IMG/VR virus record: IMGVR_UViG_3300021061_000025
Span: 1-49,644 of that record
Reading direction: 5' to 3' (one strand)
DNA: 49,644 bases
DNA from: a virus
Position 1 is the first letter of the stretch. The number at the start of each line of letters is the position of its first letter. Below, piece after piece: positions 1-49,644 of the stretch. The translations under genes were made by a program, and so were the position numbers. The notes under the pieces are model-generated. The model was given only the letters and a program-made list of their open reading frames with translations. It was not told the origin of the DNA and did no database searches.

Positions 1-164
1 CATCCGAAAGTCAAAGTGATGAGTGGACACCCCTCCACCAGAACTGCGCCATCCGGAGTGGCTGGTAAAGCTGGTCATCGAGCCGCTGAAGCCACGCAAC
101 CGCCTGCGTACGGCGAGGTGGGTCCTGACGCTGTTTCTCTCTGCCGCGGTCGCCGGGATGTTCC
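1..164. repeat. Left copy of 164-bp contig-end direct repeat
   Basis: The first 164 bases are repeated at 49481-49644 with one difference (A at 37, G at 49517). The copy starts in the last codons of the gene ending at 49499 and stops inside the membrane-protein gene starting at 23. This is most simply the overlap of a circular assembly, giving a unique length of 49480 bp. A true short terminal repeat is the alternative, but the break inside a gene argues against it. Confidence 0.95.
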
Positions 165-259
165 GAGAAGTAACGCACATGATTGCGATGCGCCTGGAGT
201 GGGAACCGCCGCCCCCGAGGTCCGGGGAGCGGATGCCGGGGGTCGACCCGGTGAAGTGA
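23..259 (+). CDS. Small single-pass membrane protein, lysis-region
   Basis: A 78-residue protein starting with GTG just after the stop of the preceding gene (reading across the circular junction). Residues about 30-48 form one hydrophobic segment (WVLTLFLSAAVAGMF) behind a basic stretch, and the C-terminus is proline-rich, so it probably sits in the inner membrane with a short soluble tail. It opens the small-gene lysis cluster. The only base differing between the two contig-end copies is a third-codon change (CCA/CCG, both Pro) in this frame, which supports the reading frame. No recognised family; a spanin or holin-accessory role is only positional inference. Confidence 0.6.
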   Translation: MDTPPPELRHPEWLVKLVIEPLKPRNRLRTARWVLTLFLSAAVAGMFREVTHMIAMRLEWEPPPPRSGERMPGVDPVK

Positions 260-272
260 GTGGAGATGTCGA

Positions 273-503
273 ATGAGGAATATCCCAGCCGAGGAACGGG
301 CGACTGGCGCGACCTCGACAAGGCTGAGGTGCACACCCTCAGAGTCGTCTTCCGAGCGCTTGAAGCTGCTGGAACGGCTGGCCTCAGGAGCGTTGTCGCT
401 CTTGAGCAAGCTACAGGAGATCAACGCCGCGCACTTACCAGAGAAATCCGAGAACAACTCAAATACGTCTGTGACGTCGGACTTAGCTGCGTCGACGCCC
501 TGA
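273..503 (+). CDS. Small hypothetical protein in lysis cluster
   Basis: A 76-residue protein whose ATG follows a GGAG motif (262-265) at 7-base spacing. Its third codon positions are GC-rich, like those of neighbouring genes. Residues about 25-50 form a likely amphipathic helix (leucine/lysine pattern), and the tail is Ser/Thr/Asn-rich. Another frame is open across the same stretch (266-517) and ends in ATGA at the next start, but its third positions are much less GC-biased and its start has no spaced ribosome site, so I prefer this frame. Function unknown. Confidence 0.5.
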   Translation: MRNIPAEERATGATSTRLRCTPSESSSERLKLLERLASGALSLLSKLQEINAAHLPEKSENNSNTSVTSDLAASTP

Positions 504-513
504 AAGGATGCGA

Positions 514-765
514 ATGAAAATCAAGAATGCGAAGAACAAGGTACTGGCCGCCGTCGCCTCCACCGTTGCCGGCGCCGGGGCGGTTGTTGGCCTGGCCGCG
601 ACGGGCGTAGGCCTTCCAGCCGCCATCGTGACCGCGGCGAAGTGGATTGTCACCTGGGGGACGGTCTTCGGGGTCGTGGCCGCCAAAGCCCTCCCCGGGA
701 ACGGGAAGAACGCCCCCAAGAAAGACGCCCGCGGCCAAATCGCCGACGCCGAAGACCCCCGATGA
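514..765 (+). CDS. Putative holin (two membrane segments)
   Basis: An 83-residue protein with two hydrophobic segments at about residues 9-32 and 36-58, a very short turn, and a charged Lys/Asp-rich C-terminal tail, the usual plan of class II holins. An ATG six bases upstream (508) is also in frame, but AAAGGA at 503-508 is spaced correctly only for the ATG at 514. The gene overlaps a 26-residue membrane peptide by ATGA, and the endolysin lies 74 bases downstream. The holin role is inferred from topology and position; there is no sequence-level family match. Confidence 0.6.
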   Translation: MKIKNAKNKVLAAVASTVAGAGAVVGLAATGVGLPAAIVTAAKWIVTWGTVFGVVAAKALPGNGKNAPKKDARGQIADAEDPR

Positions 766-842
766 CCACCCGGGACTCGGTGTTCTTCTGCGCTGGGGCC
801 GTCCTGGTTCTTGGAGTCGTCCTCATAGCCCTATTCGTATGA
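762..842 (+). CDS. 26-residue membrane peptide between holin candidate and endolysin
   Basis: A tiny gene with ATGA overlaps at both ends (with the holin candidate at 762-765 and the endolysin at 839-842). After six polar residues almost the whole product is one hydrophobic helix (FFCAGAVLVLGVVLIALF). The double coupling suggests translation in fixed proportion to its neighbours. It may tune the holin or may only carry ribosomes through to the endolysin. No family can be recognised at this size. Confidence 0.55.
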   Translation: MTTRDSVFFCAGAVLVLGVVLIALFV

Positions 843-1357
843 GCGTTAACCTCCCCCCATCGCCGTTCCGCGACCCTCCCCCTCTGCCAATCACCGACGG
901 GGAGGCGTTCCGGCTATCCCTCTTGCGCCCAGATGCAAGGGCCAGGGCCGAGGGAGTCATGCGGCGGATGATGCAGCGGGGGCACGACTGCCCATACGTC
1001 GGGTCAACCAGGCGTACCCAGCGAGAGCAGGAAGACGCCCAGAGACGAGGGACCAGCTCCGCGTCCCAGACCCTGTCCTGGCACCTCCTGGACCGAGCAG
1101 TCGACTTCAGGAAGCGCCTCCCAGGGAACAAGCCAGACCCGACCACCAAGGACGAGAGGTTCTTCCTGGACCTCTGGGAGTGCGCAGAGGAAGAGGGGAT
1201 GCGCTGCCTCGGCTTCGAAAAGGACCACGCCGGTAAGCCCGTGAAGCTCTATATCAACAACGGCAAGCTGTGGGACCCTGGCCACTGCGAATGGCGCCAG
1301 CCCTACGTTTCTCTCGTCCAGGCCACCGCGGCGGAGGCGCCCTACCTCATCGCCTAG
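839..1357 (+). CDS. Endolysin, peptidase M15 (L,D-/D,D-peptidase type)
   Basis: A 172-residue zinc peptidase expected to cut peptide bonds in peptidoglycan. The M15 signature SxHxxxxAxD is seen at residues 80-89 (S80, H82, D89), followed by WDPGHCEW at 145-152, giving D146, H149 and E151. By family knowledge H82, D89 and H149 bind zinc and D146 is the general base. There is no signal peptide, so export should depend on the upstream holin candidate. An in-frame upstream extension to 647 exists, but the ATG at 839 overlaps the previous stop (ATGA) and the M15 fold fits this length. The gene ends in a CTAG shared with the convergent minus-strand gene. Confidence 0.85.
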   Translation: MSVNLPPSPFRDPPPLPITDGEAFRLSLLRPDARARAEGVMRRMMQRGHDCPYVGSTRRTQREQEDAQRRGTSSASQTLSWHLLDRAVDFRKRLPGNKPDPTTKDERFFLDLWECAEEEGMRCLGFEKDHAGKPVKLYINNGKLWDPGHCEWRQPYVSLVQATAAEAPYLIA

Positions 1358-1560
1358 CGGACCCGCTTTCGCTTTAGCGGGTTCTTAGACTGCCTCCAAA
1401 GCAGCCACCCCATAACCCCCGTGGCCAACGTGAAAACGGGGATGCACACGAGAACCACCCACGTCTCGTCTGCCCAGAGGGCAGACCACGCGCTCACGCT
1501 GGCGGCACTGATAGATACCACCCACGCCGCCGCTTCTTTCTTGGTGATAGGTTGATTCAA
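1354..1560 (-). CDS. Small two-pass membrane protein, last gene of HTTM operon
   Basis: A 68-residue protein. The most likely start is a TTG at 1560 overlapping the stop of the HTTM gene (TTGA); a longer upstream reading is open but would lie wholly within that gene. Two hydrophobic segments (residues about 11-29 and 34-56) are followed by a strongly basic C-terminus ending RKRVR, predicting a cytoplasmic tail. Its stop shares the CTAG at 1354-1357 with the endolysin stop. No family recognised. The coupling suggests it works with the HTTM protein. Confidence 0.55.
   Translation of the reverse strand: MNQPITKKEAAAWVVSISAASVSAWSALWADETWVVLVCIPVFTLATGVMGWLLWRQSKNPLKRKRVR
1361..1382. terminator. 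Hairpin at the convergent end of endolysin and HTTM operon
   Basis: A 7-bp perfect stem, ACCCGCT/AGCGGGT, with an 8-base loop (1368-1375) lies immediately after the endolysin stop and inside the last codons of the converging minus gene. On the plus strand it is followed by TTCTTAG, a weak T-run. It is probably the end of the late transcript, possibly acting in both directions. Confidence 0.5.
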
Positions 1561-2795
1561 AGGGTCACCCGACAAACGAGCCGTCCGTCTGAGTAGAAGG
1601 CTACAGCGTACTTCCCATTCCCCCCTAGCTCCCGGTCGAACTTCACAAGCGTCTCTACCCTCCAGCGGTCGATATCCTCCACCCAGCACCTATCCCCCAT
1701 CCCAACCCTTTCTCTCCTCCACATGAGCGCCACGCCGTAGTAGATGCGCTCCGAGGCATGCCAGGCGAGCCTGCCACCTTTCTCGTCGTTCAAGGGGAGC
1801 CGGGTTTCCTTGCCACCCTCGAGCCGATAGAGAACCGCGTAACTCTCGTTCGTCCGAAGGTCCGTCCGGTTGAAGACGTTCACCGGGGATATGCCAAGGT
1901 GCTCAGAGAGGACGGGCAGGGGGTTGACGCTCCCGGCGACAGGGTAGTCCGCTACCGCCAGAAGACACCCAGCGACGAACACGAACACCCCTATCCCTGC
2001 TCGATTCCCCTCGGGGGGCTGGAGCTTGAGCGGGGGACCCCAGAAAACCAGGGCCCACAGGAGGAGCTCGAAGTACGGGAGCCACGCCAGGTGCAACAGG
2101 AGAGCGCTGGAGACGAAGAAGGCGAGCCCATAGCCACAGACCGCCAGTCGGCCGAATCGGCTTCCCCAGAGCGCAAGGGGAAGCATTAGGACCTCCCACG
2201 CAAGCATCGCCAGGGTGGCGACCAGGGACCCCACGGAAGCAGCTCCCGGGAGCCTCGCTACGACCCACCGAAAGGCGTCGGCGTGGGCGCTGAAGTAGGG
2301 GTTGGTGAACACCAGAACCTGAGCCTCTCCCGAGCGCCAGAGCCGGTCCTGCAGGTGAAACTGCGCGGCCGAGAGAGAGGCCACGGCGTAGGCCGTAAGC
2401 GCCATGAGGCGGAGCAGATTCGCCCTGCTCTCCGTCGGAGAGCCCCATACGCGGTAGATAGCCGTGACCCACCGCCAGCGTAGTCGGGCGTCCAGGGACA
2501 GCTCCGTCCCGGCTGGCAAGAAGGCCATGACCAGGCAGAGCATCTGCACGACCATCGTAGACAGGGACCAGGACAAAAGAACTTGGTCCGCGTGCCACTG
2601 GAACAGAAATAGGGAGAGAGCTGCGAGCGGCGCCAGAAACCCCACTGCGAGCATGAGCGCCGCTGACAGCTCGAAGCCTATAGCAAGCCACTGTGCCGGC
2701 GACGTATCCAGGTGCGCCAGGGCCCACAGGTTCGTCCCGTAGCGGTGGAGCAGGACAGCCCCAAAGGCTATCCGGATGAGGTTGATGCGGAACAC
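1557..2795 (-). CDS. HTTM-family (vitamin K-dependent gamma-carboxylase-like) membrane protein
   Basis: A 412-residue integral membrane protein with roughly eight hydrophobic segments in residues 5-283 and a soluble C-terminal domain (about 284-412), probably outside the cytoplasm. Family-like landmarks are the N-terminal NLIRIAFG segment, LPAGTELSLDARLR after the third helix (about 93-106), an HLQDRLWRSGEA stretch (147-158) and WEVLMLPLAL (200-209). This order matches HTTM proteins, the membrane fold shared with gamma-glutamyl carboxylase. I see no obvious counterpart of the carboxylase catalytic lysine. It starts with GTG inside the end of the previous gene. HTTM genes are common in bacteria, but I know of no well-described phage case. 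Cargo, exclusion or modification of an envelope component are all possible. Confidence 0.7.
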   Translation of the reverse strand: MFRINLIRIAFGAVLLHRYGTNLWALAHLDTSPAQWLAIGFELSAALMLAVGFLAPLAALSLFLFQWHADQVLLSWSLSTMVVQMLCLVMAFLPAGTELSLDARLRWRWVTAIYRVWGSPTESRANLLRLMALTAYAVASLSAAQFHLQDRLWRSGEAQVLVFTNPYFSAHADAFRWVVARLPGAASVGSLVATLAMLAWEVLMLPLALWGSRFGRLAVCGYGLAFFVSSALLLHLAWLPYFELLLWALVFWGPPLKLQPPEGNRAGIGVFVFVAGCLLAVADYPVAGSVNPLPVLSEHLGISPVNVFNRTDLRTNESYAVLYRLEGGKETRLPLNDEKGGRLAWHASERIYYGVALMWRRERVGMGDRCWVEDIDRWRVETLVKFDRELGGNGKYAVAFYSDGRLVCRVTL

Positions 2796-2953
2796 GGGGG
2801 GCCGCCGAGTATCGCCTTCTCTTCCCGCAGCAACAACTCCAGCTCGACGCGCTCTCTCTGCTCCCCTGCGATCACCCTCGCCTGTAGCTCTTCCCTGGCT
2901 CTCTTGGAGAGCTTCCCGGTAACGAGGGCGTAGGCCCCTTCGGGGATGGTCAT
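2768..2953 (-). CDS. Small helical protein in HTTM operon
   Basis: A 61-residue protein starting at an ATG that overlaps the nuclease stop by ATGA. Residues about 12-48 are a charged helix rich in Glu, Arg and Leu (KLSKRAREELQARV), likely coiled-coil. The last 12 residues are small and polar, and their codons overlap the start of the HTTM gene by 28 bases. There is no membrane segment and no recognised family. It may be an assembly partner of the nuclease or simply a coupling ORF. Confidence 0.55.
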   Translation of the reverse strand: MTIPEGAYALVTGKLSKRAREELQARVIAGEQRERVELELLLREEKAILGGPPCSASTSSG

Positions 2954-3228
2954 ACCTTCAGCCCGCACGCCCTCAAGGCTTCCTCCTCCGTCTGGACCAC
3001 GAAGTAGGACCATGGGAAGAGCTTCTGTAGCGCCTGCTCGGACTCAGTGAGCTTGCGGCAGTGAGGGGGGCCTGGTTTTTTGATCTCGAGAAACACAACC
3101 TCTCCTCCCAGGGTCTCTGTGACGAGGTCGCACCCAAAGCCGTGGTACCTGGCCACGTCCTTTACTGGGCGCCCAATGCGTTCCAGGGCTCGCTTGATGG
3201 GCAGGTGATTGACATCAGTTCGGTACAC
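2950..3228 (-). CDS. PD-(D/E)XK / VRR-NUC-like nuclease
   Basis: A 92-residue protein with a compact nuclease signature: GFGCDL (D34), then a beta strand ending FLEIKKPG (E48-x-K50), then a Q-containing helix (ESEQALQ, Q65/Q68). This D...ExK...Q order is that of the VRR-NUC branch of PD-(D/E)XK enzymes, which cut structured or double-stranded DNA with divalent metal. The GTG at 3228 is chosen because AAGGAGG lies about 11 bases upstream; an ATG at 3291 would overlap the previous gene by 61 bases. It sits between two small genes of the HTTM operon. It could be an anti-phage effector or a recombination nuclease. Confidence 0.7.
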   Translation of the reverse strand: MYRTDVNHLPIKRALERIGRPVKDVARYHGFGCDLVTETLGGEVVFLEIKKPGPPHCRKLTESEQALQKLFPWSYFVVQTEEEALRACGLKV

Positions 3229-3230
3229 TC

Positions 3231-3497
3231 CTAGTTCGCCTCCTTCTCCAGGCGCTCTTTCGTGCAGCCAGCACACGACGGGTCCGTACATGGCAAGAGC
3301 AGAGAGGCCGCCTCTTCGTTCGAGAGTCCCGCCCTCCTGAGCCTCCGTACGAATTCCACGGTGGCGTGAGCCGTCCCCTCGCCCAGCCCTGACCTAAACC
3401 CCCTCTTTATGGCAACCCGGTAGATGGGGACCCATGCAACTACCGCGAGAACGGACGTCCCGAAGAAGACGACCACCGCAAACGCCTCTGCGCTCAT
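3231..3497 (-). CDS. Membrane-anchored protein with Cys cluster, first gene of HTTM operon
   Basis: An 88-residue protein with an N-terminal membrane segment (residues about 4-28), a basic stop-transfer (AIKRGFRSG) and a soluble helical part ending in CTDPSCAGCTKE (about 70-81), a possible metal or disulfide cluster. The ATG has a good ribosome site, AAGGAA, seven bases upstream. It heads the minus-strand operon, with the nuclease GTG only two bases beyond its stop. Its own promoter must lie in or beyond the divergent XRE gene. No family recognised. Confidence 0.65.
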   Translation of the reverse strand: MSAEAFAVVVFFGTSVLAVVAWVPIYRVAIKRGFRSGLGEGTAHATVEFVRRLRRAGLSNEEAASLLLPCTDPSCAGCTKERLEKEAN

Positions 3498-3515
3498 CGT
3501 GATATTCCTTTCGAG

Positions 3516-3953
3516 GTGGACCGTGACGAACTCCTCCGCCTAGCCGACCAAGCAGCCGCCCTAGCCCTGGAGAACGAGAAAACAGCGGCCATGCTGCGCC
3601 GCCAGGAAGCCCGATTCCGAGAGATGGCGGAGGAGGTCACGCGCGAAAGAGTATTGCACAACCGTTTACAACCGTCTACAGTAAACGGCAACATGCACTC
3701 TGCCCAGCGCTTGGCCATCTCCGCGGGCGTATCCGGGGATGACGCCTTTCTACAGACCATCCGCTCCGCCAAGCCAAAGGGGTACACCCAGAACGCCCTG
3801 GCCACGGCCATAGGCGTTAGCGACGGCCTTCTAAGCCTCTACCGCCATGGTAAGCGAAAAATCCCCCTGAAACGCGCCAAGCGCATCGAGAAACTTACGG
3901 GCTGGCCCGCAGACGCCGAGCACTGGCCCGGCGGCATCGTCGATATCGAGTAG
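3516..3953 (+). CDS. XRE/Cro-type transcriptional regulator with nested leaderless start
   Basis: The full frame gives 145 residues: an N-terminal charged helix (about 1-46, coiled-coil-like), a linker encoded by operator DNA, and an XRE helix-turn-helix at about residues 88-135 (YTQNALATAIGVSDGLLSLYRHGKR). The GTG at 3516 has no clear ribosome site and lies 18 bases from the divergent gene. A consensus-like promoter (3654-3682) and a 27-bp palindrome sit inside the frame, just before an in-frame ATG at 3693 that would give an 86-residue, essentially leaderless HTH protein. I judge the short form the likely repressor or Cro, although third-position GC suggests the 5-prime part is also coding. 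Likely to bind GTTTAC/GTAAAC sites here and at 4001-4024. Confidence 0.7.
   Translation: MDRDELLRLADQAAALALENEKTAAMLRRQEARFREMAEEVTRERVLHNRLQPSTVNGNMHSAQRLAISAGVSGDDAFLQTIRSAKPKGYTQNALATAIGVSDGLLSLYRHGKRKIPLKRAKRIEKLTGWPADAEHWPGGIVDIE
3654..3682 (+). promoter_or_regulatory. Promoter inside regulator gene, leaderless for ATG 3693
   Basis: TTGCAC (3654-3659), 17 bases, TACAGT (3677-3682). Expected initiation is about 3689-3690, three or four bases before the ATG at 3693, so the transcript would be nearly leaderless, as for lambda cI from PRM. The -10 overlaps a palindromic operator, implying autoregulation by the encoded HTH protein. Confidence 0.6.
3662..3688. promoter_or_regulatory. 27-bp operator-like palindrome
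   Basis: CCGTTTAC (3662-3669) and GTAAACGG (3681-3688) form perfect 8-bp arms around an 11-base spacer that itself holds a near-copy half-site, CCGTCTAC. It covers the -10 region of the internal promoter. The GTTTAC/GTAAAC core recurs at 4001-4024 before the early operon, so one regulator probably binds both. Confidence 0.65.
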
Positions 3954-3991
3954 CTGTCCGACGGGCTATGTCGATTTTTGAAGAAAGAGCG

Positions 3992-4024
3992 TTGACACCT
4001 GTAAACACTTACTCTACCGTTTAC
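3992..4024 (+). promoter_or_regulatory. Early promoter with operator half-sites
   Basis: TTGACA (3992-3997), 17 bases, TACCGT (4015-4020). Initiation would fall at about 4027, exactly the A of the ATG of the first early gene. GTAAAC (4001-4006) and GTTTAC (4019-4024) lie in inverted orientation over the spacer and just past the -10, the same half-sites as the palindrome at 3662-3688. Likely the main lytic early promoter, repressed by the XRE protein. Confidence 0.7.
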
Positions 4025-4026
4025 TC

Positions 4027-4272
4027 ATGCTCGAACTTCAAAGCTGGCACGACATGAGCGAGGCCGAGTACGAGTACCGGCTGGAGGACGCCCCGGCCAA
4101 CCCCCGCTGCCACTGGTGCGGCCTGGCTGTCGCGGAGACAGACCCCCAGGTACGGGAGACCCAGCAGGGGGTGTCCTGGGTGTTCCATGCGGAGTGCTTT
4201 GAGAGCCACGCGGACCGGACCCCGACGTCCGTTCGGGAGACCCGGGTGACTCGAATAGTGGAGGTGAAGTGA
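4027..4272 (+). CDS. First early gene, small zinc-binding-like protein
   Basis: An 81-residue protein. CHWC near residue 28 and HAEC near residue 58 give a CxxC...HxxC zinc knuckle arrangement. The N-terminus is acidic and the C-terminus mixed charged. The ATG at 4027 coincides with the predicted transcription start of the early promoter and no ribosome site is possible upstream; an in-frame ATG at 4054 also lacks one. As first gene of the early operon it may be made immediately on infection. Function unknown. Confidence 0.65.
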   Translation: MLELQSWHDMSEAEYEYRLEDAPANPRCHWCGLAVAETDPQVRETQQGVSWVFHAECFESHADRTPTSVRETRVTRIVEVK

Positions 4273-4273
4273 C

Positions 4274-4498
4274 ATGGCCTGCAATGGCTTCGAGGAGACG
4301 GTAGACGGGCGTCTGGTGTTTTGGTTCGTTGGCTACGGCGACGAGTCGACCGGCTGGTGCGTTGACGAGCGGCGCGGAGGAAAGCTGGTTCGCATCCTGT
4401 CAGGCATCCGCTCATACGAGGACGCCGTGAAGAGCGGGCGTGGGTATTACAGCCAGCTTCGCGCCTCCCTCCCTACCCAGAAGGGAGCCCGCCGATGA
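4274..4498 (+). CDS. Small early hypothetical protein
   Basis: A 74-residue protein starting one base after the previous stop. Aromatic and glycine-rich in its first half (LVFWFVGYGDESTGW), then a SYEDAVKSGRGYYSQLR segment that looks like a short helix-turn. It has a single pair of well-separated cysteines. No family recognised. Confidence 0.6.
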   Translation: MACNGFEETVDGRLVFWFVGYGDESTGWCVDERRGGKLVRILSGIRSYEDAVKSGRGYYSQLRASLPTQKGARR

Positions 4499-4656
4499 AC
4501 ACGCTGCTGGACATCGAAGAATTTCCAAGGTGCCCCGTGTGCCGTGGCCGGGAGGCCCATGCCAGCGAGATGATCGACATCTCGAAGGCCATTACGACGC
4601 CGGAACTGCGACCCGCCCACCCGGTGCTCGTTTGCCGTGAGTGCGCCAATGGTTAG
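4495..4656 (+). CDS. 53-residue two-CxxC zinc ribbon
   Basis: The ATG overlaps the previous stop (ATGA) and has AAGGGAG eight bases upstream. CPVC (residues 13-16) and CREC (48-51) form a four-cysteine zinc ribbon with a 31-residue knuckle spacing. The final codons overlap the next gene by eight bases. Likely a small nucleic-acid or protein-binding module; partner unknown. Confidence 0.6.
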   Translation: MNTLLDIEEFPRCPVCRGREAHASEMIDISKAITTPELRPAHPVLVCRECANG

Positions 4657-4951
4657 CGAGTGCGATGTCCACGAGGAGGGCTGCGGGGACTGCCGGCGCT
4701 GCAAGGGCGGCGGAACGAATTGCGACCACGCTCCGAACTACGCCTGTGACTGCCCTCCGTGCCCGGCTTGTAAGGGTGACGGGACGTGCCAGCAATGCGA
4801 GGCGTGGCAGGACGCGCAAGCGCGCTACTGGGGCTGGTACTTCGGCGCGGAGATTCAGCGCGCCGCCCAGCAGGCCCGCGACGAGCGCGAGGACTACGGC
4901 CGTGAGCTGACCGGCAACGAGCGGATGAGCGAAGCCAGGAGGCTCAAGTGA
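4649..4951 (+). CDS. DnaJ-type Cys-rich zinc finger protein
   Basis: A 100-residue protein. Residues about 7-51 hold eleven cysteines in DnaJ central-domain-like pairs (CGDCRRCKGGG, CPACKGDG, CQQC). The rest is a charged helix. DnaJ zinc domains bind unfolded protein, but there is no J-domain here, so a co-chaperone or metal-structured adaptor is only a guess. The ATG at 4649 lies within the tail of the previous gene. Confidence 0.65.
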   Translation: MVSECDVHEEGCGDCRRCKGGGTNCDHAPNYACDCPPCPACKGDGTCQQCEAWQDAQARYWGWYFGAEIQRAAQQARDEREDYGRELTGNERMSEARRLK

Positions 4952-5151
4952 TGACCGGAGACGATCGAACGGACTACCTCGCGGCGGTCACGGATGCGGA
5001 TGTCGGCCCGGCGACGGGAGGCGAGGACGGGTGGCAGTTCATCGTCGACGAGGCAACAGGCGTCGTCTACACGGCGAACCTGTTCGTTGGGCAGGACATC
5101 CCGAGACTGGAGATTGCCGCGCTCATCGACGCCGGGGAGTTGCCGCTATGA
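4951..5151 (+). CDS. Small acidic early protein
   Basis: A 66-residue acidic protein without cysteines (TDYLAAVTDADVG start). ATG at 4951 is preferred over an in-frame GTG at 4948 because AGGAGG sits eight bases upstream. The middle has a short beta-like pattern (GWQFIVDEATGVVYTANLF) and the end is an amphipathic helix. No family recognised. Confidence 0.6.
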   Translation: MTGDDRTDYLAAVTDADVGPATGGEDGWQFIVDEATGVVYTANLFVGQDIPRLEIAALIDAGELPL

Positions 5152-5393
5152 GCGTCGCCATGGTGGACAAGCCAGCTACCTGTCAGGAGTGCGGACAGCC
5201 CTACGAGACAGAGCGAGAGAAGATCAACCGGGAGTACGCGGTAATCCCCTTCCTCCTCGATGCCTTGGTTAAGGGGCTGAGGGTGAGAGAGGGGCAGCAG
5301 TTGACCGAGGGGTTGATTCAGGAGAGGGCGGCGAACCTCTGCCTCGGCTTGCTCGGGGCTTTCGAAATCAAGAGACGGGAGGACGGGAAATGA
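5148..5393 (+). CDS. Small early protein with N-terminal CxxC
   Basis: An 81-residue protein joined by ATGA to its neighbours on both sides (5148-5151 and 5390-5393). CQECGQPYE at residues 12-20 is a single zinc-knuckle half. The rest is helical and ends in a basic KRREDGK. Lying directly upstream of the RecT/Bet gene, it could be an accessory to the annealase, but only position suggests this. Confidence 0.6.
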   Translation: MSVAMVDKPATCQECGQPYETEREKINREYAVIPFLLDALVKGLRVREGQQLTEGLIQERAANLCLGLLGAFEIKRREDGK

Positions 5394-6577
5394 GCACGGC
5401 ACTGGTACTGCACGGGGGGGAATTCACCCGGGACCAAATCGACCTCATCAAGCGGACGATTGCCACGGGGGCAACGGACGACGAGCTGGCGTTGTTCGTC
5501 CAGGCCGCTCAGAGGCTTCGCTTGGACCCCTTCGCCCGCCAGGTCTTCGCCGTCAAGCGGTGGAGCCGGGACGCGGGTAGGGAGGTAATGAGTATCCAGG
5601 TCAGTATTGACGGATTTCGGCTCGTTGCCGAGCGAACCGGGAAGTACGCGGGGCAGCTTGGCCCATTCTGGACCTCCGACGGCAAAGAGTGGACTGAGGT
5701 CTGGCTTAGCTCGACTCCACCCGCCGCCGCGAAGGTTGCCGTCTTGCGACACGACTTCAAAGAGCCCGTTTGGGCGGTGGCAACATGGGAGCAGTACAAG
5801 CAGGAGGGGAAGAACGGCCTCTCTCCCATGTGGAAAAAGATGGGCCCCCTCATGCTGGCGAAGTGCGCCGAGAGCCTTGCCCTTCGCAGGGCATTCCCTA
5901 ACGAGCTCTCCGGCGTTTACAGCCCGGAGGAGATGGCTCAGGCCACCACGGTCGAGGTGGTGTCCGAAAGCCCCGCAAACGACGATTTGGAGCGTCTGAG
6001 GGCCACGGTAAACCAGGAGCCGCCAAGGCGGAACCCGGGGGAGGTAATTGACGGCCCGGCCAAGAAGCTCACCGCCGCCGACATCCCCCACGAAGGCGTC
6101 CCGCTGTCGGATGGGCAGCTCAAGAAGATTCACATCCTTCGAAAGGAGTGCGGGGGGGTGTTCACGGGAGAGGACGACAACCCGGATAGCTTCTGGCGGG
6201 TGAAGGTCCTCCGGGTCTACCGGAACCAGAAAGGGGAGCGGCTCACGTCCTCGACGCAGCTCTCAAAGAACCAGGCATCTCACCTCATCGACAGGTTGGA
6301 GGCCCATAAGGCGAAGGTGACGGCTCGAGCCAACGAGCCCGTGGGCGTGTCGCCAATCACCGGAGAGGACCCGGTGGCGAGGCTGGTGGAGGCCATCGCG
6401 GCAACGGGAGACGAGGAGCAACTCACGGAGGAGATTTGCGACACCCTGCGAATCATGCAGGTGGGCGACATCTCGACGCCGGAGAGGGCCTCGGCAGCGT
6501 TCGCCCTCATAGCTGCCTGGAAGACCCCGGCCTACGAGAGGGAGAAGGCGCGAATCATCGGGAGGCTTGACCCATGA
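5390..6577 (+). CDS. bet: RecT/Bet-family single-strand annealing recombinase
   Basis: A 395-residue protein. Residues about 1-190 match the phage Bet/RecT core: a DELALFVQAAQRLRLDPFARQV segment near 30-52, the SIQVSIDGFRLVAERTG beta-hairpin near 68-85, and MWKKMGPLMLAKCAESLALRRAFP near 145-168. It anneals complementary single strands during phage recombination or replication. The C-terminal 200 residues include a module with the pattern SDGQLKKIHILRKECG...LSKNQASHLIDRL, often fused to phage recombination proteins. No partner exonuclease is visible nearby; the VRR-NUC-like gene at 2950-3228 and the Ref-like gene at 15450 are the only nuclease-like candidates. ATGA start overlap. Confidence 0.9.
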   Translation: MSTALVLHGGEFTRDQIDLIKRTIATGATDDELALFVQAAQRLRLDPFARQVFAVKRWSRDAGREVMSIQVSIDGFRLVAERTGKYAGQLGPFWTSDGKEWTEVWLSSTPPAAAKVAVLRHDFKEPVWAVATWEQYKQEGKNGLSPMWKKMGPLMLAKCAESLALRRAFPNELSGVYSPEEMAQATTVEVVSESPANDDLERLRATVNQEPPRRNPGEVIDGPAKKLTAADIPHEGVPLSDGQLKKIHILRKECGGVFTGEDDNPDSFWRVKVLRVYRNQKGERLTSSTQLSKNQASHLIDRLEAHKAKVTARANEPVGVSPITGEDPVARLVEAIAATGDEEQLTEEICDTLRIMQVGDISTPERASAAFALIAAWKTPAYEREKARIIGRLDP

Positions 6578-6645
6578 GCGAGTTCGAACTGTCCGCCGAG
6601 CGTAGCGAGGCACCCCCAATGCTTTCGGAGCCCTCCCATGGGTAG
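6574..6645 (+). CDS. 23-residue peptide, possible coupling ORF
   Basis: A short frame beginning at an ATGA overlap with the recombinase stop, with GGAGG nine bases upstream. The peptide is acidic and Ser/Glu/Pro-rich. It may be a real micro-protein or only carry ribosomes toward the next gene, whose preferred start lies 22 bases on. Confidence 0.3.
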   Translation: MSEFELSAERSEAPPMLSEPSHG

Positions 6646-6667
6646 CCCCTCAGAAGAAAGGACAGGG

Positions 6668-6982
6668 ATGGACGAGGAAGAGGTGATGGACAGGTCCGAG
6701 ATGACGCCGCAGCAGCTCGCGGAAGCCATCGAGTTCTTCGGGTGCATCGACGTCACCGACGAGGAGAGCGACTGCAAGCCGCCGCTCGGTGACGCCGTGA
6801 TCGAATGGGGCGACGAAGGCCACAGCGGGCCTGGCTGGTACATCTACTGCAACGAGTACCCGGAGGAGGGCGCGACCTTCATCAGCCCGAACGAGGAGCC
6901 GTTCCCGGAGCTGGCCGCCGCGCTGAAGGCCCAGGAGGAGCGCGACGGGGACATGCAGCCAGCCCTGGAGCCCCAGCCATGA
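6668..6982 (+). CDS. Highly acidic small protein (DNA-mimic-like composition)
   Basis: A 104-residue protein with about 28 Asp/Glu against four Lys/Arg. It starts at an ATG with AAGGA five bases upstream; an in-frame ATG at 6638 lacks such a site. Aromatic residues (GWYIYCNEYPEEG) suggest a folded core. Extreme negative charge is typical of DNA-mimic inhibitors such as Ocr-like or anti-restriction proteins, but there is no sequence match, so this is a hypothesis. It overlaps the next gene by ATGA. Confidence 0.6.
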   Translation: MDEEEVMDRSEMTPQQLAEAIEFFGCIDVTDEESDCKPPLGDAVIEWGDEGHSGPGWYIYCNEYPEEGATFISPNEEPFPELAAALKAQEERDGDMQPALEPQP

Positions 6983-7395
6983 CCCCTCCCGTCCCCTCGG
7001 CCGAGGGCATCGCCCGAGCCTTCCACGAAGCCTACGAGCGCCTCGCGCCCAGTTTCGGCTGGACGACCAGCGCTACGACGGCTGTCCCGTGGGAGCGGGT
7101 CCCGGAGGCGAATCGGCGGCTGATGGTTGCCGTCGTCAGGGAAGTTCTCGGCCCATTCCCGGAGGAGACCGCGCGGGCTCACTGCGGCGGCTGCTACGCC
7201 GACCTCGGAGCCATTCAGGGCGCGACGCGGGACGAAATCGAAGCGTGGATGCTGGCGACTGTTGAGGCGCACCGCCCGGTGTGTCCCGGGCCGCCACTTT
7301 GCCCAGCCTGCAAGAGGCCCGTCCGCGAGCACACCCAGGACGAGGCCACGAGGGCCGTCTATTGCCCGCCAGCGGGCACGGAGACCCAACCATGA
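6979..7395 (+). CDS. Early protein with C-terminal zinc knuckles
   Basis: A 138-residue protein. The N-terminal half is helical (IARAFHEAYERLAPSFGW), followed by CGGC near residues 69-72 and CPAC near 110-113 with a final YCPP, suggesting a structural zinc site. The CPACKRPVREHTQDEATRAVYC segment resembles the short knuckles in many phage early proteins. Function unknown. Overlaps by ATGA at both ends. Confidence 0.65.
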   Translation: MTPPVPSAEGIARAFHEAYERLAPSFGWTTSATTAVPWERVPEANRRLMVAVVREVLGPFPEETARAHCGGCYADLGAIQGATRDEIEAWMLATVEAHRPVCPGPPLCPACKRPVREHTQDEATRAVYCPPAGTETQP

Positions 7396-7694
7396 CCAAG
7401 CCAGGCGTCCCCTCTGTGGGGGAGGCGGTGGGGGCGATGGCCGATGCCCTTCGGAAGCTGGCGGCACGTAAGTGCGTCTGGTGCAACGGCAATCGACCTT
7501 GGCCATCCGACGCTCCGCCGGGAGGCTGCGCCCACGACATCGCCCGCGCCGCTCTCCGCTCCTTCGAGGAGGCCCGAAGGGTGCCTCTACGGGAGAACCA
7601 GGCGTTTGCGGATTCGCTGTTCAACAGCGGAGTCGAGGTGTCCAGGCTTCTGCTCGACGCCGTCGAGCGCGCCCTGTTTGGAGATGCCAAATGA
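7392..7694 (+). CDS. Early helical protein with CxxC
   Basis: A 100-residue protein. A helix (GEAVGAMADALRKLAARK) precedes CVWCNGN near residues 28-34 and a CAHD further on, and the rest is helical with an alternating hydrophobic pattern. It shares ATGA overlaps with the gene before and the HNH-AP2 gene after. No recognised family. Confidence 0.6.
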   Translation: MTKPGVPSVGEAVGAMADALRKLAARKCVWCNGNRPWPSDAPPGGCAHDIARAALRSFEEARRVPLRENQAFADSLFNSGVEVSRLLLDAVERALFGDAK

Positions 7695-8338
7695 GTGACC
7701 CGGTTAAGGTCCCGCTGGCGAACGGGAAGGGGTTCGCGCTGGTGTCAGCCGGGCGGGCGGCCGAGGTGCTTAAGCACCGATGGCACCTGCTAACGACCAG
7801 CCAGAAATATCGGTACAGCCAGTACGCCAGGAGAACCGTCAGGCGAGGCGGAAAAGCCAAGACGGTGCTGTTGCATCGCTTCGTGGCTGAGCTGATGGGG
7901 ATGGACCTGTCGGCCCAGGTAGACCATCGGAACGGCGACGGCCTCGACTGCACGGATGGCAATCTGCGCCCAGCCACATGCGCGGACAACGCCCACAACA
8001 TCCGCCAGCGACGGCAGTGGGCGTCGAGATTCCGTGGCGTGCGCTATTACGGCGGATACGGAAGGAGAAAGCGCTGGCAAGCGTGCATAACGGTCAATAG
8101 GCGCCGAATCTGCCTCGGCTACTACGCCACAGAGGAAGAGGCGGCCCGCGCGTACGACGCAGCCGCGATAAAGCACCACGGAGAATTCGCCGGCACGAAC
8201 TTCGGCTCCCCCTCTCCTAGCGAGACGCCTGTTGTAGCCGCAGAGACTTCTATGTCTGCCGACGCGGAAAAACTCACGCGCGAAATACAGGGCACCGTCG
8301 ATTCTGACGCAACGACCCTCAGCGGGGGTGAGAAGTGA
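7691..8338 (+). CDS. HNH endonuclease with AP2 DNA-binding domain (homing type)
   Basis: A 215-residue protein. The HNH part is at about residues 60-105: H62, then VDHRNGDGLDCTDGNLRP with D78-H79 and N91, then N100/N103. The AP2/ERF domain follows at about 113-171 (SRFRGVRYYGGYGRRKRWQ and LGYYATEEEAARAYDAAA). This domain pair defines phage homing endonucleases, which cut a specific site and spread by repair. Unusually, it is joined by 4-base overlaps on both sides (ATGA and GTGA), so if it arrived by homing it has since been fitted into the early operon. The low-complexity C-terminus ends SGGEK. Confidence 0.88.
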   Translation: MSDPVKVPLANGKGFALVSAGRAAEVLKHRWHLLTTSQKYRYSQYARRTVRRGGKAKTVLLHRFVAELMGMDLSAQVDHRNGDGLDCTDGNLRPATCADNAHNIRQRRQWASRFRGVRYYGGYGRRKRWQACITVNRRRICLGYYATEEEAARAYDAAAIKHHGEFAGTNFGSPSPSETPVVAAETSMSADAEKLTREIQGTVDSDATTLSGGEK

Positions 8339-8658
8339 GCCGGCGCCGATGCCTCACCTGTTGGCGCAAGCCTGGCGATACGCCGTTCTGCGGGCCGTGC
8401 GGGAAGAGCTTCGTCCGCGCGACGTCAGGCCGGGTCGTCCTCTTGACGGACGCGGTGAAGTGGGCGGTGCGGCGAGCGTTCGCAATGCAAGAGCGCTGGT
8501 TAGAGCGCCAGGAAGTCAGGGCGAGACCACCGGAGTATGACGGAGACGCCTGTGATGCGTGCAGCGCCGAGGCGGATATCTTCTTCTCCGACGGGCGTCG
8601 CTTCTGTCGCCAGCACGCACCAGCCCGCGAGACGGCCCCAGGGGAGGAGGACAAATGA
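8335..8658 (+). CDS. Double zinc-knuckle early protein
   Basis: A 107-residue protein from a GTGA-overlap start. CLTCWRKPGDTPFCGPCG (residues 6-23) is a compact four-Cys zinc ribbon, and a second CDACSAEADIFFSDGRRFC (about 73-91) matches a short treble-clef-like knuckle. Basic overall in the first half. Probably nucleic-acid binding; no specific role visible. Confidence 0.65.
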   Translation: MSRRRCLTCWRKPGDTPFCGPCGKSFVRATSGRVVLLTDAVKWAVRRAFAMQERWLERQEVRARPPEYDGDACDACSAEADIFFSDGRRFCRQHAPARETAPGEEDK

Positions 8659-9092
8659 AACGCTGGTGGGTCCGCTGGTACGGCAACGCGGACGTGAGTT
8701 TCGAGTATCACGGGCCGTGGTGGCAGAGCGGCGAGGCGTTCGGTGTGGACGCCGAGGGTAACGAGCTGAGCGTTCCGATCTTCGTGGCCGCGGTCGTCGC
8801 GGAAGACCACAGAGGCGCCGAGCATGTCATCGAACGCGCGTACGGCTGGGACCACGCGGGCGGCATTCGGGAATGGAGCTTCGTCGGCGAGCGACCCGAC
8901 GACTGGGAGCCGTTCTGCGACCGCTTCCCCCGTGCCGACTGGATGAGGTGGCTGCCGCCCGTGACAACCGGTCACTGCGAGCCATGCGGCGGGACGGGCA
9001 TCCTCGCTCGCTTCCCGAAAGGCACGTGTGCCGACTGCAAGGGCACCGGTCGCGCCACCCCCTCCGAGCCCAAGAGAGAGGAGGGGCCGTAG
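8655..9092 (+). CDS. Early protein with DnaJ-like CxxCxGTG repeats
   Basis: A 145-residue protein. The first 100 residues are rich in Trp and aromatics (KRWWVRWYGNADVSFEY). Residues about 107-133 carry two DnaJ-type knuckles, CEPCGGTG and CADCKGTG. It is the second gene in the early operon with this knuckle type (see 4649-4951) and may be an adaptor with a metal-stabilised foot. The tail is Lys/Glu-rich. No family assigned. Confidence 0.65.
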   Translation: MKRWWVRWYGNADVSFEYHGPWWQSGEAFGVDAEGNELSVPIFVAAVVAEDHRGAEHVIERAYGWDHAGGIREWSFVGERPDDWEPFCDRFPRADWMRWLPPVTTGHCEPCGGTGILARFPKGTCADCKGTGRATPSEPKREEGP

Positions 9093-9290
9093 ATGGACCC
9101 GATTCCGATGCTGCTGTGGTGCCCGGAATGCGGGACGCGTCACATCGATGAAGGGGAGTTCGCGGCGAAGCCGCACCACACACACGCGTGTCAGGGCTGC
9201 GGGATGGTCTGGCGCCCGGCGCTGGTGCCGACGTGCGGCGTCCAGTTCTTGCCGGGATTCAAGAACACGGAGGTGGCCAATGGGCAGTGA
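9093..9290 (+). CDS. Small zinc-ribbon protein common in proteobacterial phages
   Basis: A 65-residue protein. CPECGTRHID (residues 10-19) and HACQGCGMVWRP (about 31-42) with the HHTH preceding make a clear zinc ribbon, and the end reads GVQFLPGFKN. I recall very similar short proteins in many proteobacterial phages, all of unknown function. ATG directly follows the previous TAG. Confidence 0.75.
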   Translation: MDPIPMLLWCPECGTRHIDEGEFAAKPHHTHACQGCGMVWRPALVPTCGVQFLPGFKNTEVANGQ

Positions 9291-9558
9291 GCCCAATCAC
9301 CCCCGCCAGCTAACGACCGTAGAACTGCTGGACTACGTCGCCCAGGTCGTCGAGGACGCAACAGGGATGTACAGCGGCAGCGCCGCCGCCCTCCGCGCGA
9401 GGGCAGAGAGGCTACGGAGGCTGCTCGCCGAGCACTGGCAACTGGCCAATGAGCGCCAGCAGCGTCACGGCGTGATGCCGGAGCCGTACCTAAACGCGCT
9501 CCTGGCTGTCGACGCCCCCGACAGCACCCCCACTAGAGGGACAGGGGGTGAGGGGTGA
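9280..9558 (+). CDS. Small helical early protein
   Basis: A 92-residue protein overlapping the previous gene by 11 bases. It is mostly helical with an Arg/Leu/Ala pattern (ALRARAERLRRLLAEHWQLANE) that could be coiled-coil, plus a low-complexity Thr/Gly tail. No recognised family. Confidence 0.6.
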   Translation: MGSEPNHPRQLTTVELLDYVAQVVEDATGMYSGSAAALRARAERLRRLLAEHWQLANERQQRHGVMPEPYLNALLAVDAPDSTPTRGTGGEG

Positions 9559-9908
9559 GCCTCGTCGAGTACTTCGAGCAGTGGGAGCGCCAGTGGCGAA
9601 CGGAGGCCAGGGAGGCGGTGACCGAGCGCGCCGTCGGCTACTGGCGCGGGAAGGTAGACGCCATCGAGCAGGTTATCAACGTCCTGAGGCAACCGTCCAC
9701 GCCGACGCTGACCCGCGAGGACGTGGCCGCGTACCTGCTTGATCGAGCGGACCAGTACGACAACAGCAACGGGCGCTGGGTGCCGCTTGCAGACGCCGCT
9801 CACGCGCTGATGGAAGGCGCGGTCGAGGAGGCGCTCGCCCACGGCGAGCTTCAGGAGGAAGACCTGCGGCGACGGGTTCGTGGCTGGGCCAAGAAAGGAC
9901 CCCGATGA
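9555..9908 (+). CDS. Early hypothetical protein
   Basis: A 117-residue protein from a GTGA-overlap start. Amphipathic helices dominate (VEYFEQWERQWRTEAREAV, and DVAAYLLDRADQYDNSNG), ending in a basic RRRVRGWAKKGPR. No cysteines, unlike many neighbours. Family unknown. Confidence 0.6.
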   Translation: MSLVEYFEQWERQWRTEAREAVTERAVGYWRGKVDAIEQVINVLRQPSTPTLTREDVAAYLLDRADQYDNSNGRWVPLADAAHALMEGAVEEALAHGELQEEDLRRRVRGWAKKGPR

Positions 9909-10723
9909 CACCCCAGGAGCGTAACGAGGTACTGGAGGAGGCAGCGCGCATCGCGGATCACAGCGTCGAGATGGCGCACCCGGCGAGCCAGGGCAAGTCG
10001 GTCGGGAAGCGAATCGCACGTCGCATCCGCGCTCTCAAGTCCCAACCCGCCGAACCCGCCCCCGCTCGAATCTGCGCCCGGTGCGGCCATCCCGAGCGAG
10101 AACACATGGGTTCGTGCCTCGCATTTCTCGGGGCCATGGGCAAATGCGGTTGCCACGCCTTTTGTCCCGCCGAAGGACAGCGCGAGCCCGCCCCAGGGGG
10201 AGGGGTGACCGTGAGCTACACCGACGGCAAATGTCCGTGGCCCCGCGAGGAGTGGAAGCTTGAAGAGACGTGGCCAGGGATGCCGTTCGGGAAGACGATT
10301 CTCCGCTACGGACCAGGGTCGTCCGACTTCGTGCAGTTCCCGAACGAGGAGATGGCGCGAGCTTGCGTTGAGCCGCTAGCCCTCGCTACTCAGCTCTCCG
10401 GGGTACGGGCAGAGAACGCGCGTCTGAAGGAAGAGATCGAGACACTCGTCGCGATGGAGGACGCCCACAAACCGACGTGGGACCGAATGGCGAAGTTGGC
10501 CGAAGACGTGATGGAAATCGACGGCGTCATCAGAACTAAGTACGACGCCGCGCTCTCCGAGGCCAGAGCAGAGGTGGAACGCCTCAAAGGGGAGGTGGAG
10601 AGGCTGCGGGTGGCGCTGAGCAAGATCGCGTCCCTTGACACGTTCACCTACGGACAGCCGGTCCAAATCGCCAGGTTCGCACTGGACCCGCCCGCTACCC
10701 ATCCTAAGGGGAGTGGGACGTGA
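9905..10723 (+). CDS. Early protein with zinc knuckle and C-terminal coiled coil
   Basis: A 272-residue protein, the second largest of this operon. The N-terminal helix precedes a Cys/His cluster CARCGHPEREHMGSC...CGCHAFC (about 57-90). The middle includes a short globular part, and residues about 165-250 form a coiled coil with heptads (RAENARLKEEIETL, ARAEVERLKGEVERLR). Such zinc-plus-coil layouts suggest oligomerisation on DNA or RNA. No known family. ATGA start. Confidence 0.65.
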   Translation: MTPQERNEVLEEAARIADHSVEMAHPASQGKSVGKRIARRIRALKSQPAEPAPARICARCGHPEREHMGSCLAFLGAMGKCGCHAFCPAEGQREPAPGGGVTVSYTDGKCPWPREEWKLEETWPGMPFGKTILRYGPGSSDFVQFPNEEMARACVEPLALATQLSGVRAENARLKEEIETLVAMEDAHKPTWDRMAKLAEDVMEIDGVIRTKYDAALSEARAEVERLKGEVERLRVALSKIASLDTFTYGQPVQIARFALDPPATHPKGSGT

Positions 10724-10959
10724 ACACCTGCATCCACGGGCAGCTTGCCCGCTCCTGCAACATCTGCGAGCTGGAGGCCGAGATAGGCCGGCTGGTCCTG
10801 GCCCTCAAGTCTGCCGGCGGGACCTTTCAGGTCAACGGCGTCGACTACTGCGCCTCCTGTCGCTGTCAGGCTGATATCTGCGATCGAACTGGTCTCTCAC
10901 GTGACCCGGGAGACGCCCGGTTCTGCGGGGGTGCTGTGGCGAGGGAGGCGGTGAGATGA
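10720..10959 (+). CDS. Cys-rich early protein
   Basis: A 79-residue protein with nine cysteines: CIHGQLARSCNIC at residues 4-16, then a helix, then YCASCRCQADICDRTG (43-58). The first block resembles zinc knuckles seen in small phage proteins. GTG start within a GTGA overlap. Role unknown. Confidence 0.6.
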   Translation: MNTCIHGQLARSCNICELEAEIGRLVLALKSAGGTFQVNGVDYCASCRCQADICDRTGLSRDPGDARFCGGAVAREAVR

Positions 10960-11231
10960 AGGCTCATGCGTGGCACGGAGATGGCCAGGAGCTCAAGAGT
11001 CACACGGGGGCGACGTGGGCGTGGTGCGGCAGGCCGCGGGAAGCCGTCGTCAGGCTCCCGGATGGCTCCTCGGTGCGCCGTTTCTTCATCGCGCACGGGA
11101 TGCCGACAAAAGAAATCATCCCGCCGAGCCTGGGCCGGCCGCTGCCGGATGCATGCGAGTCCTGCGGACGGGAGACCAAGACGCTGTTCGTGCGCGACGG
11201 CGGCGCCGTTTGCCTGGGGTGCCGGCAATGA
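10956..11231 (+). CDS. Small protein with C-terminal zinc ribbon
   Basis: A 91-residue protein. CESCGRETKTLFVRDGGAVCLGCRQ at the very C-terminus is a four-Cys ribbon (CxxC-16-CxxC) closing the protein. The N-terminal half is His/Trp-rich (HAWHGDG, TWAWCGRP). ATGA overlaps at both ends. Confidence 0.6.
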   Translation: MKAHAWHGDGQELKSHTGATWAWCGRPREAVVRLPDGSSVRRFFIAHGMPTKEIIPPSLGRPLPDACESCGRETKTLFVRDGGAVCLGCRQ

Positions 11232-11404
11232 AGTTCCGCCAGGCCACCATCTGCTCCTACTACGACCGCAACTTAAAGCGGAGGATCGAAAAGCTGGTCT
11301 GCGTGACCACCAAGGGAAACCTGGTGGAGCGGTTCATCGACGACCCAGAGGGGTTGTTCTTCAAGGTCCCAGCAACGCATCTGCGGAGACGTAAGGCCAA
11401 GTAG
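11228..11404 (+). CDS. Basic 58-residue protein, last gene of early operon
   Basis: Starts at an ATGA overlap. The composition is strongly basic, especially the RRRKAK end, with a predicted mixed beta pattern (KLVCVTTKGNLVERFIDDP). It could be a nucleic-acid binder. It is followed by the non-coding block before the integrase. Confidence 0.55.
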   Translation: MKFRQATICSYYDRNLKRRIEKLVCVTTKGNLVERFIDDPEGLFFKVPATHLRRRKAK

Positions 11405-11408
11405 CAGA

Positions 11409-11520
11409 GGTTTCGCATCTTCTAGTCGCTCGGCCTACAGGTTTCGAAACCTCCGGCGGCCGCCACACCAGCGACGGGGAAAGGGGGCCCGGCGCGATGC
11501 TGACAGTTGGTTTCGAAACA
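11409..11520. promoter_or_regulatory. Cluster of GGTTTCG(AAACC) sites upstream of integrase
   Basis: The 209-base block 11405-11613 has no gene I can support. It contains GGTTTCG at 11409-11415, the 14-bp perfect palindrome AGGTTTCGAAACCT at 11439-11452, and GGTTTCGAAAC at 11509-11519. Related GGTTTC/GAAACC hexamers also lie beyond the integrase (12780-12785 and 12881-12886). They may be integrase arm sites of attP or operators for an integrase regulator. No core site is identifiable without a host junction. Confidence 0.4.
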
Positions 11521-11613
11521 CCACGTCTGAATGGTGTCACAAATCTTTTGAAGGCCCTAGTTTGCTTGTTCCCAGATATACAGGCACTCCCGTACTGTCA
11601 GGCCGCCTGAACG

Positions 11614-12681
11614 ATGGGGTTGGCGGACGAGATAGCGGCGAAGGTACTGCTCGGGCTGGGCGCAACGCAGACGCCCGCTGGCAAAAAGCAGCCATCAATT
11701 TCGGTGGGCCAGCTGTACATGAAGTATCGCGGCTCGAAGCCTCGTGGGTTGGCCTGGCGAATTGAGCGACAGAACCTCCGGTACTTCATCCTCCGCTACT
11801 GGCGGCGCCCCTGTGACTCGCTGACCCAGGTGGACTGGGACCGGCACAGAGAGCTCCGGCGGGGTGAGAAGACGCGCCAGGGAAGGCCCCCGGCTGAGTC
11901 CACGATGAACGTGGACTTGACCCGTACGAAGCAAATGTTTTGGTACGGGGTGAACGCGGGGCTGATCGAAAAGCACCCCTTCCCGAAAGCCAAATTCGTG
12001 AAGGCCAAGAAGCGGAGGGGGACGGCGCCCAATGCTGCGCAGGTGAACGAAATCCTCGCCCACGTCGGATGCCTCCGGTACCACTACCAACAGATAACCG
12101 TCCGCGCTCTGGTGTGCGTGATGGCGGACACTGGGGCTCGCATATCCGAGGCCATGGGCCTGCGCTGGGACAGGATCACGCTACGCTGGACTACGACCGT
12201 CCTGGGCAAGGGGGACAAAACCAGACCCATCGCCTTCACGTCTCGAGCGCGCGAGGCGCTGTCCGCCATTCCCCGTCACCCCTCTAGTCCGTACGTGTTC
12301 ACCAACTACACAAGTGGGCAGCGATGGAAAACGGGAACTGTCCGCGGGTGGTTCTACCGGGTCGTGGACGAGTGCGGCTTGAACGACATCTGCATCGACG
12401 GGGACGCGCGGATTGTCCCTCACCACCTTCGCCACTCCTTCGCCACTGAAGCGGACCGGCGAGGAGCAACCCTCACTCAGATTCAACACGCCCTTGGGCA
12501 TGCCTCCGCAAAAACCACCGAGCTCTATCTCCACAAGGACAAAGAAAATAACGCCGTGGAGATTTCCAGGATTATGGAGGGCGGACGCAGGCTTATGAGA
12601 CGCGGCCCCAGGAAGTCAAGTCACGAACCAGAAAAAAATCTGGACACGTCTCAAGGCAGTAGGGCAAAGTACATTTCGTGA
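11614..12681 (+). CDS. int: Tyrosine recombinase, phage integrase
   Basis: A 355-residue tyrosine site-specific recombinase. Catalytic residues in order are R176 (ADTGARISEA), K202 (GKGDKTRP), H270 and R273 (PHHLRHSFAT), H296 (ALGHASAK) and nucleophile Y305 (TELYLH). The N-terminal 130 residues are the SAM-like core-binding and arm parts. A Lys/Arg-rich tail follows the catalytic domain. It should integrate the phage genome between attP and attB and, with an accessory factor, excise it. No good ribosome site precedes the ATG. It sits downstream of the early operon with candidate arm sites upstream. Confidence 0.92.
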   Translation: MGLADEIAAKVLLGLGATQTPAGKKQPSISVGQLYMKYRGSKPRGLAWRIERQNLRYFILRYWRRPCDSLTQVDWDRHRELRRGEKTRQGRPPAESTMNVDLTRTKQMFWYGVNAGLIEKHPFPKAKFVKAKKRRGTAPNAAQVNEILAHVGCLRYHYQQITVRALVCVMADTGARISEAMGLRWDRITLRWTTTVLGKGDKTRPIAFTSRAREALSAIPRHPSSPYVFTNYTSGQRWKTGTVRGWFYRVVDECGLNDICIDGDARIVPHHLRHSFATEADRRGATLTQIQHALGHASAKTTELYLHKDKENNAVEISRIMEGGRRLMRRGPRKSSHEPEKNLDTSQGSRAKYIS

Positions 12682-12750
12682 GGGACGGAACATCGCCGGT
12701 GGAACCGCGAAGAGCGCCGCGCAGCGCCCGCAAACGGTCCCTCACAAGCC

Positions 12751-12769
12751 CCGCGAGCCGCGCTCGCGG
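12751..12769. terminator. Perfect stem-loop after integrase
   Basis: CCGCGAG (12751-12757) pairs with CTCGCGG (12763-12769) across a 5-base loop, about 70 bases past the integrase stop. It lacks a T-run, so it may be a weak or factor-dependent terminator or a processing site. The surrounding block 12682-12964 has no supportable gene. Confidence 0.35.
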
Positions 12770-12833
12770 CGCCCTTGGAGGTTTCACCAGCGAGTAGCCC
12801 GGAGACACGTCGATGGCTGAGGCCAATGTATTC

Positions 12834-12839
12834 TATAAT
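12834..12839 (+). promoter_or_regulatory. Candidate -10 box for replication operon
   Basis: A perfect TATAAT at 12834-12839, AT-rich against a GC-rich background, about 125 bases before the ATG at 12965. No good -35 is visible 17 bases upstream (around 12811-12816), so an activator may be needed. It is the best promoter candidate for the operon 12965-21237. Confidence 0.4.
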
Positions 12840-12964
12840 CACACCAAATCACCTCTAACCCCACGTCGGACGCGGGGGTCGAAACCGACCGCGGCGGTAG
12901 TTAAAGCTGCGCTGGAGTGGCTGCTGGCCACACACGCAGACCCGATTAGGCGGGCGGTGGCGCG

Positions 12965-13291
12965 ATGAAGACGGCGACGCTGGTTGCGAAGCTGCCGAGC
13001 GCTCGAACCGATGCCCGCGTCTACGAGCTATCGGAGTCGATGACTTGGCACCGATGGGATGGCGATAAGGAGAAAGAAGAGCTGGCGACGCACGTGGTGG
13101 TGAGCGCCGCCGTGGTGCCATTCGGCGGGCCCGAGACGTACATCTTCCCGGCCGGGAAGGACGAAGGCGGCGATTGGCAGATAGCCGACTGGCTGGAACT
13201 GGAAGGCTCGTTCCGCGGGGGGCTCGACCACGCCGAGGCGCTCCGTCGTGCCGGCTATGAGGTGGCTGCTTCGCAGAAGGCCCAGCCGTGA
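12965..13291 (+). CDS. First gene of replication operon, hypothetical
   Basis: A 108-residue protein with alternating beta-like and acidic parts (VYELSESMTWHRWDGDKEKEE; VVVSAAVVPFGGPETYIFPA). It resembles short phage proteins that pair a strand-rich core with a helix (ALRRAGYEV) at the end. No family recognised. Its stop overlaps the next GTG start. Confidence 0.65.
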   Translation: MKTATLVAKLPSARTDARVYELSESMTWHRWDGDKEKEELATHVVVSAAVVPFGGPETYIFPAGKDEGGDWQIADWLELEGSFRGGLDHAEALRRAGYEVAASQKAQP

Positions 13292-13542
13292 AGCCCTCAG
13301 CGAGGGAGAGGTGGGAGATGGCGACGACTCTCGCCAGCGCAGCGAACCTGCGGGACTCGTCTGACCGATATCGGCGGCTGTTCGCGAGCGAGCTGGCGAC
13401 ATGGGCTCACGGTAACGATTGGCCATCGCTCACGGACGTGTATCACCTGAACTACTCTGGGTGCGCGCTCCTTGTCGCCGCTTCCCTCGCTCTCGACGGC
13501 CTCTCTATTGAGGAGGTGAGTCGGGTGGAGGGATTGGAGTGA
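13288..13542 (+). CDS. Small helical hypothetical protein
   Basis: An 84-residue protein from a GTGA overlap. It has two helices (WEMATTLASAANLRDSS; RRLFASELATWAHG), an aromatic loop (DVYHLNYSGCALL) and a final acidic helix. Family unknown. Confidence 0.55.
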   Translation: MKPSARERWEMATTLASAANLRDSSDRYRRLFASELATWAHGNDWPSLTDVYHLNYSGCALLVAASLALDGLSIEEVSRVEGLE

Positions 13543-13667
13543 CCCCCCGCCAGCTATCCCGGTTAAGGGAGTTGATGAAGGAGTCTAAGAGGGTGGCGAG
13601 GGAGGGGAGGAGATTGGGGGCGCGCTTGCGCGCGCTAACAGCGGTCAGTCGAGGAAGGGGCCGATGA
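13539..13667 (+). CDS. 42-residue Arg/Lys-rich protein
   Basis: Bounded by GTGA (13539-13542) and ATGA (13664-13667) overlaps. About a third of residues are Arg or Lys (VAREGRRLGARLRAL), giving an amphipathic basic helix, perhaps DNA- or RNA-binding. Easily missed because of its size. Confidence 0.5.
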   Translation: MTPRQLSRLRELMKESKRVAREGRRLGARLRALTAVSRGRGR

Positions 13668-13879
13668 TTAAGGCGCTCGCCCACGACGACGACGGCAAGC
13701 CGATGTACATCGTCGGGCTGTCCGAGCACAACCTCCGGTTGTTGCGCGATGGGAAGCCCATCGCGTTCGACATGGCGCAGATGGGCGGCGAGGGCCGGAT
13801 GTTGATCTTCTACGGCGTCACCGAGGAGGCGATGGCGCGCGAGCTGAAGAAGCACATGCGCCTCCCGGAGAAGGAGTGA
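13664..13879 (+). CDS. Small hypothetical protein
   Basis: A 71-residue protein of alternating strands and one helix (MYIVGLSEHNLRLLRDGKPI; TEEAMARELKKHMRLPE). The GLSEHNLRLLRDGKPI...D pattern resembles small phage proteins of unknown role. ATG lies inside an ATGA overlap. Confidence 0.6.
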   Translation: MIKALAHDDDGKPMYIVGLSEHNLRLLRDGKPIAFDMAQMGGEGRMLIFYGVTEEAMARELKKHMRLPEKE

Positions 13880-13881
13880 CC

Positions 13882-14127
13882 ATGGACAGCAAAGGCCATC
13901 TGTACGCGAACAAGGCCGCCCTTGAGGCAATGGAAGAGCGCCTCCGTGAGGCGTTCACGCCGACGGAGGCCATGCCGGCTGACGCGATTGAAGTCGCCAA
14001 CCCGAAGGTGGCCGAGACGCTGGCGAAGATGAACCGCAAGGCACGGCGCGTGTACTTCAGCGAGCGGCGACGGGGAGCCAGCGAGGACGAAGCGCTCGCC
14101 GCCGCCGAAGGGTCGTACTACCCATGA
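13882..14127 (+). CDS. Small helical hypothetical protein
   Basis: An 81-residue protein. An in-frame GTG at 13876 overlaps the previous stop, but AAGGAG sits five bases before the ATG at 13882, which I prefer. Helical with many Glu/Ala/Arg; no Cys. Basic central part (KMNRKARRVYFSERRRG). Confidence 0.6.
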   Translation: MDSKGHLYANKAALEAMEERLREAFTPTEAMPADAIEVANPKVAETLAKMNRKARRVYFSERRRGASEDEALAAAEGSYYP

Positions 14128-14228
14128 CCTCCCGCCGTATCACCACCCTCAACTCCTACGCCAAGTACCTCTGCCTATGGGGAGCAATCCTCCTGGTGTT
14201 GCTGCTGTGCTCGTGGGGGGAGCCGTGA
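14124..14228 (+). CDS. 34-residue single-pass membrane peptide
   Basis: ATGA overlap at the start and GTGA at the end. Residues 16-31 are one hydrophobic helix (YLCLWGAILLVLLLC) behind a basic N-terminus, so it should be a tiny inner-membrane protein with N-in topology. Membrane peptides of this size in phage early regions sometimes modulate host enzymes; here function is unknown. Confidence 0.5.
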   Translation: MTSRRITTLNSYAKYLCLWGAILLVLLLCSWGEP

Positions 14229-14521
14229 AGATCAACGGCGAGGAAGTGGAGCCGGTGGCCTTCGTGGACCTCCAGCTAGGCGACATCGTCTACGTCGACG
14301 AATGCGATTGCGGTAAGCGCTGGTGCCGCGGGATGCTGGTCGAATACGCAGACGACTTCCTCGACGGGAAAGGCCCCGGTTGGGTGACCCTGCCCAACTG
14401 CTCGGCGCCTACCGATGAGGCTGCCGCGCTCTTTGACACCCCGGGAGCGGTCTTTTACCGGGTAATCGACCAACCCATGGTCAAGCAAACCACCACCCGG
14501 AAGAAGGAGGCTGTCCGGTGA
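14225..14521 (+). CDS. Small protein with CxCxxxxC cluster
   Basis: A 98-residue protein. GTG at 14225 has GGGGGAG upstream and overlaps the membrane-peptide stop; a longer reading to 14177 would run inside that peptide gene. The middle ECDCGKRWCRGM is a tight Cys cluster, probably metal-binding, within a beta-rich context (FVDLQLGDIVYVD). It ends in a Lys-rich tail. Confidence 0.6.
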   Translation: MKINGEEVEPVAFVDLQLGDIVYVDECDCGKRWCRGMLVEYADDFLDGKGPGWVTLPNCSAPTDEAAALFDTPGAVFYRVIDQPMVKQTTTRKKEAVR

Positions 14522-14613
14522 GGTGTAGCCGCTGTCAGCGCCGTTGCGGCGCTACCAAGCTCTTTGCTGGAAAGCCTTATTGCTGTGGCTGCTACCCGGC
14601 GGTGATTGGGTGA
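14518..14613 (+). CDS. 31-residue zinc-knuckle peptide
   Basis: Enclosed by GTGA overlaps at both ends. CSRCQRRC (residues 3-10) and YCCGCY (21-26) supply six cysteines in 31 residues, enough for a single zinc knuckle and little else. Among the smallest zinc-site candidates in this genome. Confidence 0.45.
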   Translation: MRCSRCQRRCGATKLFAGKPYCCGCYPAVIG

Positions 14614-14963
14614 TTGCCGCGATTGTGGGCAGCAGGAGTGGTCTCGACTGGGCGCGGGTGCGCTCGGGAATTAAGGCCATTGTTTCCCGGGCTGACATCG
14701 GGACGGTAGTCAGCGGTGGAGCGCTCGGCGTAGACCGGATAGCCGAATCCATGGCGCTCGCAGCCGGCAAGCGAGTGCGTGTGTTCTACCCGGACTGGGA
14801 AAAGTACGGCCGCAGCGCCGGCATGAGGCGCAACCGAGAAATAGTCTCATTGGCTGACGAGGTGTTCGCCTTCTGGGACGGGAAGAGTCGCGGAACTAAG
14901 AACAGCATCGAGACGGCTCGCAAGCTTGGCAAAACCGTCCACGTGTTCGAGGTGCCAGTGTGA
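14610..14963 (+). CDS. SLOG-superfamily (YspA/DUF2493-like) nucleotide-binding protein
   Basis: A 117-residue protein, one Rossmann-like domain: IVGSRSG near residues 5-11, VVSGGALGVDRIAES near 34-48, FYPDWEKYGRSAGMRRN near 60-76, then ADEVFAFWDGKSRGTKNSI and a final helix-strand. This order matches the YspA/DUF2493 branch of the SLOG fold, related to DprA. SLOG domains bind nucleotide-like ligands; in phages the role is unknown (nucleotide sensing or single-strand binding are both possible). GTG at 14610, chosen because it overlaps the previous stop. Confidence 0.8.
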   Translation: MIAAIVGSRSGLDWARVRSGIKAIVSRADIGTVVSGGALGVDRIAESMALAAGKRVRVFYPDWEKYGRSAGMRRNREIVSLADEVFAFWDGKSRGTKNSIETARKLGKTVHVFEVPV

Positions 14964-15286
14964 CCGCGGTCGCCGAGAGATCGGAGGACAACGAGGAACT
15001 ACGCGAGGCGTTGTTCTCATGGCTGCTGAAGCAGCCTTGGATTCGCGGCGGACTGCATGAGGCAGACGTGACCGACATTATCCGACTTGTTGCTCAGTAC
15101 ATCACGCCCGGCCGAAAGTCATCAGTACACAATGGACTTGCCCCGGCCGAAATCCTACTGCGCGAGTTTCTTGAGAAGTGGAGTCCAGGGGTTATGGACC
15201 ACCCCGACCCGGGCGGCCTGGGGTTTGTCCGACGTGTAGCTCGGTACTTCATCCGCCGCCTCCCGACCAAGGTGGTGACTGGGTGA
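14960..15286 (+). CDS. Hypothetical helical protein
   Basis: A 108-residue protein from a GTGA overlap, with helices rich in Leu/Glu/Arg (ELREALFSWLLKQPW; ADVTDIIRLVAQYI) and a basic C-terminal helix (VRRVARYFIRRLP). Possibly DNA-associated. No family recognised. Confidence 0.6.
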   Translation: MTAVAERSEDNEELREALFSWLLKQPWIRGGLHEADVTDIIRLVAQYITPGRKSSVHNGLAPAEILLREFLEKWSPGVMDHPDPGGLGFVRRVARYFIRRLPTKVVTG

Positions 15287-15453
15287 AGAAGCCAAAGTAC
15301 GTCATGGGGCAGGCACTCTACAGCTACGACGGCGGCCGAACGTGGACCACGAGGCGACGCTTGCTGAAGGCGGTCACGTCAATGAAAGTGACCAGCGTAG
15401 ATTACGAGAACGGCGTCATCACCCTCGACACACACGTAAAGGGCAAGCCGTGA
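15283..15453 (+). CDS. 56-residue basic protein
   Basis: GTG start overlapping the previous stop. Basic and strand-rich (KYVMGQALYSYDGGRTW; KVTSVDYENGVITLDTH). Likely a compact beta fold. Family unknown. Confidence 0.5.
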   Translation: MKKPKYVMGQALYSYDGGRTWTTRRRLLKAVTSMKVTSVDYENGVITLDTHVKGKP

Positions 15454-15932
15454 AACGCTCCTACCTCCAACGGAAAGAGCCCATGAAGCGCTCCAGGAAG
15501 CGCAAGGCTAAGCGAAAGGTCTCAACCAAGGGCTTCGCCCACCCCAAGCCAGTAAAGCGCGCCAAAGCGAAGCTGAGAGCGGGGAGGGTGCCTCAGAACG
15601 AGGAATACAAGAACTGGATTCGCACCCAGCCATGTATCGGCCTCTCCGAATGGCCCCCCAACAGTCACGGGGACTACGGGGTCCAAGGGCACTACTGCCA
15701 GGGAGAGACCCAGCCTAACCACGAACGGAACCACACGGGTTGGGGGCTGAAAGAGCCTGACGAAACCTGCGTCCCCTTCTGCTGGATTTTACACACCCAA
15801 TGGAGTGACCACACCGGGCGGTTTGCAGGGTGGGACAACGAAGCGCGTCACCGCTTCATGGAAGAGAAGCGGATAGAGCTGAACGCGCGGTTTGAGCTCG
15901 AGACAGGGAAACAACTGGAGTGGAGGCCGTAG
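15450..15932 (+). CDS. Ref/DUF968-like HNH-type nuclease candidate
   Basis: A 160-residue protein. The first 40 residues are almost all Lys/Arg, a likely DNA-binding tail. The core has CIGL...H...H, then NHTGWGLKEPDETCVPFCWILHTQWSDH and a final helix with GWDNEARHRFMEE. This G-x-G-x-K-x-x-D...VP-x-C...H order matches the phage Ref/DUF968 recombination nucleases, which act with RecA on single-strand DNA. I cannot confirm the exact catalytic residues. Partners could be the RecT/Bet protein and the SSB encoded downstream. Confidence 0.6.
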   Translation: MKRSYLQRKEPMKRSRKRKAKRKVSTKGFAHPKPVKRAKAKLRAGRVPQNEEYKNWIRTQPCIGLSEWPPNSHGDYGVQGHYCQGETQPNHERNHTGWGLKEPDETCVPFCWILHTQWSDHTGRFAGWDNEARHRFMEEKRIELNARFELETGKQLEWRP

Positions 15933-16175
15933 ATGAAAGAGCCAATCCAAGTAGGTGACGTGGTTTGCATTAGAGACGGGAAGAAAAACACATACCGGAT
16001 GCACTATGGGTTTGAGTGCGAGAAGCCGCGAGTTGTACTTGGCCATGACTTTGGCACAGGCCGCAGGCGCCTGCACCTCGACGGACCTCCCGGCTATCTG
16101 TGGATTGGAGACGCGAAACTGGTCATGCGGAAACATGAACTCGAGGCGCAACAGAAGGCCAAAAAGAGCGCCTAA
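15933..16175 (+). CDS. Small hypothetical protein
   Basis: An 80-residue protein, beta-rich (IQVGDVVCIRDGKKNTYRM; PRVVLGHDFGTGRRRLHL) with a Lys-rich helix at the end, like short SH3-type or KOW-like phage proteins. ATG directly after the previous stop. Role unknown. Confidence 0.55.
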   Translation: MKEPIQVGDVVCIRDGKKNTYRMHYGFECEKPRVVLGHDFGTGRRRLHLDGPPGYLWIGDAKLVMRKHELEAQQKAKKSA

Positions 16176-17027
16176 GTGGCCCGCATCCGCCAAATCAAGC
16201 CCCAGTTCTTCACCGACGAGGACATCGTCACGCTGGGGCCTTTGGCTCGCCTGTTCTTTATTGGCCTATGGACCGTCGCCGACAGGGAGGGGCGGCTCGA
16301 GGACAAACCGCTAACGCTTAAGCTGCAAATCCTGCCTTTCGATGAAGTGGACCCTGCTGTCCTGCTTGCTGAGTTAGCCGCACGCTCGTTGATCTACCGC
16401 TACCAAGTCGACGGTAAGCGCTACATCTCGATTCCCGGCTTCACCAAGCACCAGCATTGCCACAAAGACGAAGCTGCGAGCAAACTCCCGGGACCGGAGA
16501 CAGGTTCTCCACTCCATCGGCAAGAGCCCAGCAACGTCAATCAATCTGCAATGTTAGCAGAGCCCGGTGCAAGCACCGTGCAACCACCGGGCAAACACCA
16601 TGGGAGCACGCCTCTTAGTCTGAATACTGAAAGACTGAATACTTGTAACGGGAATCTGGAGAAGAACCGGCCGGCAAAGCCGTCCGCCCCCTCGGCCTTC
16701 GGCCAAGTATTGAATGCGTGGTTAGATGCCTGGGGAGCCGAGAAGGGCACACCTTACACGCCTACGGGCGGTGACAAAGCCCAGCTCGGGAGGCTGCTAA
16801 ACGCAATCGGCAGGGACGGGCTAGTAGAGCTTCCAAGGCTGTTCCTGCTGTACCTCCAGGACTCCGACCCGTTCCTAGCAAAACAGGGCTGGAGCCTGGC
16901 TTACTTCTGCACGCATTGCGTGAACAAGTACCGTCTGCCCGGAGCGAACGGGGTGCCTCGTCCGTCGTCGAAATGGGAAGACAGCCGCAGGACGTCAATT
17001 GCATGGGCCAAGAAAGGGGTTGCATGA
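16176..17027 (+). CDS. Phage replication initiator, DnaD-like N-terminus
   Basis: A 283-residue protein. The N-terminus RIRQIKPQFFTDEDIVTLGPLARLFFIGL...DREGRLED (residues 3-45) is the conserved opening of phage replication proteins that bind the origin and recruit helicase. A Gln/Pro/Ser-rich linker (about 110-165) carries a GGCC-TTC-GGCC inverted repeat in its DNA (16694-16704), and the C-terminal part (about 170-270) is a helical domain. Start is GTG just after a TAA. The neighbouring gene resembles a helicase loader. Confidence 0.75.
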   Translation: MARIRQIKPQFFTDEDIVTLGPLARLFFIGLWTVADREGRLEDKPLTLKLQILPFDEVDPAVLLAELAARSLIYRYQVDGKRYISIPGFTKHQHCHKDEAASKLPGPETGSPLHRQEPSNVNQSAMLAEPGASTVQPPGKHHGSTPLSLNTERLNTCNGNLEKNRPAKPSAPSAFGQVLNAWLDAWGAEKGTPYTPTGGDKAQLGRLLNAIGRDGLVELPRLFLLYLQDSDPFLAKQGWSLAYFCTHCVNKYRLPGANGVPRPSSKWEDSRRTSIAWAKKGVA

Positions 17028-17617
17028 ACAAGCGAGAGGCGTTCGTAACGGTGCTCAACGTTCTCGGAGAGTCGTTCAATCGTCCGATGACCGAGGGCTT
17101 GCTTGAGGGGTACTGGATGGCGCTGCAAGACTTGTCCACCGAGGAAATGCAGGCCGCCGGGAAGCGTGCGCTGCAGGAGTGCAAGTTCATGCCAGCTCCG
17201 TCGGAGCTACTGGCGTTCGTTGGGCGTGGACCCAGGGACTTCGCCTTTGAGACTGCGAAAGCCTGGGAGGCGGTTGTGTGGGCGATGAACCGGTACGACT
17301 ACACGGATTCGGTGGATTTCGGACCGCTGGTGAACGCTGTGATCCGAAACCTGGGAGGCTGGGTCTACCTGTGCAACCAGAAGCTTCCCGAGCTCGTCTG
17401 GCGCCGCAAAGACTTCGAGAGGCTCTACGAAGCCTTCGCAAGCAAGCCAGTGGACCAGCTCAATGGCGGGTACCTCCCCGGAGAGCACAAGACCGAGATT
17501 CGAAGGATTGCAATCAACGGCGTTACTCCGCCCAAGATGCTGCCGGCGAAGAAGGAAGACCCAGCGCTAGAGATGCGAGCCCACATTGCCAGCCTGGTAA
17601 ACGGCAAGACGCTGTGA
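17024..17617 (+). CDS. Replication-associated protein (DUF6475-like, helicase-loader candidate)
   Basis: A 197-residue protein. FVTVLNVLGESFNRPMTEGL followed by the MALQDLSTEEMQAAGKRAL and FMPAPSELLAFVG stretches near the N-terminus match the helical module found beside phage replication initiators, and AWEAVVWAMNRYDYTDSVDF follows. I interpret it as the loader or partner that brings the host DnaB-type helicase. ATGA overlap with the initiator. No ATPase motif is visible, so a lambda P-like non-ATPase loader is more likely than a DnaC type. Confidence 0.65.
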   Translation: MNKREAFVTVLNVLGESFNRPMTEGLLEGYWMALQDLSTEEMQAAGKRALQECKFMPAPSELLAFVGRGPRDFAFETAKAWEAVVWAMNRYDYTDSVDFGPLVNAVIRNLGGWVYLCNQKLPELVWRRKDFERLYEAFASKPVDQLNGGYLPGEHKTEIRRIAINGVTPPKMLPAKKEDPALEMRAHIASLVNGKTL

Positions 17618-17787
17618 CCGCAGCCATCTACCAGCTCTCTAGGGGCTACGAGATTTGGACGTGGCTTTGTGAAAAGCACCTAAAGGCGAAGAGAGCGGAA
17701 GGCTTTGAAGTGAAAGAGAAGCGGGAACCCAAACATGAGTTGAAGTGCGATGCGTGTAAACGAAGTGAACGAACAACAGGAGAGTGA
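17614..17787 (+). CDS. 57-residue protein with CxxC
   Basis: GTG start in a GTGA overlap. Helical and Lys-rich, ending CDACKRSERTTGE. It may be a single-knuckle accessory protein. Unknown family. Confidence 0.5.
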   Translation: MTAAIYQLSRGYEIWTWLCEKHLKAKRAEGFEVKEKREPKHELKCDACKRSERTTGE

Positions 17788-17791
17788 CCCA

Positions 17792-18268
17792 ATGTCTACG
17801 TACATCACGAAGCGAGCTGAAGACCTGGGACTGTCGGTGGTCGATGCGGACAAGCCTCTGCAAGTCGAGGTGAAACCAACAGACATCGAGAAGGCGGTCC
17901 AAAAGAACTCTAAGTGCTGCGCGTTTGTCAGAGCATGCGAGCGGTCGCTGGATATTAATGCCGCCTTCTTCTTTCGCACGAAGGCGTGGCTGGAATATGA
18001 CGACAAAATTGTCCGCTACGAATTGCCGCCGTCTGTGCAGCGCGAGATTGTTGCGTTCGACCGCAGTCGGAAAATGGCCCCAGGCGTGTACCAGCTGTCC
18101 GCCGTGAGCCCGAGAAATACCCTTGCTGCAAAGGCTGCGGTGCGCGCAAAAGAGCCGCGCGGGAGACACGCCAGCAAAGGTATTATCCCAGCTGGCAGAA
18201 AGGGCGGGCTGGTCCATCGGACTTCCGGCGTGCGGACGTTAAGCGAGCCCTCATACCGGAGTCGCTAG
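17792..18268 (+). CDS. Hypothetical protein upstream of SSB
   Basis: A 158-residue protein; ATG at 17792 has AGGAGAG upstream, better than an in-frame ATG at 17750 that overlaps the previous gene. The central part (KCCAFVRACERSLDINAAFFFRTKAWLEYDD) is strand/helix mixed, and the C-terminus is basic and Gly/Ser-rich. Two bases separate it from SSB, so both are likely translated together. No family recognised. Confidence 0.6.
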   Translation: MSTYITKRAEDLGLSVVDADKPLQVEVKPTDIEKAVQKNSKCCAFVRACERSLDINAAFFFRTKAWLEYDDKIVRYELPPSVQREIVAFDRSRKMAPGVYQLSAVSPRNTLAAKAAVRAKEPRGRHASKGIIPAGRKGGLVHRTSGVRTLSEPSYRSR

Positions 18269-18270
18269 CC

Positions 18271-18681
18271 GTGGGAAGCGTGAACAAGGTGATTCTAGTA
18301 GGCAACCTGGGAGCGGACCCGGAACTCAAGTACACCCAGCAGCAAAAGGCCCTCTGCAACCTCCGCGTAGCAACGCAGGAGACCTGGAAGGACAAATCAG
18401 GGGCGAAGCAAGAAAAGACCGAATGGCACCGGGTCACCGTATGGGGCGACCAGGCCGAGAACTGCGAGAAGTACCTGGCCAAGGGACGCTCGGTCTACGT
18501 AGAGGGGCGTCTTCAGACTAGGAGCTTCGACAAGGACGGCCACAAGCACTACGCCACCGACATTGTAGCTGACAAGGTGGTGTTCCTCGGTGGAGGGAAG
18601 GGCGAAGAGAAGCAGGAGCCGAAGTCCACCGCCAAACACTATGAGTCGGACCCCTATGGGGACGACGATGTGGATTTCTAG
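18271..18681 (+). CDS. ssb: Single-stranded DNA-binding protein
   Basis: A 136-residue OB-fold SSB. NKVILVGNLGADPELKY (residues 5-21), LRVATQETWKD and WHRVTVWGDQAENCEKYLAKG (about 52-72), then YVEGRLQTRSF, are the bacterial SSB landmarks in order. The acidic tip YGDDDVDF resembles the DDDIPF partner-binding tail. It coats single-strand DNA during replication and probably hands it to the RecT/Bet annealase. GTG start. Confidence 0.93.
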   Translation: MGSVNKVILVGNLGADPELKYTQQQKALCNLRVATQETWKDKSGAKQEKTEWHRVTVWGDQAENCEKYLAKGRSVYVEGRLQTRSFDKDGHKHYATDIVADKVVFLGGGKGEEKQEPKSTAKHYESDPYGDDDVDF

Positions 18682-18684
18682 GCC

Positions 18685-18849
18685 ATGAGCGCTGAGGACA
18701 AGGCCAAGAGAGCATTCCTCCGAGTGAAGCTCGAGAGGCGAGTAGCCACGCTCTCTGACGGGATTGAAGCAGAGAGGCTGGGTCTCGGGAGGGTTACCTG
18801 TCGGGATGGAATCTGGAGATGGGAGTGGGCTGATGGCAAGGGAATGTAA
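18685..18849 (+). CDS. 54-residue hypothetical protein
   Basis: Starts three bases after the SSB stop and overlaps the next gene by 17 bases. Helical N-terminus (EDKAKRAFLRVKLERRVATL), then CRDGIWRWEWADG. Not matched to any family. Confidence 0.5.
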   Translation: MSAEDKAKRAFLRVKLERRVATLSDGIEAERLGLGRVTCRDGIWRWEWADGKGM

Positions 18850-19180
18850 GAGCTGCCTGGCTATCAAGGCCGATGGAGCCTTCTACAGCCAGTGTCGGTC
18901 TGTTTGTCGGGACTGCTACGTGGAGCGGTGCAAGGAGAGGTACAGGAGGGCGAGGGCGGCTGGGTTGTGTACGAGGTGCAGAAAGAGGCCAGCGGGGAAG
19001 GAGTCCATGTGCTCTGCGTGTGTGGATAAGCTGACTGCGTCGAGGCGTTCTGAGCCTGGGGCGTTTGCTGGTTTGTCGGATGGGGATGAGGAGAGGCCTA
19101 GGTGCAGGTGTGGTCTCTCGCTTCCGTGTGCTGGGTGTCCGAGTATCTATTCCTACGCTGCCAAGAGGGTGGCAGAGTGA
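18833..19180 (+). CDS. Cysteine-rich zinc protein (HNH-like knuckles)
   Basis: A 115-residue protein. Pairs are CKSC, CRDC, CTRC, CSAC and then CRC...CAGC, 14 cysteines in all, with a basic helix (CKERYRRARAAG) between pairs. The CTRCRKRPAGKESMCSACVDK block is typical of HNH-adjacent or restriction-like zinc clusters, but the catalytic His-Asn pair is not evident. Probably DNA-associated. ATG at 18833 has GGGAG about seven bases upstream. Confidence 0.6.
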   Translation: MARECKSCLAIKADGAFYSQCRSVCRDCYVERCKERYRRARAAGLCTRCRKRPAGKESMCSACVDKLTASRRSEPGAFAGLSDGDEERPRCRCGLSLPCAGCPSIYSYAAKRVAE

Positions 19181-20346
19181 GGTCAGAGATGAAGAAAGAT
19201 GCTGCCGAATTCAGGAAGAAGCTCATCGAGGATGCGCTGGCAGGCATGTCATCGGGCGCGACCCAACGCAGTTCCCATACGAAGCCGGAGAGGGTGGAGG
19301 TGGGGCAGCGGTGGAGCTGTCCGCACGGCGCCTATCCCGAATATGTTCTAACCCGGTGGACTGAACAGCTTAGGGCGTGGGAGGCGAGTCCGTACACGCA
19401 CTGGACGCCAGAGTACCTGATGGCCGAATGCACCTTCCTCGGCTGGGCTCCTGGTTTCGGCCCAGACTGTCAACTGTCTGCGGCCGAAGGCCGCTCTAAC
19501 TCCCCCTCCCCAGGGAACACCTGGGAGGTGTCTAGCGACGGAAGCGACTGGGCGATACCGAAGCCCCACGTATCCCTTCTCCTGTGGCCCTACCGCCGCC
19601 TCCTCTCTCCAGAAGGGAGGATACTGGAGGAGCATGGGCCCGAGGGAGGGGCGGTCCACGGAGACAGTCTCACGGTCAGGTGGCCCAAGCATTTAGAGGG
19701 CCGGGCAGAGCCCGGCGGACAGCGACCACAAGAACCTGTGTGCCAAGTGCTCGGGTGCGTAGCAAGAGGGGTCTACGACCAGGCAGGCAACCCACCTGTA
19801 TGCCCAGGTCACTTTGGGTGGAAGCTTAGCGGCCTCCTTATGAAGGCTGGCCCGCTGACCGCGCCCGAAGGGCGCACTCAAACTCCGGTGTTCGTTACTG
19901 TCGACGAGGCCGCCAAGTTCGACGCCAAGGAATACGAACGCATCGCGCGCACTCTTGGCTCATCCATCCCAACCCCCGTAGGCACAGAGAAGACAGAGCC
20001 GGTGAAGGTCGAGCCCCGTAAGCACGACTTCTCAGACCCGTACTGCGCTGGACCTGCCTCCCGGATGTGCGTGGCATGCGGTGCGGCGGAACCCGCATAC
20101 ACCAGGCCAGAATGCACCCCGGCCCCTGACTGGCGAGAGCGCTGGGAGAAAACAGTGGCAGAGCGCCAGGTCAAACTAGACTCCGAACTGTCCCCTGCGG
20201 ACTGTGGCCCCTCTCAAACGCTCCCAGCTCGTCAGTCTCAAGCGATTGGGGCAGGGCTAGGGGTCTGGTCCCTCCGAGAGGAAGGAAGGCCCCTGGCGCG
20301 AAGCCAGGAGGTCGGACGGCCTAAGAGGCCATGGGAGCTGCCGTGA
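19177..20346 (+). CDS. Large hypothetical protein carrying short in-frame hairpin inserts
   Basis: About 389 residues from the GTG at 19177 (GTGA overlap); ATG at 19189 is also possible. Regions: a Lys/Glu-rich helix, a Trp/Pro-rich middle, CQVLGC and CPGHF knuckles near 216-241, then CAGPASRMCVACGA (about 292-305) and a low-complexity end. Two near-perfect tri-base-loop palindromes (19480-19494 and 19861-19875) are translated as AAEGR and APEGR with serine- or proline-rich surroundings, suggesting small inserted elements. No domain recognised. Confidence 0.55.
   Translation: MRSEMKKDAAEFRKKLIEDALAGMSSGATQRSSHTKPERVEVGQRWSCPHGAYPEYVLTRWTEQLRAWEASPYTHWTPEYLMAECTFLGWAPGFGPDCQLSAAEGRSNSPSPGNTWEVSSDGSDWAIPKPHVSLLLWPYRRLLSPEGRILEEHGPEGGAVHGDSLTVRWPKHLEGRAEPGGQRPQEPVCQVLGCVARGVYDQAGNPPVCPGHFGWKLSGLLMKAGPLTAPEGRTQTPVFVTVDEAAKFDAKEYERIARTLGSSIPTPVGTEKTEPVKVEPRKHDFSDPYCAGPASRMCVACGAAEPAYTRPECTPAPDWRERWEKTVAERQVKLDSELSPADCGPSQTLPARQSQAIGAGLGVWSLREEGRPLARSQEVGRPKRPWELP
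19480..19494. repeat. Tri-base-loop hairpin, copy A
   Basis: GCGGCC-GAA-GGCCGC lies inside the gene 19177-20346. Its flanks, CTGTCT on the left and TCTAACTCC on the right, resemble those of copies at 19861 and 21275. It may be a small dispersed element inserted in frame. Confidence 0.45.
19861..19875. repeat. Tri-base-loop hairpin, copy B
   Basis: GCGCCC-GAA-GGGCGC, the same stem-loop design as copy A but with different arm bases, followed by ACTCAAACTCC. The arms have compensating changes relative to copy A, as if pairing rather than sequence is kept. Confidence 0.45.
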
Positions 20347-20606
20347 CTGCGAAGCAGAGGATTCAGGTGGTCCAGGCGGTGCTCGAGGAGGCTGCCTATC
20401 ACATCGGCGACGAGTACGGCGAACCGCTCAAGGATATCGACCAGTCGAAGTACTGGCCCACGTCGCCTGAGAGCGACGGAGAAGAGGCTGCGTTTGAGCT
20501 CGACGACCAGTGCATGGCCTACCTAGACACCGCCATCAAGAAGGCGCAGGCGGAAATCAGGAAGATAATCAAGTCGTTGGCCTCCCCACCCAAGGCCCAA
20601 CCGTGA
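20343..20606 (+). CDS. Small acidic hypothetical protein
   Basis: An 87-residue protein starting with GTG in a GTGA overlap. Helix-rich and acidic (LEEAAYHIGDEYGEPLKDIDQ), with a charged C-terminal helix (AIKKAQAEIRKIIKSL). No family recognised. Confidence 0.55.
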   Translation: MTAKQRIQVVQAVLEEAAYHIGDEYGEPLKDIDQSKYWPTSPESDGEEAAFELDDQCMAYLDTAIKKAQAEIRKIIKSLASPPKAQP

Positions 20607-21037
20607 GCCTTGCCGACGACATCGAGACGGCTGGGAGGGTCCTGGTCGGGTTCGGGTTTGACTACACGACCGTGGGTATGCTTGGCAAGAGGCTGATGGA
20701 CGCGGCAGAGCGGATACGCAAAGAAGAACGCGATGCCAGGCAGTTCCGCACCAACGAGACCTGGCAGGCACACGCGGTAAAGACATTGGACGAATCAGGC
20801 GTCGGCCGTACCAACGCCGTCACCCGCGAAGGTCGCATAATTGGTGAGTTTTTGGAGCCCCGGGACGCACGCTTGGCAGCCAAAGCTCCCGAGATGGCCC
20901 AGATGCTCAGGGAGTTGGAGTGGGCGGACATGAAGCCGCTGTCAGCCACGCCGCGCTGTCCGTCTTGTGTGGGTAATCCGAGCCTAGGCCACGCCCCCGA
21001 CTGCAAGCTAGCCAGCCTCCTGAAGGACCTCCCATGA
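20603..21037 (+). CDS. Hypothetical protein with C-terminal CxxC
   Basis: A 144-residue protein. Helices (AAERIRKEERDARQF; APEMAQMLRELEWADM) precede CPSCVGNPSLGHAPDC near residues 122-137, a Cys/His zinc knuckle. The end (HAPDCKLASLLKDLP) is a pattern seen in phage proteins with a fixed zinc tail. GTG start, GTGA overlap. Confidence 0.6.
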   Translation: MSLADDIETAGRVLVGFGFDYTTVGMLGKRLMDAAERIRKEERDARQFRTNETWQAHAVKTLDESGVGRTNAVTREGRIIGEFLEPRDARLAAKAPEMAQMLRELEWADMKPLSATPRCPSCVGNPSLGHAPDCKLASLLKDLP

Positions 21038-21237
21038 CCTGGGTAACCGTCACCCGAGAGGAGTTCGAGCGCCTTATCGACAGCTACCCTAGGAAGCTGG
21101 TCCAGGACGTCAACGGCACCTCCGAGCCGCCGTTCGTGACCTACAACGACTTCAGCCTGGGTAAGTGGCCCGAGTCCGTGGTGGCTGGCCATGGGCTACC
21201 CGAGGAAGACCGGACTTACTACCGTGTCGTCAGGTAA
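21034..21237 (+). CDS. Small hypothetical protein, last of replication operon
   Basis: A 67-residue protein from an ATGA overlap, with mixed strands and helix (TVTREEFERLIDSYPR; YNDFSLGKWPESVVAG). No family recognised. A hairpin at 21275-21289 follows. Confidence 0.55.
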   Translation: MTWVTVTREEFERLIDSYPRKLVQDVNGTSEPPFVTYNDFSLGKWPESVVAGHGLPEEDRTYYRVVR

Positions 21238-21274
21238 AGCCCGAACCGGCTCCTAGCTAGACTGCCCACTGTTC

Positions 21275-21289
21275 GCCGCCAAAGGCGGC
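21275..21289. terminator. Hairpin copy C between convergent operons
   Basis: GCCGCC-AAA-GGCGGC with TCTATCTATTC downstream lies between the plus gene ending at 21237 and the minus gene ending at 21295, so it probably terminates one or both. It shares the tri-base loop and the right-flank TCTA with copy A at 19480. Confidence 0.45.
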
Positions 21290-21294
21290 TCTAT

Positions 21295-21504
21295 CTATTC
21301 TCCGCGCGTCCAGGCGAGGCGGATTCCGTATGCATTGGGCGGCTCCACAGGCGGCATCCCAGCTAGTAGTTTCCTTCTAGCATGAGCTGTTAGGGATTCC
21401 CCACAGGCTAGAGCTCTAGACCTGAGCCAAGCTAGCTCCTCATGGGAGAGGCGTATCGGGGGGAGTTGGGGGGCTAGGCGGCCGCGGAGTGACCTAGGCG
21501 GCAC
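21295..21504 (-). CDS. Small Arc/CopG-like or mobilisation-type protein
   Basis: A 69-residue protein from a GTG at 21504 that overlaps the preceding gene's stop; GAGG lies six bases upstream. LPPIRLSHEELAWLRSRALA followed by GESLTAHARRKLLAG matches the strand-helix-turn-helix of small ribbon-helix-type regulators and mobilisation-accessory proteins. Likely a DNA-binding dimer. Not in the usual phage annotation set; function unproven. Confidence 0.5.
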   Translation of the reverse strand: MPPRSLRGRLAPQLPPIRLSHEELAWLRSRALACGESLTAHARRKLLAGMPPVEPPNAYGIRLAWTRGE

Positions 21505-21886
21505 TCTTCGCCTCAGCCGCGAACAGCGCGCGAGCAGCGGCCATTCCGCCAAGCGCCTGAAGCTGGAGGAAGCGCTCCCCCTTCGGGCCGACCTTCGAGT
21601 CCAGCCACGACTGAAACACGCGGTACTCGACGTCAGCCGCAGCGTTGCGAGCGGCCGTCTCAGCGCGGACCTTGGCGTCGTCGGCATTTCGAGCCGCCTT
21701 CCGGACCTCGACCGACTCAATGCCCATGGCGCGAGCCGCACACACGCAACCGAAGTAGACCGTCTCGTCGCCCGCGTCGTGGTCACACAGGGCGACCGTC
21801 CCCTTGAGGTCCTTTCGGCCGCAGCAATCGCAGATGGTGACCTCGTCCGTCGTCCCGAGCACCGTGAACCGCTTCGTCTTGGTCAT
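21494..21886 (-). CDS. Zinc-ribbon protein
   Basis: A 130-residue protein. VTICDCCGRKDLKGTVALCD...YFGCVCAARAMG (about 17-53) is a zinc ribbon with a CxxC...CxC layout, followed by a long alanine- and arginine-rich helix (about 60-90) and a helical end. I recall similar CCGRxDLKxTVxL proteins in many actino- and proteobacterial phages, all unknown. The ATG sits at the predicted start point of a weak promoter (TTGCAC at 21922-21917, GAGTAT at 21898-21893). Confidence 0.65.
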   Translation of the reverse strand: MTKTKRFTVLGTTDEVTICDCCGRKDLKGTVALCDHDAGDETVYFGCVCAARAMGIESVEVRKAARNADDAKVRAETAARNAAADVEYRVFQSWLDSKVGPKGERFLQLQALGGMAAARALFAAEAKSAA

Positions 21887-21965
21887 ACCCAGATACTCAG
21901 CACATCACATGCCAAGGTGCAATGCACGCTAACTATGTGTAATCACCACGCCAGGTATTCGGCTG

Positions 21966-21981
21966 TCTCAGGTATCTGAGA
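21966..21981. promoter_or_regulatory. Palindromic operator, copy 1
   Basis: TCTCAG-GTAT-CTGAGA is a perfect 6-bp-arm palindrome in the 183-base gap between divergent genes (21886 minus, 22070 plus). A second near-copy lies at 22025-22040. Both fit a dimeric HTH regulator, probably the product of the adjacent gene at 22070 or another small regulator. Confidence 0.55.
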
Positions 21982-22024
21982 GACAGCTCGACCTAAGTCC
22001 GCTGAAACCAAGGCTGTCGCTCAA

Positions 22025-22040
22025 TCTCAGAATCCTGAGG
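22025..22040. promoter_or_regulatory. Palindromic operator, copy 2
   Basis: TCTCAG-AATC-CTGAGG, the same half-sites as at 21966-21981 with one mismatch in the last base. A third, degraded half-site CTTGAG lies at 22044-22049. The sites end 21-30 bases before the ATG of the HTH gene, where they could block a promoter whose -10 is GATAGT (22055-22060). Confidence 0.5.
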
Positions 22041-22069
22041 CAACTTGAGAATCTGATAGTCTAAGGTCC

Positions 22070-22267
22070 ATGGGAAGACGCGCGCCTGCACGTCGGTACA
22101 CTTCAAGGGAGTTGGCCAAGGCCCTCGGTTGCCACATCCGCACCGTCCAGCGAGCCATGCTCCGAGGCGACCTCAAGGGGTACAAGGCTGCGAGCGGGTA
22201 CTACTGGGCCATCCCAGAGGAGGCCGTCGTGTCGTGGCTCTCAACCCGCGAGACCAGGAGACGCTGA
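22070..22267 (+). CDS. MerR/excisionase-like helix-turn-helix protein
   Basis: A 65-residue protein. RRYTSRELAKALGCHIRTVQRAM (about 8-30) is a winged-helix/HTH_17 DNA-binding segment, followed by GDLKGYKAASGYYWAIPEEAV and a short helix. Proteins of this size and fold act as excisionases or as small repressors. It lies next to CTCAG-type palindromes that it may bind. Upstream promoter weak or activated. Confidence 0.75.
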   Translation: MGRRAPARRYTSRELAKALGCHIRTVQRAMLRGDLKGYKAASGYYWAIPEEAVVSWLSTRETRRR

Positions 22268-22387
22268 ACCGGGAACGGGCGTGAGATGGGATATTCCTCC
22301 CCCCTCTCCCATTAGCCTTCCAACCCCCGTCTCATCCCAACCGCCATCACCCAGCCTCTACTCAGCCTCGAGATTACCCCTGCCTTC

Positions 22388-22711
22388 GTGACCACCCCCA
22401 CCCCCCCAAAGTGGCGAGAGAGATGTGTGGGGATATATCACCTCTCACAAAATTCAACCACCCATCCCTTTGACGCAGGCAGTCGGTCGATTCGAAGTGA
22501 CGTGACACTGCGTGTAGGGTACCGTCGTTTTGTGCTCGAGCGGTACCACCGGATGATAGCCAAGGCCGTGGCCAAGGGGCCAGCGCAGCTAGGCCGTGAG
22601 GCGGACCGACTCTTGAGGCGTGCGGTTTCCCTGGAAGCGGACGTGACCCGCGAGGCGGGGCGTTCGAAGGCTGAGGCTGTGTTACGGCGAGGTACGACCC
22701 ACCCGGCGTAG
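22388..22711 (+). CDS. Doubtful hypothetical protein, start uncertain
   Basis: An open frame of up to 107 residues from a GTG at 22388, after a pyrimidine-rich stretch (about 22295-22410) with no gene. Only the second half looks coding (KAVAKGPAQLGREADRLLRRAVSL, Ala/Arg/Leu-rich helix), and a start nearer 22500-22553 is possible. No ribosome site is clear. A converging open frame on the other strand is equally long, so I give low confidence. Confidence 0.3.
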   Translation: MTTPTPPKWRERCVGIYHLSQNSTTHPFDAGSRSIRSDVTLRVGYRRFVLERYHRMIAKAVAKGPAQLGREADRLLRRAVSLEADVTREAGRSKAEAVLRRGTTHPA

Positions 22712-22720
22712 GTGTGAAGA

Positions 22721-22763
22721 GGCGGTCAATAACCCAAGCGGGGACGACTTGGGGTAACGCCGC
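22721..22763. terminator. Compound stem-loop
   Basis: Inner arms ACCCAAG (22732-22738) and CTTGGGGT (22748-22755, one bulge), outer arms GCGG (22722-22725) and CCGC (22760-22763), followed by TTCTTG. Ten bases after the doubtful plus gene, so it may be its terminator. The span 22712-22826 has no gene. Confidence 0.4.
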
Positions 22764-22819
22764 TTCTTGCTGCAGAGTACCAACCCTAGCAGGAGCCAGA
22801 CACTTAAGAGACCCGGAGC

Positions 22820-22839
22820 GCAAGACCTAGCGGTCTTGC
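22820..22839. terminator. Perfect 8-bp stem-loop at the end of minus regulatory operon
   Basis: GCAAGACC (22820-22827) and GGTCTTGC (22832-22839) with a TAGC loop. The loop and arm contain the stop codon of the minus gene ending at 22827, so the hairpin straddles its end. It is a likely transcription end for the Fis-type operon, but no long T-run follows. Confidence 0.45.
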
Positions 22840-22988
22840 TTAGTTCCCGGTCTGCCTAGGTAGCGGGCTAGGTTCCGCTTGTGCTCCAGGGCTTTGATTT
22901 CCTCGGGGGTGAGCCTTCTGAGGGGGCCGGGCTTGCGTATCTCGTAGGCGTGCTTGGAACGCTCTGAGGCGGGGACTCCCGGCTTCAC
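22827..22988 (-). CDS. 53-residue basic protein, third gene of minus regulatory operon
   Basis: GTG start overlapping the previous stop (GTGA). Basic helix-rich protein (LRRLTPEEIKALEHKRNLARYLGRPG), without cysteines. It may bind DNA or act with the Fis-type regulator encoded first in the operon. Short enough to be missed by standard gene finding. Confidence 0.5.
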   Translation of the reverse strand: MKPGVPASERSKHAYEIRKPGPLRRLTPEEIKALEHKRNLARYLGRPGTKQDR

Positions 22989-23248
22989 CCTCTCAGTCCC
23001 TTCAGCTCTGAGTCGATGTCCCGGAGGTCAGACCCGCAGTCCTGAACGCCGCGCCAGTCCTCGTCCTGGAACTTCAGGAGTAGGTCCGCCTTCGTGCCTA
23101 CCCGCTTCTTGAGGAGGAACTCGATGCGGGCTTGTCTGGCCTCGGCGGGGCTCTTTTCGCCGGTCGGCCCCCAAGCGCCGTTTAGCCGCCTCCGGATGCC
23201 GGCCGGTGGTTCGTAGTTCTCTAGCAACTCCATCAGGCTTTTCGGCAT
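22985..23248 (-). CDS. 87-residue hypothetical protein, second gene of minus regulatory operon
   Basis: ATG overlaps the Fis-type stop as TGATG. Helical ends (SLMELLENYEPPAGIRRRL; DLRDIDSELKGLRG) around a basic centre (ARQARIEFLLKKRVGTKADLL). No known family. Its place between two small regulatory-looking genes suggests a control or partner role. Confidence 0.55.
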   Translation of the reverse strand: MPKSLMELLENYEPPAGIRRRLNGAWGPTGEKSPAEARQARIEFLLKKRVGTKADLLLKFQDEDWRGVQDCGSDLRDIDSELKGLRG

Positions 23249-23421
23249 CACCGCCCCCTCCATCGCTTCCGCTTCCTGATGAGCGTCGTGGGACTAATCC
23301 CCAGCTCCATGGCTATCCGGTACTGAGGGACCTCCGGGTGGGCGGCTAGCGTCGCCTCGATGTGCTCCCGCTCCACCTCCCGAAGCGGCTTGATGGGCGG
23401 CTGCGTCTGGGTGGCTGTCAT
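23248..23421 (-). CDS. Fis-type helix-turn-helix regulator (57 aa)
   Basis: REVEREHIEATLAAHPEV followed by RIAMELGISPTTLIRKRKRW reproduces the HTH_8 (Fis/NtrC C-terminal) pattern almost end to end, with no other domain. A protein this short should dimerise and bend or mark DNA. It is the first gene of a three-gene minus operon, divergent from the late operon. A perfect-arm palindrome lies at 23469-23495, between the two, and is its natural binding candidate. It may act as late-gene activator or repressor. Confidence 0.75.
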   Translation of the reverse strand: MTATQTQPPIKPLREVEREHIEATLAAHPEVPQYRIAMELGISPTTLIRKRKRWRGR

Positions 23422-23468
23422 TTCGCCCTTCAGCTTTGCATACGCTAAATGACATTGCAATACGATAC

Positions 23469-23495
23469 ACGTATGGTACCGTCGTGACCATACGT
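23469..23495. promoter_or_regulatory. 27-bp palindrome before the late operon
   Basis: ACGTATGGT (23469-23477) and ACCATACGT (23487-23495) are perfect 9-bp arms around a 9-base spacer, ending one base before the ATG at 23497. A TTGCAA (23455-23460) and a TACCGT (23477-23482, 16-base spacing) could form a plus-strand promoter covered by it. It is likely an operator between the divergent regulatory and late operons. Confidence 0.6.
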
Positions 23496-23496
23496 C

Positions 23497-23802
23497 ATGG
23501 GACAGCATCGGACGAACCCAGTAGCCATCGCGAACGCCCAGCCTCAGCGACAGGTGCAGGTCACCCCGATAGGGGAGGGGCACTGCGTAGTGGGGCTGTC
23601 CCTGCTTCCGACCCAGGACGCTGAGGGGAACTTCTGTGTAGTCCTGGCGGCTATCTGCGGGCGGCAATCTGACCTGGTTCCCATGAAGCCGGTCCCGGTG
23701 TTCCTGGCGGAGGTCGCCAAGGTGAAGCTGGAAGACCTTCGGAAGCGGATAGGGGAGATGTTGGATGGGCCGGAGGAAGAGCCGGCGGTGGCTGCGCCGT
23801 GA
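23497..23802 (+). CDS. First late-operon gene, hypothetical
   Basis: A 101-residue protein. Gln/Asn-rich start, a strand-rich middle (VQVTPIGEGHCVVGLSLLP), and a helical acidic end (VKLEDLRKRIGEML, then EEEPAVAAP). The ATG abuts the palindrome at 23469-23495, leaving almost no leader. No family recognised. Confidence 0.6.
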   Translation: MGQHRTNPVAIANAQPQRQVQVTPIGEGHCVVGLSLLPTQDAEGNFCVVLAAICGRQSDLVPMKPVPVFLAEVAKVKLEDLRKRIGEMLDGPEEEPAVAAP

Positions 23803-24134
23803 GCGACTACTCCGACTGGATTGACCGCCTTGCCGTGGAATACGCCGGCCGACCCGTCCAGGAGGCAATGCGCGCGGCGGTCGCAAGGATGGGCACGCTG
23901 ACCGTGTGCTCGGTGTGCGAGCAGGAAGCCAAGCACGTCCATCTTCGCGGCACGATGTGGCTCAGGCGCGGAACGCTTGGCCCAAGTATGTCGTTCTGTC
24001 GGACGCTAGTAGGGGTTGCCGGAGGCATTGAGCGCCTGCTGTCCGAATGGGACCAGGTTGACTGGGACGGCAAGCCGGTAGCGAAGACGCCGGATGAGAC
24101 GCGGGTCGTCGACTGGGTGGATGACCGCAAATGA
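23799..24134 (+). CDS. Small late protein with CxxC
   Basis: A 111-residue protein from a GTGA overlap. A helix (DWIDRLAVEYAGRPVQEAMRAAVAR) precedes CSVCEQEAKHVHLR (about 37-50) with a possible zinc site, then a C-terminal helix (IERLLSEWDQVDW). No known family. Confidence 0.55.
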   Translation: MSDYSDWIDRLAVEYAGRPVQEAMRAAVARMGTLTVCSVCEQEAKHVHLRGTMWLRRGTLGPSMSFCRTLVGVAGGIERLLSEWDQVDWDGKPVAKTPDETRVVDWVDDRK

Positions 24135-24346
24135 AGGTCCAACTCATCTTCGAGGCTCACGACTGCCTGCCCTCCAAGTTGGTTGACTCTCTCAAGAGGG
24201 CCATCGCCTCAATTCTCGAGCTGCACGGCATCCCACCGTCAATCGACACGAACCGGGACAGGGAGATGGAAGCCTATCAGGCCTTCTTCCGGTGGAACGA
24301 AAACCGCCTCGCTGAAGATGAGCGAAAAGGCCCTAGCGAAACCTGA
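24131..24346 (+). CDS. Small late hypothetical protein
   Basis: A 71-residue protein, ATGA overlap. It begins KVQLIFEAHDCLPSKLVDSL and ends in a charged helix. It overlaps the next gene by 29 bases in another frame. No family recognised. Confidence 0.55.
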   Translation: MKVQLIFEAHDCLPSKLVDSLKRAIASILELHGIPPSIDTNRDREMEAYQAFFRWNENRLAEDERKGPSET

Positions 24347-24749
24347 CGAAGAGGAGTTGCTGCGAAAGCAGCTCCTCAAGAAGGAGCGCAAGGAAGCCCG
24401 CCTTGCGGCACGTACGGCTCATCTCAAGGCCCTGGTCGAGGAGATCAAACTCGAGGCCGCGAACAAAGTCCGCCTCCGCAAGTACGTCTTCAGGCCAGAC
24501 GAGGAACTGAGAGAGCTCGGCCTCAGCAACCACCAAATCGCCATCGTCCGCCAGTGGGAGGTCCCCAAAAAGCAAACCGCCTTCGCAGTTGAATCTGCGG
24601 CGAAGCTCGTAGAGGCCCAAGTCAGAGGCCAGGAAGCAGCCAAGGCTCCGACCATCAACGTCGAAAGCATGACCATCCGAATCCCCGAGAAGGGGACGGA
24701 GGATTTGCCCGCGGCGGTGGTCATCGACGTGGAGCCGGAGACGAAGTGA
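24318..24749 (+). CDS. Coiled-coil protein upstream of tail fibre (small terminase not excluded)
   Basis: A 143-residue protein. Residues about 9-55 are a Lys/Glu/Arg/Leu coiled-coil (LLRKQLLKKERKEARLAART), then VFRPDEELRELGLSNHQIAI, an alpha segment (FAVESAAKLVEAQVRGQEAA) and a strand-rich end. By position it precedes the terminase block, so a small terminase subunit (recognising the pac site) is possible, but there is no clear HTH and a tail gene lies between. Confidence 0.5.
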   Translation: MSEKALAKPDEEELLRKQLLKKERKEARLAARTAHLKALVEEIKLEAANKVRLRKYVFRPDEELRELGLSNHQIAIVRQWEVPKKQTAFAVESAAKLVEAQVRGQEAAKAPTINVESMTIRIPEKGTEDLPAAVVIDVEPETK

Positions 24750-27700
24750 GCACCCCTTCGCTCGCTACCTGGCGGTTTCCGTCAGACCCGTCCGTTGCCC
24801 CCGGACGCCCAGCCAAGCTCGGCGAGAGAGCAGAAGCCCTCGACACGGGGGTTATGTACCTCAAGAACGGCCCGGCTGACACGGACTGGATTCCGTGGAG
24901 CTCGGGCTCCATGGGCCCATCTCTGGCCAATGCCGAGGTCTACGTTTCTCCGGACGGCGACGATGCCAACGACGGGCTTTCCTGGCAGACGGCGAAGGAG
25001 CACGTCTACAACGCCCTCCAGACGCTAATCAGCCTGGATGGTGGAACTCTCTACGTAGCGGATAACTGCGAAGTCGGTGGACCCGTAGCAGGTCAGGGTA
25101 TCTGGCTGCGTTGGGACCGCCCTTCTACGCCGTTCCTCCCGCCTGGCTTTCTCCCCGCGGTGAACATGCGCATCGTCGGGTGTGGGAAGACCTCCATCGG
25201 GTTCCAGCCTGGCATCGCCGCGCGAGTGAACGGGGGAGGGGACACCTTTCGCCCGCACGTTTGGATTGTCGGGGTAATGAACTCGACCATATCCATCGAG
25301 AACATCATCCCCCGCGGCTTCCTCACCTACGGGGGAAGAATCGGCGTCGACTGGGACCGCGAGACCTCCGGGGCAATCAAGCAAATAACCGTCACCAACG
25401 GCACCCGGACCGGAACGACCACCGTATTCACGCTGGACGTAAACGGCATCACGCCGATTCAGGTCCTAAGCGCCGCCAGGACCTCGAACGTCACCACGCT
25501 AACCATCACAAATCCGGGGTTGCCTTGGCCGCCATGGCGCCAGGGGGTTCCTATTCGCGTGACCTCTGGAGACGCCGACTTCGCCTCAGGCGATTACACG
25601 ATAACCGAGACCTCGAATCACGAGGGAGGGGACGCGGACACCTGGACCATCTCCTACGCCGAGGTTGGGGCGGATGCGCCCAGCCAGACCGTCGCAAACA
25701 CCTTCGTCCGCACCCACGGGATTAAGGCCGGCGAGCTCTTCAACCTGACGAGCAACACGGTCAACTTCCTGGGGACGCAGTACTACTGCGACTCGGCCAC
25801 GGTCACCACGGTCACCTGCACGGACGTCTTTGGGAACGGGAATCAGAACACCAACAACATCGGGACGATTGCCCACCAGGAGCGATTCTGCGCTGGGACG
25901 GCCCGGGTCCGGGTCACGGGATGCAGCGTTCGTCTCCATGATGCCGACCCGCTTACCGGGCACTCCTGGGACATTGGGCACATCAAGGCCGGCGGCCTGG
26001 CCCCGGTATTTAAGCGGTGCTGGTCCCAGGGGTTTGTCGGAGACGGCTCTGGTCCTCGCGATGAGCGGAGGATGTCCCAGGTCTACGCCTACTCGGGCAC
26101 GGCCGGGAACCTCGGCCCGGCAGCGACCGGCCTCGCGATGTACGACTGCGCCGGGTACGGCGGAGAAATTCTCGTCGAAGTGCCGTCTACCGGCGTTGGC
26201 GAGGTCGACTGTCGGCGCATCCTCCATGAGACGTTCTTCGAGGAAGAAAACCCTCGGCCGGTGCTTGAGGTTCGCGGGAGCCCGTTTACGCGGGTGTACG
26301 CCGAAGACCTGATAAACGCCGACACGCCGGACTCGGAATTCCCGACCGTCGTCCTAACCAACGTCCCGTGGTTTGCGGCCGAAATTCATCGGTCCGGCTT
26401 CGTTGACGGGCCGTGTATTGGCGGGGACCTGGCTCAGATTCCAGCCGCTTACAGCTTCGGTTCCAACATCGCCACCCCTTGGGAGACGAATCATGTGTGC
26501 GGGTGGGCGGACGGACGGATCACCGGGAAGCACCCAGGTCACCTCAGGGCCATGGGCCCGCTTGGGGCGAGGTTCAAGAACGTAATCGCCGCTCCTTCTG
26601 CGTGGAGCGCGCGCACCAACACCGTCACTCCTAACACCTCAGACCTCGCTGCCCCAGACGGCAGCATGACGGCCACTAAGGTGGTCTCTGCCAATGCCTA
26701 TCTGTCGTTAAAGCCAAACGGAGCCGACGGGAACACGTGGCAAGTCGGCGGGAAGCTCGTTGTGTCTGGCTGGTTCAACGCCCTAGACGCAGAAACGTAC
26801 ACCTCAGAGGATATGTTTTTCATCGCCGGGGGGAATATCACCTTCGACGATGGGCTCCGTGCCAAGTGCCCGTTCAACGGGCCTGGGTGGCAGTTCATCC
26901 AATCGACGTTCGTGGTCGCGTCGGTTACCAGTTCTACCCCGACCTACGAAATCAACACGCTGTTTGCCGGCGCCAAGACCATCTACATATGGGGCGCTAC
27001 CGCCTACTACATTCCAGCATCGGTCAGTGACAACGACGCCTACGAGGTTGCCGGGGTAACCAAACACCTCCCCAGATACCTCATGCCTGGCATGGCCGGG
27101 ACGATGGACGACCAGAAGTTCATCGCCCACGGTGGGCTAGGAATAGACGCGTCGGTAATGGTGTCGCCGACGGGGGCTACCGCGACGCTTTCTACCTGGG
27201 AGCCGAGGCTGGCCGCGAACGGGTCGACGATTCAAGGCTACATCCCGGTCTATGCCACGCCGGGAACACTTCCGGGCGCAGCTCCTACCGGCGCCGCTGG
27301 CGGGGACCTTGGCGGAACGTACCCAAACCCCACCGTCCCAGGCCTGGCCACCAAAGCAGCTACCACCACGACAATGACCGCCGGGGCTGGACTGACCGGC
27401 GGCGGAGACCTGAGTGCGAACCGGACGTTCAACGTCGCGGCGGCCGACGGAACCATAATCGTCAACGCAGATTCCATCCAGGTGGGCACGGTCCCGTATG
27501 CGCAGATTTCAGGGACGCCTACGGCCCTGCCGCCGAACGGCTCCGCCGGTGGAGACCTCGCCGGCACCTATCCCAATCCGACCCTGGCCAATAAGCCGGT
27601 CTCGGTGACGGTATCAGGCTACTTCTCGTCGAGCATCGCAGCGGGAGTGGACGGGTATCTAGTCCCTAGTTCGCTCGGACTGGTGACCGCGGCTCACTAC

Positions 27701-27991
27701 GTGCCCGCGAACAGCCTGACTTCATACGCGCGTATCAGGATGGACGCGTACGTTGAGTCGAGCGCCGTCGGATTCGGAGAGTCGTTCAACCTGAATCTCC
27801 GGAGAAACGACTCCGACATAGCCAGTGGGACCATCCTCATCCAGTTCGGGACCATGGGGCAGGCGTCGGTCGACGTCGCAACAGGGGCCACTAGCAACGC
27901 GGACAGGTATTCGTTCCGCTTGCTAGACGGCACCATGGGCGCCACGCCGAGGGCGGTTTCCTTCACCTGGCACGTGACTTTCTACAACTGA
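24746..27991 (+). CDS. Large tail fibre / adhesin with beta-helix start and repeat-lectin C-terminus
   Basis: A 1081-residue protein. The sequence VYVSPDGDDANDGLSWQTA at about 66-85 is the usual opening of pectate-lyase-like beta-helices. Later parts are Gly/Thr/Ser-rich. Near residues 848-862 and 930-945 two similar elements (GGDLGGTYPNPTV and GGDLAGTYPNPTL) match short repeats in phage tail fibres. Likely recognises the host envelope polysaccharide. It precedes the terminase, an unusual place for a fibre, and overlaps the previous gene by GTGA. Confidence 0.7.
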   Translation: MSTPSLATWRFPSDPSVAPGRPAKLGERAEALDTGVMYLKNGPADTDWIPWSSGSMGPSLANAEVYVSPDGDDANDGLSWQTAKEHVYNALQTLISLDGGTLYVADNCEVGGPVAGQGIWLRWDRPSTPFLPPGFLPAVNMRIVGCGKTSIGFQPGIAARVNGGGDTFRPHVWIVGVMNSTISIENIIPRGFLTYGGRIGVDWDRETSGAIKQITVTNGTRTGTTTVFTLDVNGITPIQVLSAARTSNVTTLTITNPGLPWPPWRQGVPIRVTSGDADFASGDYTITETSNHEGGDADTWTISYAEVGADAPSQTVANTFVRTHGIKAGELFNLTSNTVNFLGTQYYCDSATVTTVTCTDVFGNGNQNTNNIGTIAHQERFCAGTARVRVTGCSVRLHDADPLTGHSWDIGHIKAGGLAPVFKRCWSQGFVGDGSGPRDERRMSQVYAYSGTAGNLGPAATGLAMYDCAGYGGEILVEVPSTGVGEVDCRRILHETFFEEENPRPVLEVRGSPFTRVYAEDLINADTPDSEFPTVVLTNVPWFAAEIHRSGFVDGPCIGGDLAQIPAAYSFGSNIATPWETNHVCGWADGRITGKHPGHLRAMGPLGARFKNVIAAPSAWSARTNTVTPNTSDLAAPDGSMTATKVVSANAYLSLKPNGADGNTWQVGGKLVVSGWFNALDAETYTSEDMFFIAGGNITFDDGLRAKCPFNGPGWQFIQSTFVVASVTSSTPTYEINTLFAGAKTIYIWGATAYYIPASVSDNDAYEVAGVTKHLPRYLMPGMAGTMDDQKFIAHGGLGIDASVMVSPTGATATLSTWEPRLAANGSTIQGYIPVYATPGTLPGAAPTGAAGGDLGGTYPNPTVPGLATKAATTTTMTAGAGLTGGGDLSANRTFNVAAADGTIIVNADSIQVGTVPYAQISGTPTALPPNGSAGGDLAGTYPNPTLANKPVSVTVSGYFSSSIAAGVDGYLVPSSLGLVTAAHYVPANSLTSYARIRMDAYVESSAVGFGESFNLNLRRNDSDIASGTILIQFGTMGQASVDVATGATSNADRYSFRLLDGTMGATPRAVSFTWHVTFYN

Positions 27992-28452
27992 TGAAAGCCA
28001 CCGTAGAAAAGCCGGTCCGAACCCGCGGGGTAAAGCCCGAAGAGCTGACCACGGCGGTAAACAGGGAGCTCCTGCCGCTTCTTATCCAACTTCGCGAAGC
28101 ACTCAATATCCGCTACATCGCGCCATTCGAGATTACGACCTCCGGCACCGGGGCGTGGACGACCATCTACACATCGGACGACATCCCTGTTGGCCAAGAT
28201 TGGCTCGTAGAAGCAGAGATTAGGGCCAAGGCCACGGGGGCTAGGTCTGCCTGGATTATCCGAGGCCTCTTCTACAACGACGGCACGACTGCCCAGTCCG
28301 GCTCTACGGTCCTCGAGTACGAGCAGAACCTGTCTACGTTCGACGTCCGCTTCTCTGTCGTCGGCAATCACATCACGGTCGACGTCAAGGACAACGGCGT
28401 GTTGTCGGTCGACTGGCTTTGCATCGTCACGCTTCGGGAGAACCCGCGGTGA
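27991..28452 (+). CDS. Small virion protein, beta-sandwich-like
   Basis: A 153-residue protein starting in a TGATG overlap with the fibre. After a helix (VNRELLPLLIQLREALNI), residues 40-150 are strand-rich with a jelly-roll-like pattern (FEITTSGTGAWTTIYTSDDI), like C-terminal adhesin or head-decoration domains next to terminase genes. Probably a structural or tail tip protein. Confidence 0.55.
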   Translation: MKATVEKPVRTRGVKPEELTTAVNRELLPLLIQLREALNIRYIAPFEITTSGTGAWTTIYTSDDIPVGQDWLVEAEIRAKATGARSAWIIRGLFYNDGTTAQSGSTVLEYEQNLSTFDVRFSVVGNHITVDVKDNGVLSVDWLCIVTLRENPR

Positions 28453-29954
28453 CGGTCATCTTCGAACCGCACCCTGGGCCACAGACGAAGTTCATGCGCT
28501 TCGATGGGCGGTACGCCCTGTATGGAGGCGCGGCGAACTCCGGCAAGTCTCAGTGCCTCATGTTCGACCCGATGAGGCAGATTGAGGTCGAAACGAAGCG
28601 AGTCAACGCGGGAGAAATCCCGCAGTCAACCGGCAGGGCCATTTACTTCCGGCGCACGATGCCGGAGCTGCGGGAGATGATTGACCGCTCGAAGCGGTAT
28701 TTCCATCTCTGGGGCGCCCAGTGGATTGAGCAGGCCAAGACGTGGACGTTCCCATGTGGCTACAAATACATGTTCGGCCAGATGGAGGAGACCTCCGACT
28801 GGATCAAGTACTACGGCTTTGAGTTCTCGGAAATCATCTTCGACGAGCTCACTACGTTCACAGAAGAGCAGTTCGACCAGATGGATACCCGTCTCCGGTC
28901 GTCTGACCCGGTCCTCAAGAACATGCTTTACATGCGGGCAGGGACTAACCCCGTCGGCATTGGCCTAGAGTGGGTCCGAAAGCGCTTCGTGGAGCCCGCC
29001 CCTCCCGGGACTCCCGTCGTTCGAAGGGTGAAAACTCCAGTCGTCGAGAACGGGATACTCCATTACGAGTACGTCGAGCACAAACAAATCTTCATCCCAG
29101 CCAAGGTCTCCGATAACCCATCGGTAGACCAGGCCCAGTACGCCGCGACGCTCGTAACGAAGTCGAACGCAGTCAAGCGGCAGCTTCTCGACGGCGATTG
29201 GTACGTCGTATCAGGAGCCTTTCTCGCTGACCTCTGGGACCCGAACGTTCACGTCTGCGACCCGTTCCCGATTCCGAAGAGCTGGTACAAGTTCCGGAGC
29301 TGCGACTACGGGTACGCCAATCCCGCCTCGGTGTCTTGGTGGGCCGTGGACCCTGACAACAACTTCGTTTGCTTCCGGAACCTCACGGTCAAGAAGCACA
29401 ACGCGGAGATGCTCGCGGGGCGGATCAAGGAAATCGAGATGGAGCTAGGGCTGTGGGACATCGCCCGCGGCTGCTCGAGGCTAACTGGCCCCCTCGACTA
29501 CGAGGCCATGGCGAACCGGGGGCATATCGGTCCATCCATCGCCGAGACCATGTGGAACGTCGGCGTCCACTGGTTCTCCTGCACCAAGGACCGCAGGGGC
29601 GCAGCAGACCAAATTCGCTGGCGGCTCGCTCGCCGAACTGGGCACCCGACCATCAAAGACAAAGAGACGGGGAAGCCTGCCCTCATCATCCCCGGGATTC
29701 GCTGGTTCAAGACGTGTAAGGACCCGATTCGGACTCTTCCCGTTCTCCCGTCTGACGAGAACGACCCGGAAGTGCCCGACACGAAGGCGGACGACCACAA
29801 CTACGACGACACGTCTTACGCCTGCATGTCCCGCCCTCTCATCCCCGACCGAGAGAAGTCAGACGACGGATTCGACCAGGACGACCTATCCGCGGCTCGG
29901 CAGAAAGTCGCGCGCGGAGGCTCGCGAGGAAAACGCACCGGCTACCTGTGGTGA
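28449..29954 (+). CDS. terL: Terminase large subunit
   Basis: A 501-residue packaging motor. N-terminal ATPase: Walker A GGAANSGKS (residues 26-34), Walker B IIFDEL (129-134, D132-E133), and a GTNP-type coupling motif. C-terminal RNase H-like nuclease: D in SCDYGYANP near residue 283 and an acidic DDHNYDDTSY segment near 450. It translocates DNA into the prohead using ATP and makes the cuts that start and end packaging. GTG start chosen because it overlaps the previous stop; the longer in-frame reading to 28419 overlaps another gene. Confidence 0.93.
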   Translation: MTVIFEPHPGPQTKFMRFDGRYALYGGAANSGKSQCLMFDPMRQIEVETKRVNAGEIPQSTGRAIYFRRTMPELREMIDRSKRYFHLWGAQWIEQAKTWTFPCGYKYMFGQMEETSDWIKYYGFEFSEIIFDELTTFTEEQFDQMDTRLRSSDPVLKNMLYMRAGTNPVGIGLEWVRKRFVEPAPPGTPVVRRVKTPVVENGILHYEYVEHKQIFIPAKVSDNPSVDQAQYAATLVTKSNAVKRQLLDGDWYVVSGAFLADLWDPNVHVCDPFPIPKSWYKFRSCDYGYANPASVSWWAVDPDNNFVCFRNLTVKKHNAEMLAGRIKEIEMELGLWDIARGCSRLTGPLDYEAMANRGHIGPSIAETMWNVGVHWFSCTKDRRGAADQIRWRLARRTGHPTIKDKETGKPALIIPGIRWFKTCKDPIRTLPVLPSDENDPEVPDTKADDHNYDDTSYACMSRPLIPDREKSDDGFDQDDLSAARQKVARGGSRGKRTGYLW

Positions 29955-29958
29955 CCAC

Positions 29959-32193
29959 ATGGAAACTGAAGAGACCACCAGCGCCCCAATCGACATGCTC
30001 GACCCGATGGCAGAGATGCCAGAGGAGAAGCCGGAACTCCCTCTGACCGCTGCCGTAGACGGCTACGCGCCGGAGTCAGTGAACCTCGCCGACCAGCTCA
30101 CGCCCGAGGAGTCGAGAAAGCTCGTTGACACGGCGATTCAGAACTACGACCGCGACTGGGACTCGTCCACCGAGTATCGGAATCGCCGCGACAACATCCT
30201 TCGCCTCTACCTGGGAATCATGCCTCCCGGGGAAGACGGGGATATGCGGGCCCAGATTCACTACCCCATCATCGCCACGGCCGTACAGCGGATGCAGGCC
30301 CGTACCTACGACCAGCAGTTTCCATCGAACGGAGAATACTTCGGCGTTCGGCCTACCGACGCCATGGACCTCGAACGGTCCGTCCGGGTGGCGAAGCACC
30401 TCAACTGGCAAGTTCAACACCAAATCCCCGAGTACGTTCCGAACCACGACGTCCTCATCCAGCAGTGGTATCTGTACGGCTCGGCGTTCTCCTACCTCTA
30501 CTGGGACCCGGTCAAGAACCGTCCCTGTCACGAGGCGTGCCGAACGGAAGACATCGTTATCTCTTACACGGAGAGGGACACGTCTCCGAGCATGGAGAAC
30601 GTCTCTCGGATAACCCGGATTCTCCGGAAGTACCGACACGAGCTCTACCAGCTCGCCGACCTCGGCTACTACTCGAACATAGAGGGCATCTACAAGGACC
30701 CAGACAAGGAGGCTCCTTCTGGCGATTCCACGGACGACCAGAAAGACCGCCCCATCACAGAGACCATCGACTCGGCCTCTGGAGTCGAAAAGCCAACGGA
30801 CGATTTGTCTGCCCCCCGCAAGCTCATCGAGCAGCATTGCTGGTATCGGCTTCCAGGAGAAAAGCGAGACCGACCAGTCATTATCACGATTGACCTCGCG
30901 TCCCGGACTCTCCTCTGCCTGAAGCTCCGCGAAGACGAGGACCCGGAAGACCGGGCAAGGTACAACCGGGAGAAGAAGGCGAACCAGGCCCAATACGACC
31001 TCGCGATTCAGCAGTACGAGGCCAACATGGCGTCCTACCTCCAGGGCATGCCGGCGCCCGACATGACCGGGATGCCGATGCCTGGCGAGGCGACGCAGAC
31101 CGCCCCCCCTGCCCCGGGCGAGACGACGGCGACCATGCCGGGAATCGACCCGAACATGCCCCAACCGCCTCCGCCGCCGGCCGAGCCGGAAGCCCCGCGG
31201 ATGGTTCCCATCAACTTCTTTACGCACTTCATCTGCATTCCTAACCCGGAAGGCTTCTACGGCCTCGGTATCGGCTTCCTGCTCGAGGGCCACAACATGG
31301 TAGCCGACACGATTGCCTCCCAAATCGTCGACGCTGGGACTCTGGCCAATACGAAGACCTTCATCTACTCGCGGCAGAACAAGCTGACCCGCGGAGAGTG
31401 GAAGATTCGCCCGGGGGCCGGCAACGAGTCGGACCTCAGCCCGCAGGACCTAAAAAACGGCATCTTCATGCTGGACTTCAAGGGCCCTGACGCAGCCCTC
31501 GCCAGCTTCATCAAGGACCAGAAGGAAGAGGCGGAGGCGCTCTCTGGCGCGAACGAGATTCTCTCCGGCGAAGTCGGCGGGTCGAACGAGACCGCCACCA
31601 CGACGCAGATTCGTATCAGCCAAGCCTTGGCGGCCATCTCCATCCAGAACAAGCGCTACACGAGGTCGCGAACCGTCGAGGGACAGAAGCTAGCCCGCCT
31701 GAACTCTGTCCACCTGGGGGACGCGGAGTACTTCACGGTGGTTGACCCGATGAAGATGATTCCCGGCCAGACGCCGGTAATCGACCCCGTGACCGGCCAG
31801 CCGTCACTCCCAGGAGTGACCCAGGAGCCCATCGCCCGCATGGACTACCTGGAAGACGTCGATATCACCGTCACAGCCGACCCGCGCATGGCTTCCCAGC
31901 CCCAGCGCTTCCAGGAGGCATTGAAGGCCTGGGAAATCGTCAACACCTCGCCTCTCCTGGCTCAGAACCCGATGCTGGTCATGGCCTGCGCGAAAAACAT
32001 CTTCGTGGCGATGGACCGGCCAGACCTAGTCGCAACTCTCGGCATGACGCCGATGATGCCGGCGATGCCAGGGCAGCCCCAGGGACAGCCCCCACAGCAG
32101 GGAGGCCCGCCCAAGCCAGAAGACCCGGGGCAAGAAGTTCCGAACGCCGGCCCAACCCCGGCGAATGAACCCTTCATGAACCAAGGAGCGTGA
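29959..32193 (+). CDS. Portal protein (podovirus P22 type)
   Basis: A 744-residue portal ring subunit, the DNA gate at the capsid vertex. The N-terminus (LVDTAIQNYDRDWDSSTEYRN; RRDNILRLYLGIMPP) and the helix-rich crown fit P22-like portals. Residues about 355-415 are an unusual Pro/Met-rich insertion (APDMTGMPMPGE) likely in the loop/clip region. The C-terminal end is another Pro/Met/Gln-rich stretch. Follows the terminase by four bases. Confidence 0.85.
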   Translation: METEETTSAPIDMLDPMAEMPEEKPELPLTAAVDGYAPESVNLADQLTPEESRKLVDTAIQNYDRDWDSSTEYRNRRDNILRLYLGIMPPGEDGDMRAQIHYPIIATAVQRMQARTYDQQFPSNGEYFGVRPTDAMDLERSVRVAKHLNWQVQHQIPEYVPNHDVLIQQWYLYGSAFSYLYWDPVKNRPCHEACRTEDIVISYTERDTSPSMENVSRITRILRKYRHELYQLADLGYYSNIEGIYKDPDKEAPSGDSTDDQKDRPITETIDSASGVEKPTDDLSAPRKLIEQHCWYRLPGEKRDRPVIITIDLASRTLLCLKLREDEDPEDRARYNREKKANQAQYDLAIQQYEANMASYLQGMPAPDMTGMPMPGEATQTAPPAPGETTATMPGIDPNMPQPPPPPAEPEAPRMVPINFFTHFICIPNPEGFYGLGIGFLLEGHNMVADTIASQIVDAGTLANTKTFIYSRQNKLTRGEWKIRPGAGNESDLSPQDLKNGIFMLDFKGPDAALASFIKDQKEEAEALSGANEILSGEVGGSNETATTTQIRISQALAAISIQNKRYTRSRTVEGQKLARLNSVHLGDAEYFTVVDPMKMIPGQTPVIDPVTGQPSLPGVTQEPIARMDYLEDVDITVTADPRMASQPQRFQEALKAWEIVNTSPLLAQNPMLVMACAKNIFVAMDRPDLVATLGMTPMMPAMPGQPQGQPPQQGGPPKPEDPGQEVPNAGPTPANEPFMNQGA

Positions 32194-32194
32194 C

Positions 32195-32404
32195 ATGGCT
32201 GAAATCGGAGAGAGCGAGTGGAAAGAGTGGCGAGAGAGCGCCGCTACCAAGGCTTACATGGGTCGCCTAGGCGAGCTGATTTCCGAGACCCAACGCGAGG
32301 CGCTGTTGGCCATTTGCTCGGGAGACGTCACCCGGGCGACGTGCTGTGCGGGAAAGTCGGATGGGTTCAGCACAGCAATTCGCCTTGCCGAGGTGGCGTC
32401 GTGA
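32195..32404 (+). CDS. Small hypothetical protein after portal
   Basis: A 69-residue protein one base after the portal stop. Helical and acidic (GESEWKEWRESAATKAYMG; LGELISETQREALL), then CSGDVTRATCCAG, a tight Cys group. It could assist portal or scaffold. It joins the GroES-like gene by GTGA. Confidence 0.5.
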   Translation: MAEIGESEWKEWRESAATKAYMGRLGELISETQREALLAICSGDVTRATCCAGKSDGFSTAIRLAEVAS

Positions 32405-32844
32405 GCAAGCTGGCCGAGCGGATCAAGAAGTACGGCATCCCCAAAATCCCGGGCCTGCCGAAGGGAAAGGTAGTCCTCGTGTTCCGCCTCCCGGCCGAGG
32501 AAGTGACAGCCGGCGGAATCATCCTGACCGAGGACACAAAGGAGCCGAAGTTCCGTGGCGTATTGCTGGCGGCCGGCTTAACCGCCCGCGACGAGATGCG
32601 CGACCATCTCTTCGAGATTGGCGACATTGTCGAGTTTGGGCGCTTTGCTGGGTGGGAGAAGGAGGTAGAGCGCAGCGCCATGGGCAAGGGGAAGTCCATC
32701 ATCGAGATGAAAATCGAAGACATCAACATCTCTGTCGATGGCCTGGAGCGTTTCGAGAACGACTACACCATCGAGTACGACGAGGAAACCGGCCAACACC
32801 ACTACGAACCGAAGAAAACCACCACCCGAAGAAAGGCTGCCTAA
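32401..32844 (+). CDS. GroES-like co-chaperonin
   Basis: A 147-residue protein. The core has the GroES layout: KVVLVFRLPAEEVTAGGIIL (residues 23-42) includes the mobile-loop GG-I-I-L (38-42) that contacts GroEL, then GVLLAAG, then FEIGDIVEFGRFAGWE, like VGDKVLFGKYSG, and IIEMKIEDI near the end. An extra Lys/Glu-rich tail follows. Placed between portal and scaffold, it would help GroEL fold the capsid protein, as gp31 does for T4. GTG start in a GTGA overlap. The match is by pattern, but the mobile loop is convincing. Confidence 0.78.
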   Translation: MSKLAERIKKYGIPKIPGLPKGKVVLVFRLPAEEVTAGGIILTEDTKEPKFRGVLLAAGLTARDEMRDHLFEIGDIVEFGRFAGWEKEVERSAMGKGKSIIEMKIEDINISVDGLERFENDYTIEYDEETGQHHYEPKKTTTRRKAA

Positions 32845-33753
32845 ATGAGCGTCAACGGCGAAGCACTAGAAACCCCCGAAGTCGAGACCGAGGTAGAGAC
32901 TCCCGAAGTCGAGACACCGGAAACCGGCGCGTCGGAGGAAGTCACTCCTATTGACCGCCCGACTCGGGCAGAGAAGCGCGCGGCGCGAGCCGCCGAGAAC
33001 AACGCCCGCCGGGAACTGGACACCATCCGCCAGACGCTCGAGCAAGAGCGAAAGGCCCGAGAAGACGCTGCCCGTGAGCTGGCCGAGCTCAAAGGCTACG
33101 TCCAAAGCCAGCGGGAGAGAGAGACCGCCGGTCGACAGCAGGACGAAACCCAGCAGAAGCTCGCCGAACTCCGCCGCCGGGCCAAGGAGCACCTAAGCGC
33201 CTCGGCCAACGCCAAGAGCCCAGAGGTAGCGGACAGGGAGTTCGACCGTTACCAGGAGCTAAACGAGGAAATCGCCGAGCTTCGAGCGGAGCGGAGACTG
33301 GCCCCCCGCTTTCAGCAGCAGCAGTCCGGAGTGGATCACGCCGTGACCGCGTACGGAATTCAGCTCATGCAGGAATTCCCCGCGCTCAACACAAACGCTG
33401 CCTACAGGCACGCCGTCCAGGGACTCGCGAGCGAATGGGCGCGCGAGAAGAACGCGCAGCATCCGGCTCAATTGCATGCAATCGCTCGCGCAGCAGCGGC
33501 GGAAGTGGCTAAGACCATGGGCGTCGGAGGCCAGGCGCCGCCATCGCAGAAGTCTCGTAGCGCATACAACGGCGTTGCATCCCGAGAAGGCGACCACGGG
33601 GGAGGGGGAACCCCAGTCCAGCGATACAACCCGGCCACGATGAGCAAGGACGAGCGAAAGCTGGCCGAGCAGGCGTTCCCGAAGCTCGACTCCACCCAGG
33701 CCCACAAAGCATGGGCCGCCAAGATGAACGCCCACTTTTCGAAGAAGGAGTAG
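32845..33753 (+). CDS. Scaffolding protein candidate
   Basis: A 302-residue protein: a very acidic repetitive start (ETPEVETEVETPEVE, residues 9-23), then long charged coiled-coil helices (about 40-150, RELDTIRQTLEQERKARED), Gln-rich middle and a basic helical end with a C-terminal KLDSTQAHKAWAAKM. The composition and position immediately before the capsid genes match scaffolds that shape the prohead and are later lost. No protease gene is seen. Confidence 0.7.
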   Translation: MSVNGEALETPEVETEVETPEVETPETGASEEVTPIDRPTRAEKRAARAAENNARRELDTIRQTLEQERKAREDAARELAELKGYVQSQRERETAGRQQDETQQKLAELRRRAKEHLSASANAKSPEVADREFDRYQELNEEIAELRAERRLAPRFQQQQSGVDHAVTAYGIQLMQEFPALNTNAAYRHAVQGLASEWAREKNAQHPAQLHAIARAAAAEVAKTMGVGGQAPPSQKSRSAYNGVASREGDHGGGGTPVQRYNPATMSKDERKLAEQAFPKLDSTQAHKAWAAKMNAHFSKKE

Positions 33754-33980
33754 CGTTTCTGAGTTGCAGTTTGAAACTATTTGCAGGGAGACCAACAAAC
33801 CAGATTGACTGATTGACGTAGCCGCTGGACCATTGATCAACGACCACAGTTCTTCCCAGGACTGGTTCGGTTGCTGAATCGACCGCCGGGAAACCGGGTC
33901 TGGTTGCCGAAACAGGGAATCGCCCTTGCGCTTGCCGAGCGCAGCACGGAGCGCCCCCGAATCAGGCGACGGAGACCCGA
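33754..33980. other. Non-coding block before capsid genes
   Basis: This 227-base gap is the longest in the late operon. It starts AT-richer than its neighbours (TTGCAGTTTGAAAC) and has two short imperfect repeats, GGTTCGGTTGCTGAATCG and GGTTGCCGAAAC, in its second half. No frame longer than 60 codons is convincing. It may hold an extra promoter or an mRNA-processing element that raises capsid expression. Confidence 0.4.
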
Positions 33981-34370
33981 ATGCCTCGACGCAAGCGAAT
34001 CGACCCGGTAGACGCCCCGATTGACGGGGACTACGAGAAGCACGTTGTCCTGAACAAGGACAAGGGCAAGCATTACGCCTGGATTCACCCGGACGACCTG
34101 GGTACCGCGAGGGCCCGGGGGATGGTGAAGACCGAGCGGCGAGCGGACGGCCCGAAGAGCCCCGCTGAAATTTACGACGATGGCGATATCCGCGTCGGTG
34201 ACCTGGTGCTCATGGAGCAGCCCAAGGAACTGTACGAGAAGCGCCAGAGGGCCGAGCAGGCCCGCTTCGCTCAACGCATGGGCGGAGAGCAGCAAGCAAT
34301 CCAAGACCACATCCGCCGCACCGGGGGTGCCGGCGAAACCAACAAGTTCCACGTCCAGGTTTCGAACTGA
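33981..34370 (+). CDS. Small head protein candidate
   Basis: A 129-residue protein: basic start (RRKRIDPVDAPIDGDYEKHV), a strand-helix middle, then charged helices (LYEKRQRAEQARFAQRMG). Located before the capsid and decoration genes, perhaps a head or neck component. The ribosome site GGCGACGGAG is plausible upstream of the ATG. Confidence 0.5.
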   Translation: MPRRKRIDPVDAPIDGDYEKHVVLNKDKGKHYAWIHPDDLGTARARGMVKTERRADGPKSPAEIYDDGDIRVGDLVLMEQPKELYEKRQRAEQARFAQRMGGEQQAIQDHIRRTGGAGETNKFHVQVSN

Positions 34371-34383
34371 GGAGCGCTGACCA

Positions 34384-35022
34384 ATGGCAAACGTCACTCT
34401 AGGCGGGTTCCGGGTCTGGGGGACCCTGACCGGCGGACCTGGTGTCATTCCCCACCCAATCGTCGCTGAGGTCGCGAGCGGCTACGCAACTGCCCTCGCG
34501 GTCGGCGACATCATCATCCCGGTCTCTGACGGGACCGTGGCTCGCGCGGCTGCCTCTGACAACGGAAAGTTGCTGGGCGTCATTATCGGCATGTCGAAGG
34601 TGGTCTCTGGCAAACGCCAGCCCACCAACTACATTGCCGCCTCGTCGACGTTCTCCCCCTCGACGGTCGGTTCGCCCAATGCGAACTACGTCGAATACGT
34701 CCCCCTTACCGGGGATGTGGTTCTCGAGGTCGACGCCGACGACGGGACCACGGCAACGACCATCGCCGGTCAAATCGGGCTCATCGGCGAGAACGCCGAC
34801 CTTGCGACTGGGACGGCAAACGCGACTACCGGCGTGTCGGGCTTCGCCCTGGACATCTCGACCCACGCCACCACGGCGGCGAACTTCCGAATCATCACGA
34901 TCAACGGGTACACGACCGAAGGCCTCCAGTTGGTCGACAACGACCCGACGGCCACTCGGTTCAAGTTCCTCGTGACCTGTAACGAGGGCTTCCTTCCCCC
35001 CTACACCACGACGGGAATCTAA
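34384..35022 (+). CDS. Head decoration or minor capsid protein
   Basis: A 212-residue beta-rich protein with Thr/Ala/Gly/Val runs (GDIIIPVSDGTVARAAASDNGKL; DADDGTTATTIAGQIG), a typical composition of capsid decoration and coat-associated proteins. Preceded by a GAGGAG site. Directly upstream of the major capsid gene. Confidence 0.6.
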   Translation: MANVTLGGFRVWGTLTGGPGVIPHPIVAEVASGYATALAVGDIIIPVSDGTVARAAASDNGKLLGVIIGMSKVVSGKRQPTNYIAASSTFSPSTVGSPNANYVEYVPLTGDVVLEVDADDGTTATTIAGQIGLIGENADLATGTANATTGVSGFALDISTHATTAANFRIITINGYTTEGLQLVDNDPTATRFKFLVTCNEGFLPPYTTTGI

Positions 35023-35031
35023 GGAGCCGCC

Positions 35032-35934
35032 ATGCCGACGCCGGTTACTACCAACAACATCTCCTCGACTCTCAAGCCGACCCTGGACATCGTCTGGGGA
35101 GACCAGGTCAAGGGAAAGCTCGACTGGGAACAGTGCGGGTTCAAGGTCTCCAATACCACGGACGCCTACGTCGACGACCAGGAGTTCGCGCACACCGGCA
35201 TCATGCCGGCCAAGGCACAGGGCGCGATGATGGCCATCGACTCAGGGCAAGAGGGTTACTCGAAGCGGTACACGATAGTGACGTACGCGCTCCGCACGGT
35301 GGTGTCGCAGGAAGCCATCTCGGATTGCAAGTACGACCAGGCCATTAGCGATACGAAGTCGATTGCCCGCTCCGGGAAGCTCACCCAGGAGTTCCAAGCC
35401 GCCTCGGTCTTCATCAACTCCTTCTCCAGTTCCTACGTTGGCGGGGATGACAAGGCGCTCTGCGCCTCTGACCACCCGCTACCTAAGGGCGGAACGGCCT
35501 CCAACACCCTCTCGACGCCGATGTCTCTCTCGGAGACGGCTATCGAGACGATGTGGGCGGCCATGCAGAAGCTCCCCGGCTCGAACGGCTACATTCAGTC
35601 CGGTTACGAGCTCAAGAAGCTTGTCGTCCCGAAAGAACTTTGGTTCCGGGCGAACCGAATCCTGAAGTCCGAGCTTCAGAACGACACCGCCAACAACGCG
35701 AAGAACATCCTCAAGGGGATGGGCATCGAGATTGGCTCTAACCGTTACTTCACCAGCACCACGAACTGGTGGGGCGTTTCGGACCTCGACTCTGGCCTCC
35801 GCTTCATCTGGCGGGAAAAGCTGAAGTTCGACGAGGAGAACACCGCCTCGAACCTGACCAAGTCCTTCTACGGCTACCAGCGCTTCGCGGCGGGCTGGAC
35901 CGACTGGCGAGACGTCTACGGCTCGAGCATCTGA
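35032..35934 (+). CDS. Major capsid protein
   Basis: A 300-residue protein. Helix-strand pattern compatible with an HK97-type coat subunit: N-terminal arm, then YSKRYTIVTYALRTVVSQEAISDCKYDQ, the Ala/Ser-rich helix (FQAASVFINSFSSS) and a final GYQRFAAGWTDWRDVYGSSI. The strong SD AAGGAG sits eight bases upstream, as expected for the most abundant protein. It follows the decoration-like gene and precedes two beta-helix proteins. Confidence 0.75.
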   Translation: MPTPVTTNNISSTLKPTLDIVWGDQVKGKLDWEQCGFKVSNTTDAYVDDQEFAHTGIMPAKAQGAMMAIDSGQEGYSKRYTIVTYALRTVVSQEAISDCKYDQAISDTKSIARSGKLTQEFQAASVFINSFSSSYVGGDDKALCASDHPLPKGGTASNTLSTPMSLSETAIETMWAAMQKLPGSNGYIQSGYELKKLVVPKELWFRANRILKSELQNDTANNAKNILKGMGIEIGSNRYFTSTTNWWGVSDLDSGLRFIWREKLKFDEENTASNLTKSFYGYQRFAAGWTDWRDVYGSSI

Positions 35935-35943
35935 GGAGACCCC

Positions 35944-36888
35944 ATGGGAGTCACCGTAATCAACCAAGCGGGCCCATACTTCACTCCGACCGGGGCCTAC
36001 GTCCCGAGTGCGGGGGAGTGCTTCTACGTCGGAAGCTCTCTTCCCGCCGGGCAAATCGGAGAGAAGATTGCCGACAGGTTCTACACGACCACTGACAAGG
36101 CGCTCAACGCCTGCGTCTCTGGCCGTGGAGATACTGTCTACTGGCTCCCGGGGTACTCGGAGAGCATCGCCGCCGCCGATGCATGGTCGTCCCTCGGCAG
36201 CAAGACGGACGTTACCTGCGTCGGTCTCGGACGCGGGACGAACCGGGCGACGTTTATCTGGACCGCTGCCACCTCCACCGTCCTCATGGACGCGGCCAAC
36301 TTCCGCATCTCCAACGTCAACATGTACATGGCCGGCTCGACCGCTGCGACCGACGCCCTTACGGTTGCAGCTCCCATTACTGCCTCGGCCGCTGGCTGCG
36401 CCATCACGAACAGCTTCATCAACTTCGGGGTGGCTGCTGACAAGAAGGTGACAATCGGCATCACGACCACGGCGGCTGCCGATGACTTCCTGCTCGACAA
36501 CCTCCAGTGCGTCTCGGATACCGCGGCTGAGTGCACCACGTTCATTCAGTTCGTAGGGGCTGACCGGAGTGTTGTGAGGAACGTTTCGATCCAGGGGGCA
36601 ACCAGCTCCACCACGGTCGGGACGGTTCGCTTCCTGACCACCGCCTCCACCCAAATTTACTGGGAGAACTGCACCGTCCAGAACATGAAGGCCGCTTCTA
36701 TCCACGCGGTCACTTCGATGGCTGGCGTAACCGGGCAGGTTGTCAGGTGCAACTTCGGCATCCTCGACAACGCTACCCTGGCCGGCTGGGTTCCCTCTGG
36801 CGCTGGCAACGGTCCTCAGCTCTTCGGCTGCAAGACCACGAACCTGGCTGCTGAGAACGGCGCCGATACCACGCCGGTTAGCGCGTAA
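35944..36888 (+). CDS. Beta-helix head/decoration protein
   Basis: A 314-residue protein, with repeated short strands and Asn/Thr/Ala turns of about 22-25 residues (ANFRISNVNMYMAGSTA, AGCAITNSFINFGVAAD, ADDFLLDNLQCVSDTA), typical of right-handed beta-helices. It directly follows the capsid gene with GAGGAG upstream, so it is likely a head-attached fibre or decoration rather than a tailspike. The next gene has the same plan. Confidence 0.6.
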   Translation: MGVTVINQAGPYFTPTGAYVPSAGECFYVGSSLPAGQIGEKIADRFYTTTDKALNACVSGRGDTVYWLPGYSESIAAADAWSSLGSKTDVTCVGLGRGTNRATFIWTAATSTVLMDAANFRISNVNMYMAGSTAATDALTVAAPITASAAGCAITNSFINFGVAADKKVTIGITTTAAADDFLLDNLQCVSDTAAECTTFIQFVGADRSVVRNVSIQGATSSTTVGTVRFLTTASTQIYWENCTVQNMKAASIHAVTSMAGVTGQVVRCNFGILDNATLAGWVPSGAGNGPQLFGCKTTNLAAENGADTTPVSA

Positions 36889-36909
36889 ACACCTAGCCCG
36901 GAGGGGCGC

Positions 36910-37722
36910 ATGGCTAGCCCGAACATCTACAGCGGCGGCCTGAACCTCTCCGGGACGGTCTTCGCCGGTGGCCCGGAAATCCTCCAACTGGACCCCACCT
37001 ACCTATCAGGTGGGGTTCAGTGGGTGGACACCATCTCCGGCAACAACGCCAACGCCGGGACCGACCCGGAGCTGCCTGTCGCCACGCTTGCTCAGGCCGT
37101 AACGAACTCATCTGCCAACGGCGTCATCGTCATCGGAGCCGGGTCTTCCGAGTCCCTCAGCGGTTCGCAGAGCGTCGCCCTGGCCGGCCTGTTCATTGTC
37201 GGCTGTGGGGCTGGCTCTAGTCGCCCGCGCTATACCTGCACTGGGGCCGTCGACTTGCTGGCGGTATCCGCCGCTGGGGTGCGGATTCAGAATCTCTACT
37301 TTCCAGCCTCCACGGCCGCCGCCACCGCCCGTATCGCCTTCACCTCCACCAACGGCCTCGTCCGAGACTGCTATTTCGAGTGTGGGTCGTCCGACACCAA
37401 CCGGGCGGTTCGGGTCCACACCGGCGCCAACAGTACCCGCATTCGCGGCTGCACGTTCGCCGTGACGGCCTCCAGGCCGGCCATCGGGCTCGAGATATCG
37501 GCTGCCGTCACAGATACGGAGGTCGAAAGCTGCATCTTCTCTGGCGGGTCGTACGGATGGAGCGACTACGCCTTCAAGGTGTCCGCAGCTGCCACGCGCA
37601 TCGTCATCAACGACGTAACCCTGTCGAACCGCTCTGACTTCGGGGCGACTGTCACCGGGACCTCTTACCAGCTCTTCGGCCTGTCCAACGACGGGACTAG
37701 CAGGGCTCTCATCACGGCGTAA
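36910..37722 (+). CDS. Second beta-helix head/decoration protein
   Basis: A 270-residue protein with the same 20-odd-residue strand repeats (GVRIQNLYFPASTAAA, LVRDCYFECGSSD, TRIRGCTFAVTASR, TEVESCIFSGGSYG) as its upstream neighbour; possibly paralogues. The N-terminus is Gly/Ser-rich. GGAGGGGCGC precedes the ATG. Confidence 0.6.
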   Translation: MASPNIYSGGLNLSGTVFAGGPEILQLDPTYLSGGVQWVDTISGNNANAGTDPELPVATLAQAVTNSSANGVIVIGAGSSESLSGSQSVALAGLFIVGCGAGSSRPRYTCTGAVDLLAVSAAGVRIQNLYFPASTAAATARIAFTSTNGLVRDCYFECGSSDTNRAVRVHTGANSTRIRGCTFAVTASRPAIGLEISAAVTDTEVESCIFSGGSYGWSDYAFKVSAAATRIVINDVTLSNRSDFGATVTGTSYQLFGLSNDGTSRALITA

Positions 37723-39341
37723 TGGGCGGAACCACCCACTACGTCCCCTGGGATTACCAGCGGGTTTGCGACATCTGCGGCGTGGTCCGGAACCGCTCGA
37801 CCATGATCCAAAGACCCGGGTCGGTCTTCATCTGTCCTCGCCACCGGAACGAGCGGACTGAGCTCGAGCTCTCCGAGCTGAACGCAAACATTGAGCCCTA
37901 CAAAATTCTCCCCGCCCCTGACCCCAAGCCCCAAAACTACGACTCGCCGAACACCTACCGAGCAGACGACGCGGCGATTTTCAACTTCCTGCTCAGCCGT
38001 TCGGCTCGCTATCGAAACGTGACCAACGGCATGGGGGCGGATTTGACCCCCGGCTACCGACTTCAGACATGGGGTTGGGCGGCCCGCTACTTCTACGACC
38101 TTATCCAGCAGAACACCGCCAACCCGATAATGCTGGCGCAGGCGAGAACTCAACTCGCCTCCATCGCCGACAGCCTGCGAGCCATCCAGCTCGGCGGGCC
38201 GTCGTTCGCTGCGTTCACGCGGGCAAACTCCGCCTTCTACGGCGCGTTCATCGACACTCAGCAGGCGACCATTGAGTACGTGACGGTAGACCAGGCGATT
38301 TGCGGCTTGGCCCTGCTCTACGCCTACCGCGTCCTAGGAACGCCCTCCTACCTTGCGTCTGCCGTCGCTTCCGCAAGCTTCCTCAGGAACATCCAGGCCA
38401 TCGGAGCGCATGGGACCAACTTCACCTCGAAAGACTCCGCCGGAACCGTCCGCCTCTACACGGGAGCGCTTACCAGCTTCGTCCCGAACGTAAACGGACT
38501 TTACTCCGACCATCGGTTCTACCCGTCCTGTCTGGTTGCCCTGGACTTCTGGAGCCAGCTCAAAACCACCGCTGGGGATGTAGATGTCGGGGCGTCGAGC
38601 GCGGTCCTCGGCTTCGATTCTGTCCCAGACTGCCTGCTATCGGAGGCTATTTCCGACCTGCGTAGCTTCTGGTCTACCGGCGTCGCGAATGCCGGCTCGT
38701 CCGCCGTCGTCAACGGGTTCTCTTCGTCTACCCCGTTCGAGTGCTTCAACGCCTACCCGCAGACAAAGCCCAACACGACCGTCACGGGGACCGGGACCTG
38801 GGAGTATCAGGATGGCATCTCCCTTGTCACGGGGCTCAATTGGGCCCAGGGGCTAGGCGCTCTCTACGCGTACGAGGGAGCGTCGACGCAGGTGACGTCC
38901 ATCCTGTCGTACCTGCGAGGGTTCGACAGTAACTCGAGCTACGAGACCCCAGCCAACACGCCGACCTCTGTCCTGGCCGCCGGCTCCACCGGGGAATACA
39001 ACGCCACCCAGGGCATCGCCACGCTTCTCCAGGTCGCGGGCACGGGCTCTCCCAGAAATGGCTCCTCTCTGTACGACTGGGGCGCGTTCGGGTGCGTGGC
39101 TCGCCTTTGGAACGCCAGGCACGCGGCGGACTTCAAGGCCGCTCGGCTGAACGTCATCGGAGTTACCCAGAGGTTCGATAACGGGACAAGGTCAGACGGA
39201 GACCAGTACGACCGCATAGCCCTGCGTGGTCGCTCGGGCCTCACGTTTCAGACCTCGTTCACTGAGTCTGTCCTTGGGGGGACGTATCGGGTGAAAGACG
39301 CGCAGGCAGCGGCGCAGTGGGGAGTGGCGTACCGGCTATGA
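37722..39341 (+). CDS. Alpha-rich virion protein with N-terminal zinc ribbon
   Basis: A 539-residue protein starting in a TAATG overlap. Residues 16-40 form a zinc ribbon (CDICGVVRNRSTMIQRPGSVFICPRHR). The rest is dominated by helices with conserved aromatic/Ala patterns (DQAICGLALLYAYRVLGTPSYLASAV) that look like the hairpin repeats of (alpha/alpha) barrels, as in six-hairpin glycosidases. It may be an envelope-polysaccharide enzyme or a head-tail connector part. I do not recognise its catalytic acids. Confidence 0.5.
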   Translation: MGGTTHYVPWDYQRVCDICGVVRNRSTMIQRPGSVFICPRHRNERTELELSELNANIEPYKILPAPDPKPQNYDSPNTYRADDAAIFNFLLSRSARYRNVTNGMGADLTPGYRLQTWGWAARYFYDLIQQNTANPIMLAQARTQLASIADSLRAIQLGGPSFAAFTRANSAFYGAFIDTQQATIEYVTVDQAICGLALLYAYRVLGTPSYLASAVASASFLRNIQAIGAHGTNFTSKDSAGTVRLYTGALTSFVPNVNGLYSDHRFYPSCLVALDFWSQLKTTAGDVDVGASSAVLGFDSVPDCLLSEAISDLRSFWSTGVANAGSSAVVNGFSSSTPFECFNAYPQTKPNTTVTGTGTWEYQDGISLVTGLNWAQGLGALYAYEGASTQVTSILSYLRGFDSNSSYETPANTPTSVLAAGSTGEYNATQGIATLLQVAGTGSPRNGSSLYDWGAFGCVARLWNARHAADFKAARLNVIGVTQRFDNGTRSDGDQYDRIALRGRSGLTFQTSFTESVLGGTYRVKDAQAAAQWGVAYRL

Positions 39342-40042
39342 GCATCTCCTCGTCCACCTCGTTCGACCTGACCCGGACTGGGATAATCCGGGTGGCTTAC
39401 CAGCTCATTGGAGTGGTTCCGGCCGGGGAAGACCCGTCGACGGCGCAACTGTCGCTCGGCACCGACCTCTTGAACGTCGAGCTCAAGGCGCTTCAGAACC
39501 GGGGAATCATCCTCACGAAGCTCGACGAGACGACCACGACCCTGGTTCAGGGGCAGGCGGAATACTCGACCGCCTCAGACACGCTCGATATCGACAGCCG
39601 GACGCCATACGTCACCGACACGTCCGGCAACGACTTCCCGGTCAAGTTCATCTCTCGGGCGATGTACATGCGCCTGACCGAGAAGGAGACCGAGTCCCAG
39701 CCGTCTCAGATGTACGTCGAGCGGGGGACTACGATCTCCTTCTTCCTCTACCCGACCCCCGACGCCTCCTGGGCGAGCATCACATACCCGCGGGTGAAGT
39801 TACTCACCGACATGGATTCGGCCGACATCAACACCGGCCTCCGGTCCAAGTACCTCAGGGGGATTGTCTTCTGGCTGGCCGCGGACCTGGCATTCCACCA
39901 CGGGCTCCTCGAGAAGCAGCGCTTTCTTAAAGCGGAGTGGGAGCAGGCCATCTCCGAGGCCGTAAATGACGACACGGAGCGGGGGCCAATTCAGATCAAA
40001 CCGGACTACGGGTATCGGTTCGGACGAAGAGGGAGACGGTAA
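39338..40042 (+). CDS. Head-tail connector, P22 gp4-like
   Basis: A 234-residue protein. ATGA overlap start. The N-terminal helix (SFDLTRTGIIRVAYQLIGV) and LSLGTDLLNVELKALQNRGI fit tail-accessory factor gp4-type proteins that attach below the portal. The end is Arg-rich (RFGRRGRR). It lies before a tailspike and gp10-like gene, consistent with a short-tail assembly set. Confidence 0.65.
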   Translation: MSISSSTSFDLTRTGIIRVAYQLIGVVPAGEDPSTAQLSLGTDLLNVELKALQNRGIILTKLDETTTTLVQGQAEYSTASDTLDIDSRTPYVTDTSGNDFPVKFISRAMYMRLTEKETESQPSQMYVERGTTISFFLYPTPDASWASITYPRVKLLTDMDSADINTGLRSKYLRGIVFWLAADLAFHHGLLEKQRFLKAEWEQAISEAVNDDTERGPIQIKPDYGYRFGRRGRR

Positions 40043-41574
40043 TGGCCTCGCTTCTGACAGAACTGGTTATCTCCGGCTCCCGAAAGAGCGACGGGACGGC
40101 GAACGCATCCGGAAAGGTCTACGCCTACATCCCCGGTACCAGCACGTCGGTCCCCGTGTATTCGAGCTCTGACGCCTCGACGATAGCGACCCAGCCTCTC
40201 ACGCTGGACTCGGGCGGAAGAATCAACCGAACGGACTACCCGTCCGGAATTTGGGTCACTCGCCCGGTTCGGCTGCTGATTCAGGACTCGGCAGGAAGTA
40301 CCGTCTCCGATTCGACCTACTACCCGGCCACGGCGAACAACGTCGCCATGGACAACGATGGGTTCACCGGCACGACGGTGGACGAGGCCCTGGACGCCGC
40401 CTACACGAGCACCGGGGGACAGGACTTCAAGTACCTGGAGAGCGCGGGGGCTACCGCCAGGACTATCAAGGCGAAGTTCTCCGAGCTGGGTATATCGGTA
40501 AAAGACTTCGGCGCCGTCGGGGACGGGGTGACGGTCGACACGTCGGCAATTCAGCAGGCGATGAACCGGGCCAAGGTTCTCTCGGTCCCGGTGATGTTCC
40601 CTGGCGGTACCTACAAGATTGACCAGGCCCTTGCGCTCACGAGCGCGACGGGGGTTTCGCTCATTGGCGCCGGCTCGGCCTCCGCCATCATCTCGAACAC
40701 CCACGCCACCGGGAACGCCTTCACACTGACGTCTTGCACTGGGTTCAGGGTCGAGGGTCTGGCTATCACCAACGCCACTGCGGGCACGAACACGGGAATC
40801 GGTCTCTCCCTCGTTAGCTGCTCGAACGTTATCGTCACGGCGTCGAAAATCACCGAACACGGTACCGGCATCAGCATCACCGGGACGGCGCCCGGGAACA
40901 TTATCGTGACCGGCGGGACCATCGTCGAGGCGGCTGCCATCGGAGCGAACGCCCGGGGCATAATGGTCAACCCGACGACCAGTCCGGCCACTGGCACCAA
41001 GTTCGCCGCCATCGGCTGCAACTTGTCTGGGGCGGGCAACTCGTCCAGCGCCAGCATCGAGTTCGCTGGCTCTGCGAACCATTGCACCGTCACGGGTTGC
41101 ACATTCTACGGCGCCGCTAACGTCCGGTTCGATTCCGCGCTCACCGGCACTAACTTCTACATCTTCTCCAATAGCTACCCGTCTGGACTGGCGCAGGTAA
41201 TCGAAGCCGCCACCGAGCCGTCCGCTCTCCTTACTGACGTCACGAACAACGCCACAACCGAGACGATGACCGGCACGGGGACGGCGACCACGCCTGACCG
41301 CAGCCGCTTCAACCTGTTTCGCATCAACGTCACTGGGGCGGGCGCGACGATCACAATCCCCGCGCCAACCCCAATCCCCAGCGCGGACTCCGACGCGATT
41401 ATCCGGTTCCGCCTCTACAACAACAACGCTGGAGCGACAACCTACACCTTCAACGCCGTCTACCACCTCGCCTCAGCTATCAGCACGACGGCCGGGAACC
41501 AGACGGAAATTGAACTCCATTGGGACTGGTCGCGGTCAATCTGGGTCGAGGCCTACCGAGCGGTGACGACGTGA
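40042..41574 (+). CDS. Tailspike, right-handed beta-helix (pectate-lyase-like)
   Basis: A 510-residue protein. After a head-binding-like domain (1-110), the sequence SVKDFGAVGDGVTVDTSAIQQAM at about 151-174 is the pectate-lyase-superfamily opening, followed by beta-helix turns (AFTLTSCTGFRVEGLAITN, IVTASKITEHGTGISITG) and a beta-sandwich-like C-terminus (430-510). It probably binds or cuts a surface polysaccharide. TAATG start overlap. Confidence 0.75.
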   Translation: MASLLTELVISGSRKSDGTANASGKVYAYIPGTSTSVPVYSSSDASTIATQPLTLDSGGRINRTDYPSGIWVTRPVRLLIQDSAGSTVSDSTYYPATANNVAMDNDGFTGTTVDEALDAAYTSTGGQDFKYLESAGATARTIKAKFSELGISVKDFGAVGDGVTVDTSAIQQAMNRAKVLSVPVMFPGGTYKIDQALALTSATGVSLIGAGSASAIISNTHATGNAFTLTSCTGFRVEGLAITNATAGTNTGIGLSLVSCSNVIVTASKITEHGTGISITGTAPGNIIVTGGTIVEAAAIGANARGIMVNPTTSPATGTKFAAIGCNLSGAGNSSSASIEFAGSANHCTVTGCTFYGAANVRFDSALTGTNFYIFSNSYPSGLAQVIEAATEPSALLTDVTNNATTETMTGTGTATTPDRSRFNLFRINVTGAGATITIPAPTPIPSADSDAIIRFRLYNNNAGATTYTFNAVYHLASAISTTAGNQTEIELHWDWSRSIWVEAYRAVTT

Positions 41575-41576
41575 TG

Positions 41577-41948
41577 CTACTGGCAGGACTGCCGGGCGCC
41601 CGTCGGCGTGCAGTACGTCGCCACCCGTCGCAGCATCCAGACGGAGTTTTCGGGCTGGCTCGGCATCGTGACCGCCATCGAATCGCCAGAGAAGACCACC
41701 CGGGCCTCCGGGAAGCCAGCAAGCCGGAGCGTCCGACCCTGCACTTCCCACCGCGCAGGCCCCACGATAGCGCCGTTAGGGGCTACATAGGCGTAGTCGC
41801 CGGTAGGAGCGAGCGCGAGGGTCGCGCGGCCGGCCTGCCACGTGCCAATGAGTTCCCCGGCCGTCAGTGGCGAGGCTGCCTCCGTCGTCGCCGGCAACCC
41901 CTCGCATCCACCCAGCAGAACGGCAGCAATCAACAGTACGCGCTTCAT
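41577..41948 (-). CDS. Lipoprotein encoded against the late operon (moron candidate)
   Basis: A 123-residue protein. Signal peptide MKRVLLIAAVLLGGC with lipobox LLGGC at 11-15 (Cys15 lipidated), then a small beta-rich domain with two later cysteines (C118, C122) in TYCTPTGARQSC. AAAGGGA is seven bases before the ATG. It is the only minus-strand gene in the late block, flanked by the tailspike and the gp10-like gene. Phage lipoproteins of this type often change or shield an outer-membrane receptor. The span 41949-42090 upstream holds an inverted repeat and could contain its promoter. Confidence 0.7.
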   Translation of the reverse strand: MKRVLLIAAVLLGGCEGLPATTEAASPLTAGELIGTWQAGRATLALAPTGDYAYVAPNGAIVGPARWEVQGRTLRLAGFPEARVVFSGDSMAVTMPSQPENSVWMLRRVATYCTPTGARQSCQ

Positions 41949-42005
41949 GTTCAGTCCCTTTCGTCGCCAGTCCCTTTGGTAGTGGGGAAGCCGGGGGGAC
42001 TGAAC
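41949..42005. repeat. Inverted repeat upstream of lipoprotein gene
   Basis: GTTCAGTCC (41949-41957) and GGACTGAAC (41997-42005) form perfect 9-bp arms with a 39-base spacer. Two direct copies of the 10-mer AAAGGGACTG (minus strand) lie at the lipoprotein end, one including its ribosome site. The rest of 42006-42090 shows nothing recognisable. Confidence 0.45.
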
Positions 42006-42090
42006 GTTCCCGGCCTTTCACTGTGGGTCATGACTCCGCAGCTACCCCACACCAGGGTCAGGCACTTCGATCTGAACCGCAATCCGGGGC

Positions 42091-43548
42091 ATGCGTTCAG
42101 TGGGTGAGCCCAAGCCCATACCGTTCAACGCAGGCCAGATGTCTGGTTTATCCGAGCTGTCCGGGGCCGCCCCTGCGTTCATCAACTTCCTCGCCGATGC
42201 GGCCGGGGCTATTCGCGTCAGGCCGGGCATAGAGCCATGGAGCGACTTCCCGGACGAAACCCCCAATGAATCCCCCGTTATCGGAATGTTCGCCTGGCGG
42301 ACGTATCTCCTCTACGTCACGCAAGACCGGAAGCTCTGGGCGTGGGAAGCGACCGGAGGGGTTCAGGCGCTCTCAGACTCCACAACCACGACCCAGCTAG
42401 ATGGCTCCCTCCGGCCTGTCTGGACCTGCGACAGCACCCGGGTTGTGGTGACCGGGGGAGGGGCCCCGCAGACCTGGCAGGGCACCGGCCTTAGCTCGAG
42501 GCTCTCTCCCGCCGCCACAACCCCAAGCGGCTCCCCGCTCGCCCTAACCCACATCGCCTATGCCGGCCAGCGGTTCATCGGCAACACCAACGACAACACC
42601 GGCTACCTCCAGTGGACCCCGCCGGGGCCTGGAAACCACACCTCCTGGCCCATCGTCGGTCCCTACTACTCCGAGGCGGAAGCCGCCCCCGACCCGGTAA
42701 TCGCCCTCCACGCGAACTCTAACGAGGTCTTCGCCTTCGGAACGGAGACTCTCCAGGTCTACCAGCCAGACCCGGTCATCGCCTTCACTGTATCCGCCTC
42801 CAAGCAGGCCGGATGCTCAGCCCCATATTCGGTCATCGAGGTCGAAGACGAGGGATTTGCGTGGCTGGACGATAAACGCCGCCTGGTCTTCTCGAATGGC
42901 CGCGAGGTCCAACCTCTCAGCTCCCCCGCCCTGGCCGCTGATATCGACCGATTCACTGTCGTAGAGGATTGCTGGGGTGCGTTCCTTCGCATCGGCTCCC
43001 ACGAGCTCCTCCTGTGGGTATTCCCAACCGAGAAGCGGGGGCCCTATTACGACCGCACCACAAAGAAGTGGGGCGAGTTTCGCTCAATCGATGACAACGG
43101 TGAGTGGCAAAGCTGGATTGCGAATTGCCACTATTATTGGAGTGACCGTAATTTGCACCTCATTGGATTGTCGGACGGTACAATTGGGGTGTTGACTTTC
43201 GACGCTTTCGACGACAACGGAACGACCATCCGGGCGGTCTCCCGAACGGGATTCCAGGACCACGGTACGTTCAATCGAAAGCTCTGTGAGCGCGTCGACG
43301 TCCAGCTAAAGAGAGGCGATACCGTCCCGCCGGCAACGCCTCCGACTGTCGAGGTCCGTTACCGCGACGACCTGGGAGCGTTTCAGCCTTCGTTGCGGTT
43401 CTCGATGGGGGCGGCTCATTACCAGCCGGTCCAAAGTGCGTGGGCTCAGCGCGAATACCGGCAACGCCAGTGGGAGCTCGAATGGTCCGGCGGGTCTGAG
43501 TTTCTGCTCGCCGGGGCCAGCGAACAAATCGTCGTAGGAGACACCTAA
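42091..43548 (+). CDS. P22 gp10-like packaged-DNA stabilisation protein
   Basis: A 485-residue beta-rich protein. The order FNAGQMSGLSELSGAAPAFINFL, then AYAGQRFIGNTNDNTGYLQW, SVIEVEDEGFAWLDDKRRLVFSNG and GPYYDRTTKKWGEF fits the gp10/tail-hub family (beta-propeller-like), which closes the packaged head with gp4 and gp26. It starts with ATG after the non-coding gap by the lipoprotein. Confidence 0.7.
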   Translation: MRSVGEPKPIPFNAGQMSGLSELSGAAPAFINFLADAAGAIRVRPGIEPWSDFPDETPNESPVIGMFAWRTYLLYVTQDRKLWAWEATGGVQALSDSTTTTQLDGSLRPVWTCDSTRVVVTGGGAPQTWQGTGLSSRLSPAATTPSGSPLALTHIAYAGQRFIGNTNDNTGYLQWTPPGPGNHTSWPIVGPYYSEAEAAPDPVIALHANSNEVFAFGTETLQVYQPDPVIAFTVSASKQAGCSAPYSVIEVEDEGFAWLDDKRRLVFSNGREVQPLSSPALAADIDRFTVVEDCWGAFLRIGSHELLLWVFPTEKRGPYYDRTTKKWGEFRSIDDNGEWQSWIANCHYYWSDRNLHLIGLSDGTIGVLTFDAFDDNGTTIRAVSRTGFQDHGTFNRKLCERVDVQLKRGDTVPPATPPTVEVRYRDDLGAFQPSLRFSMGAAHYQPVQSAWAQREYRQRQWELEWSGGSEFLLAGASEQIVVGDT

Positions 43549-43935
43549 ATGGCCGACTACGGATGGATGGACGTCGCCTTCCCTCACATCGGCGCTCACA
43601 AGCTCGGCGGAGATGCGTGGGCCTATTTGAGTGGAGGTTCAAACCCGGTTACTGACATCTGGAACGAGGTCCGCGGTAACCCGCAGGACATCAAGGCTGC
43701 CTACGACCAGGCAATGGCAAGGGCCCAGCAGGGCGGGCAGCAGACGAAAGACTTTCTCCTGGGGCAGCAGGCGAAGGCGCAGCAGTTCTACGCCCCCATG
43801 CAGAAGATGTTTCAAGGCATGTACGGGACTGGTGGAATTCAGGCGCCTCAGGTTCCCGGGGTTCCTGGGTCTCAGCCGCTACAGCCGTCTCCACAGATGG
43901 CGGCGATGTTCAACGCCCCCGGCGGGAGGCGGTAA
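43549..43935 (+). CDS. Small virion protein before ejection genes
   Basis: A 128-residue protein: helix (IKAAYDQAMARAQQGGQQT) and a Gln/Gly/Pro-rich end with MQKMFQGMYG. Likely minor virion or ejection accessory; overlaps the next gene as TAATG. No family recognised. Confidence 0.55.
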   Translation: MADYGWMDVAFPHIGAHKLGGDAWAYLSGGSNPVTDIWNEVRGNPQDIKAAYDQAMARAQQGGQQTKDFLLGQQAKAQQFYAPMQKMFQGMYGTGGIQAPQVPGVPGSQPLQPSPQMAAMFNAPGGRR

Positions 43936-44687
43936 TGCCGACCATTCCTGGCTGGCCTCCTACGCAAAACACGAATGCGCCCAGACCTACTGGCATCAAC
44001 CCTCAGGCATTTCCTGGACAGAACAACGCGCGCTCCAATTCGCCCATACAGCCCGTACAGACGCAGGCCCAGCCAAAGACGCTAGGCCAGCCGGCCGCGC
44101 TAACCCCGGTTCAACGACTCCAGCAGGCCGCGAACACCGGGGCCACGTCCGACAGGACGGCGACGCAGACCATGACCCAAAACCGACTGCCAGAAGCAGC
44201 TCCGACCTACGGCTCCCACTCTGGCCCTGGAATTCTCGAGCAGTGGTTCAACCAGCGCGCGTCCGGTACAGACCCCGCCTACGAATACACGATGGGCAGG
44301 GGAATGGACGCCATCGACAACAGGATGGCTGCCGCCGGCTCGTTCAACTCTGGCGCCAGGGGACAGCAGCTCTCTGACTTCGCGGCCAACGCGGGGGCGC
44401 AGCGCATGTCCGCCCTCGACGCTCTGGCTGGTGGCGCATCTGGCGAGCACATGGGGCGTCTGAACTCGATGTTCGCGCAGGGCATGGGACTGGCTGGGGG
44501 ACAGGCTGGCGTTGCCGGCCAGTACGACACCGGGGCCGCTAACGCGATGAACTCGGCCAACCAAGCAATCCTGATGATGATGCTGAACAAGGCCGGGGTC
44601 GATTCGCAGGCGACGCAGGGATTCCTCAACAACCTGTTCAGCGGCCTCGGCCTGGCGGTCGGAGGCGGGGGCGGGAGGCCTGCCTAA
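43935..44687 (+). CDS. Ejection protein, small subunit (gp7-like)
   Basis: A 250-residue protein: Pro/Gln/Asn-rich start, then Gly/Ala-rich helices (MAAAGSFNSGARGQQLSDFAAN, AGGASGEHMGRLNSMFAQG) ending in a Gly-run. This composition and the place after gp10-type and before larger Ala/Gly-rich genes match the P22 internal virion proteins gp7/gp20/gp16 that leave the head first. Inference by position. Confidence 0.55.
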   Translation: MPTIPGWPPTQNTNAPRPTGINPQAFPGQNNARSNSPIQPVQTQAQPKTLGQPAALTPVQRLQQAANTGATSDRTATQTMTQNRLPEAAPTYGSHSGPGILEQWFNQRASGTDPAYEYTMGRGMDAIDNRMAAAGSFNSGARGQQLSDFAANAGAQRMSALDALAGGASGEHMGRLNSMFAQGMGLAGGQAGVAGQYDTGAANAMNSANQAILMMMLNKAGVDSQATQGFLNNLFSGLGLAVGGGGGRPA

Positions 44688-46319
44688 GTGGCGAACCAGG
44701 ACTACGCGATTCCGTGGGCAATCCCGGACATCAGTCAGGGGGCTCGGTTTCTGCTCGGCTCCATCAATGCGAGGCGAGACCAGGAGAGGGCCGACGAGAA
44801 CGCCCGAACCCAGCGGATGTTCGCCCAGAGAAACCTGGAAGTGCAGTCGGCCGCCGCGAAGCGGGAAGAGATGCGCTTCAAGCTGGAACAAGAGCGCCTG
44901 GCGCATCAACGGGAAGTCGAGCGGGCGAATGCCATCGGACCCCTGATGCAGGCCGCCCAGCGGTTCAACCCGGCCGTAGCGTCGGCAATGGGCAAGCCGC
45001 ACGGGATTTCGTTCGCCAATGACGAGACGACTTCCGAGCGGGTCAGGCCGGACCTCTTCGGGGCAGCCCAGAATGCGTTCGGAGACTTCGCCCGCCAGAA
45101 GCTCGCGGAGCCTGACCCGCCCCAGGGGCCCGATGTCGGCGTGGACGCCGTAAGCGGCGGCGAGCCGATCGCTCCGCAGCCTGGGCCGCCTGCCGTGGAT
45201 GGCCCGTCTCCCGTCGAACAGGAAATCGCGCGGCTCGAGAGCGTCAAGCCTCGTCTCATGATGAACGTCGGCGACCAGGCCGTTGAAGTGCCGGCGTCTC
45301 GGGACGCGTCCACCGGCCTCGGCCCCGAGTACGACCGGATGTTCAACCAGTTCCGCCAGCTTCCCGGGGTCTCCGAGGAGGACGCTCTCAAGCTCGTGTT
45401 CCAGGAGCACAAGGCGCAGCAGGGACAAGAGGCAAGTGCCAATCGTACCGCCGATACGATTGCCTCCAGGGAGCGGCTGGCCGCTGCGCACCGGCCCGAC
45501 GTCGAGACGCTGGAGAAGTGGCTCATGGCGCGACTGAATCAGTCCGACATCAACAGCCGCCGGGCAGCGAACGCCAAGATTCAATCGGCAGGGGTTACGC
45601 CGAATCTCGCCGGCCTAGCCGAGTTGATCCGAATGAAGGAAGAGGGACAGGCTGACTCTGACATCGCCGGCCGCGCCGCCGACCTGAAAATCCAGCCAAA
45701 AGCGTGGGCCACGCCGGTAAAGGAATCCGGACGACAGGGAGAGAAGCACTCTCAACTCACGGTTACCGGGCCCGACGGTGAAGTCCTGGGCGAGGCCCAC
45801 GATGCAGTAGCCAAGCGACGGCTCGACGACGCCAACATCGCCTTTACCCAGCTAGTCGAGCGAACGAGAGCCCTCTCCGAGGACGTCAAGCAACACGGCG
45901 CCCGCATCATGCCGTGGGACTTCGACGGCCAGCAGCGCCGGGAGAGCCTCAAGGCCGCCGCCGCATCGGCCGGCCGGAAGTACCACGAGCTTGGCGTGTC
46001 CAACGCGAATATCGAACTTGAGCACAAAATCCTCGGGCCGGCGGGGACGCTTACCGACGGGTTCATCAAGGGCGCCAACGCCGACGTCATCGACGAGACG
46101 CTCAAGGAGGCGATGGTCAAACACAAGGCCGGCATGGCGGTTCGCCTCCGCTCCGGGGAGGCCGGCAACCGCGTACAGCCGCAGTTGCCGAAGAAGAAGC
46201 CGGCCAAGCAAGCCGGTCTCCCCGGTCACGGCAGGTCTCTCCCCGCTGGCGCCATCCCCGGGAAGCTGAACGGGCGCCGTGGCTACGTCCTCAACGGCGA
46301 ATTCCACCCGACCGAGTAA
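44688..46319 (+). CDS. Ejection protein, middle subunit (gp20-like)
   Basis: A 543-residue protein starting with GTG. Coiled-coil (RNLEVQSAAAKREEMRFKLEQ, near 40-80), acidic-Pro linker and long helical domains (EEHKAQQGQEAS-type, EKWLMARLNQSDIN) with an Ala-rich end. No domain match. The gene order suggests an internal virion protein forming part of the DNA ejection channel. Confidence 0.55.
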   Translation: MANQDYAIPWAIPDISQGARFLLGSINARRDQERADENARTQRMFAQRNLEVQSAAAKREEMRFKLEQERLAHQREVERANAIGPLMQAAQRFNPAVASAMGKPHGISFANDETTSERVRPDLFGAAQNAFGDFARQKLAEPDPPQGPDVGVDAVSGGEPIAPQPGPPAVDGPSPVEQEIARLESVKPRLMMNVGDQAVEVPASRDASTGLGPEYDRMFNQFRQLPGVSEEDALKLVFQEHKAQQGQEASANRTADTIASRERLAAAHRPDVETLEKWLMARLNQSDINSRRAANAKIQSAGVTPNLAGLAELIRMKEEGQADSDIAGRAADLKIQPKAWATPVKESGRQGEKHSQLTVTGPDGEVLGEAHDAVAKRRLDDANIAFTQLVERTRALSEDVKQHGARIMPWDFDGQQRRESLKAAAASAGRKYHELGVSNANIELEHKILGPAGTLTDGFIKGANADVIDETLKEAMVKHKAGMAVRLRSGEAGNRVQPQLPKKKPAKQAGLPGHGRSLPAGAIPGKLNGRRGYVLNGEFHPTE

Positions 46320-48142
46320 TGGCGAAACTACCCAAAGGCTTCGTCCCCGATGACCCGAAGGCGCTGCCGTCCGGGTTCGTGCCTGACGTTCCCGACGAAG
46401 TGACGGAGGACGACACCCCCATGGCGAGGGGCGTCGTTGACGCGGTCGAGGACGGGACTGCGCGGGTGGTCACCGACGATGGGCGGGTTGTCGAGCTTCC
46501 TTCCCATCTGGTTCCAGGCAAAGAGAGTGACGAGACGTCGGTCCCGGCTTTCCTCGTCCCCGGGACGAAGCGCCAGAAGAGTCCCTCTCGGACCTACCCG
46601 TCTACCGGCCCCATCGAGCAAATCCGCAAGGACCTCGACCCGGCACAGCTCCCCGACGTCAACCCACTCACGTCTGCGGCCCGGGGGTTTGGCGGCGCCC
46701 TCAACAGCCTTGCCGACCGCTTCACCTTTGGGGCGTACGGCGCTGCCAATCGCGCGCTGGGTAGCCTCGGAGTCCCCGGTGCTTCCGACGCGGCGGACAG
46801 CATTGACTCGTACCGCTCGGAACACCCATTTGCCTCGGTCGTCTCTGACGCCCCGGCATACCTTGCTGCCGGGCCGGCCAGGGCGCTTGCTACTGGCGTA
46901 GAGCGGCTCATCCCCCAGGCGTCGTCGGCCATCGGGCGGACAGGGCGCGCGGCTCTGTCGTCCGGGGTCACTTCCGGTGTCATCGGCGGGGCCGAGGCTG
47001 GCGCGCGCGGCGAGGAGCCCGGGGAAATTCTTCGCGAGGCCGGGCAATCTGCGCTCATCGGCGGGGCCATTGGCGGAGGTGCGGCGGCTGGTCTTGGGGT
47101 GCTCGGGAATGCTGCCCGGAGGGTTATGGGCTCCCGAGGGGCGCAGGCACGTGAGTTCGTCGAGTCGCGGGGTGGTGTGCCAGGGAGAAAACACACTGAC
47201 GCGGACATCGGCGAGGCCGCGAAGCACGCCGACGAGCGGGTGAAGCTGGGGCTAGAGGAGTACCGCCGGGACGTCGCGGAGCGGCCGTACAACGAGGCTA
47301 TCTCGCAGATTTCGGACGCAGACGCGAAGGCACTGGTGGATGTCCGGCCGATCTACTCGGACCTCGCCAAGTCCTACTACGACCCCGCCAACCTCCAGGT
47401 ACGCGGGCAAATCAAAGAGCTGATGGACCTCATGGAGTTCTATCAGCGCGGCAACGGGTCGATGCTCATGACGGAAGAGGGGCTTAACGGCCTCCGTCGT
47501 GGCATCGCTGGCGTGTCGAAGGTCGGCGTTTCCACGGAAGGCAAGCTGTCCCCGCTGCGCAGCGCCTTCGGGAAGGCAAAGTCCATGGTCGACATGGGCC
47601 CTTACGCCGAAGCCAATCGGCTGTTCTCAGAGGGAACCGCCGAGGCCGACGAGAGCCTCAAGATGCTCGACCTCCGGCGTTCCAGGAGCGCACAGGAGCC
47701 CATCAAGGGGAACCTCGGGGTCAAGGCCCAGCGCCTCGGCCAAAACACCGTCACGGCTGGCAGAGACCGCCCCGGCGTCGATGCGTTCCGGGAGAAGCAT
47801 CCCGACCTCGCCGCCGAGCTCGACGCCCCAGAGTTGATGCGGTCTGAATCAGACCTCGCCTTTCACCTTCTCCCGCACGCCCACGGCGGCCTGATTGAAC
47901 GCACGGCGGGGGCCGCCGGGTTAGCGCCCGCGCTCATGCTCGCTGGTGCTGGGCATGGAGGGCAGGGGGTCGCCTCGTTGCTCGCCGGCCTTGCTCTGCA
48001 AAACGCCACGCCGATAGCTGGCCGTGTTCTCTACAACCCCGCTCGAGCCCTGCTCAGACTCGAACCGCTCGTTCTCGGGGAGACGCCGGCTATCTCACAG
48101 AGCGGAGCCCGCTACCTGCTCGGACACTCGGAGGGACCGTAA
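46319..48142 (+). CDS. Ejection protein, large subunit (gp16-like)
   Basis: A 607-residue protein. The first 60 residues repeat LPKGFVPDDPK and LPSGFVPDVPD with a further SHLVPGK, a motif often repeated at the head of phage ejection proteins. A Gly/Ala-rich, partly hydrophobic middle (about 160-270) may enter membranes, and a helical C-terminal half follows. It may form the trans-envelope conduit. TAATG start overlap. Confidence 0.6.
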   Translation: MAKLPKGFVPDDPKALPSGFVPDVPDEVTEDDTPMARGVVDAVEDGTARVVTDDGRVVELPSHLVPGKESDETSVPAFLVPGTKRQKSPSRTYPSTGPIEQIRKDLDPAQLPDVNPLTSAARGFGGALNSLADRFTFGAYGAANRALGSLGVPGASDAADSIDSYRSEHPFASVVSDAPAYLAAGPARALATGVERLIPQASSAIGRTGRAALSSGVTSGVIGGAEAGARGEEPGEILREAGQSALIGGAIGGGAAAGLGVLGNAARRVMGSRGAQAREFVESRGGVPGRKHTDADIGEAAKHADERVKLGLEEYRRDVAERPYNEAISQISDADAKALVDVRPIYSDLAKSYYDPANLQVRGQIKELMDLMEFYQRGNGSMLMTEEGLNGLRRGIAGVSKVGVSTEGKLSPLRSAFGKAKSMVDMGPYAEANRLFSEGTAEADESLKMLDLRRSRSAQEPIKGNLGVKAQRLGQNTVTAGRDRPGVDAFREKHPDLAAELDAPELMRSESDLAFHLLPHAHGGLIERTAGAAGLAPALMLAGAGHGGQGVASLLAGLALQNATPIAGRVLYNPARALLRLEPLVLGETPAISQSGARYLLGHSEGP

Positions 48143-48526
48143 ATGACCGACGACGGACAGCAACTACTCGCCACCAGCTACGGCAGCGCCGCCGTAGCCG
48201 CCCCTGCCTCTGGCGCGACCATCACCCTATGGTCTTCGGCGGGGAACGTCGCGCAGGCGACCCAGGGGGCTCGCTACAAGCGGCTTGTCATCAACCTGTA
48301 CGTGTCGCACGCGAGCGCCTCTAGCGGCCTGCAGATTGACGAGTCGGTCGATAACTCGAACTGGCGCAACCTGGTGAGCTATGACATCGCCGCTACTACG
48401 TACGAGAAAAAGTACGTGTCGGTGAGTGCGCCGTTCGTCCGGGTCCGCTACGTGAACAGCGCCAACACGCTGACCACCTGGGAGATGGCGGTACTTGGAG
48501 ACCAGACTGAAAGGGCGACGCAGTAA
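48143..48526 (+). CDS. Small beta-rich virion protein
   Basis: A 127-residue protein with alternating strands (LLATSYGSAAVAAPASGATIT, RYKRLVINLYVSHAS) of the type seen in minor tail or adhesin domains. Right before a lectin-like gene. No family recognised. Confidence 0.55.
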   Translation: MTDDGQQLLATSYGSAAVAAPASGATITLWSSAGNVAQATQGARYKRLVINLYVSHASASSGLQIDESVDNSNWRNLVSYDIAATTYEKKYVSVSAPFVRVRYVNSANTLTTWEMAVLGDQTERATQ

Positions 48527-49269
48527 TGGCCGCCGACGTCGACTACTTTCCTGTAATTAGCAGCGGCCTGACTCCGACCCAGGAAGCGGCCGTTGATACC
48601 GTCGAGAACGATGCCCGTCTCACGGCCCTCTCTCGGGCTAGAGAGCTACTCGGGACGACCATCAACACGGTGGTCGGGACCCACTGGGACAACATTCCAT
48701 ACGTCGTCGCTACCTCGGGTACCGGCACGGTAGCAACCAGCGCGACGGCCAAGTCAGGGGTTCTGGTCCTCTCGTCAGGGGCGACGAACTCAGGTCTTGG
48801 GCAGGTTCGCATGGCGGCCTCAACGGGGACGACTTCGCTCATCGACAACCCGCGCACCGCCCTCTGGTACATCGTGAGCCGGATGAAGGTGTCCACGGCC
48901 ATCGACGCCGCAGCCCTTTGCAGCCTCCGCATTTACACCGCGGCAGGGAGTAATCCACAGGTGACGTGGGGGGTGACCGGGTCTGTTTCGACCACTCACT
49001 TCGTCCTGGCAGTCATCGACGGGGCTGGGTCGGTGGCCGCGTCCGACACGTCAACGGTAGCCATCGACACGAGCTATCACACGTTCGAGATGTGGAACGA
49101 CGGAACGAACGTCCATGGGGCGATTGACGGGGTGGACGTTGCGGATACGCCTTCCGCAGGGGTTGCGACGAACGCGTCGACCGGGGCGATTCTGACGTTC
49201 AACGGAGCGACCAATGCAGCCCGGACCATAGAGTCAGACACTCTCTACATCTGCACCGTGGGGAACTGA
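48526..49269 (+). CDS. Lectin-like adhesin or tail-tip protein
   Basis: A 247-residue protein. Regions Gly/Thr/Ser-rich and the order WYIVSRMKVSTAIDAAALCSLRI...HTFEMWNDGTNVHGAIDGVDVA at about 105-205 fit a concanavalin-like beta-sandwich. Likely sugar-binding at the tail tip or on the head. Overlaps the previous gene as TAATG. Confidence 0.6.
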   Translation: MAADVDYFPVISSGLTPTQEAAVDTVENDARLTALSRARELLGTTINTVVGTHWDNIPYVVATSGTGTVATSATAKSGVLVLSSGATNSGLGQVRMAASTGTTSLIDNPRTALWYIVSRMKVSTAIDAAALCSLRIYTAAGSNPQVTWGVTGSVSTTHFVLAVIDGAGSVAASDTSTVAIDTSYHTFEMWNDGTNVHGAIDGVDVADTPSAGVATNASTGAILTFNGATNAARTIESDTLYICTVGN

Positions 49270-49499
49270 TGAAAACAGGAATAAAAGCAACGAAGGCGGA
49301 GCACACCCAGGTTATCAAGGCGCTGGCCGCTGCGGTCGCTGCGCTTAAGCCGGATGTCGCCGCGGTGGTCGGCGGAGAGGTAGCTTTCGGCGCAACCCGG
49401 GCCCTGGTCGCTGCCTTGGCGGCTAAGCACGGCCTGCCCGACGGGCTTTACCGGATTACGGACGATGGCGAGTTCGAGGACATCCGAAAGTCAAAGTGA
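49269..49499 (+). CDS. Small helical protein at the contig end
   Basis: A 76-residue protein starting as TGATG. Ala/Val/Lys-rich helices (VIKALAAAVAALKPDVAAVVGG, ALVAALAAKHGLPDGLYRI). Its last codons are also the first 19 bases of the contig, so it precedes the membrane-protein gene at 23 in the circular genome. No family recognised. Confidence 0.6.
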   Translation: MKTGIKATKAEHTQVIKALAAAVAALKPDVAAVVGGEVAFGATRALVAALAAKHGLPDGLYRITDDGEFEDIRKSK

Positions 49500-49644
49500 T
49501 GAGTGGACACCCCTCCGCCAGAACTGCGCCATCCGGAGTGGCTGGTAAAGCTGGTCATCGAGCCGCTGAAGCCACGCAACCGCCTGCGTACGGCGAGGTG
49601 GGTCCTGACGCTGTTTCTCTCTGCCGCGGTCGCCGGGATGTTCC
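49481..49644. repeat. Right copy of contig-end direct repeat
   Basis: Same sequence as 1-164 except G at 49517 for A at 37. The copy breaks off inside the membrane-protein gene (49503 onward, 47 codons present), as expected for an assembly overlap or a short terminal redundancy. Confidence 0.95.
49503..49644 (+). CDS. Partial copy of the small membrane-protein gene at the contig end
   Basis: The first 47 codons of the gene at 23-259 repeat here and run off the contig. The single base difference is synonymous in this frame (CCA at 35-37, CCG at 49515-49517). Confidence 0.6.
   Translation, partial: MDTPPPELRHPEWLVKLVIEPLKPRNRLRTARWVLTLFLSAAVAGMF

Follow-up and report, generated by a model that had tools for sequence, protein, structure and literature searches.

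A predicted leaderless gene at the head of a RecT operon and a candidate XRE-controlled promoter pair in a GC-rich phage

Layout of the control region

The window, by which we mean the whole stretch of DNA analysed here, is an entire IMG/VR virus record of 49,644 bases with a GC content of 62.8%. The phage is most likely temperate, because the window encodes a RecT annealing protein (5390-6577), a tyrosine integrase (11614-12681) and an excisionase-like HTH_17 protein (start 22070). No tRNA genes were found in the window, megablast of its first 20 kb revealed no near relative among sequenced phages, and a RecT search of genome contigs returned only two loci. The control region described here sits between leftward genes, running downward from ATG 3497, and a rightward early operon that includes the RecT gene. 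Its features, and two candidate sites further along, are as follows.

3231-3497, minus strand: divergent gene, 88 aa, with the Shine-Dalgarno (SD) sequence AAAGGA
3516-3953, plus strand: longer in-frame ORF, 145 aa, coiled-coil-like N-terminus followed by the HTH domain; start uncertain, no SD
3654-3682, plus strand: promoter 1 candidate, TTGCAC (3654-3659), 17 nt, TACAGT (3677-3682), then 10 nt and ATG 3693
3662-3688, no strand assigned: operator-like cluster at promoter 1, CCGTTTAC (3662-3669), CCGTCTAC (3672-3679) and, in reverse, GTAAACGG (3681-3688)
3693-3953, plus strand: XRE/Cro-like HTH regulator (HTH_3), short form, 86 aa
3959-3980, plus strand: possible terminator, a short stem and ATTTTTG, between the HTH gene and promoter 2
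3992-4020, plus strand: promoter 2, TTGACA (3992-3997), 17-nt spacer, TACCGT (4015-4020), then 6 nt and ATG 4027
4001-4024, no strand assigned: operator-like pair at promoter 2, GTAAAC (4001-4006) and CCGTTTAC (4017-4024)
4027-4272, plus strand: predicted leaderless gene for an 81-aa CxxC...HxxC protein, heading the RecT operon, 6 nt past the -10, no SD
21887-21922, minus strand: weak third case, TTGCAC-18-GAGTAT-6-ATG 21886
22050-22069, plus strand: possible extended -10 TGATAGTCT, 7 nt before ATG 22070 of the HTH_17 gene, divergent from 21886

The 3693 product matches PF01381 (HTH_3) with 28.1 bits against a cut-off of 23, as well as PHROG transcription-regulation families with E-values down to 3e-6. 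The 4027 product has no Pfam or PHROG match, and IMG/VR searches with the HTH protein alone and with the 4027 protein alone returned no relatives. HTH matches in staphylococcal phages and in one Hoyosella plasmid were set aside as weak and looking like generic HTH. Within the window, 7691-8338 (plus strand) encodes a protein that, judged by eye only, resembles an HNH endonuclease whose C-terminal region is of the AP2 type.

Promoters and Shine-Dalgarno sites in the window

Promoter 2 outranks all other promoters in the window and is more than a chance match, being the sole pair on either strand in which a complete TTGACA (6/6) is followed at 16-18 nt by NANNNT. Its TACCGT agrees with the -10 consensus at three of six positions (first T, A and last T), the promoter rules applied here being those of sigma-70 in well-studied bacteria. 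The built-in promoter scan of positions 1-10000 reported nothing, TACCGT falling under its 4/6 threshold. Promoter 1 matches the consensus at 3/6 and 4/6 positions and, since 113 pairs in the window are at least as good, is not above chance by itself; it gains weight only from the operator-like repeats shared with promoter 2 and from a homologous locus, L041.

The letters and spacings of both promoters proved to be exactly as in the original prediction, which had also proposed that both start points coincide with ATG codons. The usual distance from the -10 to the +1 is 6-7 nt. With its 6-nt spacing, promoter 2 is accordingly predicted to start transcription at the A of ATG 4027, as proposed, whereas the predicted +1 of promoter 1 would lie about 3-4 nt upstream of ATG 3693 and leave a leader of 3-4 nt.

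None of the candidate starts has an SD: the best duplexes with the 16S tail are -1.7 kcal/mol at 3693, +1.2 at 4027 and -2.2 at 21886, all weaker than the threshold of -4.5 kcal/mol or better that 47 of the 73 scored gene starts in the window reach. Several genes of the RecT operon carry a strong SD, such as GGAGGTG before 4274. The further statement that no ribosome-binding site can exist on these transcripts holds only if transcription starts at the ATGs, and for 3693 it is weakened because this ATG is embedded in a longer, coding-like frame, which could be translated from a transcript begun further upstream.

Bacterial leaderless genes are marked by TANNNT about 12 bp ahead of the start codon and account for an average of 13-39% of the genes in Acidobacteria, delta-Proteobacteria, Actinobacteria and Deinococcus-Thermus (PMC3160421), and in Deinococcus TANNNT is found 6-7 bp upstream of ORFs (PMC12340547). 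Promoter 2 resembles such TA-led genes in that the first T of its TANNNT lies 12 bp upstream of the start (4015 to 4027) and no SD is present, but TA-led genes are host chromosomal genes, while promoter 2 belongs to a phage operon and has a consensus -35. At 3693 the first T lies at 16 bp rather than about 12. TANNNT before gene starts is rare in this GC-rich genome, occurring within 40 nt upstream of only 6 of about 72 starts (3693, 4027, 22070, 23497, 11614 and 49269), the first five of which head possible transcription units.

Related loci, operator-like repeats and spacing enrichment

The architecture of promoter 2 recurs in related loci. In L002/L004, whose RecT is 54% identical to that of the window, the first early gene is preceded by TTGACG-18-TACCGT-6-ATG, and its product and that of 4027 have a CxxCG...HxxC segment in common, a weak similarity (E=0.002, from a single pairwise comparison). 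L041, which was located through RecT and was the only contig to come back from an HTH alignment search, encodes an HTH homologue that starts at 3648, is 56-57% identical and aligns from Met1 of the 3693 form; TTGCAC lies 36 nt upstream of its ATG, which is homologous to 3693. The next gene in L041 starts at 4149, about 245 nt past the end of the HTH gene, behind TTGCGC-17-TAGTGT-6-ATG. Its protein has no similarity to the 4027 product, so that the promoter architecture is retained while the gene behind it changes.

Both promoters of the window are overlaid by CCGTTTAC-type octamers. The cluster at promoter 1 lies between the -35 and ATG 3693, and three such octamers within 34 bp were found in 0 of 60 shuffled windows; at promoter 2, CCGTTTAC at 4017-4024 spans from the -10 to just before ATG 4027. 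The corresponding places in L041 read GTTCAC, AGTGTTAACACT and GTGAAC before the HTH gene, and TGTGAACA and AGTGTTCACTC, the latter abutting the ATG, before 4149. The letters of the sites and the HTH protein have thus diverged together between the two phages, as expected if the HTH protein binds the sites. We consider it likely that these repeats constitute a putative autoregulatory operator at both promoters, and we infer that control is by repression, through covering of the -10/+1 region. A 17-bp near-palindrome at promoter 1 was dropped as standalone evidence, because such a palindrome is expected by chance in 50 kb and only the repeat cluster counts.

The original prediction had named conservation of spacing in relatives as a check. 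The 6-nt distance is kept in L002/L004 and L041, and it is enriched more widely. We counted ATGs opening an ORF of at least 50 aa in 51 deduplicated RecT-related loci (GC at least 0.55, 574 kb), taking expected counts from spacings of 10-59 nt and binomial p-values. Behind a TTG-type -35 and TANNNT, the ATG lies 5-7 nt past the -10 in 15 cases where 2.1 would be expected (p 7e-8), and with TTGAC boxes in 11 where the expectation is 1.3 (p 1e-6). Neither altered-box controls nor 19 loci with GC below 0.55 gave an excess at 5-7 nt. Three of the 15 matches come from L066 and share one repeated stretch, so we do not treat them as independent events, which brings the count nearer 13. This stretch, before the L066 minus-strand starts 2839, 1010 and 303, consists of three copies of TTGACA-17-TAATAT-5-ATGGGCAGCGGACAGCAGCCCGCAA, a promoter-plus-start module with differing downstream sequence.

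Across all IMG/VR contigs, TTGACA-17-TACCGT-6-ATG occurs in 83 stretches, against 48 with 12 nt in place of 6, a comparison of one -10 sequence with one control spacing. After deduplication, contigs with GC of at least 0.55 gave 33 against 3 (25 against 1 with an ORF of at least 50 aa), and those with GC 0.45-0.55 gave 21 against 18 (16 against 8 with an ORF); the small contrast at medium GC indicates that GC-rich phages show the signal most clearly. Regulators of the HTH_3, YdaS/P22-Cro and ribbon-helix-helix (RHH) types are among the genes that follow such promoters, in about eight RecT loci and some seven of the other contigs. Together, these counts suggest that GC-rich phages would use leaderless starts repeatedly, often for small DNA-binding regulators. 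In another locus, L053 (837-925), an RHH gene and a divergent gene for a 125-aa protein each have their -10 exactly 6 nt before the ATG, forming a back-to-back pair of apparently leaderless genes.

Interpretation, alternatives and known systems

Leaderless initiation at 4027 is well supported as a prediction by the promoter consensus, its spacing, the lack of an SD, the like architecture in two related loci and the spacing enrichment in related and unrelated high-GC contigs. Promoter 2 would be a sigma-70-type early operon promoter that initiates transcription at the A of ATG 4027, so that ribosomes would begin on a 5'-terminal AUG, while the downstream genes of the RecT operon would be translated mostly from their own SD sites. 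The XRE regulator, from 3693 and perhaps in a longer form from about 3516, would bind the CCGTTTAC-type sites in its own promoter region and over the -10/+1 of promoter 2 and control both promoters, much as a phage Cro or repressor does. ATG 3693 itself would probably be served by a transcript with almost no leader (0-4 nt), initiated within the longer frame. Taken jointly, a leaderless 4027, a regulator acting on both promoters and a near-leaderless 3693 form a reading that we believe to be probable.

As to the start of the regulator gene, 3693 may begin a short form of the protein, but the frame upstream of it looks coding and 3693 might therefore not be a start; the cell could make the short form only, the long form only or both. 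It is conceivable, although we think it rather unlikely, that there is a single longer HTH gene beginning at GTG 3516, ATG 3588 or ATG 3624, that promoter 1 consists of operator and coding letters, and that only promoter 2 is leaderless. The frame is indeed open to GTG 3516, its codon log-odds of 0.125 per codon (3516-3650) are close to the 0.14 of the HTH part and were reached in 2 of 1000 shuffles, the L041 HTH gene has a like in-frame extension, and the consensus match of promoter 1 is poor. However, neither an SD nor a promoter was seen at or upstream of GTG 3516, and the codon score turns negative across 3660-3689, over the operator-like repeats. In addition, the extension is poorly conserved in L041, where the opposite strand scores higher, strong identity begins at Met 3693, and operator-like palindromes stand at the junction in both phages. 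A further reading is a nested locus, in which a long coiled-coil-HTH protein and a short HTH protein would coexist, the latter made from a leaderless or near-leaderless transcript of the in-frame promoter, with the operator doubling as a translated linker and the arrangement kept in L041; we offer this only tentatively.

Two further alternatives concern promoter 2 as well. The -10-like boxes could be chance products of AT-rich operators, with the real transcripts starting elsewhere and carrying ordinary leaders, and it is true that the boxes overlap operator-like repeats, that TACCGT and TACAGT are modest matches and that the window has many pairs matching promoter 1 and 21886 in quality. We nevertheless regard this as improbable, given that the controlled tests show the spacing to be enriched both in related loci and across all high-GC phage contigs, the missing SD for leadered initiation at 4027, and position-exact conservation in L002 and L041 even though the operator letters differ. 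Equally doubtful is the idea that 4027 is read mainly from transcripts running through the HTH gene, with SD-independent initiation and little added by promoter 2. Such initiation exists and the gap between the HTH gene and 4027 is only 73 nt, but this distance is long for stop-start coupling, the gap holds a terminator-like hairpin (such sites being no commoner in the region than in shuffles), and promoter 2 is stronger than any other promoter in the window.

With promoter 2 read as leaderless, 4027 would join a known class of leaderless phage genes, of which lambda cI and phage P2 have been named as cases (PMC5101355). The cI and cro genes of PY54 are leaderless by RACE and resemble the present locus as a regulator region with start points at the AUG and operators nearby, but PY54 is a lambda-related telomere phage in which both leaderless genes are regulators, whereas the clear case here heads a RecT operon (PMC4488713). 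Similarly, PaaR2 of the cryptic prophage CP-933P, leaderless by RACE and protein analysis, is like lambda cI a leaderless regulator beside a divergent unit and operators (PMC8630535); in both systems the leaderless gene is a CI-like repressor. The likeness to lambda cI drawn in the original prediction is thus apt for the mechanism and for the class of gene seen in relatives, but 4027 itself encodes a small CxxC/HxxC protein, apparently not a repressor. For 3516/3693, the closest parallel is VirF21 of Shigella, a short DNA-binding regulator translated from the leaderless mRNA of a gene-internal promoter, its internal start shown by experiment (PMC5101355). The arrangement suspected here is a hypothesis and concerns a phage XRE-type rather than an AraC-like bacterial regulator; if true, the nested locus would parallel VirF30/VirF21 in a phage.

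Although leaderless regulator genes of phages are already known, our searches of the open literature turned up no phage-wide survey of leaderless genes. What is more useful here is how widely the pattern extends among uncultivated GC-rich phages. Gene finders set phage starts largely by SD sequences, and SD-less first genes of key units could be mis-started or missed; a -10-to-ATG spacing test with a shifted-spacing control makes such genes countable in metagenomic viruses. Leaderless mRNAs also differ in their dependence on initiation factors and initiator tRNA (PMC9031893), which may bear on regulator expression in such phages when host translation changes.

Leaderless initiation as a recurring design is better supported across relatives than inside this single phage, where there is one strong case (4027), while 3693 is near-leaderless and possibly internal and the others are weak. 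At 21886 on the minus strand, GAGTAT does lie 6 nt before the ATG, and TTGCAC, previously unmentioned, is found 18 nt further up, but the boxes match at only 3/6 and 3/6 positions and the pair alone is not above chance; the nearest TANNNT, at 39 nt, is beyond any sensible -10 position. ATG 22070, with TGATAGTCT-7-ATG, is perhaps a further weak leaderless case. The divergent region between the two starts (21887-22069) contains several imperfect inverted repeats, for example CTGTCTC...GAGACAG. A unit head lacking an SD at 23449-23497 (plus strand), divergent from the gene at 22985-23263, carries TTGCAA-16-TACCGT with the ATG 14 nt past the -10, and an inverted repeat, ACGTATGG-N11-CCATACGT (23469-23495), ends one base before ATG 23497.
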